From the IMG/VR virus record IMGVR_UViG_3300030110_003304, positions 1-55,343 of that record: a stretch of 55,343 nt of DNA; one strand, 5' to 3'. Below, piece after piece: positions 1 through 55,343 of this stretch. The position numbers and the translations under genes are program-made. Below the pieces are notes generated by a model, which did no database searches, had not been told where the DNA came from, and was given only the letters and a program-made list of their open reading frames with translations. Within the stretch, counting starts at the first letter, position 1. Each line of letters begins with the position of its first letter. The stretch comes from a virus.

Positions 1-237
1 TGGTTTAACCGTAATCGGTTCGACTCTCATGTTTTTGATTCTCCAAGAATGGAGATGGTTAAGCCAGTTCAACGAGTGATAAATATGGACATGTATATTG
101 TCAATCGAGTTATCTCTGATATCTCAATCGAGTTTCCAAACAACTTCTTTTATCCCTTTCTCGCCATCATCAGTTTAGGTATGTTATCGTGGTTAGGACG
201 ACTAGATGTTTTAGCGATGCGTGCGTACTTGAGGTGA
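1..237 (+). CDS. partial hypothetical protein with one hydrophobic segment (5' end outside window)
   Basis: Rightward reading frame open from the first base to a TGA at 235-237, giving at least 78 residues. The first in-window ATG is at 49, but no convincing SD precedes it, so the true start is probably upstream. Near the C-terminus a hydrophobic stretch (FFYPFLAIISLGML) could be a single membrane segment, followed by a basic tail. Its TGA lies inside a GAGGTGA motif that would serve as SD for the next small frame. Base composition is more AT-rich than the structural operon. It converges on the leftward operon, so it probably belongs to another transcription unit. No family recognised; a holin-like or other small membrane protein is possible but unsupported. 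Confidence 0.4.
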   Translation, partial: WFNRNRFDSHVFDSPRMEMVKPVQRVINMDMYIVNRVISDISIEFPNNFFYPFLAIISLGMLSWLGRLDVLAMRAYLR

Positions 238-241
238 TGAT

Positions 242-307
242 GTGGACTTACCATTGAAGAAAGTCAAATTGACTAGGTTTCGCTGGTGGGACTACGACTT
301 ATTCTAA
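242..307 (+). CDS. possible 21-aa peptide ORF
   Basis: GTG-started frame of 21 codons ending in TAA, preceded at proper spacing by GAGGTGA, the same SD type used through the window. The peptide is basic and aromatic (contains RFRWWDYD). Its last bases overlap the 3' end of the leftward chaperone gene by four bases, so the two transcription units are convergent with no spacer. Only the SD and tight packing support it; it could be chance. Confidence 0.25.
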   Translation: MDLPLKKVKLTRFRWWDYDLF

Positions 308-513
308 TCCATCCAAATGGGCTTTGCTGGAAAGTTAGCCATAGCGAGTTCTGGCGTATCATAGACGTTCGGCAAAGTCAACAATAGGTTTCGATATACC
401 GCTAGTTCTGTTTTCTTTTCCTCTTCCAGTAAAGAGTATGGTATAGCCAATTGGTACTTGTCCATATCTGATAGTGCTGTGTCTCTCATTCCTCTTAATT
501 CATCCCAATCCAT
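304..513 (-). CDS. tail fibre / tail assembly chaperone
   Basis: A 69-aa protein resembling the small phage tail-fibre assembly chaperone family (Phage_TAC type). It begins WDELRGMRDTAL and continues with a YRNLLLTLP segment and a closing FPAKPIW, matching the family pattern of Arg-Asp-x-x-Leu, Tyr-Arg-x-x-Leu and a terminal W-P-x-x-P region. Such proteins help fold or attach long fibres and usually sit just after a fibre gene, as here. I chose the ATG at 513 because AAGGTGAT lies directly before it. The upstream ATG at 552 has no such site and would overlap the fibre gene by 29 bases. It is the last gene of the leftward operon. Confidence 0.65.
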   Translation of the reverse strand: MDWDELRGMRDTALSDMDKYQLAIPYSLLEEEKKTELAVYRNLLLTLPNVYDTPELAMANFPAKPIWMD

Positions 514-523
514 ATTATCACCT

Positions 524-3500
524 TCAATCGAACTGTACCCATAATACTGCATTTACGTTATCAAGTGTACCACCACTAGCACTACGCCTAATTTGCAATA
601 ACTCTCCTGCACTGAATGAGTATTCTGAATAACCATGTATGCCGTCAACAATTGTTGTAGTGTAGTTAGTGCCTACTACGTTGTCCATGTCTTGGTCTAT
701 ATCTAAAGCGAAAGTCTGAGTATCGCTAGATGAATCTGCATTGACCCTTATCATCCATGTATGGTCATTGCTTGTCGAAGGCGTGTCTGCACCGCTGTAA
801 TGCAAGGTGATAGCCTTTACCTTTCCAGCCTTTGGCATCACGTACCCGTTCATATTCAAATCCCCATCACCACCGTTTGGTATTCTCAAATCGACCGTAC
901 CTGTCCCAACGTCCTTTCTTGAGAAATAGAATGGCGAACACAGATTGAAGGCTACATCAGAAGAAGATAGTTGGTTGCCAGAATACGTACCACCAACGCC
1001 ATTATTCCTCATTTCTCCTCCGCTTACCGTTAGACCATCTTCATCAGAGTGAATCCTGAATCTCTCTACTGCCGCACCGCTCGATTGACCACTGAAACCT
1101 GAGTAGAATATCAAGTCATTATTGTTCTCTAGCCTCCAATCAGTGTAGTTGTCACCACTACCCCACGTATCATGTGTGCCTCTCAAAAACTCCAATCTAG
1201 GTGCTGGGCTTGAGTTAGTGTCTGCGTGAATCTTGACGGTTTTATTCGCATTGTCATCCTTGAACTCTACCGTTCCACCTGCTCTTATTCTCATTCTCTC
1301 AATGGAAGTAGTGTCGTCGGCTTGGTCATTAGGTGAAGTGAAGAATGTCAGATGTCCTCCCTTGTCAACAGTTGAGTGGTCTTGAGAAGCATAAGCCGCT
1401 ATACCTGCTGATGCCTCCATTGCTTTTGAAGGCGCATTACCATCCCTACCATCAAAACCAATCGCACCGAGTAAATCACCGGAAGCGACAGTTGTACTGT
1501 TTCTGATGATTGTCAGACCATCGTTGAAATCTCCACCATTATGGTATAGTGTTAGAGTGGTCAATGGGTGCAAACCACCATTGTTGACGGCCAACTTACC
1601 ATCTATCATTGTCATACCACAAGTGTTCGATGCATCTTGGGCTTTGCTTGATGATGAGTACCTGAACTCCATGTATCCGCCTTTGGCAGTCGCACTGTGG
1701 TCTTGCCTCGCTTTAGCAACAATAGCAGCAGATGCCTCAAACACACTGCTTGGTACATTGCCATCAGTCGAATCGAAACCAATGCCTCCGAGTATGTCGT
1801 TGTTGCCAGTTGTTGAGTCGGCTCTGACGACCATTATTCCGTTGTCACCATCAACACCAGTATGGTCAACCTGTAGTTTATTCAACGGACTCGTAGTGCC
1901 TATTCCGACATTACCCGAAGAATCAATCCTCATTCTTTCATTACTACCCGCAGTAAAGAACCTAACATTCTGATAAGATGCAGAATTGTTTCCACCATCA
2001 TCAGCATACAAATCTAGGTTAAAGTCCGACTTGATTGAGCCGACAGAACCGCTAGTGTCAAACTTGAGATAGCCTGAACCGCTTGTCAGATGAAGCGGTG
2101 AACCGGGGCTTGAAGTGCCTATTCCGACATTACCATCAGCAGTAATAACCATCTTCTCAGTGAGGCTTGCACCCGAAGCATCTCCTTGAGATGTAAAGAA
2201 CTCAATCGCACCATCGAAGTGTCCGGGGTCATTCGGGTCGCTGGTGATACCACGAATCTCAGCGACAGTGGTGACTTCTTGGCTGTTCTCGTTCATGGCA
2301 AATTGTAGTTTGCCTAAGACAAACTCGGTTGTTCCACCGAAGAAGTTGTTGGCATCGAACTGTGCCATCTGTATAATACCGGGTTGGCCCGATGTCCTAC
2401 CGGAGACTCTTATCTGTGGGTCTGCCGCCCCTGTTCCTGTGTTAGCAGATGATGGTGCGGCAGTACCCGCATAACCCGTTCCATCCGTATCGTTGAACTC
2501 GCCTATCTTAATTCCGCCCCTTACGGCTAGTGAGTCAGTTGGACTCGAAGTGCCTATTCCCACATTACCTGCTGAATCAATCCTCATTCGTTCTGTGCCT
2601 GTCGTCGTGGCATCGTTAGCCGCAGACCAAAATCTGATGCTGGTAGCCGCATTGACAGCGGTTGACCCACCACCGATATTCACGATGTTATCTGTCCCAT
2701 CCGAATCACCGACAACCAAACCAATTGGTTCTTCGGCGTTGTGATAATGCGGAGTGGCGAACCTACCATACTTTCTTGTATCATTTGTCAAAGTAGCGGC
2801 ATTCACATCTGCCCCCATTTGTATAGCGATGCCCGAACCTGTATTCACATCGAGTAATGCTTCGGGCGCAGTAGTGCCTACTCCGACATTACCTGAGAAG
2901 TAATTCTTTGTCTCACCAGTAACATATAATCCCCAAGGATTAGTTACGTTACCTGCACCTTGCCAATCAAGATACATGAGATAACCAGTTCCCGTTGTAA
3001 CTGAATCATCATTATGGTCTATTGTGAATCTACCACCGAATAAATCTCCTGTTGATATTGAATTGCTATTACTACCTTCAATATCTACTTGGTTATATGA
3101 ACCGTAAACATTTCCTACATCGCTTTCCCTGTCATTATTTACTTCAATGTAGTTATATTCAGCATAGGAATTGGTGTTAACTCCAGTCTTTGCTATTCTT
3201 ATATCGCTATAATGACCAACCAGAGAAGTTACAGTAGCACTAGCATGAGTCATGTGAGAGTTCACAGAAGTTTGAACCCCTCTTAATGAATGAATGGTTT
3301 GTGCAGTTGAAGGTTCATACTCTTGATATGATTGAACAGCATATTGTCTGTTAGCATCACCGCTTTGTCTTTGGTCAATGTAAATACCTGCCATCTCTAT
3401 TTCAGCGTTAGCAGCATCACCAGCAGTTGATGAGTTATCTTGGTCAATATAAATTGCATAATGCTCATTATCCTGACCGGGAGTATTAGTTCCTGATGAA

Positions 3501-6500
3501 TCATAATCAATGAATATACCAGCAGAAGCCGTTGCATCTGTAGCAGAATCTACGTTTCTATCAATGTGTATTCTGCCTGTTAAGTCATATTCTCCATAAT
3601 GCACTAAGTTTGCTACTGTATCACTCTTACCAATTTCAACAGGTTGTCCTGTATTGTATTGTAGATGTATTGAACCGCTATCTGTTTCAATTTCATTAGT
3701 GCTTCTTAGTTTAATATTACCCATTGTTATTGCAGTAGCGGTTATAGTGCCATCAACATCTAATTCTGAACCGGGACTCGTAGTGCCTATTCCAACTCGG
3801 TTTGCTGATGAATCAACAACTAAAGTATCTGTATCCCAAATTAAATCCCCTGTCCCACCAGTAAGGGCGGTTAAAGTTCCAAGTGAAGTAATCGCTGATT
3901 GCGCAGCACCTGTGACAGTCGCCGCAGTACCGCTTACGTTTCCTGTTACATCTCCTGTAAGCCCACCTACGAATGTGCCTGTCACAGTACCTACCTTGAA
4001 GTCCTCAAAGGCAGAGCCGTGCTTCAGTTCCATTCTGTTGTCTGTCGTGTTGTATTGGAATGTGATGTCGTCTCCTGACCCTCCCTCCAGTGTCAGACCA
4101 GTACCATCAACAACCTCAGCGGTTGCGTTTCCACTACCGAGAACTATGTTCTTGTCTTCAACAGTCATGGTTGCTGTGTTGAGTGTGGTGGTCGTGCCAC
4201 TCACGATTAGTTTGTTGTGGATGGTGACATCACCTGTCGAACCGCTAACTGTGAGAGCATCTGAGTACGAGTTGTGAGTGGTGTTGGATGACCCTCCTGC
4301 TGGAGCATATTGGAGTTTCAGGTCTCCTCCACTTGCAGTTCCAGTACCAGCACCACCACCTAACTTCAGGACACTGCCCGCTGTGTCATTGCTACTGGTG
4401 GGTGCTGGGACAAGGTAGTTGGTATTCTGACCGAAGTACATGTCTCCGCCGAATCCCTCCAACCAAGTGTCACTACCGCTCTTGAGAAGCAATTGCTTAG
4501 TTCCAGTAGCATCACGTAAATCACCAACTCCTGCACCGATAACCACGTTATCGCTACCACTGGTGACGTTCTGTCCAGCGTTTCGCCCAATGAATATATT
4601 GTCATCACCACCTTGTAGAGAATCTCCCGCATCATTACCTATGGTGACATTGAAGTCGCCAGTCGTGATTGACATTCCTGCATCTTCACCTATCGCAACG
4701 TTCCCACGACCAGTGGTTATGTCCTGCCCAGCATAGTAGCCGATTGCTACGTTCTTGTATCCACTGGTCACCTCCATCATCGGTTGGTATCCTATACCCA
4801 CATTGTGGTTACCAGTGTTGTTTCCAGTGGTCGATGACCCCTCTACTGCTGTGTATCCTATACCGATGTTGTAATCTCCATCCATGTATAATCCTGATTG
4901 CACACCCAAGAATATGCCCCCAGTCATGTCGATGGAGGTGGCGCTGCCCGCCAATGCTCCAATTGCTATGTTATTACTGCCAGTGGTCAAAGCGTCGAGC
5001 GCTCTGTCTCCTATCGCTACGTTAGTGCTACCAGTCGTGATTGACTCCATGGCTTGGTATCCGACCGCTATGTTGTCCTGACCTGTGGTGTATTCTCTTG
5101 CTGCTTGATATCCTATGCCTATATTTCTAACACCAGTGTTATTAGAGGCAGTGGTAGAACCATGAACTGCTTCAAAGCCCAAAGCGATATTGAAACCACT
5201 ACCCATGTATAGACCTGCTTCACGACCAATTGCGATATTGTCAGACAAGTCTGTGTCAGTAGAACCCATGCTATTGAATCCTAGTGCAACATTGTAATCA
5301 CCACCAGTTATAGTGTCCATTGCAGTAGCACCGATAGCAACGTTACCCATGGTTGACTGTCCAGCGTATAGAGAACGATATCCGATTGCTACATTCTTGT
5401 CGCCACCCGTTATCGCTGTTGCAGCCTCATATCCAAGTGCGACGTTGTGGTCAGCACCAGTATGTACGAAGAGTGTCTTGTATCCTATACCGATATTATC
5501 CTGACCAGTATTGTCGTTCGGTGCAGTAGAGCCTCTTGTTGCGAACTCACCAATCCCTATGTTATTGCCGTTCGCTCCCATGTAGTATCCAGCACTCTTA
5601 CCAATTGCTACGTTACTACTGCTCGTATTCTTCGCACCTCTCATGGTATTAGGGCCAATGGAGACGTTATCCGAGCCAGTTGTGTGTTGATGGAGGGCAT
5701 GTTGCCCAATAGCGACGTTATCATCTCCGGTAGTGAGCGTATCTAGTGCATTATATCCGACAGCAACGTTGCTACTACCCTCTGTTAGTGCGGTTAGCGT
5801 CAATTGCCCCAATGCTACGTTATCTGACCCCGTAGTGACTGCGTTCATCGTCGGTGAGCCAATCGCAATGTTATTCGTACCAGTGTTATCGGCTTTGGTG
5901 GAAGAACCAGTCATGGAGTTATCACCAATGGCTATATTCTCATTGCCCTTCATGCGAAGTCCAGCATGCTGACCTATGAATACTGAAAGGTCTATACCTG
6001 AATCCGTATCACCACCTGCTTCCACACCTATGAGCACATTCTTACTACCCGTAGTGATATCATATCCCGCTTGGTCTCCGATTGCTATATTGTGGTCTGC
6101 GCTTGTTATGATTCGCAATGCGTCTTTACCTATTGCCACGTTGTCTGTCGCACTGGTTAGTGAACCAGTGACAGGAGTACCACCGAAGTTGTTGATGAAG
6201 ATTGAGTCATTAGATATGAGTACATCAGTGAGTCCGTTAAGAGCAGAAGCACCCCCTGAGGCTGTGGTGTCTATAGAGTCCTGCAAGTCGTCGAGAGTCA
6301 TGTACTTCCATGAAGAGGCAGACTCGTCCCAAAGCAGAATCTTGTCATCAGTGGCATCCGTTGATTCAGTCAACTGAGTCAGATTTATCGGGTCATCCAA
6401 ACCCACTGTGTCACCACTGAGGGTTATCGGTGAGGACACTGCTAGGTTGGTATTAGCGCTTATGTCGACGCTTGCTAGGTAGTTGTAACTCTCTATCTTC

Positions 6501-7306
6501 TCCTTGATTGCGCCGGATGACATTATGTGGTCGTCAGCATCCACGAACTCAGTGCCTATGTCTATGTCATCGAAGGTATGTCCGCCGATTGTCATCGAAC
6601 CCGCTTTGACATCCCCTGAAGTCTCGAACTTACCCGCTGACGACGCTGTTGGTGATGCCGTGCCGAGAGCGAGTGAGTAGATGTACGAACCTGCTGTGCC
6701 GCTAGCCTCGAACTGACCCTCAACGTAAGCATCGTTTCCGTTCAGGGCAATCTTGGTGGGACTGGTTGCCCCTACCCTCAAGTCGTCTGTGAAGTATCCG
6801 CTACCGACTACGTGAAGGTCATAGGATGGTGTGCTAGTGCCTATTCCGAGTCTTTGAGTGCTACCATCGAACCTGACGTATTCAGTAGTACCTACTTTGA
6901 TGACAACATCATCATCTGGATTTAGTTGTATATTCGCGTCTGCCGTTATCAGAAGATTCTCAGGATTGCTAGCATCAGCACCAATTCTAGTGTCCGTGGA
7001 ATCGAAGTTAATGTATTTCTGCTGCGGTATCGTCATGTCATTGGTGAGAGTGACCTCACCATCGTTGCCCACTGTGAACTTAGTAGCACCATCTTCGGTG
7101 ATTACGAAATTGCTATTAGTATCATTGGTGTTGGTATCGAGATTGATGTTGACAGAGCCGAGTGAGTTGATTGCCAGTATCGAACTAGATGTACCGCTGA
7201 TGTTACCGATAGTGCCTAGAGTGAGTACACCGTCTATTATCGAGGAGTCCTTGTTAGGTCCTTCTACGTCTAGTCCTTTCTTTACCCTGAATGTTTTCTC
7301 TGCCAT
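524..7306 (-). CDS. long tail fibre with YadA-head-like repeats (2260 aa)
   Basis: Probable receptor-binding fibre. The N-terminus (MAEKTFRVKKGL) belongs to a type common in fibres of marine tailed phages and is shared with the next fibre upstream, so it probably anchors to the baseplate. Residues about 385-930 hold roughly 31 copies of an N-(V/I)-x-(I/L)-G motif, as in left-handed beta-roll heads of trimeric adhesins. Residues about 150-1800 carry six VGIGTxSP-type motifs, each followed by a short L-x-V strand, typical of trimeric fibre shafts. The last ~150 residues form a beta-rich tip. I see no C-terminal S74 endosialidase chaperone domain. Start ATG follows GGTGAGGAA. Residues about 1190-1470 are encoded by clearly AT-richer DNA, suggesting an acquired module. 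Confidence 0.85.
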   Translation of the reverse strand: MAEKTFRVKKGLDVEGPNKDSSIIDGVLTLGTIGNISGTSSSILAINSLGSVNINLDTNTNDTNSNFVITEDGATKFTVGNDGEVTLTNDMTIPQQKYINFDSTDTRIGADASNPENLLITADANIQLNPDDDVVIKVGTTEYVRFDGSTQRLGIGTSTPSYDLHVVGSGYFTDDLRVGATSPTKIALNGNDAYVEGQFEASGTAGSYIYSLALGTASPTASSAGKFETSGDVKAGSMTIGGHTFDDIDIGTEFVDADDHIMSSGAIKEKIESYNYLASVDISANTNLAVSSPITLSGDTVGLDDPINLTQLTESTDATDDKILLWDESASSWKYMTLDDLQDSIDTTASGGASALNGLTDVLISNDSIFINNFGGTPVTGSLTSATDNVAIGKDALRIITSADHNIAIGDQAGYDITTGSKNVLIGVEAGGDTDSGIDLSVFIGQHAGLRMKGNENIAIGDNSMTGSSTKADNTGTNNIAIGSPTMNAVTTGSDNVALGQLTLTALTEGSSNVAVGYNALDTLTTGDDNVAIGQHALHQHTTGSDNVSIGPNTMRGAKNTSSSNVAIGKSAGYYMGANGNNIGIGEFATRGSTAPNDNTGQDNIGIGYKTLFVHTGADHNVALGYEAATAITGGDKNVAIGYRSLYAGQSTMGNVAIGATAMDTITGGDYNVALGFNSMGSTDTDLSDNIAIGREAGLYMGSGFNIALGFEAVHGSTTASNNTGVRNIGIGYQAAREYTTGQDNIAVGYQAMESITTGSTNVAIGDRALDALTTGSNNIAIGALAGSATSIDMTGGIFLGVQSGLYMDGDYNIGIGYTAVEGSSTTGNNTGNHNVGIGYQPMMEVTSGYKNVAIGYYAGQDITTGRGNVAIGEDAGMSITTGDFNVTIGNDAGDSLQGGDDNIFIGRNAGQNVTSGSDNVVIGAGVGDLRDATGTKQLLLKSGSDTWLEGFGGDMYFGQNTNYLVPAPTSSNDTAGSVLKLGGGAGTGTASGGDLKLQYAPAGGSSNTTHNSYSDALTVSGSTGDVTIHNKLIVSGTTTTLNTATMTVEDKNIVLGSGNATAEVVDGTGLTLEGGSGDDITFQYNTTDNRMELKHGSAFEDFKVGTVTGTFVGGLTGDVTGNVSGTAATVTGAAQSAITSLGTLTALTGGTGDLIWDTDTLVVDSSANRVGIGTTSPGSELDVDGTITATAITMGNIKLRSTNEIETDSGSIHLQYNTGQPVEIGKSDTVANLVHYGEYDLTGRIHIDRNVDSATDATASAGIFIDYDSSGTNTPGQDNEHYAIYIDQDNSSTAGDAANAEIEMAGIYIDQRQSGDANRQYAVQSYQEYEPSTAQTIHSLRGVQTSVNSHMTHASATVTSLVGHYSDIRIAKTGVNTNSYAEYNYIEVNNDRESDVGNVYGSYNQVDIEGSNSNSISTGDLFGGRFTIDHNDDSVTTGTGYLMYLDWQGAGNVTNPWGLYVTGETKNYFSGNVGVGTTAPEALLDVNTGSGIAIQMGADVNAATLTNDTRKYGRFATPHYHNAEEPIGLVVGDSDGTDNIVNIGGGSTAVNAATSIRFWSAANDATTTGTERMRIDSAGNVGIGTSSPTDSLAVRGGIKIGEFNDTDGTGYAGTAAPSSANTGTGAADPQIRVSGRTSGQPGIIQMAQFDANNFFGGTTEFVLGKLQFAMNENSQEVTTVAEIRGITSDPNDPGHFDGAIEFFTSQGDASGASLTEKMVITADGNVGIGTSSPGSPLHLTSGSGYLKFDTSGSVGSIKSDFNLDLYADDGGNNSASYQNVRFFTAGSNERMRIDSSGNVGIGTTSPLNKLQVDHTGVDGDNGIMVVRADSTTGNNDILGGIGFDSTDGNVPSSVFEASAAIVAKARQDHSATAKGGYMEFRYSSSSKAQDASNTCGMTMIDGKLAVNNGGLHPLTTLTLYHNGGDFNDGLTIIRNSTTVASGDLLGAIGFDGRDGNAPSKAMEASAGIAAYASQDHSTVDKGGHLTFFTSPNDQADDTTSIERMRIRAGGTVEFKDDNANKTVKIHADTNSSPAPRLEFLRGTHDTWGSGDNYTDWRLENNNDLIFYSGFSGQSSGAAVERFRIHSDEDGLTVSGGEMRNNGVGGTYSGNQLSSSDVAFNLCSPFYFSRKDVGTGTVDLRIPNGGDGDLNMNGYVMPKAGKVKAITLHYSGADTPSTSNDHTWMIRVNADSSSDTQTFALDIDQDMDNVVGTNYTTTIVDGIHGYSEYSFSAGELLQIRRSASGGTLDNVNAVLWVQFD
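2890..3745. other. AT-rich module inside the 2260-aa fibre gene
   Basis: Local GC drops to roughly 30-38% per 60-base line (3061-3120 counts about 30%), against near 50% on either side, with no break in the reading frame. The encoded segment (residues ~1190-1470) is rich in Ile, Tyr, Asn and Asp (for example AIYIDQDN and GIYIDQRQ) and is not repeat-like. This looks like a domain imported from an AT-rich virus. Confidence 0.6.
4515..6165 (-). repeat. coding tandem repeats in the 2260-aa fibre
   Basis: About 31 degenerate repeats of roughly 14-18 codons centred on N-(V/I)-(A/G)-(I/L)-G, with a linking TTGSDN or NNTGxxN. Over them lies a higher-order unit containing G-(L/Y)-Y-M-x-G, then GS-T-x-NNTG. 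Its four copies sit near 5955, 5583, 5208 and 4881, about 372, 375 and 327 bases apart. The pattern fits stepwise duplication of a four-to-seven-repeat block. Confidence 0.85.
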
Positions 7307-7331
7307 TTCCTCACCATGATTTCACTTTCCA

Positions 7332-10300
7332 TCATATATCTAATAGTATTAATTGAGCACGTATGATAAACGTGTCAGCACTGTCGGCAGAGGAGGTGAA
7401 ATTGACATCTATGTCAGTTCCGTCTCTTACTGCGCTTATGTCTCCGCTGGCTACATCACCAGAGGAGAGTACTGCGTAGTTGGTGTAGTGCACCTTATCG
7501 TCTGCCTGTATTTGAGTATCATGTCCATCCCACATTACGACTGTCTTGAATAGGTCCGTCGTATTGTCTGTCGTGTTGTACACCGTAGTTAGCACTTCAG
7601 CACCTCTGTACGCTGTGGTGTCTATCGTACCGACAGTGACAGAAGCACCGATGGCTATCTGACCTGAGGCTACCTGCACCGTCTTGATGTCTCCGTAATC
7701 AGAGGAGAACTGGGTGGATGTGACAGAACCAGTAGATGTGAGGTTTCTCATCTTCACGTCTCTGAGGTGGTTGGATGAGTCGTTGAGGTCCTTGTTAGCG
7801 TCAACAGTCAAAACCTTGTCAGCAGTGACCGCACCAGTAGGAACACTACTGGAGAGAGCAATACCATCTAGCACTGCTATCTCAGCAGTCGATATCGTAG
7901 TGCTATCTAGAGTAAATGACGTGTCAGCCGAGAGAGCACCTGCTACGCTCAGGTCCTTGTTGAAGTTCCATCTATCTCCTGAACTGGCATAGATAAGCGT
8001 GGCGCTAGCACCGGCTACTGTCAGCCCAGCACCGTTAGCAGCAGCAGCATCAGCCGCATTCTTCGCTACGGTGATATTGAGGTCCTCTACTTCCAAGACG
8101 GCTGTGTTCACCGTGGTGGTATCACCATCGACCTGCAAGTCTCCCTTGATTACCACCTTGGAATGAGTGCCGTTTGCTAGGTCACCACCATCTAAGACCA
8201 TCACGTCGATGAGGCTACCATCTGACTGCTGTGCCATCTGGAATGTGAGTCTTCCCTCTTCGTCACCATCGGTAGCACTCACCACGTCTGCTTTGATAGC
8301 AGCATATGTCGTGATGGTCTGGCCATCATCGTCTCCCTTGAAGAGTATCTGACCGAGCACATCGTTAGTAGCACCTGCCGCACCCTTGTTCAACACGAAG
8401 TTTATGTTAGGACCAGATGTATTGTTAGCGGCATGAGTCAAAGTCAGGTTGGGTTGAGCACCGGCAACAGAAGACTGGAAGTAAGCCTCACCAGCAGACG
8501 AGTATATGGCGTAGTTATTTGCAGAACCTGTCGCTGAGAGTTGAAGGGCCTTGGAAGCAGAAGTAGTACCCGCTACGACTCCTGAAACTGATGTGTCTCT
8601 CTCTGCTTGTAGAGACAGAGCAGTCAGGGACACACCATGTGCTGCGTCGTGTCCGTCTGCTACATCAAAGGCCTGTATGCTAGCACCTTTAATCTGGTCT
8701 CCTACACCACTCCCTTTGTCTACATCTTGTCTTCTAACGATTTGTAGATGAGGGTCAGTGTCAGAAGATGTGGTCTTGCCTGAGCCAGACTGCTCGCCTA
8801 GCAGCATCTTGTGCCCGTCGAGAGTGGCCTTGGCCTCACCGTCGAGTTGTGTGGTTGTGCTGCCCATCGTGACTAGCCTGTTCTCTGATTGGTTGTTCAA
8901 GGCTGATACAGTGCCTGCTGCTGATACCCAAGAAAGCACACCAGCGCTGGTTGATTGCAGTACCTTGCTGCTGCCCGGATACGCAGTGGGGAAAGTGTAG
9001 ATGCTGTTGGATGCTGCTAGGTTTGCTGGTAATTTGAAACCTGTGAATCGTGTAGTACCTCCACTGTCCACCCCTTGGAACTTCAGTGAGACAGGGTTGA
9101 ACTCGTGTGCTCCGCTTGAACCGTTTACAGTGTCACCCTTGTTGCCCAAGAGAGTCACGTCTCCCCCCTTCTCAATCTTGAAGACGCTCTGTTCGGCTCT
9201 GAATGGGTTGAAGACGTTAGGGGCGTTAGTCCCTGAGTTCTTGTATCCTATGTCCTCATACGGCTTTGGATAGTATCCTATGGTAAACTCAGAGTTAGAA
9301 CCGAGAAGCATGCGACCCATGGCCCAAGAGTCACCAGCACCACCAGTGTCTCCTATAGTGAGGACCGTACCTTGACCTACACCAGCCGCATCATCTGCGT
9401 TGTCTATGATTAGAGCACCAGACATCCCGCTGTAGTCGTTCCATTGACTGACGTAATCGTCTCCCTTCAAATCTGAAAAGAGTCTGGCCTCAGCATATGC
9501 TGCTGTACTGCTGCTACTGGGACTTGTACCAGCACCAGCACCAGCACCGGTATCCAAACCATCTACTTGGAATCTAGTTGTGTTTTGCAGTGCATTTACT
9601 CTGGAGATGTAGCCAGTGGTTTTCGCTTTGAATACGGTAACTGTTGCGGCTGCTTGTGCAGAACCACCTATTGTAGTCCCGTCTATAGTACCGCTGTTGA
9701 TATCGACATTCAGCATGTCTGTGCTGTGGAAGTTGATATCAGGTGTATCACTGATGGTCATCACTGTGGCTAGGCTGTTGAGAGTGTTAGCAGCAGAACC
9801 TGCTGGGGTTGCCACGTTGAACTTGATACTACCACCATCGGCAGTACCCTTACCCTGTCCGGCGGAGAGTATGATGTCTCCACCTGTACCTGCATTGTTA
9901 GTGCCCCCTGTTGGTGGAGAGCCTCCCTTTATCGTGAGGTTCACTGCGTTTGCATTCGCTGCTGAGGAGGTTTGTGTGATGGTGGTAGCCACAGCAGCAG
10001 CACCGGTGGTGATAGAACCGAAGCCACCTGCTAGATTCAACTCCTCACTGCTGTTGCTGGTCACGAGTTTGATGTAGGAGTGGTTTGCTGTGGCTATGTC
10101 CAGACCAGCAGCCTCGTCATCCCTGACCTTGAAGGTCATCGCCTCGCCGGTGGTGTCCAGCGTGTCGGTGACGAGGATTATGTCTCCATTACCGTTAGGT
10201 TCTATGTGTATATTACCGTTAGCGGGTTGGGATGTTATCTTGGATACGTTGGGTGAGCCTGACACTGTGCTCAGGAGCAGCCCGTCAGTCAGTCCTAGCG

Positions 10301-10406
10301 TTCCAGCCGCTACTACCACGTTTCCTGTCGTCACAGCAACGCTAGTTGCGCTCGACGTACCATCGACTACCAATCCCTTCCTTACACGAAAATCCTTCTC
10401 TGCCAT
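7332..10406 (-). CDS. tail fibre protein (1024 aa)
   Basis: Second fibre. The N-terminus MAEKDFRVRKGLVVDG is nearly the same as that of the 2260-aa fibre, so both probably dock to the same site or to each other. The middle contains VSALNNQSENRLVTMGSTTTQL, closely related to a segment of the 928-aa fibre, and GDLQVDGDTTTVNTA, a module found in all three fibres. The C-terminal ~110 residues (RGAEVLTTVYN onward) resemble the end of the 928-aa protein and probably form a beta-sandwich tip. Composition is Ala/Gly/Ser/Thr-rich with few charged residues, as in trimeric fibres. Start ATG follows GGGGGTGA. No enzymatic domain seen. Confidence 0.8.
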   Translation of the reverse strand: MAEKDFRVRKGLVVDGTSSATSVAVTTGNVVVAAGTLGLTDGLLLSTVSGSPNVSKITSQPANGNIHIEPNGNGDIILVTDTLDTTGEAMTFKVRDDEAAGLDIATANHSYIKLVTSNSSEELNLAGGFGSITTGAAAVATTITQTSSAANANAVNLTIKGGSPPTGGTNNAGTGGDIILSAGQGKGTADGGSIKFNVATPAGSAANTLNSLATVMTISDTPDINFHSTDMLNVDINSGTIDGTTIGGSAQAAATVTVFKAKTTGYISRVNALQNTTRFQVDGLDTGAGAGAGTSPSSSSTAAYAEARLFSDLKGDDYVSQWNDYSGMSGALIIDNADDAAGVGQGTVLTIGDTGGAGDSWAMGRMLLGSNSEFTIGYYPKPYEDIGYKNSGTNAPNVFNPFRAEQSVFKIEKGGDVTLLGNKGDTVNGSSGAHEFNPVSLKFQGVDSGGTTRFTGFKLPANLAASNSIYTFPTAYPGSSKVLQSTSAGVLSWVSAAGTVSALNNQSENRLVTMGSTTTQLDGEAKATLDGHKMLLGEQSGSGKTTSSDTDPHLQIVRRQDVDKGSGVGDQIKGASIQAFDVADGHDAAHGVSLTALSLQAERDTSVSGVVAGTTSASKALQLSATGSANNYAIYSSAGEAYFQSSVAGAQPNLTLTHAANNTSGPNINFVLNKGAAGATNDVLGQILFKGDDDGQTITTYAAIKADVVSATDGDEEGRLTFQMAQQSDGSLIDVMVLDGGDLANGTHSKVVIKGDLQVDGDTTTVNTAVLEVEDLNITVAKNAADAAAANGAGLTVAGASATLIYASSGDRWNFNKDLSVAGALSADTSFTLDSTTISTAEIAVLDGIALSSSVPTGAVTADKVLTVDANKDLNDSSNHLRDVKMRNLTSTGSVTSTQFSSDYGDIKTVQVASGQIAIGASVTVGTIDTTAYRGAEVLTTVYNTTDNTTDLFKTVVMWDGHDTQIQADDKVHYTNYAVLSSGDVASGDISAVRDGTDIDVNFTSSADSADTFIIRAQLILLDI

Positions 10407-10418
10407 TCATTCACCCCC

Positions 10419-13205
10419 TTATGCTGCCATCCCTATCCATGCTATCTCTGTTGTGAAGTTCTTAGGATTACCACCTATCTGGTTGTAGTTCAGAGTCAGT
10501 CTCACGTTATCCCCGTTTATGTCTATGGTATGAGTGCCGACGACATCAGCACCGTGATTCACAGTGGCGTATGCGGTTCTGTACACCGTACCACTACTCT
10601 GTCCGTTGTGAGTGAATGCCACTTCTGTGAACTCGAAGGCGGTGTCGTCGTCTGTCGTCTTCGTTGATATGAATAGTTTGCAGCCTCTGAACTGTGTTCT
10701 CGTGAATAGAGTGTGCACTGCGTTGGATGACGATGAGCCTGTGAGTGTGACGCTCTCAACACCCACCTTGTCTATCTGTAGTTGGGTAATTGGACTTGTC
10801 TGGTTGATGCCCACTTTGTCAGTAGAGGTATTGACGAACAGGACACCACTGTCTATGTTCATGTCAGCAGAGCCTGTAATTGTGGTTGCAGCCACTGTGC
10901 CTGATGACAGGTTACCAGTGAGATTGGCGTTGATTGTACCTTTAGTGCCGCTGAACACGTTAGAGGAGTTGGTAGCAGCAGTCAGGAAGGTGAAGTTAGC
11001 AGCGTCCTCGTCATATCCGAAGAATCCGATTCTGGCTTGTGAGTCGTAGTACCTGAACTCAATGCCCTTGTCCTTGTTGTCATTGCTGCCCGGAGCAGTA
11101 TCTCCACCAAGAGTGAGTATTATGTTGTCCGTGGTCATGGTGGTACTGTTGATTGTAGTGGTAGTGCCGTTGACTGTGAGGTCACCACCAATCACCACCT
11201 CACCAGCGAGCGTGGTCTTCTGCGCTGAGTTTATGGTGAGAGCAGTGGTGAGTGATGTGCCGTTGTGGGTGCTCAGGATGAGTTTACCCTTGGTATCGTC
11301 GGCAGAGCCATCGTGACTGCCCTGTATTTGTGATAGATGTGCGTTTGTGTGGTCCTCGAAGATTATGGTGCTCTCAGCACCACCATCGTTGTTCTCAGCC
11401 ACGCTGTTCTTGAGTGTGATTATAGGACCGTCTGCCGTTATCTGCAACTGCGTGCCCGGAGTGGTGTCCCCTATGCCCAATCTAGCAGCGCCACCCAGTA
11501 TGAGGTCATCCTGACTCTCATCCCATAGCATGTAAGAGCCAGAGGTAGCACCGAAGAACTTGACATCGTAGCCAGTGTCATCCACACCGACAGTCACAGG
11601 GCCGTCTATGTCCAAGGTTGATGTCACGAAGAAGGTGTCAGTGGATGCATCCCAGTGGATGAACTTGGAAGCGGTATCTCCGAATGCCTTGAAGTCTATT
11701 CCGTAGTCATTCGCCCCTAGCACCAGTGAGCCGTTGGTAGCGTCGTCATGTGTCCACTTAGCGCCGACGTTATTGGCTGTGGCTGAGTGCAGCAGCAGGT
11801 CAGCGCCGTTGCCAGAAGCACCAACGTTGAGCGTAGCACTAGCGAAAGTGAGGAGAGACTGTGCATCTAATTCGGTTGTCGTACTACCGACAGTCACCAA
11901 CTCGTTCGCAGTTGCGTCGTTCAAGGCACTGACAGCACCAGTGCCACTGGTTGATGCGTTGATGAGAACGGACCACTTGGGGTTGCTGCTGCTGTTGTTG
12001 CGAATGATGATGGCGCTTTGCCCACCAGTGATTTGGTAATTCAGAGCGCTACCACCGATTGTGTCGAAGTTGACTGGGTGACCGCTCGATGCGTTGGTGT
12101 TCCTGATGTACACTATCGAGCCGGGTGCGAACTCGTTGCTGGTGTTGTCTGGGTTGAGTGTGCATCCAGAGGCGCTTGGTGCGATGATGAAGATGTTAGG
12201 GCCGTCGTGCGTGAAGTGATTGACACCAGAGGGTGTGCCTGTGTATATCCTGTCAGGAGCGAGCCTGAGGGTTTTCGGTGTGCCGTCTGACTCATGCGAT
12301 GCGAAGAAGAGTACATCGTCTCCTATATCGCCTAGCCTAGTCCCGCCACCAGTCACCTTGTCTGTGGAGTGCGACATCCATATCGCACCGAATGGCGAGT
12401 CGGAGAAGTCACCGCCCTCGGTGTGTAGTGCATCGAGGTCCGTGTGGCTGTTGATTGAGTTGGCAGAGTCCTTGTTCTTCGGTATGCCCTTGGTGAGGGG
12501 AGTGATGAACATCGGAGATGGTTTGAGGAAGACCCTCTTGTCATTTATCTCTGTGATTCTTATGGCTAGGGTATTAGCACCAGCGACCGTGCCTGTCTCG
12601 AATATGGCTCTCACTGTGGCTAGGACTATGGTGTCCTTGACCGATGTGCTAGTGCCGTCGTCTATGAGGTAGGTGTTGGGTGATGAGGGGTACACCCCAG
12701 TCCCCGTATCGACTAGGCTGCTCTGTTGGAATCTGATGTGCTTGGTGCTGCTTGAGTCATTGGCGTTCACGAATATGGTGAACAAGCACTCCTTGCCGCT
12801 GGTCAGGGCATTGGTAGTCCCTGTTTTGTTAGCACTGCCGGAAGTGAGGTCTATCGTGATGTCATCTGGAGTCCCGTCTGTGTCGTAGCCATCAGCGAAG
12901 GCGTACATGCTACCATCCAGTATGGCGTACCCACCCTGTATCACTATCTGATGTGCGTTGGAATTGTGCTTCGTCACTGCTCCGGGCAGGAAGTCCGGGT
13001 CGTTCCTGTTAGTGCCGCTGACCGCACCACCCTCAAGCATGAGTATGCCGTTGCCATGCACGCCCTCCAGTATGTTGGTGAATGATGCTGATAGTATCTG
13101 GTCGCCGTCTCTGAGACCATCAACGGCTCTCCCTTGGCTTGCACTCAATGAGGTGTTGTAGTTAGCCGCTGTGTGTCCTGAAAGTGGATTGCCTGTCGTT
13201 CCCAT
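10419..13205 (-). CDS. tail fibre / baseplate-proximal fibre protein (928 aa)
   Basis: Third member of the fibre set and first transcribed. Unlike the other two it lacks the MAEK-F-RV-KGL start. Its N-terminal ~250 residues (LSGHTAANYNTSLSASQGRA, then GNGILMLEGGAV and QIVIQGGYAILDGSMYAF) look like a beta-rich attachment domain. Residues about 430-460 and 690-720 are the shared fibre modules (VSALNDATANELVTVGSTTTEL and LTVNGTTTTINS). The C-terminus (FRGCKLFISTKTTDDDT) parallels that of the 1024-aa fibre. Start ATG overlaps the upstream stop as TAATG, with GAGGTGAGG as SD. It may form the proximal fibre on which the MAEK-type fibres are mounted; that is inference. Confidence 0.75.
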   Translation of the reverse strand: MGTTGNPLSGHTAANYNTSLSASQGRAVDGLRDGDQILSASFTNILEGVHGNGILMLEGGAVSGTNRNDPDFLPGAVTKHNSNAHQIVIQGGYAILDGSMYAFADGYDTDGTPDDITIDLTSGSANKTGTTNALTSGKECLFTIFVNANDSSSTKHIRFQQSSLVDTGTGVYPSSPNTYLIDDGTSTSVKDTIVLATVRAIFETGTVAGANTLAIRITEINDKRVFLKPSPMFITPLTKGIPKNKDSANSINSHTDLDALHTEGGDFSDSPFGAIWMSHSTDKVTGGGTRLGDIGDDVLFFASHESDGTPKTLRLAPDRIYTGTPSGVNHFTHDGPNIFIIAPSASGCTLNPDNTSNEFAPGSIVYIRNTNASSGHPVNFDTIGGSALNYQITGGQSAIIIRNNSSSNPKWSVLINASTSGTGAVSALNDATANELVTVGSTTTELDAQSLLTFASATLNVGASGNGADLLLHSATANNVGAKWTHDDATNGSLVLGANDYGIDFKAFGDTASKFIHWDASTDTFFVTSTLDIDGPVTVGVDDTGYDVKFFGATSGSYMLWDESQDDLILGGAARLGIGDTTPGTQLQITADGPIITLKNSVAENNDGGAESTIIFEDHTNAHLSQIQGSHDGSADDTKGKLILSTHNGTSLTTALTINSAQKTTLAGEVVIGGDLTVNGTTTTINSTTMTTDNIILTLGGDTAPGSNDNKDKGIEFRYYDSQARIGFFGYDEDAANFTFLTAATNSSNVFSGTKGTINANLTGNLSSGTVAATTITGSADMNIDSGVLFVNTSTDKVGINQTSPITQLQIDKVGVESVTLTGSSSSNAVHTLFTRTQFRGCKLFISTKTTDDDTAFEFTEVAFTHNGQSSGTVYRTAYATVNHGADVVGTHTIDINGDNVRLTLNYNQIGGNPKNFTTEIAWIGMAA

Positions 13206-13549
13206 TACCTCACCTCTATCAATAGTTGAATCTTCACTTCATTTCCGCTTGTCTTAGTCACCGGGCTTATTACATGTCGTGAGACAGGAACGAAATCGCT
13301 CGTCCCCCTCAACTGTATGAATACCTCCTTGAGGGGTTCGGAGAAAGAATGTTCCGTTCCGAGAGTGCCCTCGACCATCAAAGTGGAGTCGTCTATGACT
13401 GTCACCGTAGGGGTGATTGTGACAGCAGGCCTACCAGCAGCACCATCCGATGCTGTGGCTGGTGTACCGTCGAATCCTAGTATCATCTCATTGATGTTAG
13501 ACGCTATTGTATCTAGCATCAACCTCTTCATGTAATCACTTGCTGGCAT
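13205..13549 (-). CDS. small baseplate/fibre-associated protein (114 aa)
   Basis: Unrecognised small protein between the hub-like protein and the fibres. The N-terminus is probably helical (DYMKRLMLDTIASNINEMIL); a Gly/Ala/Thr linker and beta strands follow (VTITPTVTVIDD, HSFSEPLKEVFIQLRG). This would fit a baseplate plug or fibre connector. The ATG at 13549 overlaps the preceding TGA (TGATG) and has GAGGTGGAG at good spacing, so I prefer it to the GTG one codon upstream. Function is inferred only from position. Confidence 0.55.
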   Translation of the reverse strand: MPASDYMKRLMLDTIASNINEMILGFDGTPATASDGAAGRPAVTITPTVTVIDDSTLMVEGTLGTEHSFSEPLKEVFIQLRGTSDFVPVSRHVISPVTKTSGNEVKIQLLIEVR

Positions 13550-14985
13550 CACTCTCCACCTCTTACGCTTACTTCGCTAAACTTCGACATTCCAATCACC
13601 TTAGTAGTCCCTGCTTTCCCTATAGTAGCCCTCCCAGCAGCCCTGCCGATTGCAAACTTGGAATTGAGGCTTTCTACAACTCTCACTGTTATTATGGGAA
13701 TAGTCATTATTTCAAACGAGGAGAACAGGGACAGATTCTTCTCAGTCTGCTGGCTTATCGTATCTGGGTTGTCGCCTGATGAAGAGGCCATCATTCCTTC
13801 GCTGATACCTTGTAGCACACCCTCCACACCAGTCTGCACGGATATGAAGTTCATGTCCGTCAATCTGGATGATAGGATGTGTCTGGATTCTGTGATTAGT
13901 TTCTTCTCTCCCTTGTAGGACACCACCTTTCCGGGTCTCAAGTCCCAAGCGTCTGGGTGACCACTGCTTCTCAATGAGCCTTGCTCTAGGGAGTTGGCCT
14001 TGAGAATCTGCCTCGCCACTCTCTTAGCGGCAGCGTTGGTCTTCACCGTGGCATCGAAGATTGGTGTGACTGTCTCCTGCACGTCTGTGTCGAACTTGCC
14101 CTGTTGTCTCTCAGCATCGTCTACAGTGACCGATGCACTCTCGTTCTTCGCTAGGGGTATGCCTTGGATTGATATTCTGTTCTCATTGTGGGAGGATGGG
14201 TTGGTTTCCTCATTGCCCTGCCTCATGCCCGCATCTAGGAATCTGGTGGATGTGGTGAATGTGAATGGGGTGTACATGAGATTGGCGAATCTGTCGAAGT
14301 AGATGATATTACCATCATGACGTGATGAGAACTTCAGCGCTGATATGAGAGGCACGCCGTAGAAATCCTCTGCTAGGAACTTGTTAGTGTGCTTTCTCCT
14401 AGCGCTGTTGGTGTTCGCTGCGTGTCTCAACGAGCCTATCTGCACAGATGTGAGAGTGGATGCCACGTCAGTCCCCAACCTCATTGCCAAGTCGCTAGTT
14501 CTTAAGCCAACATCAATCGGGTCTCCTAGGTGAACTGTCCGGCCTTGGAAGCCTATGTTCTTGAGACTCCTTCCCTTCATATTCTTCATGTTGATTTTGA
14601 CTCCCTCCGTAGATGACTCTGCTGTGGATAGAGTGAGTCTGTCTGATGTATCCTCACCACTGTACATCAATATGGGGAGATTCGACGTGGATGATATCAC
14701 ACCGCTCTCATAGAATGGTGCTGCTGTGCTGGTGTGACCGGGTACACTCACATGCGATAGTTGCACTGAGGACTCACCTTCGACCAATTCGTACCTCTTC
14801 TCGCTGAATACGTTGTATGTTGCGTTGTTCCTGTTCTCTATGGTTATCTTGTGCTTGTGGTCAGACTGAGATTCTAAGAGAGCGTGATGCACTGCGTTGT
14901 CCACGAACACAGGTTTTCTCACATGCTTCATCGCCTCGTTGACGGTATCAGTGAACTTGCCTGTGCTTGCTAGTAGTTTGGTCAT
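13549..14985 (-). CDS. baseplate hub / late-control-like protein (478 aa)
   Basis: Probable baseplate hub. The region around residues 325-400 (AAKRVARQILKANS, then HPDAWDLRPGKVVSYKGEKK and ITESRHILSSRLTDMNF) follows the pattern of gp27/gpD-type hub proteins: a helix, a 'p-x-l-x-PGdvv' turn and a strand ending in a conserved H-x-L-S. The N-terminal half is beta-rich. Residues ~400-435 hold a low-complexity SEGMMASSSGDN linker, and the C-terminus is Gly/Arg/Lys-rich, perhaps protruding. It overlaps the giant protein's stop as ATGA with GGTGATG as SD. Hub identity rests on pattern and location between tail-tip protein and fibres. No lysozyme domain seen. Confidence 0.55.
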   Translation of the reverse strand: MTKLLASTGKFTDTVNEAMKHVRKPVFVDNAVHHALLESQSDHKHKITIENRNNATYNVFSEKRYELVEGESSVQLSHVSVPGHTSTAAPFYESGVISSTSNLPILMYSGEDTSDRLTLSTAESSTEGVKINMKNMKGRSLKNIGFQGRTVHLGDPIDVGLRTSDLAMRLGTDVASTLTSVQIGSLRHAANTNSARRKHTNKFLAEDFYGVPLISALKFSSRHDGNIIYFDRFANLMYTPFTFTTSTRFLDAGMRQGNEETNPSSHNENRISIQGIPLAKNESASVTVDDAERQQGKFDTDVQETVTPIFDATVKTNAAAKRVARQILKANSLEQGSLRSSGHPDAWDLRPGKVVSYKGEKKLITESRHILSSRLTDMNFISVQTGVEGVLQGISEGMMASSSGDNPDTISQQTEKNLSLFSSFEIMTIPIITVRVVESLNSKFAIGRAAGRATIGKAGTTKVIGMSKFSEVSVRGGE

Positions 14986-17900
14986 GCTGCATCACCACTG
15001 TGGTTGCTTACGTTGAAGGACACATCACCTTTGTGTCCCTTGGGGTGCAGAGACTGGCTGAATCTGGGCTTGACGCTGTAGTCCAACCTTCTCACTATCT
15101 GATTGGATTCTTCTATCTGTCTCCTTCTAGATGCGTCTGCTCTGTAATGCTGTAGGGTGTTCTCGCTTATTATCATCCTAGTCACTGGGCTTGTTATTGT
15201 GGTCTTGTCGAAACCTGTGGTCTCTGTTCCCAGTATCTTAGGCCCTTTGGATGTGGGTGTGGTGGCACTGCTATTGCTCATGAACACCACAGGTACGTAT
15301 GGTCCGTTGGTGTCTGGTGCTGTGCTCCTTGGGAAGTTGTCTGAAGCCACTCTAGGTGTGGGTGTTTCGTATGTGAACAGACCGTACTTACCACCACCGG
15401 ATGCTCTGAAGAAGTTAGAAGCAGGCTGTGGTGTGTTGCCTGCTACGGACGGTACTGGTCTGAACATCTCCACATGCTGCTTGTCCAACACACGGACGGG
15501 TCGTAGCAACCACTTCACGCTCTGGTCCTTCTGGTTGTTCTTCACAGTGTTCCTGCTGAAGTCGGTGTTCTGATACGGGTTGGTTGTCTTAGCACCACCT
15601 GATACACCATCCAGTCCCCACCCTGTGTCATCGAAGAAAGAGCCGTAACTCTTTGTCTCCAGCACGTAACTACCGCCTAGTGGATTTACGTTGCTAGTGT
15701 GACTGAACCTGAGCACGCTGTTCATGTGTCCGTTGAATGCAGCGGTCGTCAGGTCCAAGTCACCAAGAGTCTGAGTGTTCGCCACCAGAGCACCGTGCAG
15801 CACTGTCCTCTGTCCTACACCTCTGTCTGTGTGTAGGCTATGTGCTTCGGTGTTGATTGCAATGTGGTCCTTCTCAAGACCCTCCATGTTCTCAGCGTCA
15901 ATGCCTATCCTAGGGGTGCTTCTGCTGATTGCGTCTTTGTGTGGTGATGTGCCTACTATCTGCTCTACCCTGTCGCTGACCACTGCATCTGGCTTGAGTA
16001 GGCCGTCTTCCTCTATCTCCAGTCTAGCGCTGATTCCCCTTGGAATCTCATCGGCTTGCAGTACGTCGTTACGGGGGCGTAACAAGCCCGTTACGGCTGG
16101 TGGTTCTGCTGTGTTGTGACTCAGCACGACACCAGTGGAGTGCACAGGCTCTGACAACTCCGTGAGTATGTCCTCGTTGAATTGGCTGGGGTATCTCACT
16201 CCCCTGCCGTTGCCCATGTCCCCTACTCTCATGGAGTGCGTAGGGGCGAACACATCGACCAACTCTGTGCTGCTACCACTCAGAGATTGAGTACCACCCA
16301 ATCTAGGTGCGTCACCAGTTCTCTCTCCTGAGGAGTTTATCACACCAAGGACATCGAATATGGGTTTGCCGTTGTTGAATATCCTAGCATGGGGCGACCT
16401 GTTGTTGGTTCTGTCATACTCGTATGCATCTCCGCAGTCCCATGCTGGTCTGATACCGAATCCACGCACTGGAGCACGCCTTACGTCCTCTCCACGCTCA
16501 TTGCCCCACCAATCTACCAGATAGTACTGAGCGGCCTCTGTGAGGCTGTATACACCCTTCCCTAGTATATCGCCCCACCAGTCCCTGCCTTGGTTGTTAT
16601 TGGCTACCAATGTTCTCAGTGGTGCTCCGAACGGTCTGGTCATCCTCCTGCCGTCGCTGTACCTCACTTGGTATTCGGGTCTGTCTGCTGCGAGCATACC
16701 AGCGAAGTTGGTCTGCCTCTCCATGATACCGACGTATGTCGTTGACAGAGGAACGTTAGACTGCGACGTATCTCCACCGATGTACGTCCATGTGGAGGCA
16801 GGCATATGCACCAATGGTCCTGCAACGTAGTCAGTGGTGTACTGAGTCTCTGATGTGTTGTCATCCTCCAGTTTGCCCCTGCCGGGCAGTATGCCGTATG
16901 TCGGCTTGTTGTACACCTGTCTCAGGGATATTCTCCACCCGTATGAGTAGCGGTTGGCATCATGCGAACTACTCATCGTATCGAACGTGATGCCACTGCT
17001 GGCCATGGCATAACTTGAGTTGGCCGTATCCTCGTCCTTCCAGAAGTAGAAGTCGTTTGCAGCGTATTTACGGGGTATTGACCATGATACGCTCGCTTCG
17101 GTATACAGGTCGAGACGACTCACCAGAGGTCCACCACGGCTACCACACGGCCAGAACTTGCTGTACATCACCTTCTGGCTATCCAGTGTAGTACCACCCT
17201 GCGCCTCGTATCCAGAGAGTGCCTCTATTGCCGCTCCTGTGGCTGAAACGCCTGTTTTCGTGTCTGGGTTAGCAGACTTAATCCTCAGTGATAGAGGACC
17301 TAAACTCATCGCATACACCGAATCATGGTAGTGTATGCTCTCGAAATGCTCAGGTAGGCTGTTGTATGGCTTCTTGTCCACCGCCCTATCACTGGTTGGG
17401 TTGTTGAAAGTACGTGAACTATCCGAGTAGAATGTATATGGTCTTCCCAAATTACTATTCCACATACATAGATATGCATCGGGTATATGTAAATTAGTTG
17501 TATCTCTAGTACCTTTTTCTAATTGTGAAAGTACTTTTGTAAATATACTACTATTAGTATCTGTAAATACATTCTTGGAACTGTATATGTCATATGGTTG
17601 TGATAATCTAATGACTGTACCTTCTGTTAGATTGTCCCAGAATGGCCCAGAAACGACGTTTGACTGTAGTTTATCTGGTTTGTTAATTGCGTTTAACTGC
17701 AATCCTGAGCGTCTTGTGTATGCTAATGTCTGTCTAATACCATTAGAATCTGTATATTCCAGCACTTCTGCATATTGTGGAGTCTCTGGGAATCTACTTG
17801 CGTCATCTACAGTGATTGTTCTATACCCATTTGCTGTACTTTGAATACTTTTCACTATACATTTTGCATTTAGAGATGTATTTTGTAATATATGTGAATA

Positions 17901-20900
17901 TATATTTGGATATATTGAAGGATATCCTGCAATTGTTAATTGTACTCCTATACTTCCGAAGGTACTTCTCTTCATATGGTAGTAGTTATCTGGGCGATGA
18001 AGCGCTATATGTTTGAAGTTGTTAGAGGAACTGTCGTCTGGAGCGACCTTGTGGATGAACGACCACCAAGGTGTGCTGACTGTGTATCCGGGCGTGGCAT
18101 TCCTGAACTGGCCCGGTGTGTATGGTAGTGCTCTACGTGTGAAAACGGGTGACTCCGTGCCCTCTACGCCGAATTGATTGTACAATAGCAGAGGTGGGAT
18201 GTTAGTGAATTGGCTGCCGTGGTCTGGGTTGATGTCTATCATTGCTTCATTGATGAATATCTCACAGCCTCTGACATCAGCCTGCGTAGCCTGTGCTAGA
18301 ATCAGGGAAACCGTGCCTAGAGTGTTGTTTGCTGCTTTCCTGCCTATCACTGTATGTACCTGCTGGCTAGTCAGGGATTGGGTGGAAGCACCTACGTCTG
18401 TGTGGAAGCCCACCAACTGCGTGGAGAAAGTGTTGGGTTGTATCACAATCTGGTATGCACCTACCTCAGCGGGGTCTGGAAAGTTCTTCCCTAGAGTGTA
18501 GTAGTATGCGGATTCCAGCACTATGGTGTGTCCACCTGCTTTGTTCACTGCACCGGCGTGTGTTCCTGTAGATGCGAGAATACCGTAACCATCATATTTG
18601 ATACCGGTCTCGAACATAAGCGTAAACGCACCTCCATGGATATCGCTGGGCAGCGATGGAGCGGCGTTTACACCACTGAATGATAACTCAGGGTCATGCA
18701 CGTTGAACTGGTCCGTCACGGTTGATGCCAAGTCACCCATCACGCTAGTGGCAGTCACACTATCAGCCAGTATGTTCTTGTCAGCAAAGCCTCGCAGTGA
18801 TGCGTTTTCTGCTTTGTGTCTCGTGAATAGGCTTTGGTAAACAGGATGTGCCCAGTGACCGGGGAGCATCGGCATAGTCGGTGTGACGAAGTGATGACCC
18901 ATGCGTGGTAGCGGCATTGGTGTCAGTACCTGCTTGTTGTAGATGTTGTATGCTAGGGTGTTGGCATTGACAGTACCGTATGTTCCTGAGAGGTATTCCG
19001 TCTTCGCCATGTCCGGTGAGTTGCCGCTTACTTCTGCGTGGTCACGTAGCCTCCTTGATGCGAAGAAGCGGTTGCTACCGGCTGGAATGTAGTATGACGG
19101 TGAGATGTTGATTGTAGTTGAGGCTGGTGGGTTCGCTGCTAGGAAGACGGTGAAATCCACATCTCCTACCACTCCTGTGAACGTGCTTCCGCTGATTCCT
19201 GTGTAAGAAACTACCACCGAGTCAGTGGTTGTAGCAAGGCGTAGGAAGCGTCTGTTGTCGCTTACCTCCTTAGTTCCGAATCCAGCAGAGAACACATCGG
19301 TGTTAGTAGAGGGCATCAGTACTGAAGCATTGGCAGTCAACGTAGTACCGCTGAAACTGCTGACTGTGAGTGAGCGGGACTCTATTCCATTTGCGTGTGT
19401 GTATACTGTTGGATACCTCTCAGTGCTGCTGTGTCCCATCTTAGTCACATGGAAGTACAGTGTCCTGTCATGCTGCTCATAACTGGTTTGCAGAGGTGCG
19501 CTGTTGGTCGCTTCCTTCCAACCAGCATTGGTACTGTCCTTGGTCAGCACGTCGATGTGCTCCCAGTTGTGGTCCTCGTATGTAGGGCCTGTGCGTGGAC
19601 TGGACACCGAGTTGTCGAATAGATTTCCTATGTAGTTCTCGTTGAGGTCTGGGTGTATCATGCCTCCAGAACCCATAGTCTCGTTCTGGTAAGCCTGTAG
19701 CCTGTCGAACCCTGACCTTACCACGATGTTGCCGGGTATGGAGTTGGGGTCAGGCAACTGTATCTTGAGGTTGGGTGCTACGTCGCTGTTGGCCAGAGCA
19801 GGGGACATCCCCTTCGTTTGCCTGTCCGTGACCTTCCTGAAGCCACGTATGATTGTACCCAGAGGACTGCCGCCCTCAAGCACGTGCTCCTGTCCTGAGT
19901 CGTCAGTGACGGTCATCTCACCGAACTGCATCTCCTCGTTGGGTATCTCCAAGACGTTCTGTATGTTGAGTGGGAACTTGGATGCGAGTTGGGGGTGATT
20001 CAACTCCTGTGCCTGTAGCACTGGTAGCATGGCGCTGTTGGTGGTCTCGAACGTGAATCTCACGTTGCCGAATATCTTCTCACCCATGGTGTAGGCGTTG
20101 TTGCCACTCACCCTGTTTACGAAGGGAACAGCGCCCAGACCACGTGCATTGATTGCTGGTAGTGATAGATTACCACCATCCATCCTCTTCCACACTATGT
20201 GCTCTATCGAGAAGTTCTTCGCTGCTGACCTCTTGTACAGGTCGTATGCATTCACATCACCGACCCAGAAGTCGTCGTGTGATGGTGTACCGCTGTCATC
20301 GTATAACTGTGTGAAGTCCTCACCACTACTACCACCAATACCATTACCGTATAGGTCGGCTGCGACGTTTCTCTCAACCCCTGTCTCCTCAAGGAAGAAT
20401 GAGCCTACTGAGTGGTCTAGGTCGAATATCAGGTCTCCTGTCTTGTGCAGGCTTGGTATGGCGTTCTCAAGAGTGGAGTTGTTCGCAGTACCGTGCAGGA
20501 AGTACTCCGCATCGAAGGTAGTGTCCAGTGTGTGGTTCGTTGTGTAGTTGCTGACGGTCTTCACAGTAGGTGTGGTGTGTACCATCGCTTCTACGTTAGG
20601 ACCTGCGTTCGCTGGTGCTATGAATCGGTCCTGACCGTGGAATCGCTCATCCCATCTCGTAGTGCCAGCATAGTGAATGGGGTTGGCTACACTGTTAGCG
20701 GCAGCACCTTTGACTTGCAACCAGTCACCTAGACCTGTGATGCCATCCCTGTCGTACTTAGCCACAAGAGCACTCTCACACTCGTAACTCACCACTATGA
20801 ATGCCCTGCCGAACACCCCCTGTGGGTGTGTCATGAAGTCAGGTAGAGTGGTGTCGATGTATGTGGGAGGCTTGGTGTGTATGGTGTGAGGAGCATCAGA

Positions 20901-23900
20901 GGTGTCGTGTGCAATCGTGTAAGTAGCCTGACTGTCGCTATTCACCCTGAAACCAGTGGAATTACTGTATGGGTTACCTAGGTATGTCATCAGGTTGTTT
21001 CCTATGCCATCCACTGGTGGTGATGCCTCAGGGCTGTGTACCATAGCGCCAACGATAGGTAGGTGACTGAGTGCTGTTATTGCAGAGGATGCGCTACCAT
21101 AAGGTGAGAAACCGAGCATCGGATGCCAAGCACCTAGTCCAGCGGCATATCCCTGTGTTCCCACCTTCAGGCTGTTGAGGTAGGAGTATCTCTCTCCTGC
21201 CCATCCCATTGTCCCTATCGGTCTTGTCCTGTCTATGGCATCGACCAGACCTGAGAAGTGACTCTGGCACATGTGGTCACGACTTGCTGTGTTTTCGTTG
21301 TTGAATCTGTGAACTCCTGCTTTCGACCATACCCAAATACTCCCTGAGTTGACTGTGGGGAATGTATCTTTATCGCCAGTTGTATCATACCAAGTGGTCT
21401 GGTCCTCAAACTTCATTTGTCCACTTATTCTGTTCGGTGCGAGGTAGAACTTGGCCTTCCAAGCACCGTCGTTGTGTACCTCTCTGGCATAGTAGGGAGC
21501 GAAACCTGAAGCGTCTGTCCTGAGCCAGCCGCATGCAGGTAGCCTCTCCAACTCATCCTGCGTGCCTCCGGTCACTGTGATGTGATTATTATCAGGGTCA
21601 CTGTCTGAGTTGACTATTGCAGAGTAGGTCTTCTCCACCCACCCGTACCTATCCTGTCTCATTGCGTTGCCCATTGATGGCATGTGCGTGCCACCCATGG
21701 CCTTGAGTGCACCAGCACCGGGAAAGGCATTGATGGCTGACCCTACCACTGTGGCTAGTTCCTCACCGTTCTGGCATCTTGTCGCATCCACGATGATGTA
21801 CTCCATGTCCACCTCGCTAGAGGCAACGACTTCGCTGTATGCCAGTACCTTGGTGGTGATTGGTCCTGCCACCCTGTATGCGCTTGGATGCAATGTGGTA
21901 TCTGATGAACCACTGCCCCATCTCTGTAGTATGGTTTCACCCTTGGGATGTGGCGGGTTGAATGTGATTTGGTTGTCCATCCAATGACCACCGGGGTGGT
22001 ATCCCCCATCCATGTGATACACCATGTCTGCGGCCATGGCTACACCGTGTCCTATCACCGAGCAATGTCTCATTGGGTGAGCCTTCTTCAAATCGTCATC
22101 TATGCCTGAGGTTGCTGTTCTCACATTGAAGTGATTGCCGTACATCCTGCCTGATGCCTGTGACTGCTTGAGTATCGCTAGGTTGGGCTTGCCTTGTGGT
22201 GTCTCCCAGTTGAGGGTCGTTCTCCAGTGGAATCTACCTCTTGCCAACTGGTAGGCAGAGGCCTCAGGCATGAAGTAGCCCTCACCGAAAGTGCCGTTTG
22301 CAAGCACCCCGTCGCTCTCTATGTGATTGGGGAATCTCCTAGTGCTGGTAGCCTTGGGTACTTTGCTGTGTCCGTTGCCGTTCACTATGACCCTACCCGG
22401 ATGGGGTTGTTTGATGTTGTAACTACCGGCGTTGTCTGCCACCTCCTGTGCGAATGGGAACGCCTGACCCGGCCCGAAGATGATGTACGTGGTCTTGCTG
22501 TCTGTCCCATCCCTGTGGTCCTCGTATCTGGCAGTGGGGTGTGCGAACCTGAGTATCAGTGGGCTGGGCTTCTGCACTGCGACATCAGTGCCTGAGTTGT
22601 TGGTGTAGGGAGTGGAGTTGGGATGACTGCTGTTGATTGTGCCTGTGCCTCTGGATATGTCTGGTGACAGTATGTTGTCCCTGTTGAACATCGGTGGTAG
22701 TATGCTTCCCCTGTGTTGATTACATAAAGCAGCACCGGGGAAGAAGGCGAACATCGCATTGCCGTCAAGCAGGGCGAAACTGGTGGATATCTCGTTGGCG
22801 TTCTGTATGCCTGTAGTCCCTGTAGGGCCATTCGCATACGGATGTGTGTAGAATGAGGAGTAGTCGTTCTTCGTACCGTCGTTGATGTCGAGCGTCACAC
22901 CGCTGAATCCACCACCGAAGAACAGGGGCACGCTGTGGTCGGTGCTGCTCTTCCCCCCTCTGAAGAACACGTATGGCTCGGAGAACACGCTGCCTAGCGA
23001 GCGCAGTCCATCGAAGTGCTTGGTCACATCCACCTTGGCCCAGTGCGAGAAGGCTAAGATGTCACTGACCTCAGCAGCGGGCCAGTCCTCTGATGCGTTT
23101 GACCAGACAAACTTGGTCGTGCTAGTCCCGCCATTGAGACTTTCTACAGTGACAGACTTCTTGTCGTTCATGAAGATGGTCTTGGTCTCACCGAATGACG
23201 GTATCTTGCTGCCAGAACCCTCCTGCCCTGCCGGTATGAGGAAGTTCCACATCTCGTGGTCTAGTGTGAGGTTCTGAGTGCCTCCCGCTGCCCAATCGCT
23301 GTTTGCGGAAGAGGCATGTGCGAACACCGCTGTCGGATTGTTTATCATCGGCAGAATGTGGTCTCCACTGTGGCGTGTGAAACTCTCACCCTTCAGGTTC
23401 TTTCTCCAGTCGCTGATGTCAACGGGGTTGTTCAGTGAGTCAACCAGCACAGGAGTAGCCGTATTGCCGTTAGGTCCTCTGCTTCTGGTGGCTATCTGAA
23501 GAACGGTCTTGGGTATGTACCCGCAGGCTATTCTTCTGTTGATTTCTATGTCTGCGTCTCTCGTCGCTCTGGATGTGCCGAAGGACCAGCCTGTGTTTTG
23601 CAGTTGTGTCTTCTCCACCTCACCGAACTCGACATGCGCCGCTTGCATCCCGAAATCGTTGTGCAACGATGCGCTGAAGAGGTCTGATATCGGTGTGATG
23701 TTCTTGGTGGGGTCGAATGCTCGTATGGTGATGGCATCAGGCAACACACCCATGTCACCGAACGTCTTGCCGTTGGTGGCATACATCTCGGTGCAGTCGA
23801 AGTTTATGCCCTCGGTCAACTGAAGCGCTGTTGCATTGATTGCAGCAGTGGTGACAGCAGCCATCAACTCATCAGTGACGAGCGTAGTCCAGTTGAGGGT

Positions 23901-26900
23901 AGGGCTGATGAGATATTCCCCACTGTCATACGTGTGGTCTGCCTCATCACCAGCGATACCAAAGAACTTGTGAGTACCACTCTTGTCATTCTGTGTCCTT
24001 CTCGTGTAGGAGTAGGTCATGGCTTCGTTGCCGCCTCCAGCGTCTGTCACCTGTATCATGCCGTTCGTGACTGGGAAGCCGAGGTATCCTAGCACATCGT
24101 GATGTGCGAGTCCACTATTGTTGTCGAAAGGTGCTTGTAGGTCTACTGTAAGAGTAGTACCGCTTCTGCTTATTTCGCAGTCCACTGCTATGTTTGGTGC
24201 AGACACCCCTCTCCATCTGTTGCCTGTCCATTTCTTCTGTGTCATTGTACTGGCATTGTCTGTGTTCATCCTTCCAGTGGCATCACCAGTGCCACGCATG
24301 TGCTTGCCTATGGTGAAGCCGCCCTGCGTCGTGTCCCTGTCATCGAAGAAGACACAGACCTCATTGGAGATGGTATCGGGTAGGACAGTGTTGTCATTTG
24401 CAAAACCTAGTCCTGCACCTCTGTAGATGTAGCGTATACCGTGATTGCCTCCCCTGTGGTCTGTCAGTTTGAGACCGTATATTGGTGAGTCCCCTAGCGT
24501 GTCGGATTTCAGTTGGTTAGCATCAGTGTGAGACGTGTAGGATACGACCTCTGTGGTTTGCCCGTATGTGTCTCTGAAGTCTTGAGAGCCTTTCTTGCCA
24601 AAGCCCCAAGGTCCTGCTATTGGTGAGAATCCGGGTACACCGCTGGCTACCAGTCCACCGAAATTGACTCTACCGAAAGAGTTCTTGCCGACTCTGAGTC
24701 CCTGTATGATGGTGGATGATGAGCCTATCGTGGAGAATGACTCGGTGTTGACGGTATTGAACTGCTGGCCTCCACCCAGTGCATTCGATATGGCTCTGAT
24801 GACGGGGCTGCTGTCATCGTCGGAATCTGTGAAGTCAGTCGTGCTGATTACATTCTCCCCCGTCTCGTCTGGGTTGACGTACTGAGTGAGCGTGGTGATT
24901 GGTGCGAAAGGCCTACCGTGCTTGTTGAGTGGCATGGGTGCGGGATGCATGTTCTCACCCTCCTTCTCCTCAGGGAGTGCCCAGAAGTCACGCCATCTAC
25001 CACCATGCCCTATGAGGAAGTCCGGTTGGTAGACGCTCTGCCCCTTGCTGTTGTCGAGCCATACGCAGAAGTTCCTTCCACTAGCACCGGGCACGGTGCT
25101 GTGAATGACGACAGTGAAGCCCCTGTTGCCATTCCTGTCCTGCACTTCCCTTCCCATGTGTGCTCTGACGTACCCCATGTGAGTCCCTCTGTCACGAGAG
25201 GAGAACGCCTTGTCTGTATCCCAAAAGGGAGCGGGGTCATGGGCGCTGCCGGTAGTGTCCTTGTCAACAACGATTTGTCCCTTGGGAGCACCTGCTTGGT
25301 TGATTTGCCTGACAATCTCCTGTGCTGCTGATTCTATCGACACCACACCAGACTTAGTAGAAACAGCGCCGCAGTCTATCGAAAGCCTTCTCAGGAAGTC
25401 CATGTCTGTCCATTGCTTGAGATGCTGTAGCCTATCTTCCTCATGACCTGTGAGGTCGAGCGATGTGTCTCTTATCCCTTTGAGACACAGGAAGGCTGGT
25501 ATGACACGAGTGCCGTCTGGTGTATCGAAAAAGGTCGATGGGTCTCTTAGGGTAGTGGGGAAAGTGTTCGTGGATGCGTCTCTTCTGAGTTTGACCAGTG
25601 CCGCTGTGAATGCCTCGGTCAACGACCTCTTTGTCCTTGAGAAGGCATGGTCGCTGCTCGCTGTGAATGGATTGACCGTAGAGTCGTTTGTCCTCGGTAG
25701 AACGCTGTCTCCCATTGAGTACTTGTTGGCCTCACCAAATATGCTGTATCCGGTATGCACGTGGTGACCGTGAGCCTTGCCGTATATTCCCGGTGATGAG
25801 GATGTGACTGCGCTAGCAGGCAGGTTAGACGGTAGAGTGCCGTTGACCGCTGTCATCACGTTAGTGCCTATCCTGTTGGCTAGGTCATGTGAGTATGCGC
25901 TCTCTATGAACTTGGACTGCTGTGTCGAGCGGATGTACCTGTTCTCGCTGGGGTAGCCGTTTGCTACGTCTATCTGGGTGGTTATCCACGAAGGACCACC
26001 ACCGTTGAAAGTGGCAGTGTACTCAGCCAAGTCCACTGGTGCTGTACCACTACCCACCACCATATTCCTCGGTCTGCCGATTGTGACTGCCTCTGCACTC
26101 GTCTGGACTTGCATGTGTAAGTCTTGGAAAGCAATGAACTCCTTGTCATGAGCCACGTCGTAGAGAAGCACTCTAGCATGCCCATCCTCAGCCAGATAGG
26201 GGTCAACATAAGCCACCTTGGGTGCTTGTGACTCAGCGAGGCCCAGTGACTTGTAGTTCTCCTTGACTGTCTGGTTGACGTGCTGTGCGTAGTTTATGGC
26301 TGTCTCAAGGCAGGTGTCACCGATGAGGAAGTTCTCCAATGGCACGCTCTCCCTAGGTCTGGATGCAGCGAGGCTGGCTACACCGCCGTTGAATCCCTTC
26401 CATACCTGAGCCTCGTTGAACACACCTCTGCTTTTGGAGAACAAACCCTCTGTCGCATAGGGGTTGTTGATTGTCATGTTGGCCCATATCGTGTCACCGC
26501 TCCTCAGTCCACCAGCAGCGTATGGGTAGTTCCACGACTTGTTGAGAACAGCGTCAGGGTCTTCCTCGTATGCGTTGGCTATGGAAAGCCTTAGTGGTTT
26601 TGCTGAAGCAGTGTTCTTAGCAAACCCTCCTAGAGTTACAGAGTAAGTACCATCGTCGTAGTCCTCTATTTTAGACACTGTTCCTATGTAGAGTATCTTA
26701 CTGGTCGTTTCCTCTGAGTAGAGTAGGTCTCCCTTTCTTAGATTCAGGCCTAGAGTGTTAGAGCCTGCTAGCCTGCCGTTGCTGTTAGAAATAGTCACAT
26801 TAAAACTGATTAGTGAAGAAGCGGTGATTGTCCACCCATCGTCTGCACCGATATCTAAGGGTCTGAAGGTCTTGGCTATGTTCTCGTTGTTGGCCTCCTT

Positions 26901-29900
26901 CAAGGCTGCGTTGTTGCCGTCATCCCCGTCAACATCACCGAAGATGTCCCTCACCCTTCTGGTCAGTCTTATCTCATTGGTGGGTAGTGCGGTCACCCAA
27001 CTCGGCTCTGATGATGATACATCCCTGTATACGAAGACTAGGGTATTGGCTGCAATGACATCATTGATGCTGTTCTTGGTGAGTCTGCCGTAGTAGTGGA
27101 ACTTCCTGACTGCACCAGTGCTGTCTATAGTCTCCGCCTCATACAGGAACTCGCCTGATGAGAAGGAGTACGCACTCATGTCCTCGTAGTCCAAGTCAGG
27201 GAAGAGACCCATGTCCTCCTCAGACATGGTGACGAGGATTTGGTTAACGAACGCACCACTACTCCCTGACAGATTCTTGAAGTTGACAGTGTTGACTGTG
27301 CCCACTGCCCTACCACTCACTATCCTCGGTGCGTGTGGGTTGGACTCAGGCCCTTCCTTGAACTCCACTGCGCTGACGTACTGACGCAGACCGTAGTCCA
27401 CGTTACCTCCCTGTGTCTTGACGCTGGCTGAGTCATGGTAGTACTCCGACCTGTTCTCGAAGTCCGAGGATGGTGTGAATGCATCAGAACCTATCGGGAC
27501 TATGCCCTCCAGTGGAAGCGAAGGTCCACCAGTAGTTATTGAAGCACCAACAACAGCCTCATCGAGGAATCCTGAAGAGTAGGCCCAGTTCGCTGCATTA
27601 TCTCCTTTAGGCACTTTTAGAAGAGTCTGACCAGTCGTCAAGTCCATTTCAGTGTAGTAGGCCCACTCTCCGCTGGCTAGGAACATCTTCCTGTAGTTCC
27701 TTACGTTATCCACGTTCTGGTATGACTCATCGTCATCAGAGTTCTCTTGCAAGGCTAGGCTACCGGTATCGTGTCCCTGCTGCACTCTAGGGAACATACC
27801 GATGTCTTCCACATAAATGAAATACTGGTATTGAGTGCTGCTGACCTTAGTGATTCTGGTTGATGGTGTGTACCTGTTCTGCCTCTTGTTGAGGGCATAG
27901 GCTGACATTGCTTCCCTGTCCGAAGGCTCGACACCCTTCGGTCTCCTACCCACAGGACTTGGGTTGTACGTGTGCGGGGTGTGTGTAGCGTCTATGTGAA
28001 TCTTGAACGAGTTGTCTGGTCCGGGGAAAGTGCCGGTTCGCACGTCATCGAAAAACTGGTTTGCGAAGAACGGTATCTCCACCATCGCCCTTGTGCTTGC
28101 GTATTGAGTGCCGAGTTGGTAGTCATGCTGCACATCGCTCATGCCTTGGAACATCCTGTCATTGAGGGTAGTACCATCCTCAGCGAGGGATGACTCATCG
28201 AAGAATCGGTCTGCGAATAGAGTCACTGAGACGCTCACTATACCCAATGTGTTTCCACTGGCTATGTCAGTAGCAGACAACCAGTCTGCGAAGACTGTGA
28301 ACTCAGTGCCATTGGCAAGCAGGAACTTGCCCTCTCCCGCACTGCTGGCATCAGTGAATGTGAAACTCGTACCATCCTTGCTGTCGTATCTAGCACTGCT
28401 ACCATCTTGTAGGTAGACTCTACCTAGGTCAGGGAATCCGTATGTGCCCCAAGAGGCCAAATCAGTGGAGTTGTTATTGAGAGGTTTGACTCCCAATGCT
28501 CCACCACCACTGCTTGCAGTGGCCAAGTTAGCGAGGGTAGCGGTGTTTCTCCTAGTCGAGAAGGGTAGTCTAGCCAGTGGGCTTGGGTCGTATGTGGGTT
28601 TGACATCCATAGCACCCTGACCCGGACCACCAAGGGTGACTGTGACTACGGGTGCGTTAGGCTCTATCTCCTTGACCACCTGTGAGTCTGGGCTGCCCTT
28701 GCCTCTCACACTTACTGCTCTGTTGACTGTTGACTCTGTGAGACCCACACATCGCACTGTGGTGAAACTGTCACCACCTTGGTCAGAGTCTAGCACCGCT
28801 CTGATTCTGGCTCTGCTCATGAGATACATCATAGTGATGTTGTTAGGCTCTTTGAAATCGCTAGACTGCGACCTAAGTCCTGATAGTTGATTGACTCTCC
28901 TCCTATCAGAGGGTTGTATGAAAACTCTCACACTACCATCATCTTGGAACTGATTGTCGATGACATCGAACATTTCGTAGATGTGTGTGCCAGAACCTGT
29001 GCCTGCTTTGTCGAACTCACCGTTGGATGGTGATTGTATGACCTCGCTAGGCTCTCTCCTGAAGTACAGACCTTTGTCTGTGAGAGAGTCGTTCTTGCTC
29101 CTGCTGGGTTCTATGACCATCTTGTTGAACACTGAGTCGTGTTTAGTGGTTGGTGTGTGCGAGGCTGTGATTATCTGTGGTGTTTGATTAGGGTAAGCAT
29201 TAGTACCTATTCCTATGTACAACTGCTCTCCATTAGTGACAGCAGCGGCACGGTTGGTAGTCAGCGTGATATTAGTGCCTATACCACCTGAGGCTATTGT
29301 CCCGACGAACGCTAGATTAGAATTGTATATGTCGTCGCCTTCCGCTATATGTGTACTCTCACTGCTGTTTCCGCTAGTGGTGATGGAAGTGCCCCCGCCA
29401 GATGCTTGGTCGCCGTCTACGGTGATTCCGGTGGGTGTCATGGGTTTGTAGTTGATTGGTGTCAGACTCTCATCCAATTCATCATCAGCCTCATATCCCT
29501 CGCTCACATCTCCTATGAGAGAGTGATTTTGCCTCAATGACCCTTTGAGCACATCAGTGTCTGTGAAGTCTATGTAGCCACCAGCAGCGAACACCTCTGA
29601 CCTGATGGTGTTTGTTTCTATCGCTGTCTTGATTAGGCTGAAGACAGTTGTAGTACCAGTGACTATGGTAGTGCCAGCAGGTACTGTCTTCTCCACCATC
29701 AACAAAGGTTGGCTAACACCACTCATACTAGCCCCAGTCAGGTCTATCGCATTGTAGTAGACCTTAACGAAGGGGGCGAGGTCGTACGAAGTCAGGGCAG
29801 GTACTTTGAGGAGTGCTACCCTGCTCTTCTCACTAGGCCTGAGATGAAGTCTGCGCGTCTCTGCATTGAGATTGTCTAAGTCTTGAGGAACAGGACCTTT

Positions 29901-31685
29901 CAACATGAAAGGTAGGTAGTCGAAACTAGGTCCACCGATAGCAATAACCTCTTTCTGTGCATCGACCAATCCGTTGTCGAATACTACTTGTGCCTCTGTC
30001 TTATTGACTAATTCGTCAATCAGAACCGTACCTTGGTCTCTGTAAACATCGACTCTACTGTTGATTGAAATCTGGTCAGAAATGCCACCCTTGGAGACAT
30101 CGTACATCACATCTATGACATCAGCAGAGCCATCTATCTGCTGGTCGATTACCTCTTCCTGTGCTCTTGGCATCATCTTGAGGAAGTCATGACCATCAAC
30201 GTGATTGAGAATGTGTCTCCCGCTGTGTCCCACTTGGAAGGATGTGTCTACGTCGGTAGGCCAAGTGGCCGCATATGCGTTGGTTGAGGTGTCTGTGGCC
30301 ATGTTGGTCGAGTAGACGAAACCATGCAGAGCGAACGGACTCTCGTCAATCACCATTTGCCCTGTCCTGTCTATTATCTGAGTGGAGTGATGAGGTGGTT
30401 GGTATGGTCTGCCACTGGCGCTGTCTATCAGCATGTCAGCACCGATGACCACGAAGTAGTTGTCAACACCCGCTGTTCTGCTATGGAGAGCCTTACGGAG
30501 TCCGTTGACTGAACTGGAGAAGTCCAGATGCACGCTGGACACGAGGCAGTTCCCAGTAGATGTGTTGATGTTGTGAAGCCTGACTCTCTCTGGGGGCTTG
30601 TTGTTGGGCTTGAAGACATCCCTGTCTGTAGCACCAGCGTTGATGAGCAGGTTGTATGGTGTGTGAGAGACTGCGTATGTGGTCGGAGTGCCTGTGTTCT
30701 GTAGGTAATTGATAACCTTGTAGTCCCCACCTGAGAACTTGTGAGTGCCTGTGGTGTCCTTAGAGAACACGTAGTTACCAGATACCGTCTCCAAGCCAGT
30801 GAGTTTCTTGGCTAGTTTGACCGCATCGGCAGTGCTGAGTGATATCTGGGATATGGTGACGCTCTGTCCATCCATGCTAGTGCCATTGTCTGATATCGAG
30901 GAGAAGGTGTAGACCTCCTCTACAGGTGCTATTGGTTCTTCAAACCTATAAAGCAGCAACGTATTCTGGTTGGCTACGGGTGCAGACCTCTCTAACGAGC
31001 CTTCCTCAAAGTTACTGGATATGTGTAGTGACTCCATCACTCCCCTGAATTGTCCTCCTTTTCCCCCGACATACACGTGTGAGTTACCCTTGGCTATCTG
31101 TAGGGTTCTGTTCGCCAACTCTTTGGATACCATCAACTCACCATTGATGTAGAGTTCTATAGCACCAGTCCTCACTGCTGCCACTATGTGCATCAGGGGG
31201 CGCTGGTCTGTGTTGAGGGTAGTCGGGTCGTCGTATGAGCCGTTGTACTTGTTGTATGATGAGTGGATGCCACCGAACTCAGAGTTAGGGTAGACGACTC
31301 CTTCATATCCTCTACCAGATACCTTAGTCGCTGTGGATATGAAATGATGCTCCTGTCCTGCATCCGTGTCGAGGAACACCTCGAATGTTGCAGGACCGGG
31401 TGTGTCTATCTCCCCTATTGATAATTTGAACTGGTCTTCCTTCTCTACTACCACACCACCGCAGTCTGGTATGACCCAAGCCTCTATGCAAATCTGAGTA
31501 TTCAGGATACCGGATAGTGAGCCTTCACCCTCTATGTGTTGCTTCTCACCCAGTATGTTAACTTTTGACTTAGTTCCATCTGATGTCTCTTTTCCCAAGC
31601 GACTCATAGTGCCTTGTGGAACGACTATGCTGTCAGACACACCATCGAAGAAAAAAGCATGGTTTGAACGACCGAGTATAGGCAT
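14982..31685 (-). CDS. giant tail-tip/adhesion protein with N-terminal LamG-like domain (5567 aa)
   Basis: A single uninterrupted frame of 16.7 kb, roughly 600 kDa. Residues ~1-250 look like a concanavalin/LamG-type lectin domain: an opening FFFDGVSDSIVVP strand, IEAWVIPDCG, then IELYINGELMVSKEL and SLHISSNFEEG, the usual order of LamG strands. A second similar segment may lie near residues 4335-4510 (LSFSGVNAAP ... GCEIFINEAMID). Residues ~1295 and ~1490 carry related EDIGMFP and EDMGLFP modules, an internal duplication. The rest is beta-rich, with no protease or hydrolase motif I can defend. Position between tape-measure/glycine-zipper genes and hub fits a tail-tip or side-tail structure that binds surface glycans. 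The SD is weak (GTGATATT before ATG), suggesting coupling to the upstream gene. Residues ~4570-4750 come from AT-rich DNA. Confidence 0.75.
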   Translation of the reverse strand: MPILGRSNHAFFFDGVSDSIVVPQGTMSRLGKETSDGTKSKVNILGEKQHIEGEGSLSGILNTQICIEAWVIPDCGGVVVEKEDQFKLSIGEIDTPGPATFEVFLDTDAGQEHHFISTATKVSGRGYEGVVYPNSEFGGIHSSYNKYNGSYDDPTTLNTDQRPLMHIVAAVRTGAIELYINGELMVSKELANRTLQIAKGNSHVYVGGKGGQFRGVMESLHISSNFEEGSLERSAPVANQNTLLLYRFEEPIAPVEEVYTFSSISDNGTSMDGQSVTISQISLSTADAVKLAKKLTGLETVSGNYVFSKDTTGTHKFSGGDYKVINYLQNTGTPTTYAVSHTPYNLLINAGATDRDVFKPNNKPPERVRLHNINTSTGNCLVSSVHLDFSSSVNGLRKALHSRTAGVDNYFVVIGADMLIDSASGRPYQPPHHSTQIIDRTGQMVIDESPFALHGFVYSTNMATDTSTNAYAATWPTDVDTSFQVGHSGRHILNHVDGHDFLKMMPRAQEEVIDQQIDGSADVIDVMYDVSKGGISDQISINSRVDVYRDQGTVLIDELVNKTEAQVVFDNGLVDAQKEVIAIGGPSFDYLPFMLKGPVPQDLDNLNAETRRLHLRPSEKSRVALLKVPALTSYDLAPFVKVYYNAIDLTGASMSGVSQPLLMVEKTVPAGTTIVTGTTTVFSLIKTAIETNTIRSEVFAAGGYIDFTDTDVLKGSLRQNHSLIGDVSEGYEADDELDESLTPINYKPMTPTGITVDGDQASGGGTSITTSGNSSESTHIAEGDDIYNSNLAFVGTIASGGIGTNITLTTNRAAAVTNGEQLYIGIGTNAYPNQTPQIITASHTPTTKHDSVFNKMVIEPSRSKNDSLTDKGLYFRREPSEVIQSPSNGEFDKAGTGSGTHIYEMFDVIDNQFQDDGSVRVFIQPSDRRRVNQLSGLRSQSSDFKEPNNITMMYLMSRARIRAVLDSDQGGDSFTTVRCVGLTESTVNRAVSVRGKGSPDSQVVKEIEPNAPVVTVTLGGPGQGAMDVKPTYDPSPLARLPFSTRRNTATLANLATASSGGGALGVKPLNNNSTDLASWGTYGFPDLGRVYLQDGSSARYDSKDGTSFTFTDASSAGEGKFLLANGTEFTVFADWLSATDIASGNTLGIVSVSVTLFADRFFDESSLAEDGTTLNDRMFQGMSDVQHDYQLGTQYASTRAMVEIPFFANQFFDDVRTGTFPGPDNSFKIHIDATHTPHTYNPSPVGRRPKGVEPSDREAMSAYALNKRQNRYTPSTRITKVSSTQYQYFIYVEDIGMFPRVQQGHDTGSLALQENSDDDESYQNVDNVRNYRKMFLASGEWAYYTEMDLTTGQTLLKVPKGDNAANWAYSSGFLDEAVVGASITTGGPSLPLEGIVPIGSDAFTPSSDFENRSEYYHDSASVKTQGGNVDYGLRQYVSAVEFKEGPESNPHAPRIVSGRAVGTVNTVNFKNLSGSSGAFVNQILVTMSEEDMGLFPDLDYEDMSAYSFSSGEFLYEAETIDSTGAVRKFHYYGRLTKNSINDVIAANTLVFVYRDVSSSEPSWVTALPTNEIRLTRRVRDIFGDVDGDDGNNAALKEANNENIAKTFRPLDIGADDGWTITASSLISFNVTISNSNGRLAGSNTLGLNLRKGDLLYSEETTSKILYIGTVSKIEDYDDGTYSVTLGGFAKNTASAKPLRLSIANAYEEDPDAVLNKSWNYPYAAGGLRSGDTIWANMTINNPYATEGLFSKSRGVFNEAQVWKGFNGGVASLAASRPRESVPLENFLIGDTCLETAINYAQHVNQTVKENYKSLGLAESQAPKVAYVDPYLAEDGHARVLLYDVAHDKEFIAFQDLHMQVQTSAEAVTIGRPRNMVVGSGTAPVDLAEYTATFNGGGPSWITTQIDVANGYPSENRYIRSTQQSKFIESAYSHDLANRIGTNVMTAVNGTLPSNLPASAVTSSSPGIYGKAHGHHVHTGYSIFGEANKYSMGDSVLPRTNDSTVNPFTASSDHAFSRTKRSLTEAFTAALVKLRRDASTNTFPTTLRDPSTFFDTPDGTRVIPAFLCLKGIRDTSLDLTGHEEDRLQHLKQWTDMDFLRRLSIDCGAVSTKSGVVSIESAAQEIVRQINQAGAPKGQIVVDKDTTGSAHDPAPFWDTDKAFSSRDRGTHMGYVRAHMGREVQDRNGNRGFTVVIHSTVPGASGRNFCVWLDNSKGQSVYQPDFLIGHGGRWRDFWALPEEKEGENMHPAPMPLNKHGRPFAPITTLTQYVNPDETGENVISTTDFTDSDDDSSPVIRAISNALGGGQQFNTVNTESFSTIGSSSTIIQGLRVGKNSFGRVNFGGLVASGVPGFSPIAGPWGFGKKGSQDFRDTYGQTTEVVSYTSHTDANQLKSDTLGDSPIYGLKLTDHRGGNHGIRYIYRGAGLGFANDNTVLPDTISNEVCVFFDDRDTTQGGFTIGKHMRGTGDATGRMNTDNASTMTQKKWTGNRWRGVSAPNIAVDCEISRSGTTLTVDLQAPFDNNSGLAHHDVLGYLGFPVTNGMIQVTDAGGGNEAMTYSYTRRTQNDKSGTHKFFGIAGDEADHTYDSGEYLISPTLNWTTLVTDELMAAVTTAAINATALQLTEGINFDCTEMYATNGKTFGDMGVLPDAITIRAFDPTKNITPISDLFSASLHNDFGMQAAHVEFGEVEKTQLQNTGWSFGTSRATRDADIEINRRIACGYIPKTVLQIATRSRGPNGNTATPVLVDSLNNPVDISDWRKNLKGESFTRHSGDHILPMINNPTAVFAHASSANSDWAAGGTQNLTLDHEMWNFLIPAGQEGSGSKIPSFGETKTIFMNDKKSVTVESLNGGTSTTKFVWSNASEDWPAAEVSDILAFSHWAKVDVTKHFDGLRSLGSVFSEPYVFFRGGKSSTDHSVPLFFGGGFSGVTLDINDGTKNDYSSFYTHPYANGPTGTTGIQNANEISTSFALLDGNAMFAFFPGAALCNQHRGSILPPMFNRDNILSPDISRGTGTINSSHPNSTPYTNNSGTDVAVQKPSPLILRFAHPTARYEDHRDGTDSKTTYIIFGPGQAFPFAQEVADNAGSYNIKQPHPGRVIVNGNGHSKVPKATSTRRFPNHIESDGVLANGTFGEGYFMPEASAYQLARGRFHWRTTLNWETPQGKPNLAILKQSQASGRMYGNHFNVRTATSGIDDDLKKAHPMRHCSVIGHGVAMAADMVYHMDGGYHPGGHWMDNQITFNPPHPKGETILQRWGSGSSDTTLHPSAYRVAGPITTKVLAYSEVVASSEVDMEYIIVDATRCQNGEELATVVGSAINAFPGAGALKAMGGTHMPSMGNAMRQDRYGWVEKTYSAIVNSDSDPDNNHITVTGGTQDELERLPACGWLRTDASGFAPYYAREVHNDGAWKAKFYLAPNRISGQMKFEDQTTWYDTTGDKDTFPTVNSGSIWVWSKAGVHRFNNENTASRDHMCQSHFSGLVDAIDRTRPIGTMGWAGERYSYLNSLKVGTQGYAAGLGAWHPMLGFSPYGSASSAITALSHLPIVGAMVHSPEASPPVDGIGNNLMTYLGNPYSNSTGFRVNSDSQATYTIAHDTSDAPHTIHTKPPTYIDTTLPDFMTHPQGVFGRAFIVVSYECESALVAKYDRDGITGLGDWLQVKGAAANSVANPIHYAGTTRWDERFHGQDRFIAPANAGPNVEAMVHTTPTVKTVSNYTTNHTLDTTFDAEYFLHGTANNSTLENAIPSLHKTGDLIFDLDHSVGSFFLEETGVERNVAADLYGNGIGGSSGEDFTQLYDDSGTPSHDDFWVGDVNAYDLYKRSAAKNFSIEHIVWKRMDGGNLSLPAINARGLGAVPFVNRVSGNNAYTMGEKIFGNVRFTFETTNSAMLPVLQAQELNHPQLASKFPLNIQNVLEIPNEEMQFGEMTVTDDSGQEHVLEGGSPLGTIIRGFRKVTDRQTKGMSPALANSDVAPNLKIQLPDPNSIPGNIVVRSGFDRLQAYQNETMGSGGMIHPDLNENYIGNLFDNSVSSPRTGPTYEDHNWEHIDVLTKDSTNAGWKEATNSAPLQTSYEQHDRTLYFHVTKMGHSSTERYPTVYTHANGIESRSLTVSSFSGTTLTANASVLMPSTNTDVFSAGFGTKEVSDNRRFLRLATTTDSVVVSYTGISGSTFTGVVGDVDFTVFLAANPPASTTINISPSYYIPAGSNRFFASRRLRDHAEVSGNSPDMAKTEYLSGTYGTVNANTLAYNIYNKQVLTPMPLPRMGHHFVTPTMPMLPGHWAHPVYQSLFTRHKAENASLRGFADKNILADSVTATSVMGDLASTVTDQFNVHDPELSFSGVNAAPSLPSDIHGGAFTLMFETGIKYDGYGILASTGTHAGAVNKAGGHTIVLESAYYYTLGKNFPDPAEVGAYQIVIQPNTFSTQLVGFHTDVGASTQSLTSQQVHTVIGRKAANNTLGTVSLILAQATQADVRGCEIFINEAMIDINPDHGSQFTNIPPLLLYNQFGVEGTESPVFTRRALPYTPGQFRNATPGYTVSTPWWSFIHKVAPDDSSSNNFKHIALHRPDNYYHMKRSTFGSIGVQLTIAGYPSIYPNIYSHILQNTSLNAKCIVKSIQSTANGYRTITVDDASRFPETPQYAEVLEYTDSNGIRQTLAYTRRSGLQLNAINKPDKLQSNVVSGPFWDNLTEGTVIRLSQPYDIYSSKNVFTDTNSSIFTKVLSQLEKGTRDTTNLHIPDAYLCMWNSNLGRPYTFYSDSSRTFNNPTSDRAVDKKPYNSLPEHFESIHYHDSVYAMSLGPLSLRIKSANPDTKTGVSATGAAIEALSGYEAQGGTTLDSQKVMYSKFWPCGSRGGPLVSRLDLYTEASVSWSIPRKYAANDFYFWKDEDTANSSYAMASSGITFDTMSSSHDANRYSYGWRISLRQVYNKPTYGILPGRGKLEDDNTSETQYTTDYVAGPLVHMPASTWTYIGGDTSQSNVPLSTTYVGIMERQTNFAGMLAADRPEYQVRYSDGRRMTRPFGAPLRTLVANNNQGRDWWGDILGKGVYSLTEAAQYYLVDWWGNERGEDVRRAPVRGFGIRPAWDCGDAYEYDRTNNRSPHARIFNNGKPIFDVLGVINSSGERTGDAPRLGGTQSLSGSSTELVDVFAPTHSMRVGDMGNGRGVRYPSQFNEDILTELSEPVHSTGVVLSHNTAEPPAVTGLLRPRNDVLQADEIPRGISARLEIEEDGLLKPDAVVSDRVEQIVGTSPHKDAISRSTPRIGIDAENMEGLEKDHIAINTEAHSLHTDRGVGQRTVLHGALVANTQTLGDLDLTTAAFNGHMNSVLRFSHTSNVNPLGGSYVLETKSYGSFFDDTGWGLDGVSGGAKTTNPYQNTDFSRNTVKNNQKDQSVKWLLRPVRVLDKQHVEMFRPVPSVAGNTPQPASNFFRASGGGKYGLFTYETPTPRVASDNFPRSTAPDTNGPYVPVVFMSNSSATTPTSKGPKILGTETTGFDKTTITSPVTRMIISENTLQHYRADASRRRQIEESNQIVRRLDYSVKPRFSQSLHPKGHKGDVSFNVSNHSGDAA
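17440..17965. other. AT-rich island inside the giant tail gene
   Basis: Four counted 60-base lines here have 32%, 23%, 30% and 22% GC (17461, 17521, 17821, 17881), while flanking lines are near 50-60%. The frame is intact. The island encodes residues ~4570-4750, including RTITVDDASRFPETP and QTLAYTRRSG. This fits recent recombinational import of a domain. Confidence 0.7.
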
Positions 31686-31689
31686 AATA

Positions 31690-32916
31690 TCACAACAAGA
31701 AATCCACAGGCACGAATTGCATCACAATGTTGTAGACGTTCTCGCCTGCATTGTATGTGATATCTAATTTGTTTACTGTGCCCTTTATTCCTGTTTTGTT
31801 ACCTTTGAAGGTAGCGCCTGCTGGATTGGAGTTGTTGTCGCTCCTCTTGTCATTGAATGATTTGCCGAATCCTGTGGGCATGATGAAGTTGCGAGCGACG
31901 AATGTATCCCCGTCTGCTTGTATGGTCGAGTTGTATGGTATTTGTATACCCTTGATGTATCCACTACCTCTACCTGCCCCGTCCATCATAATCCCCACAC
32001 CTGCTGCTGCCACACCGACACCAACAGGAGCACCTACACCAGTCATGGCTGCCGCAGTTCCTCCTGCCACCATTCCTAATCCCAAAACGAACTTCTCAAT
32101 ACCTTCTTTCTTGGAGTTGTTCATGATACCGTAGAGGTCCATCGCCTTGTCTCCCGCTGACCTCTTGGATACGGTGAGACCCCCAGCAAACTTCTCATGA
32201 GAGGGAGGCCTGTACCCGTTGGGTTTCTGTGAGAATATGGGAGTGAGGTTGTCACCGTCTTCCCCTGTGGTGTCTTGGTTTATTGTCACTACCGTGTTAG
32301 TCTGACCAGTAACTGCTGAATCTGATTTAGATGCAGTGAACTTGGCTGCCAAATTAGATGTGTTGTTTATCAGGTCTGCGAATGCAGTGGCGAAGCCAGC
32401 AGCAGTGAGTGAGCCTGCTGGGTTGATTCCTATGATATAATCAGTGTTCGTGGTGTTGGTGAATGTTCCTGATGAGAGTTTCTTGAGTCTGATGTTGAAG
32501 GTAGTACCGTCATGCGAGGTGAGTTTGATAGTAGAGAAACTGAACTCAACAGCAGAATTGTTAACGAGCATGCTGTATGTTCTGTTGAATAACTTGTTTA
32601 TGTTGGAGTTGGTAGCCCCATCACCGTCTAGGTAACTCTGCGTCTGACCTCCCATCAGTGTGAATGAGAAGTCTATCCTAGATTTCGCTGCTAAGTTAGA
32701 GCCTACCAGATTCCTGTCGTCAGTGAGCACTGCATTGATTAGAATCATCGCCTTGTTCATGTTGAGGTCAAGCCCTACTCTTATACCACCAGTGAAGGGA
32801 GTGGGCATACCACCCGTCTTCCTCTGTGTTGTCATGGTCATGCTTTGGGCGTTTATCTCAGTCAACTGTCCATTGTCATGAACTAGCCTGATGGGAACAC
32901 CGTTTGCTGCCGCCAT
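31690..32916 (-). CDS. tail protein with glycine-zipper hydrophobic hairpin (408 aa)
   Basis: Unrecognised tail protein between the tape measure and the giant protein, in the usual place of a distal tail or tip-assembly protein. The N-terminal ~250 residues are beta-rich and contain INAQSMTMTTQRKTGG. Residues about 268-305 form a Gly/Ala/Val-rich hydrophobic stretch (FVLGLGMVAGGTAAAM, then VGVGVAAAGVGIMM) with repeated small-x-x-x-small spacing, long enough for two membrane spans joined by a VGAP turn. The C-terminus (KLDITYNAGENVYNIVMQF) is again beta-like. Start ATG overlaps the tape-measure stop (TAATG), with a modest GTAGGT as SD. The hydrophobic hairpin could insert into a host membrane during DNA entry, or fill the tube; both are inference. 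Confidence 0.55.
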   Translation of the reverse strand: MAAANGVPIRLVHDNGQLTEINAQSMTMTTQRKTGGMPTPFTGGIRVGLDLNMNKAMILINAVLTDDRNLVGSNLAAKSRIDFSFTLMGGQTQSYLDGDGATNSNINKLFNRTYSMLVNNSAVEFSFSTIKLTSHDGTTFNIRLKKLSSGTFTNTTNTDYIIGINPAGSLTAAGFATAFADLINNTSNLAAKFTASKSDSAVTGQTNTVVTINQDTTGEDGDNLTPIFSQKPNGYRPPSHEKFAGGLTVSKRSAGDKAMDLYGIMNNSKKEGIEKFVLGLGMVAGGTAAAMTGVGAPVGVGVAAAGVGIMMDGAGRGSGYIKGIQIPYNSTIQADGDTFVARNFIMPTGFGKSFNDKRSDNNSNPAGATFKGNKTGIKGTVNKLDITYNAGENVYNIVMQFVPVDFLL

Positions 32917-33782
32917 TATGCATACCTACTCTTCGTTGTTGTACCACCCAATGTTCTAGCAACTTCCTCTTGCAAGAGTTCTCCTATCTCTCTCGCTTGT
33001 TCTCTAGTTGTTCCAACGGTGCTAGTTAGATTGATTGTGATTGCGAAGTTGTTGGTTATTGCTTGAGCGACTGTGTTCATAGCGGATGCCGCTGCTGATT
33101 CAGCCTTCTTCTTGCCTCCACCGAATATACCCTTAGCCTTGTCTATCAGACCACCAACAGCACCAGCGATTGCATCTTTGATTTTCTTAATGATATTCCA
33201 GACTTGTTTGAAAGGCCACATTATGATGTCGCCTACCTTGGCGAACTGTTCACCTATGAACTCACCAACACCTCCTAGTTTGTTTCTTATACCTTGGATG
33301 AACGTCCCTATTCTACTTCCCACACGACCTATAGCGTCTGTTATTCTCTCAGGTATGCTGAAGATGAAGTCCTTGACGTTGCCTAGTTTCTCGATAATGT
33401 TCTCCTTGATTGATGTAAACACCTCAGGTATCTTGCCCAGATTGGTGGTTATGCTTTCTCTTACATTGTTAAAGGTCTCTGGTATCTTGCTGAATCCGTC
33501 GATGATGAAATCTATGAACTTCTTAGCAACACCCATCACACCGTTGAACACTGTTGTTGCCACTTTTATTAGTGGGTCAAGAGCAGGCATTATTTTGTCA
33601 CCAATGAAGTCTTTGATTTTGGTGAATATCCTTACAGCGATTTCTCCGAGTTTGTTGAAAACTTTAGTGAATAACTGACCAATCATGCTTATGCCAGACT
33701 GCACCGCAGATATGCCTCCTTGAATCAAGGAGGTGGATGAGTTGATGGCCGCTAGAGATGCCAAGATTGGTGCGAATGCCAT
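32916..33782 (-). CDS. short tape measure protein (288 aa)
   Basis: Probable tape measure, which sets tail length and occupies the tube. Support: position directly after the tail assembly chaperone pair; hydrophobic/amphipathic helical composition with repeated IKDFIGDKI, FIDFIIDGF and VKDFIFSI segments spaced like a rod; and a C-terminal NFAITINLTSTV followed by REQAREIGELLQEE, a pattern common at tape-measure C-termini. At 288 residues it is very short for the family (often 600-2000). By the usual 0.15 nm per residue it implies a tail near 40-45 nm. Strong AGGAGGATGAT SD; ATG overlaps the chaperone stop (TAATG). A tail-tip protein of other type cannot be excluded. Confidence 0.6.
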   Translation of the reverse strand: MAFAPILASLAAINSSTSLIQGGISAVQSGISMIGQLFTKVFNKLGEIAVRIFTKIKDFIGDKIMPALDPLIKVATTVFNGVMGVAKKFIDFIIDGFSKIPETFNNVRESITTNLGKIPEVFTSIKENIIEKLGNVKDFIFSIPERITDAIGRVGSRIGTFIQGIRNKLGGVGEFIGEQFAKVGDIIMWPFKQVWNIIKKIKDAIAGAVGGLIDKAKGIFGGGKKKAESAAASAMNTVAQAITNNFAITINLTSTVGTTREQAREIGELLQEEVARTLGGTTTKSRYA

Positions 33783-34081
33783 TAGAAATCATCCTCCTGT
33801 AAGAAGGAGTAGTCTAGTCTCACTATATCACTGCTCTCAGTGTTGGACCTGACTCTCGCATCTTCTGCCTGCTTCTCTTCTTCTGCGTCATACACCATGG
33901 CCCATACCAGTGATTGCTTGAATATCTCCTCACTCATGTTGTATACCTCTGTCAATGAAATCCCGTAGTGTTTTGCTATGTTATATGCAAACAACTGTAG
34001 TTGAAGTTCGATGTCTTCTGATGACTCTATCTCTTGTCTCTTCAGAAAACTCTCAACCTTCAGTTGTTCGCTTTGGTAAAC
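33782..34081 (-). CDS. tail assembly chaperone T-part, made by -1 frameshift (gpT-like)
   Basis: This frame has no plausible start of its own: no ATG occurs before the late Met in VYNMSEEIF, and no SD. It is open from just before the six-G run at 34081-34086 to the tape-measure start and lies in the -1 frame relative to the upstream gene. Translation across the slip would append about 99 residues (VYQSEQLKVESFLKRQEIES ... ending FLQEDDF) to residue ~115 of the G-part, giving a fusion near 214 aa. Acidic, helical composition and its place just before the tape measure match lambda gpG-gpT chaperones, where the T part recruits tube protein to the tape measure. Confidence 0.7.
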   Translation of the reverse strand, partial: VYQSEQLKVESFLKRQEIESSEDIELQLQLFAYNIAKHYGISLTEVYNMSEEIFKQSLVWAMVYDAEEEKQAEDARVRSNTESSDIVRLDYSFLQEDDF

Positions 34082-34425
34082 CCCCCTTGCATAGCCTCCG
34101 CCATCTCATCAGGCTTAGGGAGGAGCGATGCCAGTTGTTCACCGGCATATGCATTGAGTTGTCTCATCTCTTCTATGGTTAGTTCCGGGTTAGTGCCTAC
34201 GACCCAGTTAGTGAAAGCATACGACCAGTATGCCTCTAAATCAAGAGAAACGCCGGATTCATTCACCACGAACATCGTTTGTGCTGCTTTTTGTACATCC
34301 AAATACGTTATGTCTCTTATCCACACTTCCATGATAGCCTCAGGGTCTTCCCCATCGACTTGTATCTCATGCTTGTGTTCTTGTTTATTCGTCAATATTT
34401 TCCTCTTGTTCACTACTTTCGTCAT
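34060..34425 (-). CDS. tail assembly chaperone G-part (121 aa)
   Basis: Small protein immediately before the tape measure with the size and context of lambda gpG or the TAC of siphoviruses. The N-terminus is basic (KVVNKRKILTNKQ). It continues with a beta hairpin containing VWIRDITYLDVQKAAQ, then an acidic helical region with ELTIEEMRQLNAYAGEQL. It ends MQGGFTKANN, with the putative slip at the Gly-Gly. Start ATG follows AGGAAGTGA and lies 41 bases inside the preceding gene. Most product should be the short form, with a minority frameshifted into the T-part. Sequence similarity to a named family is not evident to me; the call rests on architecture. Confidence 0.7.
   Translation of the reverse strand: MTKVVNKRKILTNKQEHKHEIQVDGEDPEAIMEVWIRDITYLDVQKAAQTMFVVNESGVSLDLEAYWSYAFTNWVVGTNPELTIEEMRQLNAYAGEQLASLLPKPDEMAEAMQGGFTKANN
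34081..34086 (-). promoter_or_regulatory. candidate -1 ribosomal slippery site (GGGGGG, followed by TTTACC)
   Basis: On the coding strand the zero frame reads CAA GGG GGG TTT ACC. The -1 frame has a TGA 27 bases upstream of the G run, and the zero frame ends 21 bases downstream, so any shift must occur in this short window. The G run is the only slippery tract in it: a GGG tRNA can re-pair perfectly after moving back one base. Confidence 0.65.
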
Positions 34426-35017
34426 TGTTTGTCACTTCCTCGGTTACAGCCGCTTCTTCAGCGGGGGCATCCGACGATTCCTCAGCAGCCGCTTCTGCGG
34501 GGGCTTCGGTCTCGTCATCTGGTTGTGTTTCTTCGGTAATGCCTTCGTCGTCTCTCCTTAATCGGAGCACGACTTCAGCCTTAGTACCTCGAATCGTAAG
34601 TCCTCTGTCTCTACATACGTCACGTAGTTCTGCGACAGTCATCGAATCGTAATCTGTGTCTATGTCAAAGGGGGAATCCGTTGGTGCTTCTTCAGGCACG
34701 TCAGGTTGTTCTTCTGCTTCAGGAAGGCCAGTCCATATGTCACCCTCGTTAGGTGCTTGTTCAGGCACGTCAGGTTGCATCTCAGGTTCTGGCTCTGACT
34801 GTGCTAGCACTTCCTCAGCAGCATCCACCCAAGCAGGTTGCTCCTCTACCACCTCAGGAACGGCAAGAGCGGCCTCGAAAGCAGCGTCTATGTGTGCTCT
34901 TTCCCTTGATGGTACGTGTGTGATTACCACACCAGTCCTACTGGACATCCAAGAGAGGTAGTCCTCTTTGGAGATTCTGTTGAATCTCTTGGCTCTCTCT
35001 CTTAGTGCTGGCATCAT
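34385..35017 (-). CDS. SAP-domain protein with acidic tail (210 aa)
   Basis: Contains a SAP-type helix-extended-helix motif at residues ~126-157: MTVAELRDVCRDRGL, then IRGTKAEVVLRLRRD, with the conserved Leu, Gly and Lys positions. SAP motifs bind DNA or act as protein adaptors. Before it is a Pro/Glu-rich linker with a duplicated QPDVPE(Q/E)AP. After it is a highly acidic Ala/Glu tail running to the end. The N-terminus is basic (RERAKRFNR). I start at the ATG at 35017, which follows TGAGGTTTTG overlapping the tube gene's stop, rather than the one at 35050 inside that gene. Located between tube protein and chaperones, so probably a tail-assembly factor; function unknown. Confidence 0.6.
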   Translation of the reverse strand: MMPALRERAKRFNRISKEDYLSWMSSRTGVVITHVPSRERAHIDAAFEAALAVPEVVEEQPAWVDAAEEVLAQSEPEPEMQPDVPEQAPNEGDIWTGLPEAEEQPDVPEEAPTDSPFDIDTDYDSMTVAELRDVCRDRGLTIRGTKAEVVLRLRRDDEGITEETQPDDETEAPAEAAAEESSDAPAEEAAVTEEVTNNDESSEQEENIDE

Positions 35018-35027
35018 CTTCAAAACC

Positions 35028-37268
35028 TCAGGAATGGAACACAGGGTCAATCGTTATGACCTTGATTGACTTAGGCATTATCTTCAGCATGCTCCTTATC
35101 GGTCCTTTGTCCTCAGGTATGGGCAGTGGTGCTTCTGTAATGAAGTAGTCATCAATTAGAATCTCTATGGTCTCTTTAGTACCACTACCGCCTTGTTTGA
35201 CGAATGATAGGCGTATCATGTCAGCGTCAGTGGTGTCTGTGGTGGTGTCATCGAAGTTGTCTATGCTCCTTCTCATGTTGTGGTAGAACAGCGGGTCGTC
35301 TACTATTATCTCCATCTCCATGTCGTACTCGGTCTTGCCAGCGACGGATATGGTTGGGTTTCTAGTGCCTGCGAATGGTACTTGGTCAGTCTTTGAATCA
35401 GCGACGTTAGCACCTGTGATGGTGTAGAACTGCTGTACTCCGGTGCTGCCGTTGAGTTGGAAACTGACGACTTGACCAAGGGTAGTACCCTTGACCCTCA
35501 TAGTCCCGTTGTAGAACATGAATGGCTTCTGAGTCCTCTTGGCTATGCCGGACTCCTTCCTCTTGACCTCGGTGTTGGCCGTGTCCTCGAAGAGCCTGTG
35601 TGCGTCATACCTGTCACCTTCTTCCGAGTCTTCCAATCTACCAGTGTCGGTGTAGCATAGAGCAGCATCGAAGTTCACTGTCATTTTTAAAGCAGCATCA
35701 GTATCGGCCTTGAGCGAGAAGTCCTTCACCTTGCATCCACGGAATACACGTGTGAGTTGCTTTGAGTCACCTGCACTACCATCCACGACCTCTGTCGCTG
35801 CTGTGCCTGCACCAAGACCTGTGTCGTTCCTCCTGATGCTGACCTCCATGGCGAAGGATGGTAGGTTGGTTCTGGAGTAGATGAGTTTCTCAACTGGATT
35901 CTGTAATGTACCGAAAGTACCAGCAGTTGAACTGGCTGTTGTGGTGAGGAGGTTCGGGCTGCCGTTAGACCCGTCAGCCATGAACCTACAGAAGTAGATG
36001 TCCATGTCTGTGTCGTGGTGGAAGTTGAAGGGGTCATCGACCCATATCTTGCTGTTGTTTATGGCGACTATCCTTCTTATCTCGGTCTTGATGGCCTTGC
36101 TTATGACGCTATCAGCGCCCTGTGCTGGCCAAGTGCCGTCGCTTGCTGTCTCCCTGTGAGTGTGCACGTCTGTGGTGTTGAACTCAGGGATTATCACATA
36201 GTCCCCTGCTGCTGGTGGCTCGTTGTCGCTCGCACCTAGTTCGCTGACGGCAGTGCCGCTGTAGGCGAAGTAGGAGTCACCGGGCGAGATATTACCGTCA
36301 GTCTCTAGGCTTGTTGAGGTACTTGTAGGGCCACACAAAGCAGATGGGCTGAAAGCGAGTGTGTCTGCTGTCGTCAACTGAACCTTAGTACCACCTTCCT
36401 CGAATCTCATTGTGCTGTCTGCTCCGCTATTGGAAACAGCAGTCAATCTACCCACGTATGTCCCGTCGCTCTTGAAGAGTGCATCACCAGCGGCGACTGT
36501 TGCAATTGCGCCGTCTAATGGAATCGCAGTAGCAGTTCCTGCTGCGATAGTGCCTTCCACTTTACCGGCTATGGCTGTGAGTGGTAGTTTGGCCACCTCG
36601 TGACCTAGCGCGTAGTAGAACCAGCGACCGTTGTGTATGTTGCACTCGAAAGAGCCACCTGTGTTGATGAACCTGCCCGGAGTCTGTACTGCTACGTCTC
36701 GACCTAGACCGACCACGTGGTATCTCTTCAGGTCCACGACGGTCTCAGGTAGAGCCACTGTGCCTACCAGTCCAACGAACTGGTCAGTGAGAACCCTCTC
36801 GGCAGCATCATTTGCGTGACCTGCGTGAGTCATGGATGTGTCCATGCTGGGAGTCTTGAACGGTAGTATGTGCAGAGCACCTGAGTCTGACGTTATGTCA
36901 CCATCGCTGTGGTCTGTCAGTAGATGGGGGGATATGGTGAGTTCGATGTCGGATTGAGCGACAATGGTGTACACCCTGCCGGATTCGCTGTAGTTGTCAT
37001 TCACATCCCAAGGACTGCCATCTAGACCGCTGAAGACGAGTTGACTGCCGACCAGCATGCCTCTTGGGAAGGCAATCTTGGCGCTTACTATCGGTGCTCC
37101 CGATGCTCCACCAGTGAACTTGATGACGCTGGTGTCCTTGATTTTGTCTCTTGCACCGGACTTGGCGATGAAGTTTACAGAGCCGAATGCATTGTGCTCT
37201 ATTGTGATTCCTGACTCGTGACCGAACGTGATTTCAGTCAGGTCTCCACGATAAACTGTTGACGGCAT
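35028..37268 (-). CDS. putative major tail tube protein, enlarged (746 aa)
   Basis: Best candidate for the tube-forming protein. It lies between the tail terminator candidate and the chaperone/tape-measure pair, the usual place. Residues ~509-540 (RVFRGCKVKDFSLKADTDAA, then KMTVNFDAAL) match the pattern of a tube strand in which a conserved R-G-C/F-x-V is followed by an alternating beta strand. The N-terminus (ITFGHESGITIEHNAFG) and C-terminus (ETIEILIDDYFITEAP) are also beta-rich. At 746 aa it is two to four times longer than usual, so inserted surface domains are likely, perhaps residues 230-400. SD GAGGTGAGAG precedes the ATG. A sheath is less likely, as no other contractile genes are visible. 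Confidence 0.55.
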   Translation of the reverse strand: MPSTVYRGDLTEITFGHESGITIEHNAFGSVNFIAKSGARDKIKDTSVIKFTGGASGAPIVSAKIAFPRGMLVGSQLVFSGLDGSPWDVNDNYSESGRVYTIVAQSDIELTISPHLLTDHSDGDITSDSGALHILPFKTPSMDTSMTHAGHANDAAERVLTDQFVGLVGTVALPETVVDLKRYHVVGLGRDVAVQTPGRFINTGGSFECNIHNGRWFYYALGHEVAKLPLTAIAGKVEGTIAAGTATAIPLDGAIATVAAGDALFKSDGTYVGRLTAVSNSGADSTMRFEEGGTKVQLTTADTLAFSPSALCGPTSTSTSLETDGNISPGDSYFAYSGTAVSELGASDNEPPAAGDYVIIPEFNTTDVHTHRETASDGTWPAQGADSVISKAIKTEIRRIVAINNSKIWVDDPFNFHHDTDMDIYFCRFMADGSNGSPNLLTTTASSTAGTFGTLQNPVEKLIYSRTNLPSFAMEVSIRRNDTGLGAGTAATEVVDGSAGDSKQLTRVFRGCKVKDFSLKADTDAALKMTVNFDAALCYTDTGRLEDSEEGDRYDAHRLFEDTANTEVKRKESGIAKRTQKPFMFYNGTMRVKGTTLGQVVSFQLNGSTGVQQFYTITGANVADSKTDQVPFAGTRNPTISVAGKTEYDMEMEIIVDDPLFYHNMRRSIDNFDDTTTDTTDADMIRLSFVKQGGSGTKETIEILIDDYFITEAPLPIPEDKGPIRSMLKIMPKSIKVITIDPVFHS

Positions 37269-37282
37269 GGTTCTCTCTCACC

Positions 37283-37732
37283 TCATGGGATTAACTCTGC
37301 AAAGATAACAACTTCTATCTGAAAGGTCGTTCTGAACAACATTTTGCTCCTATCGGACAAATCCGTTCTCGTTTTGAACACGAGTCTGTCGTAGTTCTCG
37401 CCGTCTCCTTTGCGCTTGGTATGGATTGCTCTTCTTATCTCGTTCTCCATGAGTTGCAAGTGCTTTCTGCTTCTCATGGTTCTCGCATCCAATGTGATAT
37501 TTATCCTAGTGGTAACGAAGTCATACAATAGTTCCGGTGTCTCTTCGTTGTGTGCTGTCTCGAAGACCATGATATAGTCGTGGTTCTTCATGTCCAGCCT
37601 CTTTCCACGCTCTGGTCCTACATCGGCTATGTCTATGATGATAGGCTTGTAGTTGCCCGTATTACCCCTGTTCCAATTGTCTTTCAGGACAGCGAGAACA
37701 GCGTCTATGCCCTCTAGGAAGGTTGCTACCAT
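37283..37732 (-). CDS. putative tail terminator protein (149 aa)
   Basis: Size and position (directly before the tube gene, after the connector set) match tail terminator/completion proteins such as lambda gpU or SPP1 gp17, which cap the tube and join it to the head. The sequence begins with a helix (TFLEGIDAVLAVLKDNW), then alternating strands and helices: YIMVFETAH, RINITLDARTMRSRKHLQLM and FRTTFQIEVVIFAELI. This is a plausible alpha-beta fold of that group. ATG overlaps the upstream TGA (TGATG), with GAGGTGA as SD. No direct homology recognised. Confidence 0.5.
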   Translation of the reverse strand: MVATFLEGIDAVLAVLKDNWNRGNTGNYKPIIIDIADVGPERGKRLDMKNHDYIMVFETAHNEETPELLYDFVTTRINITLDARTMRSRKHLQLMENEIRRAIHTKRKGDGENYDRLVFKTRTDLSDRSKMLFRTTFQIEVVIFAELIP

Positions 37733-38073
37733 CAGTTCTTCACCTCGGCAATCGGTAGCAGTTTGCCACCTCTGTAGTTGAAGTTGTGCTCCCTCATCTC
37801 AGGGTTTCCCTCTGTGAGCATCCTCTCATCCACTCTCTTCATCACCTTGTCTATGATTTCCTGTGATGCTGGTAGACCTGTCTTGGTCACTGTGATTAGA
37901 CCCTCGTCGTTGGTCAGACCCTCGGACATCATCTCCTCCCTCTCCTTCCTCGTTCTGAGGTTGGATGGGTTTTTTGTGAAGTAGTTTAGTAGTTCTGATT
38001 GGTTCGCTATGTTCTCAGAAAAGGTGTCCCTGATTCTACCACGCATCTCATCTCCTGAATCGTACTTGGTCAT
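37732..38073 (-). CDS. putative head-tail completion protein (113 aa)
   Basis: Unrecognised small, charged protein (EMRGRIRDTFSENIAN, LRTRKEREEMMSEG) with a middle segment LITVTKTGLPASQE and a helix containing IIDKVMKRVDERM. Its place between connector and terminator candidate is that of HK97 gp10-like or SPP1 gp16-like completion proteins. ATG overlaps the connector stop as ATGA; GAGGTGG lies about ten bases upstream. The function is inference from order only. Confidence 0.45.
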   Translation of the reverse strand: MTKYDSGDEMRGRIRDTFSENIANQSELLNYFTKNPSNLRTRKEREEMMSEGLTNDEGLITVTKTGLPASQEIIDKVMKRVDERMLTEGNPEMREHNFNYRGGKLLPIAEVKN

Positions 38074-39713
38074 AGGAAACTTACCACCTCTTTGTAGCGT
38101 GGAATGGTGTTTTCGATGTCCATTTTGTACATCTGTATCTTGGATGCGAGGTCTACGTTCTGTGTTCCCTCAGGTATGAGAACGCTCCTGTCATCGCTCA
38201 TGAGTAGGTCTATGGCTACCATCTTGGTGCACATGTCCTCTATCGCCTTCTCAAGATACCTCTCTCCGTAGATGTAGGATGCCTTGACTGCGTTCCACTC
38301 GAAGAACGGGTATGAGTTGTTGAAGTATATGATTCCCATCTCAGGGTCTAGCCAGAAGTCACGTAGCCTACCACCGTCTCCAGTGCTCCCCTGTAGGTCA
38401 ACATCCATTTTATGCTGAGTGATGGTGAGTCCATTCAAGTCGTCTACTGAAGAACCTACAACAGAGGAACAACCAGTGAATGTACCATGTGAAGTCACAT
38501 TCCCATTAGCATCGAGTACGTTTGAGGTCTTACCAGTATATCTGATAACCGTATCACCAACGGATAAGACACCAGAATCTACGAAATCGGATGTTGTGTT
38601 TTTTGTTGTTGCATTACCGTCACCATCGACCGTATGTACAGTTAGTACGCTAGTCGTAGCATTATTGACAACAGCAGTATTGCTGATTGCTGCATCTATA
38701 GTCACATTGGAATTAGTGGATGCTATTGTGCACGTTTCACCCCCCTTTATCGGTCTCATGCTGGTTATCTTTACAATACCACTGCCTAAATCGGCGTTTG
38801 CTGTAGCGAGGAACTCGTTGTTCACTGCTACGTTGGCAGTGCTTCCCTCTAATGTGAAAGCGGGTGAGAAGTCCACTCCTGCTTTCCCTACTCTATCCTC
38901 CTTGTTGATTAGGTCAGCGAGGTTCTGCGCTGTGGTTATCTTATCGAAGTCTGCTCTCCACTGATTGGATGCAGTGCCCATAGTCAAAGTGACAGTGGAT
39001 GCAGTGCTGTTTCCGGGGCATAGAACGATAGAGCCTGATAGGGAGTTTACGCTATCGGGTATGACTATGCGTCCTTCTGCTGCACCAATCTCCCTGTAGT
39101 CATCTCCCTGCCATAGTTCAAGACGAAGTATCTGCTGCACATTCCTGTATAGAAGAGGGGTAGTACCCACGTAATCCGTGTAGTATCTTCGCCTGTATGG
39201 TTTGTATGTGTCGAAGTTGATGTACTCGGCAGTGACTAGGTTGGGTCTCCATGAGTTGTGTGTCATGTTGTCTATCTTGTCCTGCATGCGTCTGATGATG
39301 GCATCCACCTTGTCCTTGGTCAACCCTCGTGTCCTGCCGTTGGTGAATGCTGCCTTGTTCTGCACGTAGCCGTTGTCCGTAGTCTCATAGAGACCGGGAT
39401 TGATTGCTGAGGAGAATGCCAGTTTGACACCACTGGCCGTTGATGTAATTGCAGTGATGTCCCTATCTATCCCCATAGGGTCTGCATCTGAGTATAGTAG
39501 AAGAGTGTCACCGACTGAGAAACCGATGTTCCTGTAATCTGCCCCTGTCACGAATACGGCGTTAGCCTCTGCATTGGCTGACATCAAGACTGCTTCTTGT
39601 GGTCCTATATCAAGTAGGTCTGCAACTTTCTGTGCTGTGGTGTATACAATCGCAGTGGGGTCAAGAGGCCTTGTCTCTGCCTCACCGGGACTGAACACCT
39701 GTGGCATTACCAC
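38070..39713 (-). CDS. putative head-tail connector/adaptor with inserted domain (547 aa)
   Basis: Likely adaptor that docks under the portal. The ends resemble the small helical adaptor family (HK97 gp6/SPP1 gp15): residues ~125-165 contain KDKVDAIIRRMQDKIDNMT, then HNSWRP. The C-terminus has AVKASYIYGERYLEKAIEDM, then TKMVAIDLLMSD and IQMYKMDIENTI. In between, residues ~205-440 are Thr/Ser/Asn-rich and beta-like, an insertion that makes it several times longer than usual adaptors. A GTG at 39713 has AGGAGG five bases upstream. The ATG at 39707 overlaps the preceding stop as TAATG and is an equal choice. It sits downstream of the capsid genes in the expected order. Confidence 0.5.
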   Translation of the reverse strand: MVMPQVFSPGEAETRPLDPTAIVYTTAQKVADLLDIGPQEAVLMSANAEANAVFVTGADYRNIGFSVGDTLLLYSDADPMGIDRDITAITSTASGVKLAFSSAINPGLYETTDNGYVQNKAAFTNGRTRGLTKDKVDAIIRRMQDKIDNMTHNSWRPNLVTAEYINFDTYKPYRRRYYTDYVGTTPLLYRNVQQILRLELWQGDDYREIGAAEGRIVIPDSVNSLSGSIVLCPGNSTASTVTLTMGTASNQWRADFDKITTAQNLADLINKEDRVGKAGVDFSPAFTLEGSTANVAVNNEFLATANADLGSGIVKITSMRPIKGGETCTIASTNSNVTIDAAISNTAVVNNATTSVLTVHTVDGDGNATTKNTTSDFVDSGVLSVGDTVIRYTGKTSNVLDANGNVTSHGTFTGCSSVVGSSVDDLNGLTITQHKMDVDLQGSTGDGGRLRDFWLDPEMGIIYFNNSYPFFEWNAVKASYIYGERYLEKAIEDMCTKMVAIDLLMSDDRSVLIPEGTQNVDLASKIQMYKMDIENTIPRYKEVVSFL

Positions 39714-40006
39714 CGAGCCTCCTCATCTCTGTGGCCCATGTTGTACTCCATTGGTTTCTTGCATGAACTGCACTTCTCCACGAACATGAAGTGAAGGAGA
39801 CCACAATGCTTGCACCGTGTGCCCGCACCTATGTTGAGTATGTCGCTTATGTCTTCGACTCTCTTGTTCTGCTTGCTGACAGTGCCTGCCAGAGGTTTGT
39901 CGGTATTGAATACCGAGCCAGTTCCAAGAGTCTCTGCTAGTTTGACGTTCTGCTTCTGTGCACGTTCTATGTCGCTGAGTTCAAGAGTTTGTATATCGAA
40001 ACCCAT
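39707..40006 (-). CDS. zinc-ribbon protein of the connector region (99 aa)
   Basis: Carries a C-x2-C-x10-C-x2-C motif with cysteines at 65, 68, 79 and 82 (CKHCG ... CSSCKK), a classical zinc ribbon. The N-terminal 60 residues are polar and probably helical (LSDIERAQKQNVKLAETL). Zinc ribbons in virion-assembly genes are uncommon in bacterial phages but recur in archaeal viruses; the portal here also has two such motifs. SD GGTGAGGGAT precedes the ATG at 40006; the stop overlaps the connector start. It might be a structural zinc protein at the head vertex or a regulator; I cannot tell. Confidence 0.6.
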   Translation of the reverse strand: MGFDIQTLELSDIERAQKQNVKLAETLGTGSVFNTDKPLAGTVSKQNKRVEDISDILNIGAGTRCKHCGLLHFMFVEKCSSCKKPMEYNMGHRDEEARW

Positions 40007-40021
40007 TCATATCCCTCACCA

Positions 40022-40195
40022 TCAACTCGTTGTCACAAATATATACACGTTACCCAGAATCGTATGCGGGTCAACTGCCACAGGTGCGTTAGAACCTATA
40101 GCAGCAACCACTGCGTTCTGCATCGTCGTCTTCGCACTACTGCTGTTGAAGTCAGTAGGGGCGAACGGTCCAAGTATCGTAAGTGTCTTTGCCAT
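40022..40195 (-). CDS. small structural-region protein (57 aa)
   Basis: Short gene filling an otherwise empty gap. The ATG at 40195 has GGCGGTGA at good spacing and the frame ends TGA at 40022-40024. The product starts MAKTLTILGPFAP, has an Ala/Val-rich middle (QNAVVAAIGSNAPVAV) and ends GNVYIFVTTS, suggesting a small beta-rich protein with no membrane segment or signal peptide. It resembles its two neighbours in style (N-terminal beta strand, little charge). Existence is well supported by SD and tiling; function unknown. Confidence 0.6.
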   Translation of the reverse strand: MAKTLTILGPFAPTDFNSSSAKTTMQNAVVAAIGSNAPVAVDPHTILGNVYIFVTTS

Positions 40196-40208
40196 CTAGG
40201 TCACCGCC

Positions 40209-40472
40209 TCAATTGCGGAAACCTATGCCAATGAATCTTCCGCCTAGGGATGCGCTCTCACTAAAGTGCAGGGTAGTGCCGTTTGCACCAATTGCTACCG
40301 GGTTTGCTTCCTCAGTCGGGTCGTTGTCTCCGCCTACTACTATTACATCGCCGTAAACTAGACTAGCCAAGTGTCCTGAGAAGTCTATGCTTGTATCGCC
40401 GTCTGCAAAAGTGCCTGTCACTAACACTAGGTTTCCTATTATCGTTGGTCTTGGGTCAAATGCTATTGCCAT
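40209..40472 (-). CDS. small beta-rich virion-region protein (87 aa)
   Basis: Unrecognised. Begins MAIAFDPRPTIIGNLVLVTG and continues LVYGDVIVVGG, then an acidic loop and GRFIGIGF. The alternation of hydrophobic residues indicates a small beta barrel or sandwich. It might decorate the capsid or belong to the neck. GGAGGAATAAG immediately before the ATG is a strong SD that overlaps the preceding gene's stop. It is part of the run of small genes between capsid and connector. Confidence 0.55.
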   Translation of the reverse strand: MAIAFDPRPTIIGNLVLVTGTFADGDTSIDFSGHLASLVYGDVIVVGGDNDPTEEANPVAIGANGTTLHFSESASLGGRFIGIGFRN

Positions 40473-40476
40473 TTTC

Positions 40477-40899
40477 TTATTCCTCCATTATTGTTTCTGT
40501 TGCCGTCTCTTCGACCGCTTCCTCAACCACTTCTTCCACAACTGGCTCTTCGGCTATCTCTTCGACAACCGGCTCAGGTGCGGGTGGGTTTAGAATTGTA
40601 TCGACTTGTGCTAGTAGTTGAGTCTTGGTTTGGTAGACCCTACCGACAGTTCCGCCGTTTGCTCTTACCCAGTCTATGATGTCGGCTCTGCGCCATCCAT
40701 CATCTGGTAGACCGTCGTTACCAGCATCGGTGGTGAGGGGTTCGTCTCCCTCAAGTGCCCACCTTTCTGCTGGTAATCTGTTTCTCCACTGGTCTATCCA
40801 TGCTTGGGATTTTTCCTGCGAAACCATCCTAACGAACTCAGGCCCACCATCAGGAGCAAGTCTCCTGTGGTGTGGTCCGAGAAAAGTTACGGTTGGCAA
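40477..40899 (-). CDS. HeH/SAP-like protein with acidic C-terminus (140 aa, TTG start)
   Basis: Residues ~66-104 (DDGWRRADIIDWVRANGGTV, then QTKTQLLAQVDTIL) resemble the helix-extended-helix (HeH/LEM/SAP-like) fold seen in small phage proteins encoded after the capsid gene. The C-terminal ~35 residues are almost only Glu, Val, Ala and Pro (PAPEPVVEEIAEEPVVEE). The start codon is TTG, chosen because GAGGTGG lies six bases before it. The next in-frame start, inside the coding region, would remove the first 24 residues and has no visible SD. The design parallels the 210-aa SAP protein. DNA end or head-neck function is possible but not shown. Confidence 0.55.
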   Translation of the reverse strand: MPTVTFLGPHHRRLAPDGGPEFVRMVSQEKSQAWIDQWRNRLPAERWALEGDEPLTTDAGNDGLPDDGWRRADIIDWVRANGGTVGRVYQTKTQLLAQVDTILNPPAPEPVVEEIAEEPVVEEVVEEAVEETATETIMEE

Positions 40900-40910
40900 C
40901 TGAAACCACC

Positions 40911-41387
40911 TCAGCCTACAATTAATGTTAGGTAAACGAAGTCGTTTGCGTGTCCAACGGTGAATGTTAGTTCACCAGTCTCGTGAGCGACTGCTGTCAC
41001 TTGTGCTGCAAGAGACTCGTCACTGTCGGTCTCGTTGGTGTAGTTCATTAGGGCGTAGATTCTGCTGAAGTCGCCGTTGTATGCGTTCACTGCGAACTTA
41101 GCCGTGGTTGCCGTTGCTCTGCATCTTACGGAAATCATCCTCAATCCTGAGACTGGTACGTTAGTCCCGGCAGTGTTCGTTGCTCCGAAAGCATCCAGAG
41201 TACCGGGGTATCCTGATGTTCCTGCAACGAATGCTGCTCCACCTGCGCTTTGCCACGCGGTGTTGTCTGCTAGTCCTGCGCCGTCAACTTCAGGAGAGCC
41301 TACTGCTCCACCTGAGTTTCCACCCATAGGTATGTCTAGGTACGTCGTTATTGTGTCTATTGCTGTGTGTGCTGTTACTGTTGCCAT
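40911..41387 (-). CDS. putative capsid decoration or accessory protein (158 aa)
   Basis: Follows the major capsid gene directly. Gly/Ala/Thr-rich, with a flexible N-terminal third (IPMGGNSGGAVGSPEV) and a beta-rich C-terminal half (VSGLRMISVRCRATATTAKF, then GELTFTVGHANDFVYLTLIV). Head decoration (cement) proteins commonly occupy this position and have such composition. ATG has AAGGTGA followed by five A's, a strong SD; a short direct repeat of TGGAGATAA lies in the 34-base leader. Decoration role is inference from order. Confidence 0.5.
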   Translation of the reverse strand: MATVTAHTAIDTITTYLDIPMGGNSGGAVGSPEVDGAGLADNTAWQSAGGAAFVAGTSGYPGTLDAFGATNTAGTNVPVSGLRMISVRCRATATTAKFAVNAYNGDFSRIYALMNYTNETDSDESLAAQVTAVAHETGELTFTVGHANDFVYLTLIVG

Positions 41388-41421
41388 TTTTTCACCTTCT
41401 TATCTCCATTTATCTCCAGAC

Positions 41422-42564
41422 TCACTTAAGGTCTCTGATGCTCCCTTGTCCTCCGAAGAAAGTGGTCCAAAGTTCTCCCATGGTCCTGTACATTCCCTCT
41501 TGTCCTAGTCTGTTGATTGCGAATGGGTCACCAGTCTCAATTCCACTCTCATAGTATTGTGTTGGTATCGCCGTACTGAAGTACATGTAATCAGTGTCTA
41601 GGAAGTACATCCTGCTGATTGTATCTGATGCTACGTCTTTGGAAGGAATGATTGGGACTCCGTTGTAGGTTGCTACTACGAATCCGGCTTCCATTCCGGG
41701 TACACCCTTGACACCGTTGTAGGTTGGGGTGACTCTCTTCTCTTCCATGAATCTCTGTTGGGACTGTAGCAGTTGCTGTAGTCTCATTAGAGTGTCGTAT
41801 CCAGTTAGAATGACCTTGGGGTTTCCACCACGTACCCAGATTTTCTGGAATAGGTCGTCTAGTTGGTCTAGGCTTAGAACCCTGTCAGTTGCGCTGGTGT
41901 GAGCGTTAGCCTCAGCATATCCCCAGCCGTTGGTAGTTGCGCTTCTGTCGATGGAGTAGATGTCCTCATCGTGGTCATCGTAGTGAGTACCGCCAGCGGT
42001 CATCACGCTCGTGTCACCGATAGTCACTCTGTCGAGAGACTCGAAGTTGTTGCCAGCCCTAGATGATACGTCTGCTAGAAGCATCTTGTTAGTCATCTCT
42101 GCGTGGTGCTTGCCCATCTCTTCTTTCAGGACTGAGCGTATGTCGCCCATTCCGTCATCCTTGTCAGCAAGGAAGATAGCAGTCTCGGACATGTCGAACG
42201 TGTGAACGACTGTCTTTGGCTTTGCAGCCACGTGCTCGAACTTTGGCTTCACTGTGTCTGGTAGTGCTGCGTTCTCTGCAACTCCGCCGTGTATTGCACC
42301 TGAGTTAGGCTTGTCAGTTAGAACTCTCCATCCTGACCTGTCCCAAGGTCTCTTCGGTAGTATGCTGAATGCGTTGAACTCTTGGTTCATCTGCGACCAT
42401 ACTTTGCGTCCGTAGATTGCATTGTATGTTCCAGCGGTTGAAGAGAGCATTGGTGCATCTGCTTTCAATAGTTCACTACCGGAGTAGGAGTAACCCATTG
42501 AGTTACCTGCTCCATAGTAGTATCTTTCCATATCTGTTATTGTTCTTACGTAGTTTCTTGCCAT
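41422..42564 (-). CDS. HK97-fold major capsid protein (380 aa)
   Basis: Main shell protein. Follows protease/scaffold and has the size and layout of HK97-type capsid proteins: a helical N-arm (MARNYVRTITDMERYYYG); a spine-helix region (IRSVLKEEMGKHHAEMTNKM); an E-loop-like segment with GWRVLTDKPNSGAIHGG; a P-domain-like part (LDQLDDLFQKIWVRGGNPKVIL, read in two halves); and a C-terminal A-domain-like part (VVATYNGVPIIPSKDV, then DTDYMYFSTAIPTQYYE). CAGGAGTGAT before the ATG is a strong SD, as expected for the most abundant product. The N-arm may be trimmed by the adjacent protease. Divergent from textbook capsid proteins, so fold identity is inferred by pattern and gene order. Confidence 0.75.
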   Translation of the reverse strand: MARNYVRTITDMERYYYGAGNSMGYSYSGSELLKADAPMLSSTAGTYNAIYGRKVWSQMNQEFNAFSILPKRPWDRSGWRVLTDKPNSGAIHGGVAENAALPDTVKPKFEHVAAKPKTVVHTFDMSETAIFLADKDDGMGDIRSVLKEEMGKHHAEMTNKMLLADVSSRAGNNFESLDRVTIGDTSVMTAGGTHYDDHDEDIYSIDRSATTNGWGYAEANAHTSATDRVLSLDQLDDLFQKIWVRGGNPKVILTGYDTLMRLQQLLQSQQRFMEEKRVTPTYNGVKGVPGMEAGFVVATYNGVPIIPSKDVASDTISRMYFLDTDYMYFSTAIPTQYYESGIETGDPFAINRLGQEGMYRTMGELWTTFFGGQGSIRDLK

Positions 42565-42566
42565 TC

Positions 42567-43445
42567 TTAATCACTCCTGAAGGTGCTGTTTGCGAGGTTA
42601 TGTACCTCTTCCCAACTCATTGTTGCGAGTTCCTCAGTCGAAGGGATTTCGACGGTTGGAAGGGATGCTTCTGATTTTGCGATAGTAGAACCGGACTCAA
42701 CTGAGCCGATGCTGTCGATGCGCTCTGATAGAGAGGCTAGGGACTTCTCGATAGCGGCTAGTGGGCTGCGAGCATCGAATGCTGCTGCTTCTGCCTTTGC
42801 TATTTCCTGTTGTCTCTCGGAAGCGAAGCGACTGGAGAAGTGGTTCTCTAGGCTTCCCTTGAACTCCTGCTCTAGTGCTGCTGCTTTGTAGACCTCGTAT
42901 GCTGCCTCGATATCTGAGTCAGACACTCTGTCTGCTGTTAGGAAGTCAGACTTCTCTAGTGTGGATTTCTTGCCTTTTCCACCAGAGCCAAAGTTGGCCT
43001 TGGGTACTTCTGGCTTTCCGTCTACGGTTTCCCTCTTTGGTGCTTGTCCACCAAACCTTACTGCTCCGTCTCCAATTTCTTCTGGGGTAGAACCAAGGTT
43101 TGCCTTGTTGACATCATCGAAGTGTGTTCGTGCGGCAACTGTGTCCACACCTGCACTCTTCAGAGTGTCTTCCATCCAATTCAGGTACTCAGAGGAGATA
43201 ACGTCAGAGTATTGTGATTTTTCGACATCTTCGTCTTTTTCATCATCTTTCATGGCTTCTTTCTTGTCACCATACAATTTCTCTTGGTCGTCTTTCTCAT
43301 CGCCGTCGTCGTCGTTCTTCTTGCCTTGCATATGTTCTTTCAAGCCCGGTGGCATTTCCCCTTTCTCCATAGAGTCGAGACGGCCTTCCAGACGTGACAG
43401 TACATCTGTCATTTGCGTCATTACATCGTTTTCTGTTTCTGTCAT
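42567..43445 (-). CDS. nested scaffold protein from internal start (292 aa)
   Basis: An ATG at 43445 inside the protease gene (codon 177) is preceded by AAGGTGA and five A's, the same arrangement that starts the decoration-like gene at 41387. It begins MTETENDVMTQM, exactly where the protease domain ends and the coiled acidic scaffold begins. This parallels lambda gpC/Nu3, where a scaffold is translated separately within the protease gene so it is made in excess. The product would have an N-terminal coiled coil, a Lys/Asp/Glu-rich middle, and the C-terminal SW motif likely to touch the capsid protein. Confidence 0.7.
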   Translation of the reverse strand: MTETENDVMTQMTDVLSRLEGRLDSMEKGEMPPGLKEHMQGKKNDDDGDEKDDQEKLYGDKKEAMKDDEKDEDVEKSQYSDVISSEYLNWMEDTLKSAGVDTVAARTHFDDVNKANLGSTPEEIGDGAVRFGGQAPKRETVDGKPEVPKANFGSGGKGKKSTLEKSDFLTADRVSDSDIEAAYEVYKAAALEQEFKGSLENHFSSRFASERQQEIAKAEAAAFDARSPLAAIEKSLASLSERIDSIGSVESGSTIAKSEASLPTVEIPSTEELATMSWEEVHNLANSTFRSD

Positions 43446-43973
43446 TTTTTTCACCTTATTTTTATCTTCTTTTAATATCCTAAATGTTGCTTCTGGATTG
43501 ATTCCTTTCTCACAAATTGTGATTTCGTGTAGTTCAAGTTTGCTGATTTCTTGGTAGTCTCCATGTACTGGGTCTGATTTTCTGACTCGTTTGAATGCCT
43601 GTCCTCCGATACTAAAGCCTCTTAATGCTCCTTTTCGTATCTCGGCAGCGACTTCCTTTGCTTTTTCGATGTCGTCTCGTAATTCTACAACTACAAACAT
43701 TCCGACATCATCAACTTCGCTTTTCCACAACCTCCCTTCACTATCTGTATAATTAGGAATTACTTCACCCACTTGAATGTTAGAATGCGCTAATTGCACG
43801 TTTCTGTATCTGTGGTCCTCCATGTATTTCTTGAATGCGCCTTTCAATGCTTCTTTCGTAATTTTGTCTCCTTGCTTGTCAACTACTTCTACGCTAGCAT
43901 ACCCGGCAACAACGAGGTCTCCACCCTTGATGAGTGTAATTCCAGACTGAGGTTGTCGCAATGGGGATAGCAC
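42567..43973 (-). CDS. prohead protease fused to scaffold (468 aa)
   Basis: Maturation protease with an in-frame scaffold. Residues 1-170 match the U35/S78 herpesvirus-type prohead protease: GYASVEVVDKQGDKI at the front, catalytic His63 in VQLAHSNIQVGEV, catalytic Ser121 in ALRGFSIGG, and the closing strand ELHEITICEKGINPEA (Glu150 a candidate third residue). Residues 177-468 are an acidic coiled scaffold (EGRLDSMEKGE; DDDGDEKDDQEK; IEKSLASLSERIDS) ending MSWEEVHNLANST. The start is GTG at 43973, just downstream of an in-frame TAA, with no SD in the leader; initiation may be leaderless from the TATA-like element upstream. DNA for residues ~40-180 is AT-richer (one counted line, 43441-43500, 27% GC) than the scaffold half. 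Confidence 0.8.
   Translation of the reverse strand: MLSPLRQPQSGITLIKGGDLVVAGYASVEVVDKQGDKITKEALKGAFKKYMEDHRYRNVQLAHSNIQVGEVIPNYTDSEGRLWKSEVDDVGMFVVVELRDDIEKAKEVAAEIRKGALRGFSIGGQAFKRVRKSDPVHGDYQEISKLELHEITICEKGINPEATFRILKEDKNKVKKMTETENDVMTQMTDVLSRLEGRLDSMEKGEMPPGLKEHMQGKKNDDDGDEKDDQEKLYGDKKEAMKDDEKDEDVEKSQYSDVISSEYLNWMEDTLKSAGVDTVAARTHFDDVNKANLGSTPEEIGDGAVRFGGQAPKRETVDGKPEVPKANFGSGGKGKKSTLEKSDFLTADRVSDSDIEAAYEVYKAAALEQEFKGSLENHFSSRFASERQQEIAKAEAAAFDARSPLAAIEKSLASLSERIDSIGSVESGSTIAKSEASLPTVEIPSTEELATMSWEEVHNLANSTFRSD
43451..43457 (-). promoter_or_regulatory. internal ribosome binding site for nested scaffold
   Basis: AAGGTGA on the minus strand, five bases before the internal ATG at 43445. 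It is stronger than anything found before the full-length protease start. Confidence 0.65.
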
Positions 43974-44000
43974 ACTGACCCAGAGTTACTGTGTCATACT

Positions 44001-44010
44001 ACTTATATGA
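44001..44010 (-). promoter_or_regulatory. TATA-like element before the protease/capsid genes
   Basis: The minus strand reads TTCATATAAGTAG. The centre of the TATA-like core is about 32 bases before the GTG start of the protease. An archaeal TATA box acting 25-27 bases upstream would place transcription start about five or six bases before that codon, which would explain the missing SD. This is the widest gap (49 bases) in the leftward operon. No clear BRE precedes it. Speculative. Confidence 0.3.
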
Positions 44011-44102
44011 AGCGGCAACAAACTAAACTGTTGTTACTTCTTTATCTGGGCCTGAATCTTCGTTTTTGATACCCTTACCCCTCTTTTGTTGCCGCTTCAT
44101 AT
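44005..44102. repeat. perfect 18-bp inverted repeat, 62-base spacer
   Basis: Arms at 44005-44022 and 44085-44102 are exact reverse complements (ATATGAAGCGGCAACAAA and TTTGTTGCCGCTTCATAT). One arm lies in the gap right after the 1826-aa gene's stop. The other lies within its last codons and encodes HMKRQQK. The RNA would form a long stem with a 62-base loop containing the gene's end. The left arm overlaps the TATA-like element. Confidence 0.85.
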
Positions 44103-47100
44103 GTGGGTACGGTTTTTCAGCATCTTCCGTGGGTCTGGCTCTCATATCGTAGTCGGGCAGGGTCTGCTCACCATCAAGGGTAGTAGGACCTCTAGGGCTT
44201 TCTACACTACCACCTAGTTCTATACCCAACCCTTTGCCGCCGCTCATGGGGAATTGTCCTTTCTCTAATACATCCAGAACCCTGACCATGACACCGAGTG
44301 CTTTCTCCATCTGTGGTTTGAGTATCTGATTCTTCTCTGCCAGCGTTTTCGCTTTATCCTGTATCTTCTTCTCAGGTATGGGTCTCTTCTCGACCTTACC
44401 TTTGAGCATCATGCTGGCAACCTGAGACCAGTATGGTTTGAGACTCTCAGATAATCTGATTGAATAATCGGATTCACCGAACTCTGACAAGAGGGTACGT
44501 GGTGAATGCACCCAGTACCCCAAATCGGATTTCTCCAGTGTGTAGAACACGTCGTTCTCAAGATATGTCTTGACAATCAGCGTGTTGTCCTCTATATCAA
44601 CATCATGTGGGAAATGTAGGTTTGGTGTGGACTTGGCTAGGATGTTGAGTGTTTCCATGCTCACACTGGACTCGCCTTCCCCCTCGCCTACTATCTTCAC
44701 TGGATTCAGGTCGTACACTTCCCTACCGTTGATTTTCTTCCTCTTGATGCCGGTGACCTCTACCTCGACTATCTCACCTTCATCGAAGTGCTTCGGACTT
44801 GATACCGTACCTACGTCGAGATACACCTCCCCTTCGTAATCTACTGTGGCATTCTCTATGTCTTCATTGTCAATTAGAGGACCTGCACCTAGTCTGTATG
44901 TGATGCTCTTCTTGCCTCTCTTATCGAGAATCCTCAGGTTGACACTCTTGTTCGGTCTCAATAGAACCCACTTGGGGTGTCTCTTCTCTCCCTTCATGTA
45001 TGTGCTCTTACCGTCTCTGATGAGTAGACAGTCATGCTCTTCAAGTAATGTCTTAACTGTGTCTTCCAGACCCTCGTCGTCAGTCATGCGTGTGTCATGT
45101 GGGCCGGGTACAGTGACGTTATCATACCCATCGAACTGTCCCCTAAGTATCTTCAATCTCTCTTGAATGGTCATGTCGGTGACATCGGTGTCATCGTAGT
45201 AGGTGATGTCGATGATGTGCAACTCTTCGTCTGAGAGTATACCATCCAATGTGCAGTCCTTCTTCCCTAGGTTCTTGACACCATCCTTGACCCAATCAGG
45301 TATGCTCATCCTTGAGTTGTGCTCGTTGTACGCTGATATCTTGTCGTTCAACTTCATGACCACGACTCTCTCGCCCTCGTACCACTTGGAAACCACCCAA
45401 GAACCAGTGAAGCCCCTGAGTTGCTTCATATCCTTGAAATCGAATATCCTGTGCATGGGTCGTATGGGAGGCACGAAATTGGGTGTATCGTCTCCTTTCA
45501 GCATTAGTGAGTCAGGATTGAGCAGGTATGCAGCGTAGTCTGACGGCTCGCTGGTCGTTATCGAGTACGATTGTTCTGCTGGTACAGAGCCATCTGGGTA
45601 GACCATGTACTGGTTAGCACCAGTCATAGAGACGTTCTGTTCATCGAGTTTCTGAACTGCTGCTGCCACATCAGCATCAAACTCGTTCTGGATGACTGAC
45701 ATGGGTACTGGGTGCATCGGTTGGGGAGCACCTGTCGGCCCTGATGTGAGTTCACCGAAGGTGGCATCGAAGGACTCGGTTGGTTTCCTGAGTCTGTGGT
45801 TGCTGTGGTCCATGAGTCCTGAGTATCCGTAGAGGTCCATGATGGGCGAGCCATGCACTCCCATCGGGTGCAGTTCCCTTTCTCCGAAGCCTATGGTCTC
45901 ACTCTCAATCATAGCAGGTGACGATGACAGGTCGAAATTGGGGTCATGCACGAAGAGGTCTTTGCTCGCATGTTGAATGTAGTTGGCTCGTGTGTCTATC
46001 CCACGGTTGCTCTTGTTTGCCTTGATTTTTGCGTTAGAGAGAGCAGAACGCCTTTCCGTCCCTCTACCTATCTCAGGCGCTGCAAAGTATGTCAGACCTA
46101 GATTGTCTTGAACCTCCTTGGGAAGGCTGTTGACCTGACCCCTGAGTCCCCTCATCTGGGACTCTATGCGCTTTGTGTACCCAAGCACGTCATTTTTGGA
46201 GTACCCGTACTTCTCCTCGAACTCCTCGTCGGAGACGGTGTGGTCTCTGGTAGATGCGAATATCTTCCCGGCATGGTCGTGCATGTGGTCTATGTCGTCA
46301 TACCCCAAGAACATCCTTTGCCCCTCTCCTGCATACAACTCAGGTGGGTTTGTTGTCATGGAATTGAGAGACATCAGCACTCTGTGGTCATCCTCGTTGT
46401 TCGGGTCGAGTGATGCTTTTATCGAGTCCAGCACGTTTCCATAGTGCGCTGAGTGAGTTCCGTCCTCACCCATACCTAGGTGCTTCACTAGGTCGTCTAG
46501 GGTAGTTTTCGAGTCTATTTTGAAACCGTGCTCTCGCATGTGCTCTGGTAGTCTGTGAAGTCCAGTCCTCTGCAATGGTGTCTTTCTCTCGTCTATGCCA
46601 TGCTCCATCACCTTGAGGTTGTTTGTCCAAGTCTCACCGTTAGGTAGTTCTATCTCCGCCCCCCTCGGTAGGTGCATCAGAACCATGTTGGCATCCCTGA
46701 ACAGACCGTCAATCTCCGCATCCAAGTTGGGGTTGTCAGGGCTGAACGTACCCTCCGGTTTGAGTTTCCTGAGGACCATTGCCATCTCTGTGATTGCCTT
46801 GTGATGGGAATGTATCCTATCTGTGTGTTGTTTCATCAACGTACCTCCCATCCTATCATTCAGACCGAAGTGGTCTAGGAACTCTTCAACTGACTCATCG
46901 TCACCAACCCTAGCACCGAATGAAGGGAGGTTCAACTTGAGGCTGTTTGGTGACAGTCCGAGCATACCGGCAGGTCTCTCACTACTACCTCTTCCCATCA
47001 TAGTCGCTATAGAGTGCGACCATAGATGTTGGAACTTGGAAACTTGGTCTGGGTCTATCTTCTCCTCGTAACTATCCTGCACGTTGTCCCCGGTCGGTAA

Positions 47101-49503
47101 CTCCTCACCCGCTCCTACGGTTGCTGCTAGGTTCGTACCACCTATGTCCGTCTCCTTCTTCACTGACCTCTTGTATCCCTTGCCATGTGGTATCCTTGAG
47201 TTGGTAGCACCTGAGGAGTATTGTGGTTTGTTGATTCTGTAGTTCTTTCCGTACTTCTCCACTAATTCCTCATCTGACAATCTGGATATGGTATTGACCA
47301 GACCGGGTGATAGATGTGATAGGTTTGCGAGAATCTGGTTCTTCGGAGTTGTACCCTTAATTCCGTACATCTTAGTCTGACCGTACTTGGATAGTATGTT
47401 GGCTGGGGTGTTAAAGACACCACGCTTGTGGTTGAGGAAAGGTGCAATCATTCCTATGTTATACTCATTGGGTGTTATTCGCTCTCCGTCTATCGCACCT
47501 AGGTGACTTTCACCATCTGCGTCTGAAAAATGCCTGAATATCATCTCCATCAAAGTATGGGGGTTTCTACCAAGACCACCAGCAGCGAAGGCCGGAGCGA
47601 AGAAAGCACCGAGGCCGTAGTGACCTGTGCTGTCGGAAACCCTCAGGTCCTGCATGACCTCGGCCATCTCCGGGTCAATCTCGGACTCATCGAAGTACAG
47701 ACCGCCATGCAGGAGCATGTCGTTGCGTATATCCTTGGCATCTTTACCTAGGTCTCCTTGGGACTTTGCTTTAGCGAGTACCGACATGAGAGTGTCCCTG
47801 TCGAGCAGAGGGCCTGAGAAGTTGGGATAGTGATGGTCATCATCCTCGGTCATCTCGGTCATGTCCTCGTTGTACCCCAATGCATAGAGAATCTCCTTCT
47901 TGGATAGTCTATCTCCGTGACCTGTCCTTATTATGTCGTTAAGGGACTTGTCATAGTGAGCGGCTATTGCCTCCTCCTCGGATGCACCCTCGTTCTTTTT
48001 CTGGTATCCCTTGATTGACCTGTCACTGTGCTTCGACAACTTGGGTAGGTGGTTGAAATCCTTGTGAGCCTTGCCTGTCTCCTTGTGGAAGTGTCCGTCT
48101 TTGTCAAGCCCGTTCTCCTCATTGGCTTCAACTAACTCCAGACCCAGAGCCTCTCTGAGGTTGTCGTGTATGGTGTCCCTGTGCTCGAAATCGTCATCAT
48201 GTACTATGTCGTGAATTGCTGAGAAGAACTCATCTTGCTGTTTGTTGGAGAGTTGGTCCTCATTGCTCTCTCTATGTGGTATGATGTTCTCGTGCGTAAA
48301 TCCGTGCTGCCTGCCGCCCCAATTAGACATCGGATTGAGTATGTGTTGTGTTGACCTCTTTATCCTCCCAGCGGATACGGTTGTGCCGTCTGGTAGTTTG
48401 ATGTCTTGGTTTCCCACCTTGTCCAGCCCATCCTGCATCTTGCTCATTATCGCTGTTCTCTCTCTGGGGGAGAACCACTGTAGTTGGTGTATGAAACCAC
48501 CAAGACCCAGATTGTATCCGTGGTCGATGGTCTCCGCTGGTGGCATCTTCCCCTGCTTGTCTGCGAGTGCGTAGTCGAAGGGCTGTTCCTTGACCTCGGT
48601 GTCCATGTGTTTGTGATTCCAACTCCTAGCCCTGTCGTCTGCGTGTAGTTTCCTGAGAGCCAGTTCCTCCTGCGAGTGGAAGTGACCGTCTGGAGTCTCG
48701 TCTGACAATCCCTCTGCTCTGGCATCTGCGATAGAGCCTGTCCTCCAAGAACCATCATGGTCCACCTCACCAGTCTCAGGGTGGATGCTCTTCCACTCCT
48801 CATCACCACTGAGCCAGCGCTGGTAATCCCTCTCATACACGTCTTGCATGGTCTTGAGTGATACGTCTTTCAAACCACCAAGAGGACCAAGGCCGTGGAA
48901 GTTCCTGACCGTGTTGCCCTCTAAGTCCAACTTCTCCATGCCCTTGTGGTGTGGGCTGCCCTTCTTCCTGAGCATTCTGTCTTGTGCATGCTCCACTGCC
49001 GCTGATATCCTTCCGTGGGTCTTGTGGTTGGTGTGTGTCGGTAGCATCTGCCTAACCATCAAGTCGTCTCTGATTGAGCGACCTGAGGGTAGCATTCTCT
49101 TTGACGGGTCGAAGAAACTACTGAAGGGATTGGACTTTGAGTCACCGTAGGGTGCTAGTCCCACGTCTGCGACCTCAAGGTCGTGATGATGCGAAGTTCC
49201 TCTTCTCTTCACCCTGCCTCTCCAAGGATGTCTCTTAGAGAGATGGTTTTGGTTCTGCTCGGCTTGTATGGCTAGGAACTGTTCTTTTGGTATGTACGAG
49301 TTACCACTGTAGGTCATCTTCCTGACGAAGGAGTCGCATATGTTCTCCTTCCAAGTAATGTCGTTGGTGAAACCATCCTGCTTCATCACCGCTTTGGCGA
49401 TGACATACTCATCTATGCTTTCATCTACGTCTAATCCGTCTAGAATACTAAGCAAGAGTTGCTCTCGTGCTTTTAAGAACGTGGATACTGAGTCTTCATA
49501 CAC
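44023..49503 (-). CDS. 1826-aa head-region protein with degenerate DNA-ligase-like domain
   Basis: Large unrecognised protein between the portal group and the protease. Residues ~1340-1525 follow the order of an ATP-dependent DNA ligase nucleotidyltransferase: motif I position SKWYEGERV (1372-1380); motif III TLDGIL (1418-1423), followed by LHIIDITYYDD and IQERLKILRG; motif IV LLIRDG (1493-1498); and motif V KWVLLRP (1511-1517). Residues ~1525-1600 look like an OB fold (VEVEVTGIKRKKINGREVY). The catalytic residues are changed: the motif I Lys position holds Trp1374 (Lys sits one or two residues early), the motif III Glu is Ile1422, and motif IV Glu/Lys are Asp1491/Arg1496. The N-terminal 1300 residues are His/Asp-rich and of unknown fold. 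GTG start with AGGTGG. Probably virion-associated or ejected; function unknown. Confidence 0.7.
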   Translation of the reverse strand: MYEDSVSTFLKAREQLLLSILDGLDVDESIDEYVIAKAVMKQDGFTNDITWKENICDSFVRKMTYSGNSYIPKEQFLAIQAEQNQNHLSKRHPWRGRVKRRGTSHHHDLEVADVGLAPYGDSKSNPFSSFFDPSKRMLPSGRSIRDDLMVRQMLPTHTNHKTHGRISAAVEHAQDRMLRKKGSPHHKGMEKLDLEGNTVRNFHGLGPLGGLKDVSLKTMQDVYERDYQRWLSGDEEWKSIHPETGEVDHDGSWRTGSIADARAEGLSDETPDGHFHSQEELALRKLHADDRARSWNHKHMDTEVKEQPFDYALADKQGKMPPAETIDHGYNLGLGGFIHQLQWFSPRERTAIMSKMQDGLDKVGNQDIKLPDGTTVSAGRIKRSTQHILNPMSNWGGRQHGFTHENIIPHRESNEDQLSNKQQDEFFSAIHDIVHDDDFEHRDTIHDNLREALGLELVEANEENGLDKDGHFHKETGKAHKDFNHLPKLSKHSDRSIKGYQKKNEGASEEEAIAAHYDKSLNDIIRTGHGDRLSKKEILYALGYNEDMTEMTEDDDHHYPNFSGPLLDRDTLMSVLAKAKSQGDLGKDAKDIRNDMLLHGGLYFDESEIDPEMAEVMQDLRVSDSTGHYGLGAFFAPAFAAGGLGRNPHTLMEMIFRHFSDADGESHLGAIDGERITPNEYNIGMIAPFLNHKRGVFNTPANILSKYGQTKMYGIKGTTPKNQILANLSHLSPGLVNTISRLSDEELVEKYGKNYRINKPQYSSGATNSRIPHGKGYKRSVKKETDIGGTNLAATVGAGEELPTGDNVQDSYEEKIDPDQVSKFQHLWSHSIATMMGRGSSERPAGMLGLSPNSLKLNLPSFGARVGDDESVEEFLDHFGLNDRMGGTLMKQHTDRIHSHHKAITEMAMVLRKLKPEGTFSPDNPNLDAEIDGLFRDANMVLMHLPRGAEIELPNGETWTNNLKVMEHGIDERKTPLQRTGLHRLPEHMREHGFKIDSKTTLDDLVKHLGMGEDGTHSAHYGNVLDSIKASLDPNNEDDHRVLMSLNSMTTNPPELYAGEGQRMFLGYDDIDHMHDHAGKIFASTRDHTVSDEEFEEKYGYSKNDVLGYTKRIESQMRGLRGQVNSLPKEVQDNLGLTYFAAPEIGRGTERRSALSNAKIKANKSNRGIDTRANYIQHASKDLFVHDPNFDLSSSPAMIESETIGFGERELHPMGVHGSPIMDLYGYSGLMDHSNHRLRKPTESFDATFGELTSGPTGAPQPMHPVPMSVIQNEFDADVAAAVQKLDEQNVSMTGANQYMVYPDGSVPAEQSYSITTSEPSDYAAYLLNPDSLMLKGDDTPNFVPPIRPMHRIFDFKDMKQLRGFTGSWVVSKWYEGERVVVMKLNDKISAYNEHNSRMSIPDWVKDGVKNLGKKDCTLDGILSDEELHIIDITYYDDTDVTDMTIQERLKILRGQFDGYDNVTVPGPHDTRMTDDEGLEDTVKTLLEEHDCLLIRDGKSTYMKGEKRHPKWVLLRPNKSVNLRILDKRGKKSITYRLGAGPLIDNEDIENATVDYEGEVYLDVGTVSSPKHFDEGEIVEVEVTGIKRKKINGREVYDLNPVKIVGEGEGESSVSMETLNILAKSTPNLHFPHDVDIEDNTLIVKTYLENDVFYTLEKSDLGYWVHSPRTLLSEFGESDYSIRLSESLKPYWSQVASMMLKGKVEKRPIPEKKIQDKAKTLAEKNQILKPQMEKALGVMVRVLDVLEKGQFPMSGGKGLGIELGGSVESPRGPTTLDGEQTLPDYDMRARPTEDAEKPYPHMKRQQKRGKGIKNEDSGPDKEVTTV

Positions 49504-49513
49504 ACGTTACCAC

Positions 49514-49867
49514 CTAGTCTCTATCTGGTTGTTTGTTGTCTGTAGAAACATCACGGTCTTGGTCTCCGCTTTGATGTGCATTCATTCTCTTTGCGAGTTC
49601 TTCGACATTGAAGGAACTGGAAGTTGCGCCTTTATTGGTTACATCCTCCACATCTAGTAGATGTCCGTTGGTCGAATACCCTGCACTCTTAGTCTGCCCA
49701 CCAGTCTCTGATACGAAATGCATGCCCTCTGGTTTTGTGGAGAAGGTCTGTTCGTAGTGAGGTTGAGCGGATTTCTCAAGTTTCTCTGCCCTCTTTGCTA
49801 GATTTTGTGCTTTCTTCAATAGTGCTTCTGCCTCATTGGAAACTTCTTCATATCTCGGTCTCATCAT
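49514..49867 (-). CDS. small coiled-coil protein (117 aa)
   Basis: Unrecognised. Residues ~5-35 form a likely coiled coil (EEVSNEAEALLKKAQNLAKR, then AEKLEKSAQ). A polar disordered stretch, a short helix containing FNVEELAKRMNAH and an acidic/Asn-rich tail follow. Two ATGs lie at 49867 and 49864, with GGAGGTATT just upstream; the second has the better spacing. The first ATG overlaps the preceding gene's TGA. With its two small neighbours it forms a cluster between portal and the 1826-aa gene, possibly internal head or assembly proteins. Confidence 0.55.
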   Translation of the reverse strand: MMRPRYEEVSNEAEALLKKAQNLAKRAEKLEKSAQPHYEQTFSTKPEGMHFVSETGGQTKSAGYSTNGHLLDVEDVTNKGATSSSFNVEELAKRMNAHQSGDQDRDVSTDNKQPDRD

Positions 49868-50214
49868 AATACCTCCACGTTCTTGGTGCTGTCTGCCAAT
49901 TCGTGAATGTCATCCCAAGACATTTGGTGTACGTCTTCGTTACTCATCACACCAATGTCTACTTTGTTGCCTTTCAATAGAGTAGCCTCTCCCATATCTA
50001 GGTCTGCTCTGAAGTTATCAGTCTGTACGTCTTCTGAAAGAGGAGTATTGACTGATACGAAACCTGCTCTCTTGAGTAGGTTTCCGGGTCTTTGAATCAT
50101 CTTCTTGAGTTCTATGTTCTCTTGCTTCAAACTGTCGAGAGAACGGTCCATGGACTCCATCTTGTTGATTAGAGCATTCATTAACCGCTCTGTTCCACTC
50201 TCTTCTGTTGACAC
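49864..50214 (-). CDS. scaffold-like mini protein sharing the scaffold C-terminal motif (116 aa)
   Basis: N-terminal coiled coil (RLMNALINKMESMDRSLDSL, then KQENIELKKMIQ), a middle of about 45 residues, then a C-terminus SNEDVHQ followed by MSWDDIHELADST (98-110). The scaffold/protease protein ends STEELAT followed by MSWEEVHNLANST, so the two tails align without gaps over 20 residues. Their N-termini are also alike (LSRLEGRLDSMEK against NKMESMDRSLDSL). This suggests a second, minimal scaffold or an internal protein that enters the prohead through the same contact. GTG start with GAGTGAGG as SD. Confidence 0.6.
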   Translation of the reverse strand: MSTEESGTERLMNALINKMESMDRSLDSLKQENIELKKMIQRPGNLLKRAGFVSVNTPLSEDVQTDNFRADLDMGEATLLKGNKVDIGVMSNEDVHQMSWDDIHELADSTKNVEVL

Positions 50215-50223
50215 GTTTAATCC

Positions 50224-50580
50224 TCACTCTGGTCTGTATGCTCTTCCGAAAGTACCAGTGTGGGGTTTCATCCTGCTGTTGCTTCGTGCAGAAATGATTG
50301 TGCCCGGCAACTGACTGTCTCTTTGATTGACATCGAAATTAGTGCCTCTCTCATTGAACTTCATAGGCGCTACACCGTTTACATACTCAGATAGTGGATT
50401 ATCCGCCTTTGTTAGTTTGACAGATAGGTCTTCATGTAGGTATCCTCCGAACTTCAGCATCTCCTCTAGATGCTGTTTTGCGTCGTCTGCGTTTCCATTC
50501 TCAAAAGCCTTTGTGAAGGCTTCTGCATGTACATTTAATTTCCTAGCCATCGGGTCTAACTTCAATAGGTCCATACTCAC
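50224..50580 (-). CDS. hypothetical protein after the portal (118 aa)
   Basis: Unrecognised. The N-terminal half is helical (DPMARKLNVHAEAFTKAFEN, then ADDAKQHLEEML). The C-terminal half is polar and loop-rich (FNERGTNFDVNQRDSQLPGT). It starts at GTG 50580, or at ATG 50574 two codons later; GGAGG lies six bases before the GTG. A 35-base gap separates it from the portal stop. The repeated association of such small proteins with portal genes suggests a role in initiating capsid assembly, but nothing in the sequence shows this. Confidence 0.5.
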   Translation of the reverse strand: MSMDLLKLDPMARKLNVHAEAFTKAFENGNADDAKQHLEEMLKFGGYLHEDLSVKLTKADNPLSEYVNGVAPMKFNERGTNFDVNQRDSQLPGTIISARSNSRMKPHTGTFGRAYRPE

Positions 50581-50615
50581 TCGTGCCCTCCGAAGTGTTG
50601 TTCCTTTAATTATCC

Positions 50616-52364
50616 TTATGCACCACGAGGGCGTTTTGCGTCTGAAATGCCACGTTGTGCTCTCTGAACGGGAGTCTGTTGTGGTCCTCTCTGTTGAACG
50701 TTGGAGAATGGTGAGCCTGCACCCGCTGATGCTCTCTGTTCAGGCCGTGCTGGGGGTGCGTTCCTGATACCCATACCCTCCCCTCCGGGGTTGGCTACTC
50801 CCGGTGGCATACCCTGTATTCTCTGCATGACTCCGGGCGGCATACCGGGCGGCATTCCCCCTCCCGGTGGCATACCCGGTGGCATACCCGGTGGCATACC
50901 CGGTGGCATCATTGGCATACCACCACCTCCGGGCGGCATCCCCTGTCCTTCCATTGGGTCTATCTTCTTGTATACGAAACGAATGTCCCTCTCTCCCTCT
51001 TCGAGCAGTTCGGGTTTGTATCCTAGCATCATCATTCGTTGTGCTAGGTTGGCTTCCATCTCGTCTCTCCTGAGTCTGGTTATCTCGTCTTCCTCCTCGT
51101 TCGGATAGAGTGTCAGTTTCCAGTCTTCTACCCCCATCTCCTTGAGCATACGTGGGAAGAGAACATCGGTGTACACCTTCTGCCCGTACTCCACGGCACG
51201 GTTGGTAACGAGAATCTGCATACCCTCGTTGTTGAGACCACCACTCTTGCCATTGTCAATCATGAACACCGCTGACACACCATAGAATGCTGCTATCCTG
51301 TTTCTCATCTCATCACGAACTGCGATGTACTGCATTTCCTCAAGGGTGTCCATGAACTTAATCCAATTAACACCCCCTCTTCCACTGGAACTCTCGATAC
51401 CGACTTTCGGTATGTAGTGAGGGTCTCTCTCCATCTTCTCATCGACTGTCTTCCAGAAGGACTTCATCGACTCCAGATTGTCAGTGGTGACTGATATGAT
51501 TCCCTTGGGTGCTCTCCTCTTCTGGTATGATGTGTACATGTAGTTGTCCATCGCTGTGAGTGTCATGGCCTGTCTCCACATGGTGTTGACTGGGCTTCTT
51601 CCATAGAGTTTTGATGGGTTGTACTTGCTGACGTGAAGTACCTCGCCCTTGAGGTAATACTGACTCTTGCCACTACCAGCCATGTTGATGTAGTGCACGT
51701 CTTCCATCTGCCCACCGCAGACTTGACAATCACCCTCTTGGCCGGGATAAGATACCTCTGTCCTGTGCAAAGGGCAGACCTTGTATCTACCACCTCTGAC
51801 TCCTCTCTTATCAGATACTATACGCATGAATATAGGGTCACCACGAATGAGTTCCTTGACTCTGAAGAACTGTATTTCACCGTCTTCTGGGTCTACGTAG
51901 TACTCTTTGACTATAATGAGGAAGGCATCGTCAACTACATTGAGGTCCTTCTCTATCTCATACAACACATGCATGAAGTCCTGCTCCATGGAGTTCTGCT
52001 CTTTGAGAAGCCATCTTGGGTAGACAATCTCATCAGCACTTGGTGGTCTGACCGGTGAGTCGCAGACATTGCACATATCCACATCATGATGATACTCCTC
52101 ACCACAGGTATCACACTTGAATCTGAACTTCTTCTCCCAGAAGTAGCCCCTCCTGAATATCTCCTGCTGTAGTTTTGACAGCACGGTTCTGAGAATCAGA
52201 TTCTCATGTGATACAGCGTACAGGGCTGGTATAGTGATACCTTGAGCCAAGACGGGTTCTTGGATTCCGGTAGTGTACAGAGGCATCTGAGGTTGAGGGG
52301 TAGTACGTCTCTTGAATGGGTTCAGAGAATCTAGAAATCTCCTTACAGGACTCTCATCTGCCAT
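50616..52364 (-). CDS. portal protein with two zinc-finger-like motifs (582 aa)
   Basis: Dodecameric portal forming the DNA channel. It follows terminase, has typical length, and shows the HK97/SPP1-type core: YAVSHENLILRTVLSKLQQE near the N-terminus, GEVLHVSKYNPSKLYGRSPV (a hallmark of a portal wing), then helices RQAMTLTAMDNYMYTSYQKR and REEMQYIAVRDE-like stem segments, with VTNRAVEYGQKVYTDVLFPR later. Two cysteine clusters are inserted: C84-x2-C87, C98-x2-C101, and C197-x2-H200, C213-x2-C216, both able to bind zinc. Residues ~476-523 contain tandem Met-Pro-Pro-Gly units, followed by a disordered Gln/Arg/Pro tail. SD: AGGAGGGTGATG region overlapping the upstream gene's end. Confidence 0.85.
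   Translation of the reverse strand: MADESPVRRFLDSLNPFKRRTTPQPQMPLYTTGIQEPVLAQGITIPALYAVSHENLILRTVLSKLQQEIFRRGYFWEKKFRFKCDTCGEEYHHDVDMCNVCDSPVRPPSADEIVYPRWLLKEQNSMEQDFMHVLYEIEKDLNVVDDAFLIIVKEYYVDPEDGEIQFFRVKELIRGDPIFMRIVSDKRGVRGGRYKVCPLHRTEVSYPGQEGDCQVCGGQMEDVHYINMAGSGKSQYYLKGEVLHVSKYNPSKLYGRSPVNTMWRQAMTLTAMDNYMYTSYQKRRAPKGIISVTTDNLESMKSFWKTVDEKMERDPHYIPKVGIESSSGRGGVNWIKFMDTLEEMQYIAVRDEMRNRIAAFYGVSAVFMIDNGKSGGLNNEGMQILVTNRAVEYGQKVYTDVLFPRMLKEMGVEDWKLTLYPNEEEDEITRLRRDEMEANLAQRMMMLGYKPELLEEGERDIRFVYKKIDPMEGQGMPPGGGGMPMMPPGMPPGMPPGMPPGGGMPPGMPPGVMQRIQGMPPGVANPGGEGMGIRNAPPARPEQRASAGAGSPFSNVQQRGPQQTPVQRAQRGISDAKRPRGA
50829..50939 (-). repeat. coding Met-Pro-Pro-Gly repeats in the portal tail
   Basis: Short repeats of an ATGCCACCGGGT-like 12-base unit encode GMPPG steps broken by GGG. 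Four copies in the middle (50871-50918) are almost identical at DNA level, suggesting recent slippage. The protein stretch resembles a collagen-like or polyproline linker. Confidence 0.75.
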
Positions 52365-53502
52365 CTACATCACCCTCCTGTTTGTCAATGCCGTGGGGTG
52401 CGTCATGCTTGAGTGTTTCCATTTTATCCAATATGTATACCGCTTGCTCTTTTTTTGTTGATAGGTATGGTAGCATATTCTTGAGGATGTTAGATACCTC
52501 GTTGTCAATGTTGAAGATGAGTCGATGCTGAGTTGTATGTTGCTTCGAGATTTTCCTGTTCAGTTGGAGAGAGCCTCCTTGTATCATCTTGTGCAATTGC
52601 TCGCAATGCACCCTACCTCTCTTTCCTGCTGATACGAAGCCAAGTGAGGTCTCGCCTCTCTCTGATACTTTGATGAAACCGTCTGACTCTAGGAAATCAG
52701 CGGCGTATGACCAAGGGTTCTTGATGATGATTCCATCATCGTCCATCTTGACGAATGTGCCCTTCTTAGGACCGTTGATGATATCATACTCCTCTCCGTA
52801 CATCGAGAGCAACTTGGACAATTTGCCTGCTGTCATGCTCTTGTGTAGTATGGATTCGTCTAGCATCCTCTCCTGTAGTCTCCTGCTGGAGAGAGCACCC
52901 TCTAGTTGTAGTATGTCTGATGCCTTGGTCAGTGTGTCCTGCTCCTTCTGAGTCAAACGCTTGGATTGGTGCAGAGTGCTTCTCCACATCTTCTTAGCAT
53001 CAGTCTTGCTCTGCATGGCCGTAGCCCATGCCTGTGACTCCTGCTCTCCCCACACATCTGTGAATTGGTCCAACATTTTGAGTGAGTTATCTGCACTGTC
53101 CCATAGATTGCAGGCCTGCATGAGACCGACTCTTCGACTCTCACCGAATCTCCTGAGGCTCTTGAGGTCTCTATCACTAGCACCTAGTTGCTTTATGGTA
53201 CTCTCCTTGCCGTTCGCCCAAGATATACCCTTCAGCGTGGTCTTCACCTCTAGAGCCTTGAGTGTCCTGACATCCTCAATAAGGAGGTCGATGTCGCTCT
53301 TGATTTCCTTGTGGTTTCTTCTCATCTTCCTGAGTCTGTTCACGAAATTAGAAGCAGTGCATCCAAGATGAGTCTCGAACCAACCACTACCTGTGTTGGA
53401 GAATGCGTATGAGGGTGTGAACTTCTCCTCTTCCTTCTGTATAGATTCAATCTGGAAGTCTACGTCTTCCTTCAGTACGGCACTATACCAGATTGTCATC
53501 AC
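52354..53502 (-). CDS. hypothetical protein between terminase and portal (382 aa)
   Basis: Unrecognised, mostly helical and charged: FVNRLRKMRRNHKEIKSDID, LLIEDVRTLKALEVK, LTKASDILQLEGALSSRRLQ and SMTAGKLSKLLSMYGE. The last is followed by a mixed beta segment (GTFVKMDDDGIIIKNPWSYA) that could be a winged-helix-like domain. The ORF starts GTG (53502) or ATG (53499) but has no properly spaced SD: GGGGTGATG places the purine run against the codon. A well-started 30-aa frame overlaps this start and may be its true beginning (see that entry). The stop overlaps the portal ATG by 11 bases. A portal-associated or packaging accessory role is possible. Confidence 0.55.
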   Translation of the reverse strand: MMTIWYSAVLKEDVDFQIESIQKEEEKFTPSYAFSNTGSGWFETHLGCTASNFVNRLRKMRRNHKEIKSDIDLLIEDVRTLKALEVKTTLKGISWANGKESTIKQLGASDRDLKSLRRFGESRRVGLMQACNLWDSADNSLKMLDQFTDVWGEQESQAWATAMQSKTDAKKMWRSTLHQSKRLTQKEQDTLTKASDILQLEGALSSRRLQERMLDESILHKSMTAGKLSKLLSMYGEEYDIINGPKKGTFVKMDDDGIIIKNPWSYAADFLESDGFIKVSERGETSLGFVSAGKRGRVHCEQLHKMIQGGSLQLNRKISKQHTTQHRLIFNIDNEVSNILKNMLPYLSTKKEQAVYILDKMETLKHDAPHGIDKQEGDVDGR

Positions 53503-53575
53503 CCCAGTATGTGCAGAAAACGCCTGTTGAATTGTCTGTCATGTTTGTGCTGCTGTTATTCTCGTATTTCGCCAT
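53483..53575 (-). CDS. 30-aa ORF with strong SD: leader peptide or frameshifted 5' end of the 382-aa gene
   Basis: ATG at 53575 preceded by GAGGTGAGAGAG, one of the best SD sites in the window and placed right at the terminase stop like other gene junctions. The frame reads MAKYENNSSTNM ... CTYWGDDNLV, then TAG at 53483-53485, overlapping the start of the 382-aa frame by 17-20 bases. The 382-aa frame continues with YSAVLKEDVDF right after the shared DNA. Either a sequencing indel, a programmed frameshift, or translational coupling by a short leader peptide would explain the layout. Confidence 0.5.
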   Translation of the reverse strand: MAKYENNSSTNMTDNSTGVFCTYWGDDNLV

Positions 53576-53585
53576 CTCTCTCACC

Positions 53586-55067
53586 TCAGGGTATTAGCCA
53601 CCCTCCGCCGGGCTGTTCCTTCCCGCCGCCGAACATGCTGTCGAAGCCCGGCATATAATCATCTAGGAGGACAACCGTTCCCTTGAACTCCTTTGATGCC
53701 CAGTTAGCGAGAGCGAGACTCATCGCCAAGTCGTCATGAACACCCACACTCTCTAGCCTGCCGTTCTTCTGCATGCCGAACCTGTTCAACTGGCTCTCAA
53801 CCTCGTGTGTATATTTCCTGCTCCTCTCGTCTCCGTATGGTAGTTTGATGTGACCCTGCTCGAATGCCAGCAATAGTGACATGAATAGTGACTCCTTCTT
53901 CGCTCTGGTTGTCATGAAGACACGGATTGGCATGTCTGCCGCCATCTCCCTCATCTCCTGCTCAAGCATCCTCTGGAAGTTGTTGCCCTCAAGTTCTATC
54001 AGTTCGGGACTGAACTTGTTGTTGAGCATGACCATCATCCTCTTCTGCGCCATCGAGGACATACCACGCTCGTGGACGACATGCACTATCTGTTTGAACT
54101 CCTCATCTGGAATCTGCCTCATGACAGTCATTGCTGTGAAGTCAGCGTTCTTGTCGGAGGATATGGCCGGGTCGTGTCCTATGAAGTGCTGGCCGAACAC
54201 ACCGTCAGGCTCTCCCTCCTCGTTGTAGTTGGTCTCAGCCCTGTCTATCAGGGTGAGTTCTGTATCCCTAGCGGCTTCTAGTATGTCCATCGGGAACATA
54301 CTGGCCACATCGTGGATAGGCTCGCATAGATACTCACGGCTGAATTGTATTGCTGGCATGGAAAGCCTTCTCTGTTCCAGCGCTTCTATGTTCCAACGCT
54401 CAGGCCAGAGTGCGATTCCCTCGTTGTTTATCGCAGGGAAGGTCTCCACACGGAAGGTCTCCTTCTGCTCCAACTCCGCATACAGGTCGTTGTAACTGAA
54501 TGGAGTTCCTACCATCATGAGTTTGCTGCTGTGGTGAAGTACAGGAAGTAGTACACCGTAGAACCAATCTGCGGTTCTCTGTAGTTCAGTACCGCTAGTG
54601 CCCCACAGGATATCGTCACAGACAACCACGTCTGGGTGGAAACCACGAGTAGCACCACCGACCGACTTGGCCATGATACGAGAGCCGTTGGAGAACTCGA
54701 AGTACGATTTAGCCCAAGGTCTGCCCTCTGGTATCAGACCACGAAGGCAATCGGTCCTGTCGATGTTGCTTTTTATGAAGCGCATGTGCTCAAGCGTCTG
54801 CTCAAGGGAGTGTGAGAAAATCATGATGTGCTTGCCGGGATTGAATGCAGCAAGCCACAATGCATAGGACATGAAGAACACGGACTTACCGTGGTCACGA
54901 GATGCTTTCACGCAGTAGTACTGCGATTCCTCAAGCCCGTCTTTCCAAGATTGGTGATGGCCACTGAACAGGAAACCGAGTATGTCCACGAAGAAGTACT
55001 CGAATGACTTCCTGCACATCTCCCTGTCCATTTGGATGATGAAGTCATCCATCGACTCGTCGCTCAT
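53586..55067 (-). CDS. terL: terminase large subunit (493 aa)
   Basis: DNA-packaging motor with ATPase and nuclease. Walker A SRDHGKS (residues 56-62, Lys61) follows a strand; Walker B VVVCDD (147-152) ends in Asp151/Asp152; a coupling motif lies in LMMVGTPFSYND (183-194). The RuvC-like nuclease has its acidic residues at Asp299 (FIGHDPAISSD), Glu358/Glu360 (LIELEGNNF) and Asp445/Asp446 (VGVHDDLAMSLA). All parts are present at normal length, so it should be active. It feeds the portal encoded downstream. ATG overlaps the upstream gene's stop as ATGA; GGTGATGCG acts as SD. Arginine codons in the first part are AGG and isoleucine includes ATA. Confidence 0.92.
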   Translation of the reverse strand: MSDESMDDFIIQMDREMCRKSFEYFFVDILGFLFSGHHQSWKDGLEESQYYCVKASRDHGKSVFFMSYALWLAAFNPGKHIMIFSHSLEQTLEHMRFIKSNIDRTDCLRGLIPEGRPWAKSYFEFSNGSRIMAKSVGGATRGFHPDVVVCDDILWGTSGTELQRTADWFYGVLLPVLHHSSKLMMVGTPFSYNDLYAELEQKETFRVETFPAINNEGIALWPERWNIEALEQRRLSMPAIQFSREYLCEPIHDVASMFPMDILEAARDTELTLIDRAETNYNEEGEPDGVFGQHFIGHDPAISSDKNADFTAMTVMRQIPDEEFKQIVHVVHERGMSSMAQKRMMVMLNNKFSPELIELEGNNFQRMLEQEMREMAADMPIRVFMTTRAKKESLFMSLLLAFEQGHIKLPYGDERSRKYTHEVESQLNRFGMQKNGRLESVGVHDDLAMSLALANWASKEFKGTVVLLDDYMPGFDSMFGGGKEQPGGGWLIP

Positions 55068-55343
55068 CGCATCACCGACTTCAATAACATAAAAGCCAGT
55101 TCCATCGGTTCTCCTGCGGTTTTCTGATTCATAATTAACTGCTGTACCTCAGGAGAGAGTGTAGCATAGTACTCAGAGGTAGCATCGACACTTGATTCTG
55201 GGGGAGTTGTAGTAGTCCCGTCGGTAGTTGGAGAAGCGGGATTGAACATGTTGGGCTGTATTCCTTTCTTACCCCGTATCGCTTGGTTGCCTCCACCCAT
55301 TGGTGTGCCGTACACTCCCAGTTGGAAGTTCTGCGGTACATTG
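55064..55343 (-). CDS. partial hypothetical protein before terminase (5' end outside window)
   Basis: Frame open to the right edge. The visible 92 residues start NVPQNFQLGVYGTPMGGGN and continue with a Pro/Thr/Ser-rich part (ASPTTDGTTTTPPESSVDAT). A helical end EYYATLSPEVQQLIMNQKTA closes it. A GTG at 55315 could be a start but has only GGGA before it, and the frame continues upstream, so I treat the gene as truncated by the window. It overlaps terL by four bases. Position suggests a terminase partner or small subunit, but no helix-turn-helix is visible. Confidence 0.5.
   Translation of the reverse strand, partial: NVPQNFQLGVYGTPMGGGNQAIRGKKGIQPNMFNPASPTTDGTTTTPPESSVDATSEYYATLSPEVQQLIMNQKTAGEPMELAFMLLKSVMR

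Follow-up and report, generated by a model that had tools for sequence, protein, structure and literature searches.

The C-terminal part of an 1826-residue viral protein, encoded in the head gene cluster, contains what is almost certainly a catalytically dead, conserved domain derived from a DNA ligase. The best overall explanation, to which we assign a probability of about 0.55, is that this pseudo-ligase has been retained for binding, as a module of a protein that acts in head assembly or in the head interior. The "ATP-dependent DNA ligase" credited to magroviruses is very probably this same dead domain, and no enzyme at all.

Introduction

Magroviruses are widespread in the surface ocean. 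They have been credited with an ATP-dependent DNA ligase, which is cited in support of their description as viruses that replicate almost independently of the host (PMC12999244, PMC10768690, PMC10160649); the ligase is also annotated in PMC7318539.

In this study, we examine a viral DNA of 55,343 nucleotides (IMG/VR record IMGVR_UViG_3300030110_003304; the whole stretch is referred to as the window), which is a ~55-56-kb fragment of the structural gene cluster. The first-pass annotation, made from the sequence of the window, had reported that one large protein contains DNA ligase motifs I, III, IV and V in order, together with an OB-like segment, and that the residues required for catalysis are replaced. 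We followed up this proposal by profile searches, structure prediction and a comparison of related viral sequences.

Results

The features of the window are collected in Table 1. The large ORF, the length of its product and the residue numbering were found to be as annotated, and full-length relatives of the protein range from 1735 to 2577 aa (median 1934). The annotated fusion of the domain to a long N-terminal region of no recognised family was borne out by Pfam, PHROGs and PDB searches, which returned neither a Pfam or PHROGs family common to the members nor a PDB relative for that region.

Table 1. Positions of the features discussed, numbered along the window
Feature	Residues	Position	Strand	Basis or remark
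Large ORF, 1826-aa protein with pseudo-ligase module		44023..49503	-	single open ORF, intact
N-terminal region, no recognisable family	N-terminal ~1344	45472..49503	-	fastest-evolving part of the protein
Predicted pseudo-nucleotidyltransferase domain	~1345-1520	44944..45471	-	PF01068; PDB profile matches; AF2 pLDDT mostly ~83-94; Foldseek
Predicted OB-type domain	~1521-1605	44689..44943	-	AF2 pLDDT ~80-91, beta-rich; Foldseek alignments of ~350 columns to ligases
Further predicted folded region, 3' of OB	~1606-1709	44377..44688	-	AF2 pLDDT mostly ~70-87
Conserved C-terminal tail (SPRGPT, LPDYDM)	1729-1790	44134..44319	-	invariant columns
Motif I position, KWYEGER	1373-1379	45367..45387	-	W1374 in place of the AMP-accepting Lys
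Motif III position, DGI	1420-1422	45238..45246	-	I1422 in place of Glu
Motif IV position, DCLLIR	1491-1496	45016..45033	-	D1491/R1496 in place of Glu/Lys
Motif V position, WVLLR	1512-1516	44956..44970	-	L1514 and R1516 in place of Lys residues
Family signature, RDxxxYMxGExxHPKW	1496-1512	44968..45018	-	nearly invariant
Portal protein, upstream neighbour		50616..52364	-	PF04860; synteny
Three small ORFs between portal and large protein		49514-50580	-	middle one bears a shared C-terminal peptide
116-aa coiled-coil-like protein		49864-50214	-	just upstream of the pseudo-ligase gene
Prohead protease, immediate downstream neighbour		42567..43973	-	PF04586
Major capsid protein (MCP)		41422..42564	-	PF17236; 33-34% identical to HVTV-1-type head proteins
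5567-aa ORF in the tail region		14982-31685	-	weak Laminin_G_3 match, N-terminal half only
Three large ORFs (2260, 1024 and 928 aa), end of structural cluster		524-13205	-	no Pfam match

The genes of the window are ordered TerL, portal, three small ORFs, large ORF, prohead protease and MCP. Synteny in the relatives agrees with the annotated placement of the large protein between portal and protease in a head gene cluster, in that the protease lies downstream in every checked locus that is long enough and the portal lies upstream wherever this side is covered. A survey centred on the MCP located the domain in nearly all magrovirus-type loci that extend upstream; Druskaviridae-type loci were without it.

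Several other features of these loci were recorded. The prohead protease and the 116-aa coiled-coil-like protein share a C-terminal peptide, MSW[DE][DE][VI]Hx[LM]A, which occurs in at least one copy in 224 related loci and in two copies in 110, and which is possibly a tag for docking to the capsid or scaffold. One related contig encodes a PurD-like (GARS) ATP-grasp protein between portal and protease (L178:6714-8009); another product (L132:3908-5119) resembles it by eye and has no Pfam match.

By profile comparison and predicted structure, residues ~1345-1605 form a module of nucleotidyltransferase and OB domains like that of ATP-dependent DNA ligases. The Pfam match of the 1826-aa protein to PF01068 (DNA_ligase_A_M; residues 1428-1513, E=0.0015) falls under the gathering score, and in a whole-genome search with the same family two stretches of one frame summed to 26.3 bits, just above the cut-off; 16 of 18 full-length relatives matched PF01068 independently. 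Searches of all PDB sequences ranked archaeal DNA ligases top, both with a profile of 13 relatives (4eq5, E 6.5e-5) and with one of 55 relatives (best E 6.9e-6). When the family was compared profile to profile with four annotated phage ATP-dependent ligases, the alignments were collinear across 184-199 columns (E 1.3e-5 to 1.8e-5); the capsid protein, as the negative control, gave an E of 0.45. Matches of a short profile to WD-40 proteins were discarded as sums of weak repeat matches. Two scans of cellular genomes returned no relatives of the family.

Structure prediction pointed to the same fold rather than an unrelated one. The first AF2 model, built from 13 sequences, was weak outside the core and left the OB part unresolved, and its top Foldseek match was a Thermococcus ligase (5.7e-10). 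The second, built from 55 sequences, resolved the OB part with pLDDT ~80-94 over both domains, and DNA ligases, or end-joining complexes that contain one, made up its 44 best PDB matches (best 3.3e-14). The agreement of the two models in matching DNA ligases first excludes a chance resemblance. Whole-chain TM-scores were low (0.30-0.38) despite the excellent E-values, because domain orientation and the disordered tail spoil global superposition.

The predicted fold also adjusts the extent of the module. The annotated ligase module, drawn from residue ~1340 to ~1600, is present; its limit reaches ~residue 1605, with a lower edge at ~44689, and the OB part is not shared by all members, being missing in one clade in which ~205-221 residues follow the hairpin, as against ~325. 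The OB part is thus non-essential to function. Both parts are net acidic in composition, with 27 KR and 32 DE in the nucleotidyltransferase part and 13 and 16 in the OB part. The C-terminal tail is probably flexible, given its low predicted confidence.

Active-site columns were assigned from alignments to real ligases, and residues were counted in 162 distinct domain sequences from viral contigs. These alignments place the six substituted residues of the window at the catalytic positions, as the first-pass annotation had them. The motif I nucleophile column holds W in 104 sequences, Y in 32, I in 8, M in 7, Q in 6 and H in 3, with a gap in 2, so that Lys is found in none of the 160 with a residue there. 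The motif III Glu column is likewise never acidic in the 162 (I 126, V 32, M 2, T 1, L 1). At motif IV the Lys column is R in 159, K in 2 and C in 1, and the Glu column (D1491) is variable; at motif V the first Lys column is L, M, V or I and never Lys, and the second holds Lys in 1 of 162. The sequence K-x-[DN]-G-x-R occurs in 0 of 162, and the substitutions are therefore fixed across the homologues and not a mutation local to the window, an alternative that the annotation had left standing. Since the residues that would form and transfer AMP are absent, ligation appears to be excluded in practice.

Conservation is found instead beside the old pocket. Nine residues are invariant in 162 of 162 sequences (R1454, D1497, M1503, G1505, E1506, H1509, P1510, K1511 and W1512). 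On the aligned sequences, RDxxxYMxGExxHPKW is a new signature, in which the pocket-side hairpin would have been rebuilt and then frozen. Within the 1826-aa protein, conservation is highest in the domain and in the C-terminal tail. The domain is under strong purifying selection, with a dN/dS among the lowest in the protein: in close pairs with measurable dS, the values were 0.00-0.07 for the nucleotidyltransferase part and 0.07-0.31 for the N-terminal region, the two being about equal in one pair and the former much lower in the rest. As judged from alignments and predicted fold together, the domain is a pseudoenzyme of the covalent nucleotidyltransferase superfamily, which has kept the fold and lost the catalytic residues across orthologues.

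The viruses that carry the family fit the magroviruses (Magrovirales) of Poseidoniales. The relatives, on which the defining features of Magrovirales were looked for, have a capsid related to that of Druskaviridae, a family B polymerase (PolB), a chaperonin of the Cpn60/thermosome type (17 of 18) and genomes of ~90-120 kb, with records up to 118 kb. MCM, a marker of the Aoguangviridae clade, was absent in all 36 records tested; Aoguangviridae are thus probably unsampled, and the ligase annotation in that clade lies outside our claim. In magroviruses, one read runs across the prohead protease and a portion of the ligase (PMC7318539). This adjacency is the order found here, and hence the published magrovirus ligase is very probably the dead domain. 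The novelty is tempered accordingly, the domain very probably having been annotated in magroviruses already as an ATP-dependent DNA ligase. In the magrovirus literature covered, to which the primary magrovirus paper does not belong, we found no mention of the deadness of the domain or of its setting in a virion module.

A second PF01068 match was found in none of the 47 virus records bearing the family, many of which are fragments, so that the absence of a ligase is no proof for each single virus. PolB is present in 20 of the 47, and replication genes are therefore at least partly represented in those records. A search for NAD-dependent ligase found none in the 20 relatives tested.

Discussion

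We propose that the core of an archaeal-type ATP-dependent DNA ligase, comprising nucleotidyltransferase and OB domains, was acquired by a forerunner of these marine archaeal tailed viruses. The residues for nucleotidyl transfer would have been lost before the sampled lineages split, and the core is now fused into the C-terminal part of a protein of ~1800-2000 aa made between portal and prohead protease. From the fixed substitutions, no lysyl-AMP intermediate would be formed and DNA would not be sealed. The old nucleotide-pocket face, rebuilt around the RDxxxYMxGExxHPKW hairpin, would instead hold a ligand without reacting, and the candidates are a nucleotide, a 5'-phosphate DNA end or another head protein. 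The parts of this proposal differ in strength. The 1826-aa protein probably acts in head assembly or in the head interior, gene position being what suggests its presence in the particle; that the old pocket face binds a nucleotide, a DNA end or a partner we put at about an even chance. A more specific version is speculative and rather unlikely. In it, the dead ligase core would sense or clamp a DNA 5' end or nick inside the head, either holding the end of the packaged genome near the portal or being ejected with the genome to protect or mark that end in the host. The acidic composition and the optional OB part argue against DNA binding in the style of a ligase clamp.

The magrovirus literature annotates an active ATP-dependent DNA ligase that belongs to the replication machinery of the virus (PMC12999244, PMC10768690, PMC10160649, PMC7318539), and ligases are the best Foldseek matches. 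This reading is nevertheless very improbable, as all or nearly all of the 162 sequences have lost the nucleophile Lys, the Glu of motif III, the two Lys of motif V and usually the Glu and Lys of motif IV, and the gene sits in the head cluster. The idea, raised in the first-pass annotation, that a ligase uses Lys1373 as a shifted nucleophile did not stand up and can be given hardly any weight: Lys1373 lies immediately before the motif I column, and the clades closest to the window have Lys at this site, but among the 160 relatives with a residue there Lys occurs in only 70, the others having L, S, I, H, A, V or T, and motifs III and V are lost too. The loss of all catalytic motifs would also suit a captured ligase that decays without function. 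Such a relic is just as hard to credit, given that the dN/dS of the domain lies well under that of the N-terminal region in all pairs but one, where the two are about the same, and given the retention of the domain in nearly every magrovirus-type locus that includes the upstream region.

Two further readings accept that the ligase activity is gone. The domain might be purely structural, a protein-docking unit through which the large protein is seated on the portal, protease or capsid, with neither nucleotides nor nucleic acids as ligands. The acidic composition, the optional OB part and the gene order with head-assembly genes favour this possibility, which we regard as unlikely yet worth keeping in view; conservation, however, centres on the hairpin forming a wall of the ancestral nucleotide pocket, where the polar R, D, E, H and K are nearly exceptionless, beyond the usual need of a scaffold. 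Alternatively, the old pocket may have acquired a new catalytic activity built on D1497, E1506, H1509 and K1511, which are invariant in all sequences though the old catalytic set is lost. These residues may equally be structural, and the context suggests no substrate; we know of no enzyme of the nucleotidyltransferase fold that uses a D/E/H/K set like this one, and we consider a new activity improbable. The pseudo-ligase kept as a binding module of a head protein remains our preferred explanation.

In the sampled viruses, in which the dead domain very probably is the credited ligase and no other ATP-type ligase was found, a host ligase would be needed. What is gained is a large, strictly conserved pseudoenzyme family with a new signature that is directly testable. 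If the reading as a DNA-end sensor or clamp were true, a virion protein would have been made from a replication enzyme.

Among known proteins, the archaeal ATP-dependent DNA ligases (Thermococcus 4eq5, 3rr5 and 6wbo; Sulfolobus 2hiv; PF01068) share with the domain the nucleotidyltransferase plus OB fold and the order and spacing of motifs, and the domain retains the Gly and mostly the Arg of KxDGxR plus the motif V Trp. In contrast to these enzymes, it lacks the nucleophile Lys, the motif III Glu and the motif V Lys, has no recognised N-terminal ligase DNA-binding domain and is joined to a protein of the virion cluster. Snurportin-1, which binds the m3G cap, is a catalytically dead protein of the nucleotidyltransferase fold, and the family profile matches it weakly (E ~0.02-0.05) over motifs I-IIIa. 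Its m3G-cap-binding domain is a precedent for a dead nucleotidyltransferase fold kept for binding, with no close kinship claimed; snurportin-1 is a eukaryotic nuclear import adaptor, and cap binding is not expected of the viral domain. The magrovirus "ligase" has been listed among replication genes and treated as active (PMC7318539, PMC12999244, PMC10160649), whereas the domain described here is without active-site residues and lies in the head module.

The slot between portal and protease is one that tailed viruses of archaea use for large proteins bearing domains of enzyme type. HVTV-1 (Druskaviridae), a related archaeal virus, has large multidomain proteins with such a domain in the same slot (gp113/gp115); its gp115 (L119:6539-10480) carries zeta-toxin-type kinase and ADP-ribosyltransferase domains. 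Homology between the protein of the window and gp113/gp115 was considered and rejected, none being detected by sequence, and HVTV-1 has no PF01068 match. For the site of action of the 1826-aa protein, an analogy, and analogy alone, is offered by the unrelated phage P1, whose DarA/Hdf and other Dar proteins, such as the ~2000-aa DarB, lie in the head interior and are packed and ejected with the DNA (PMC12810830).
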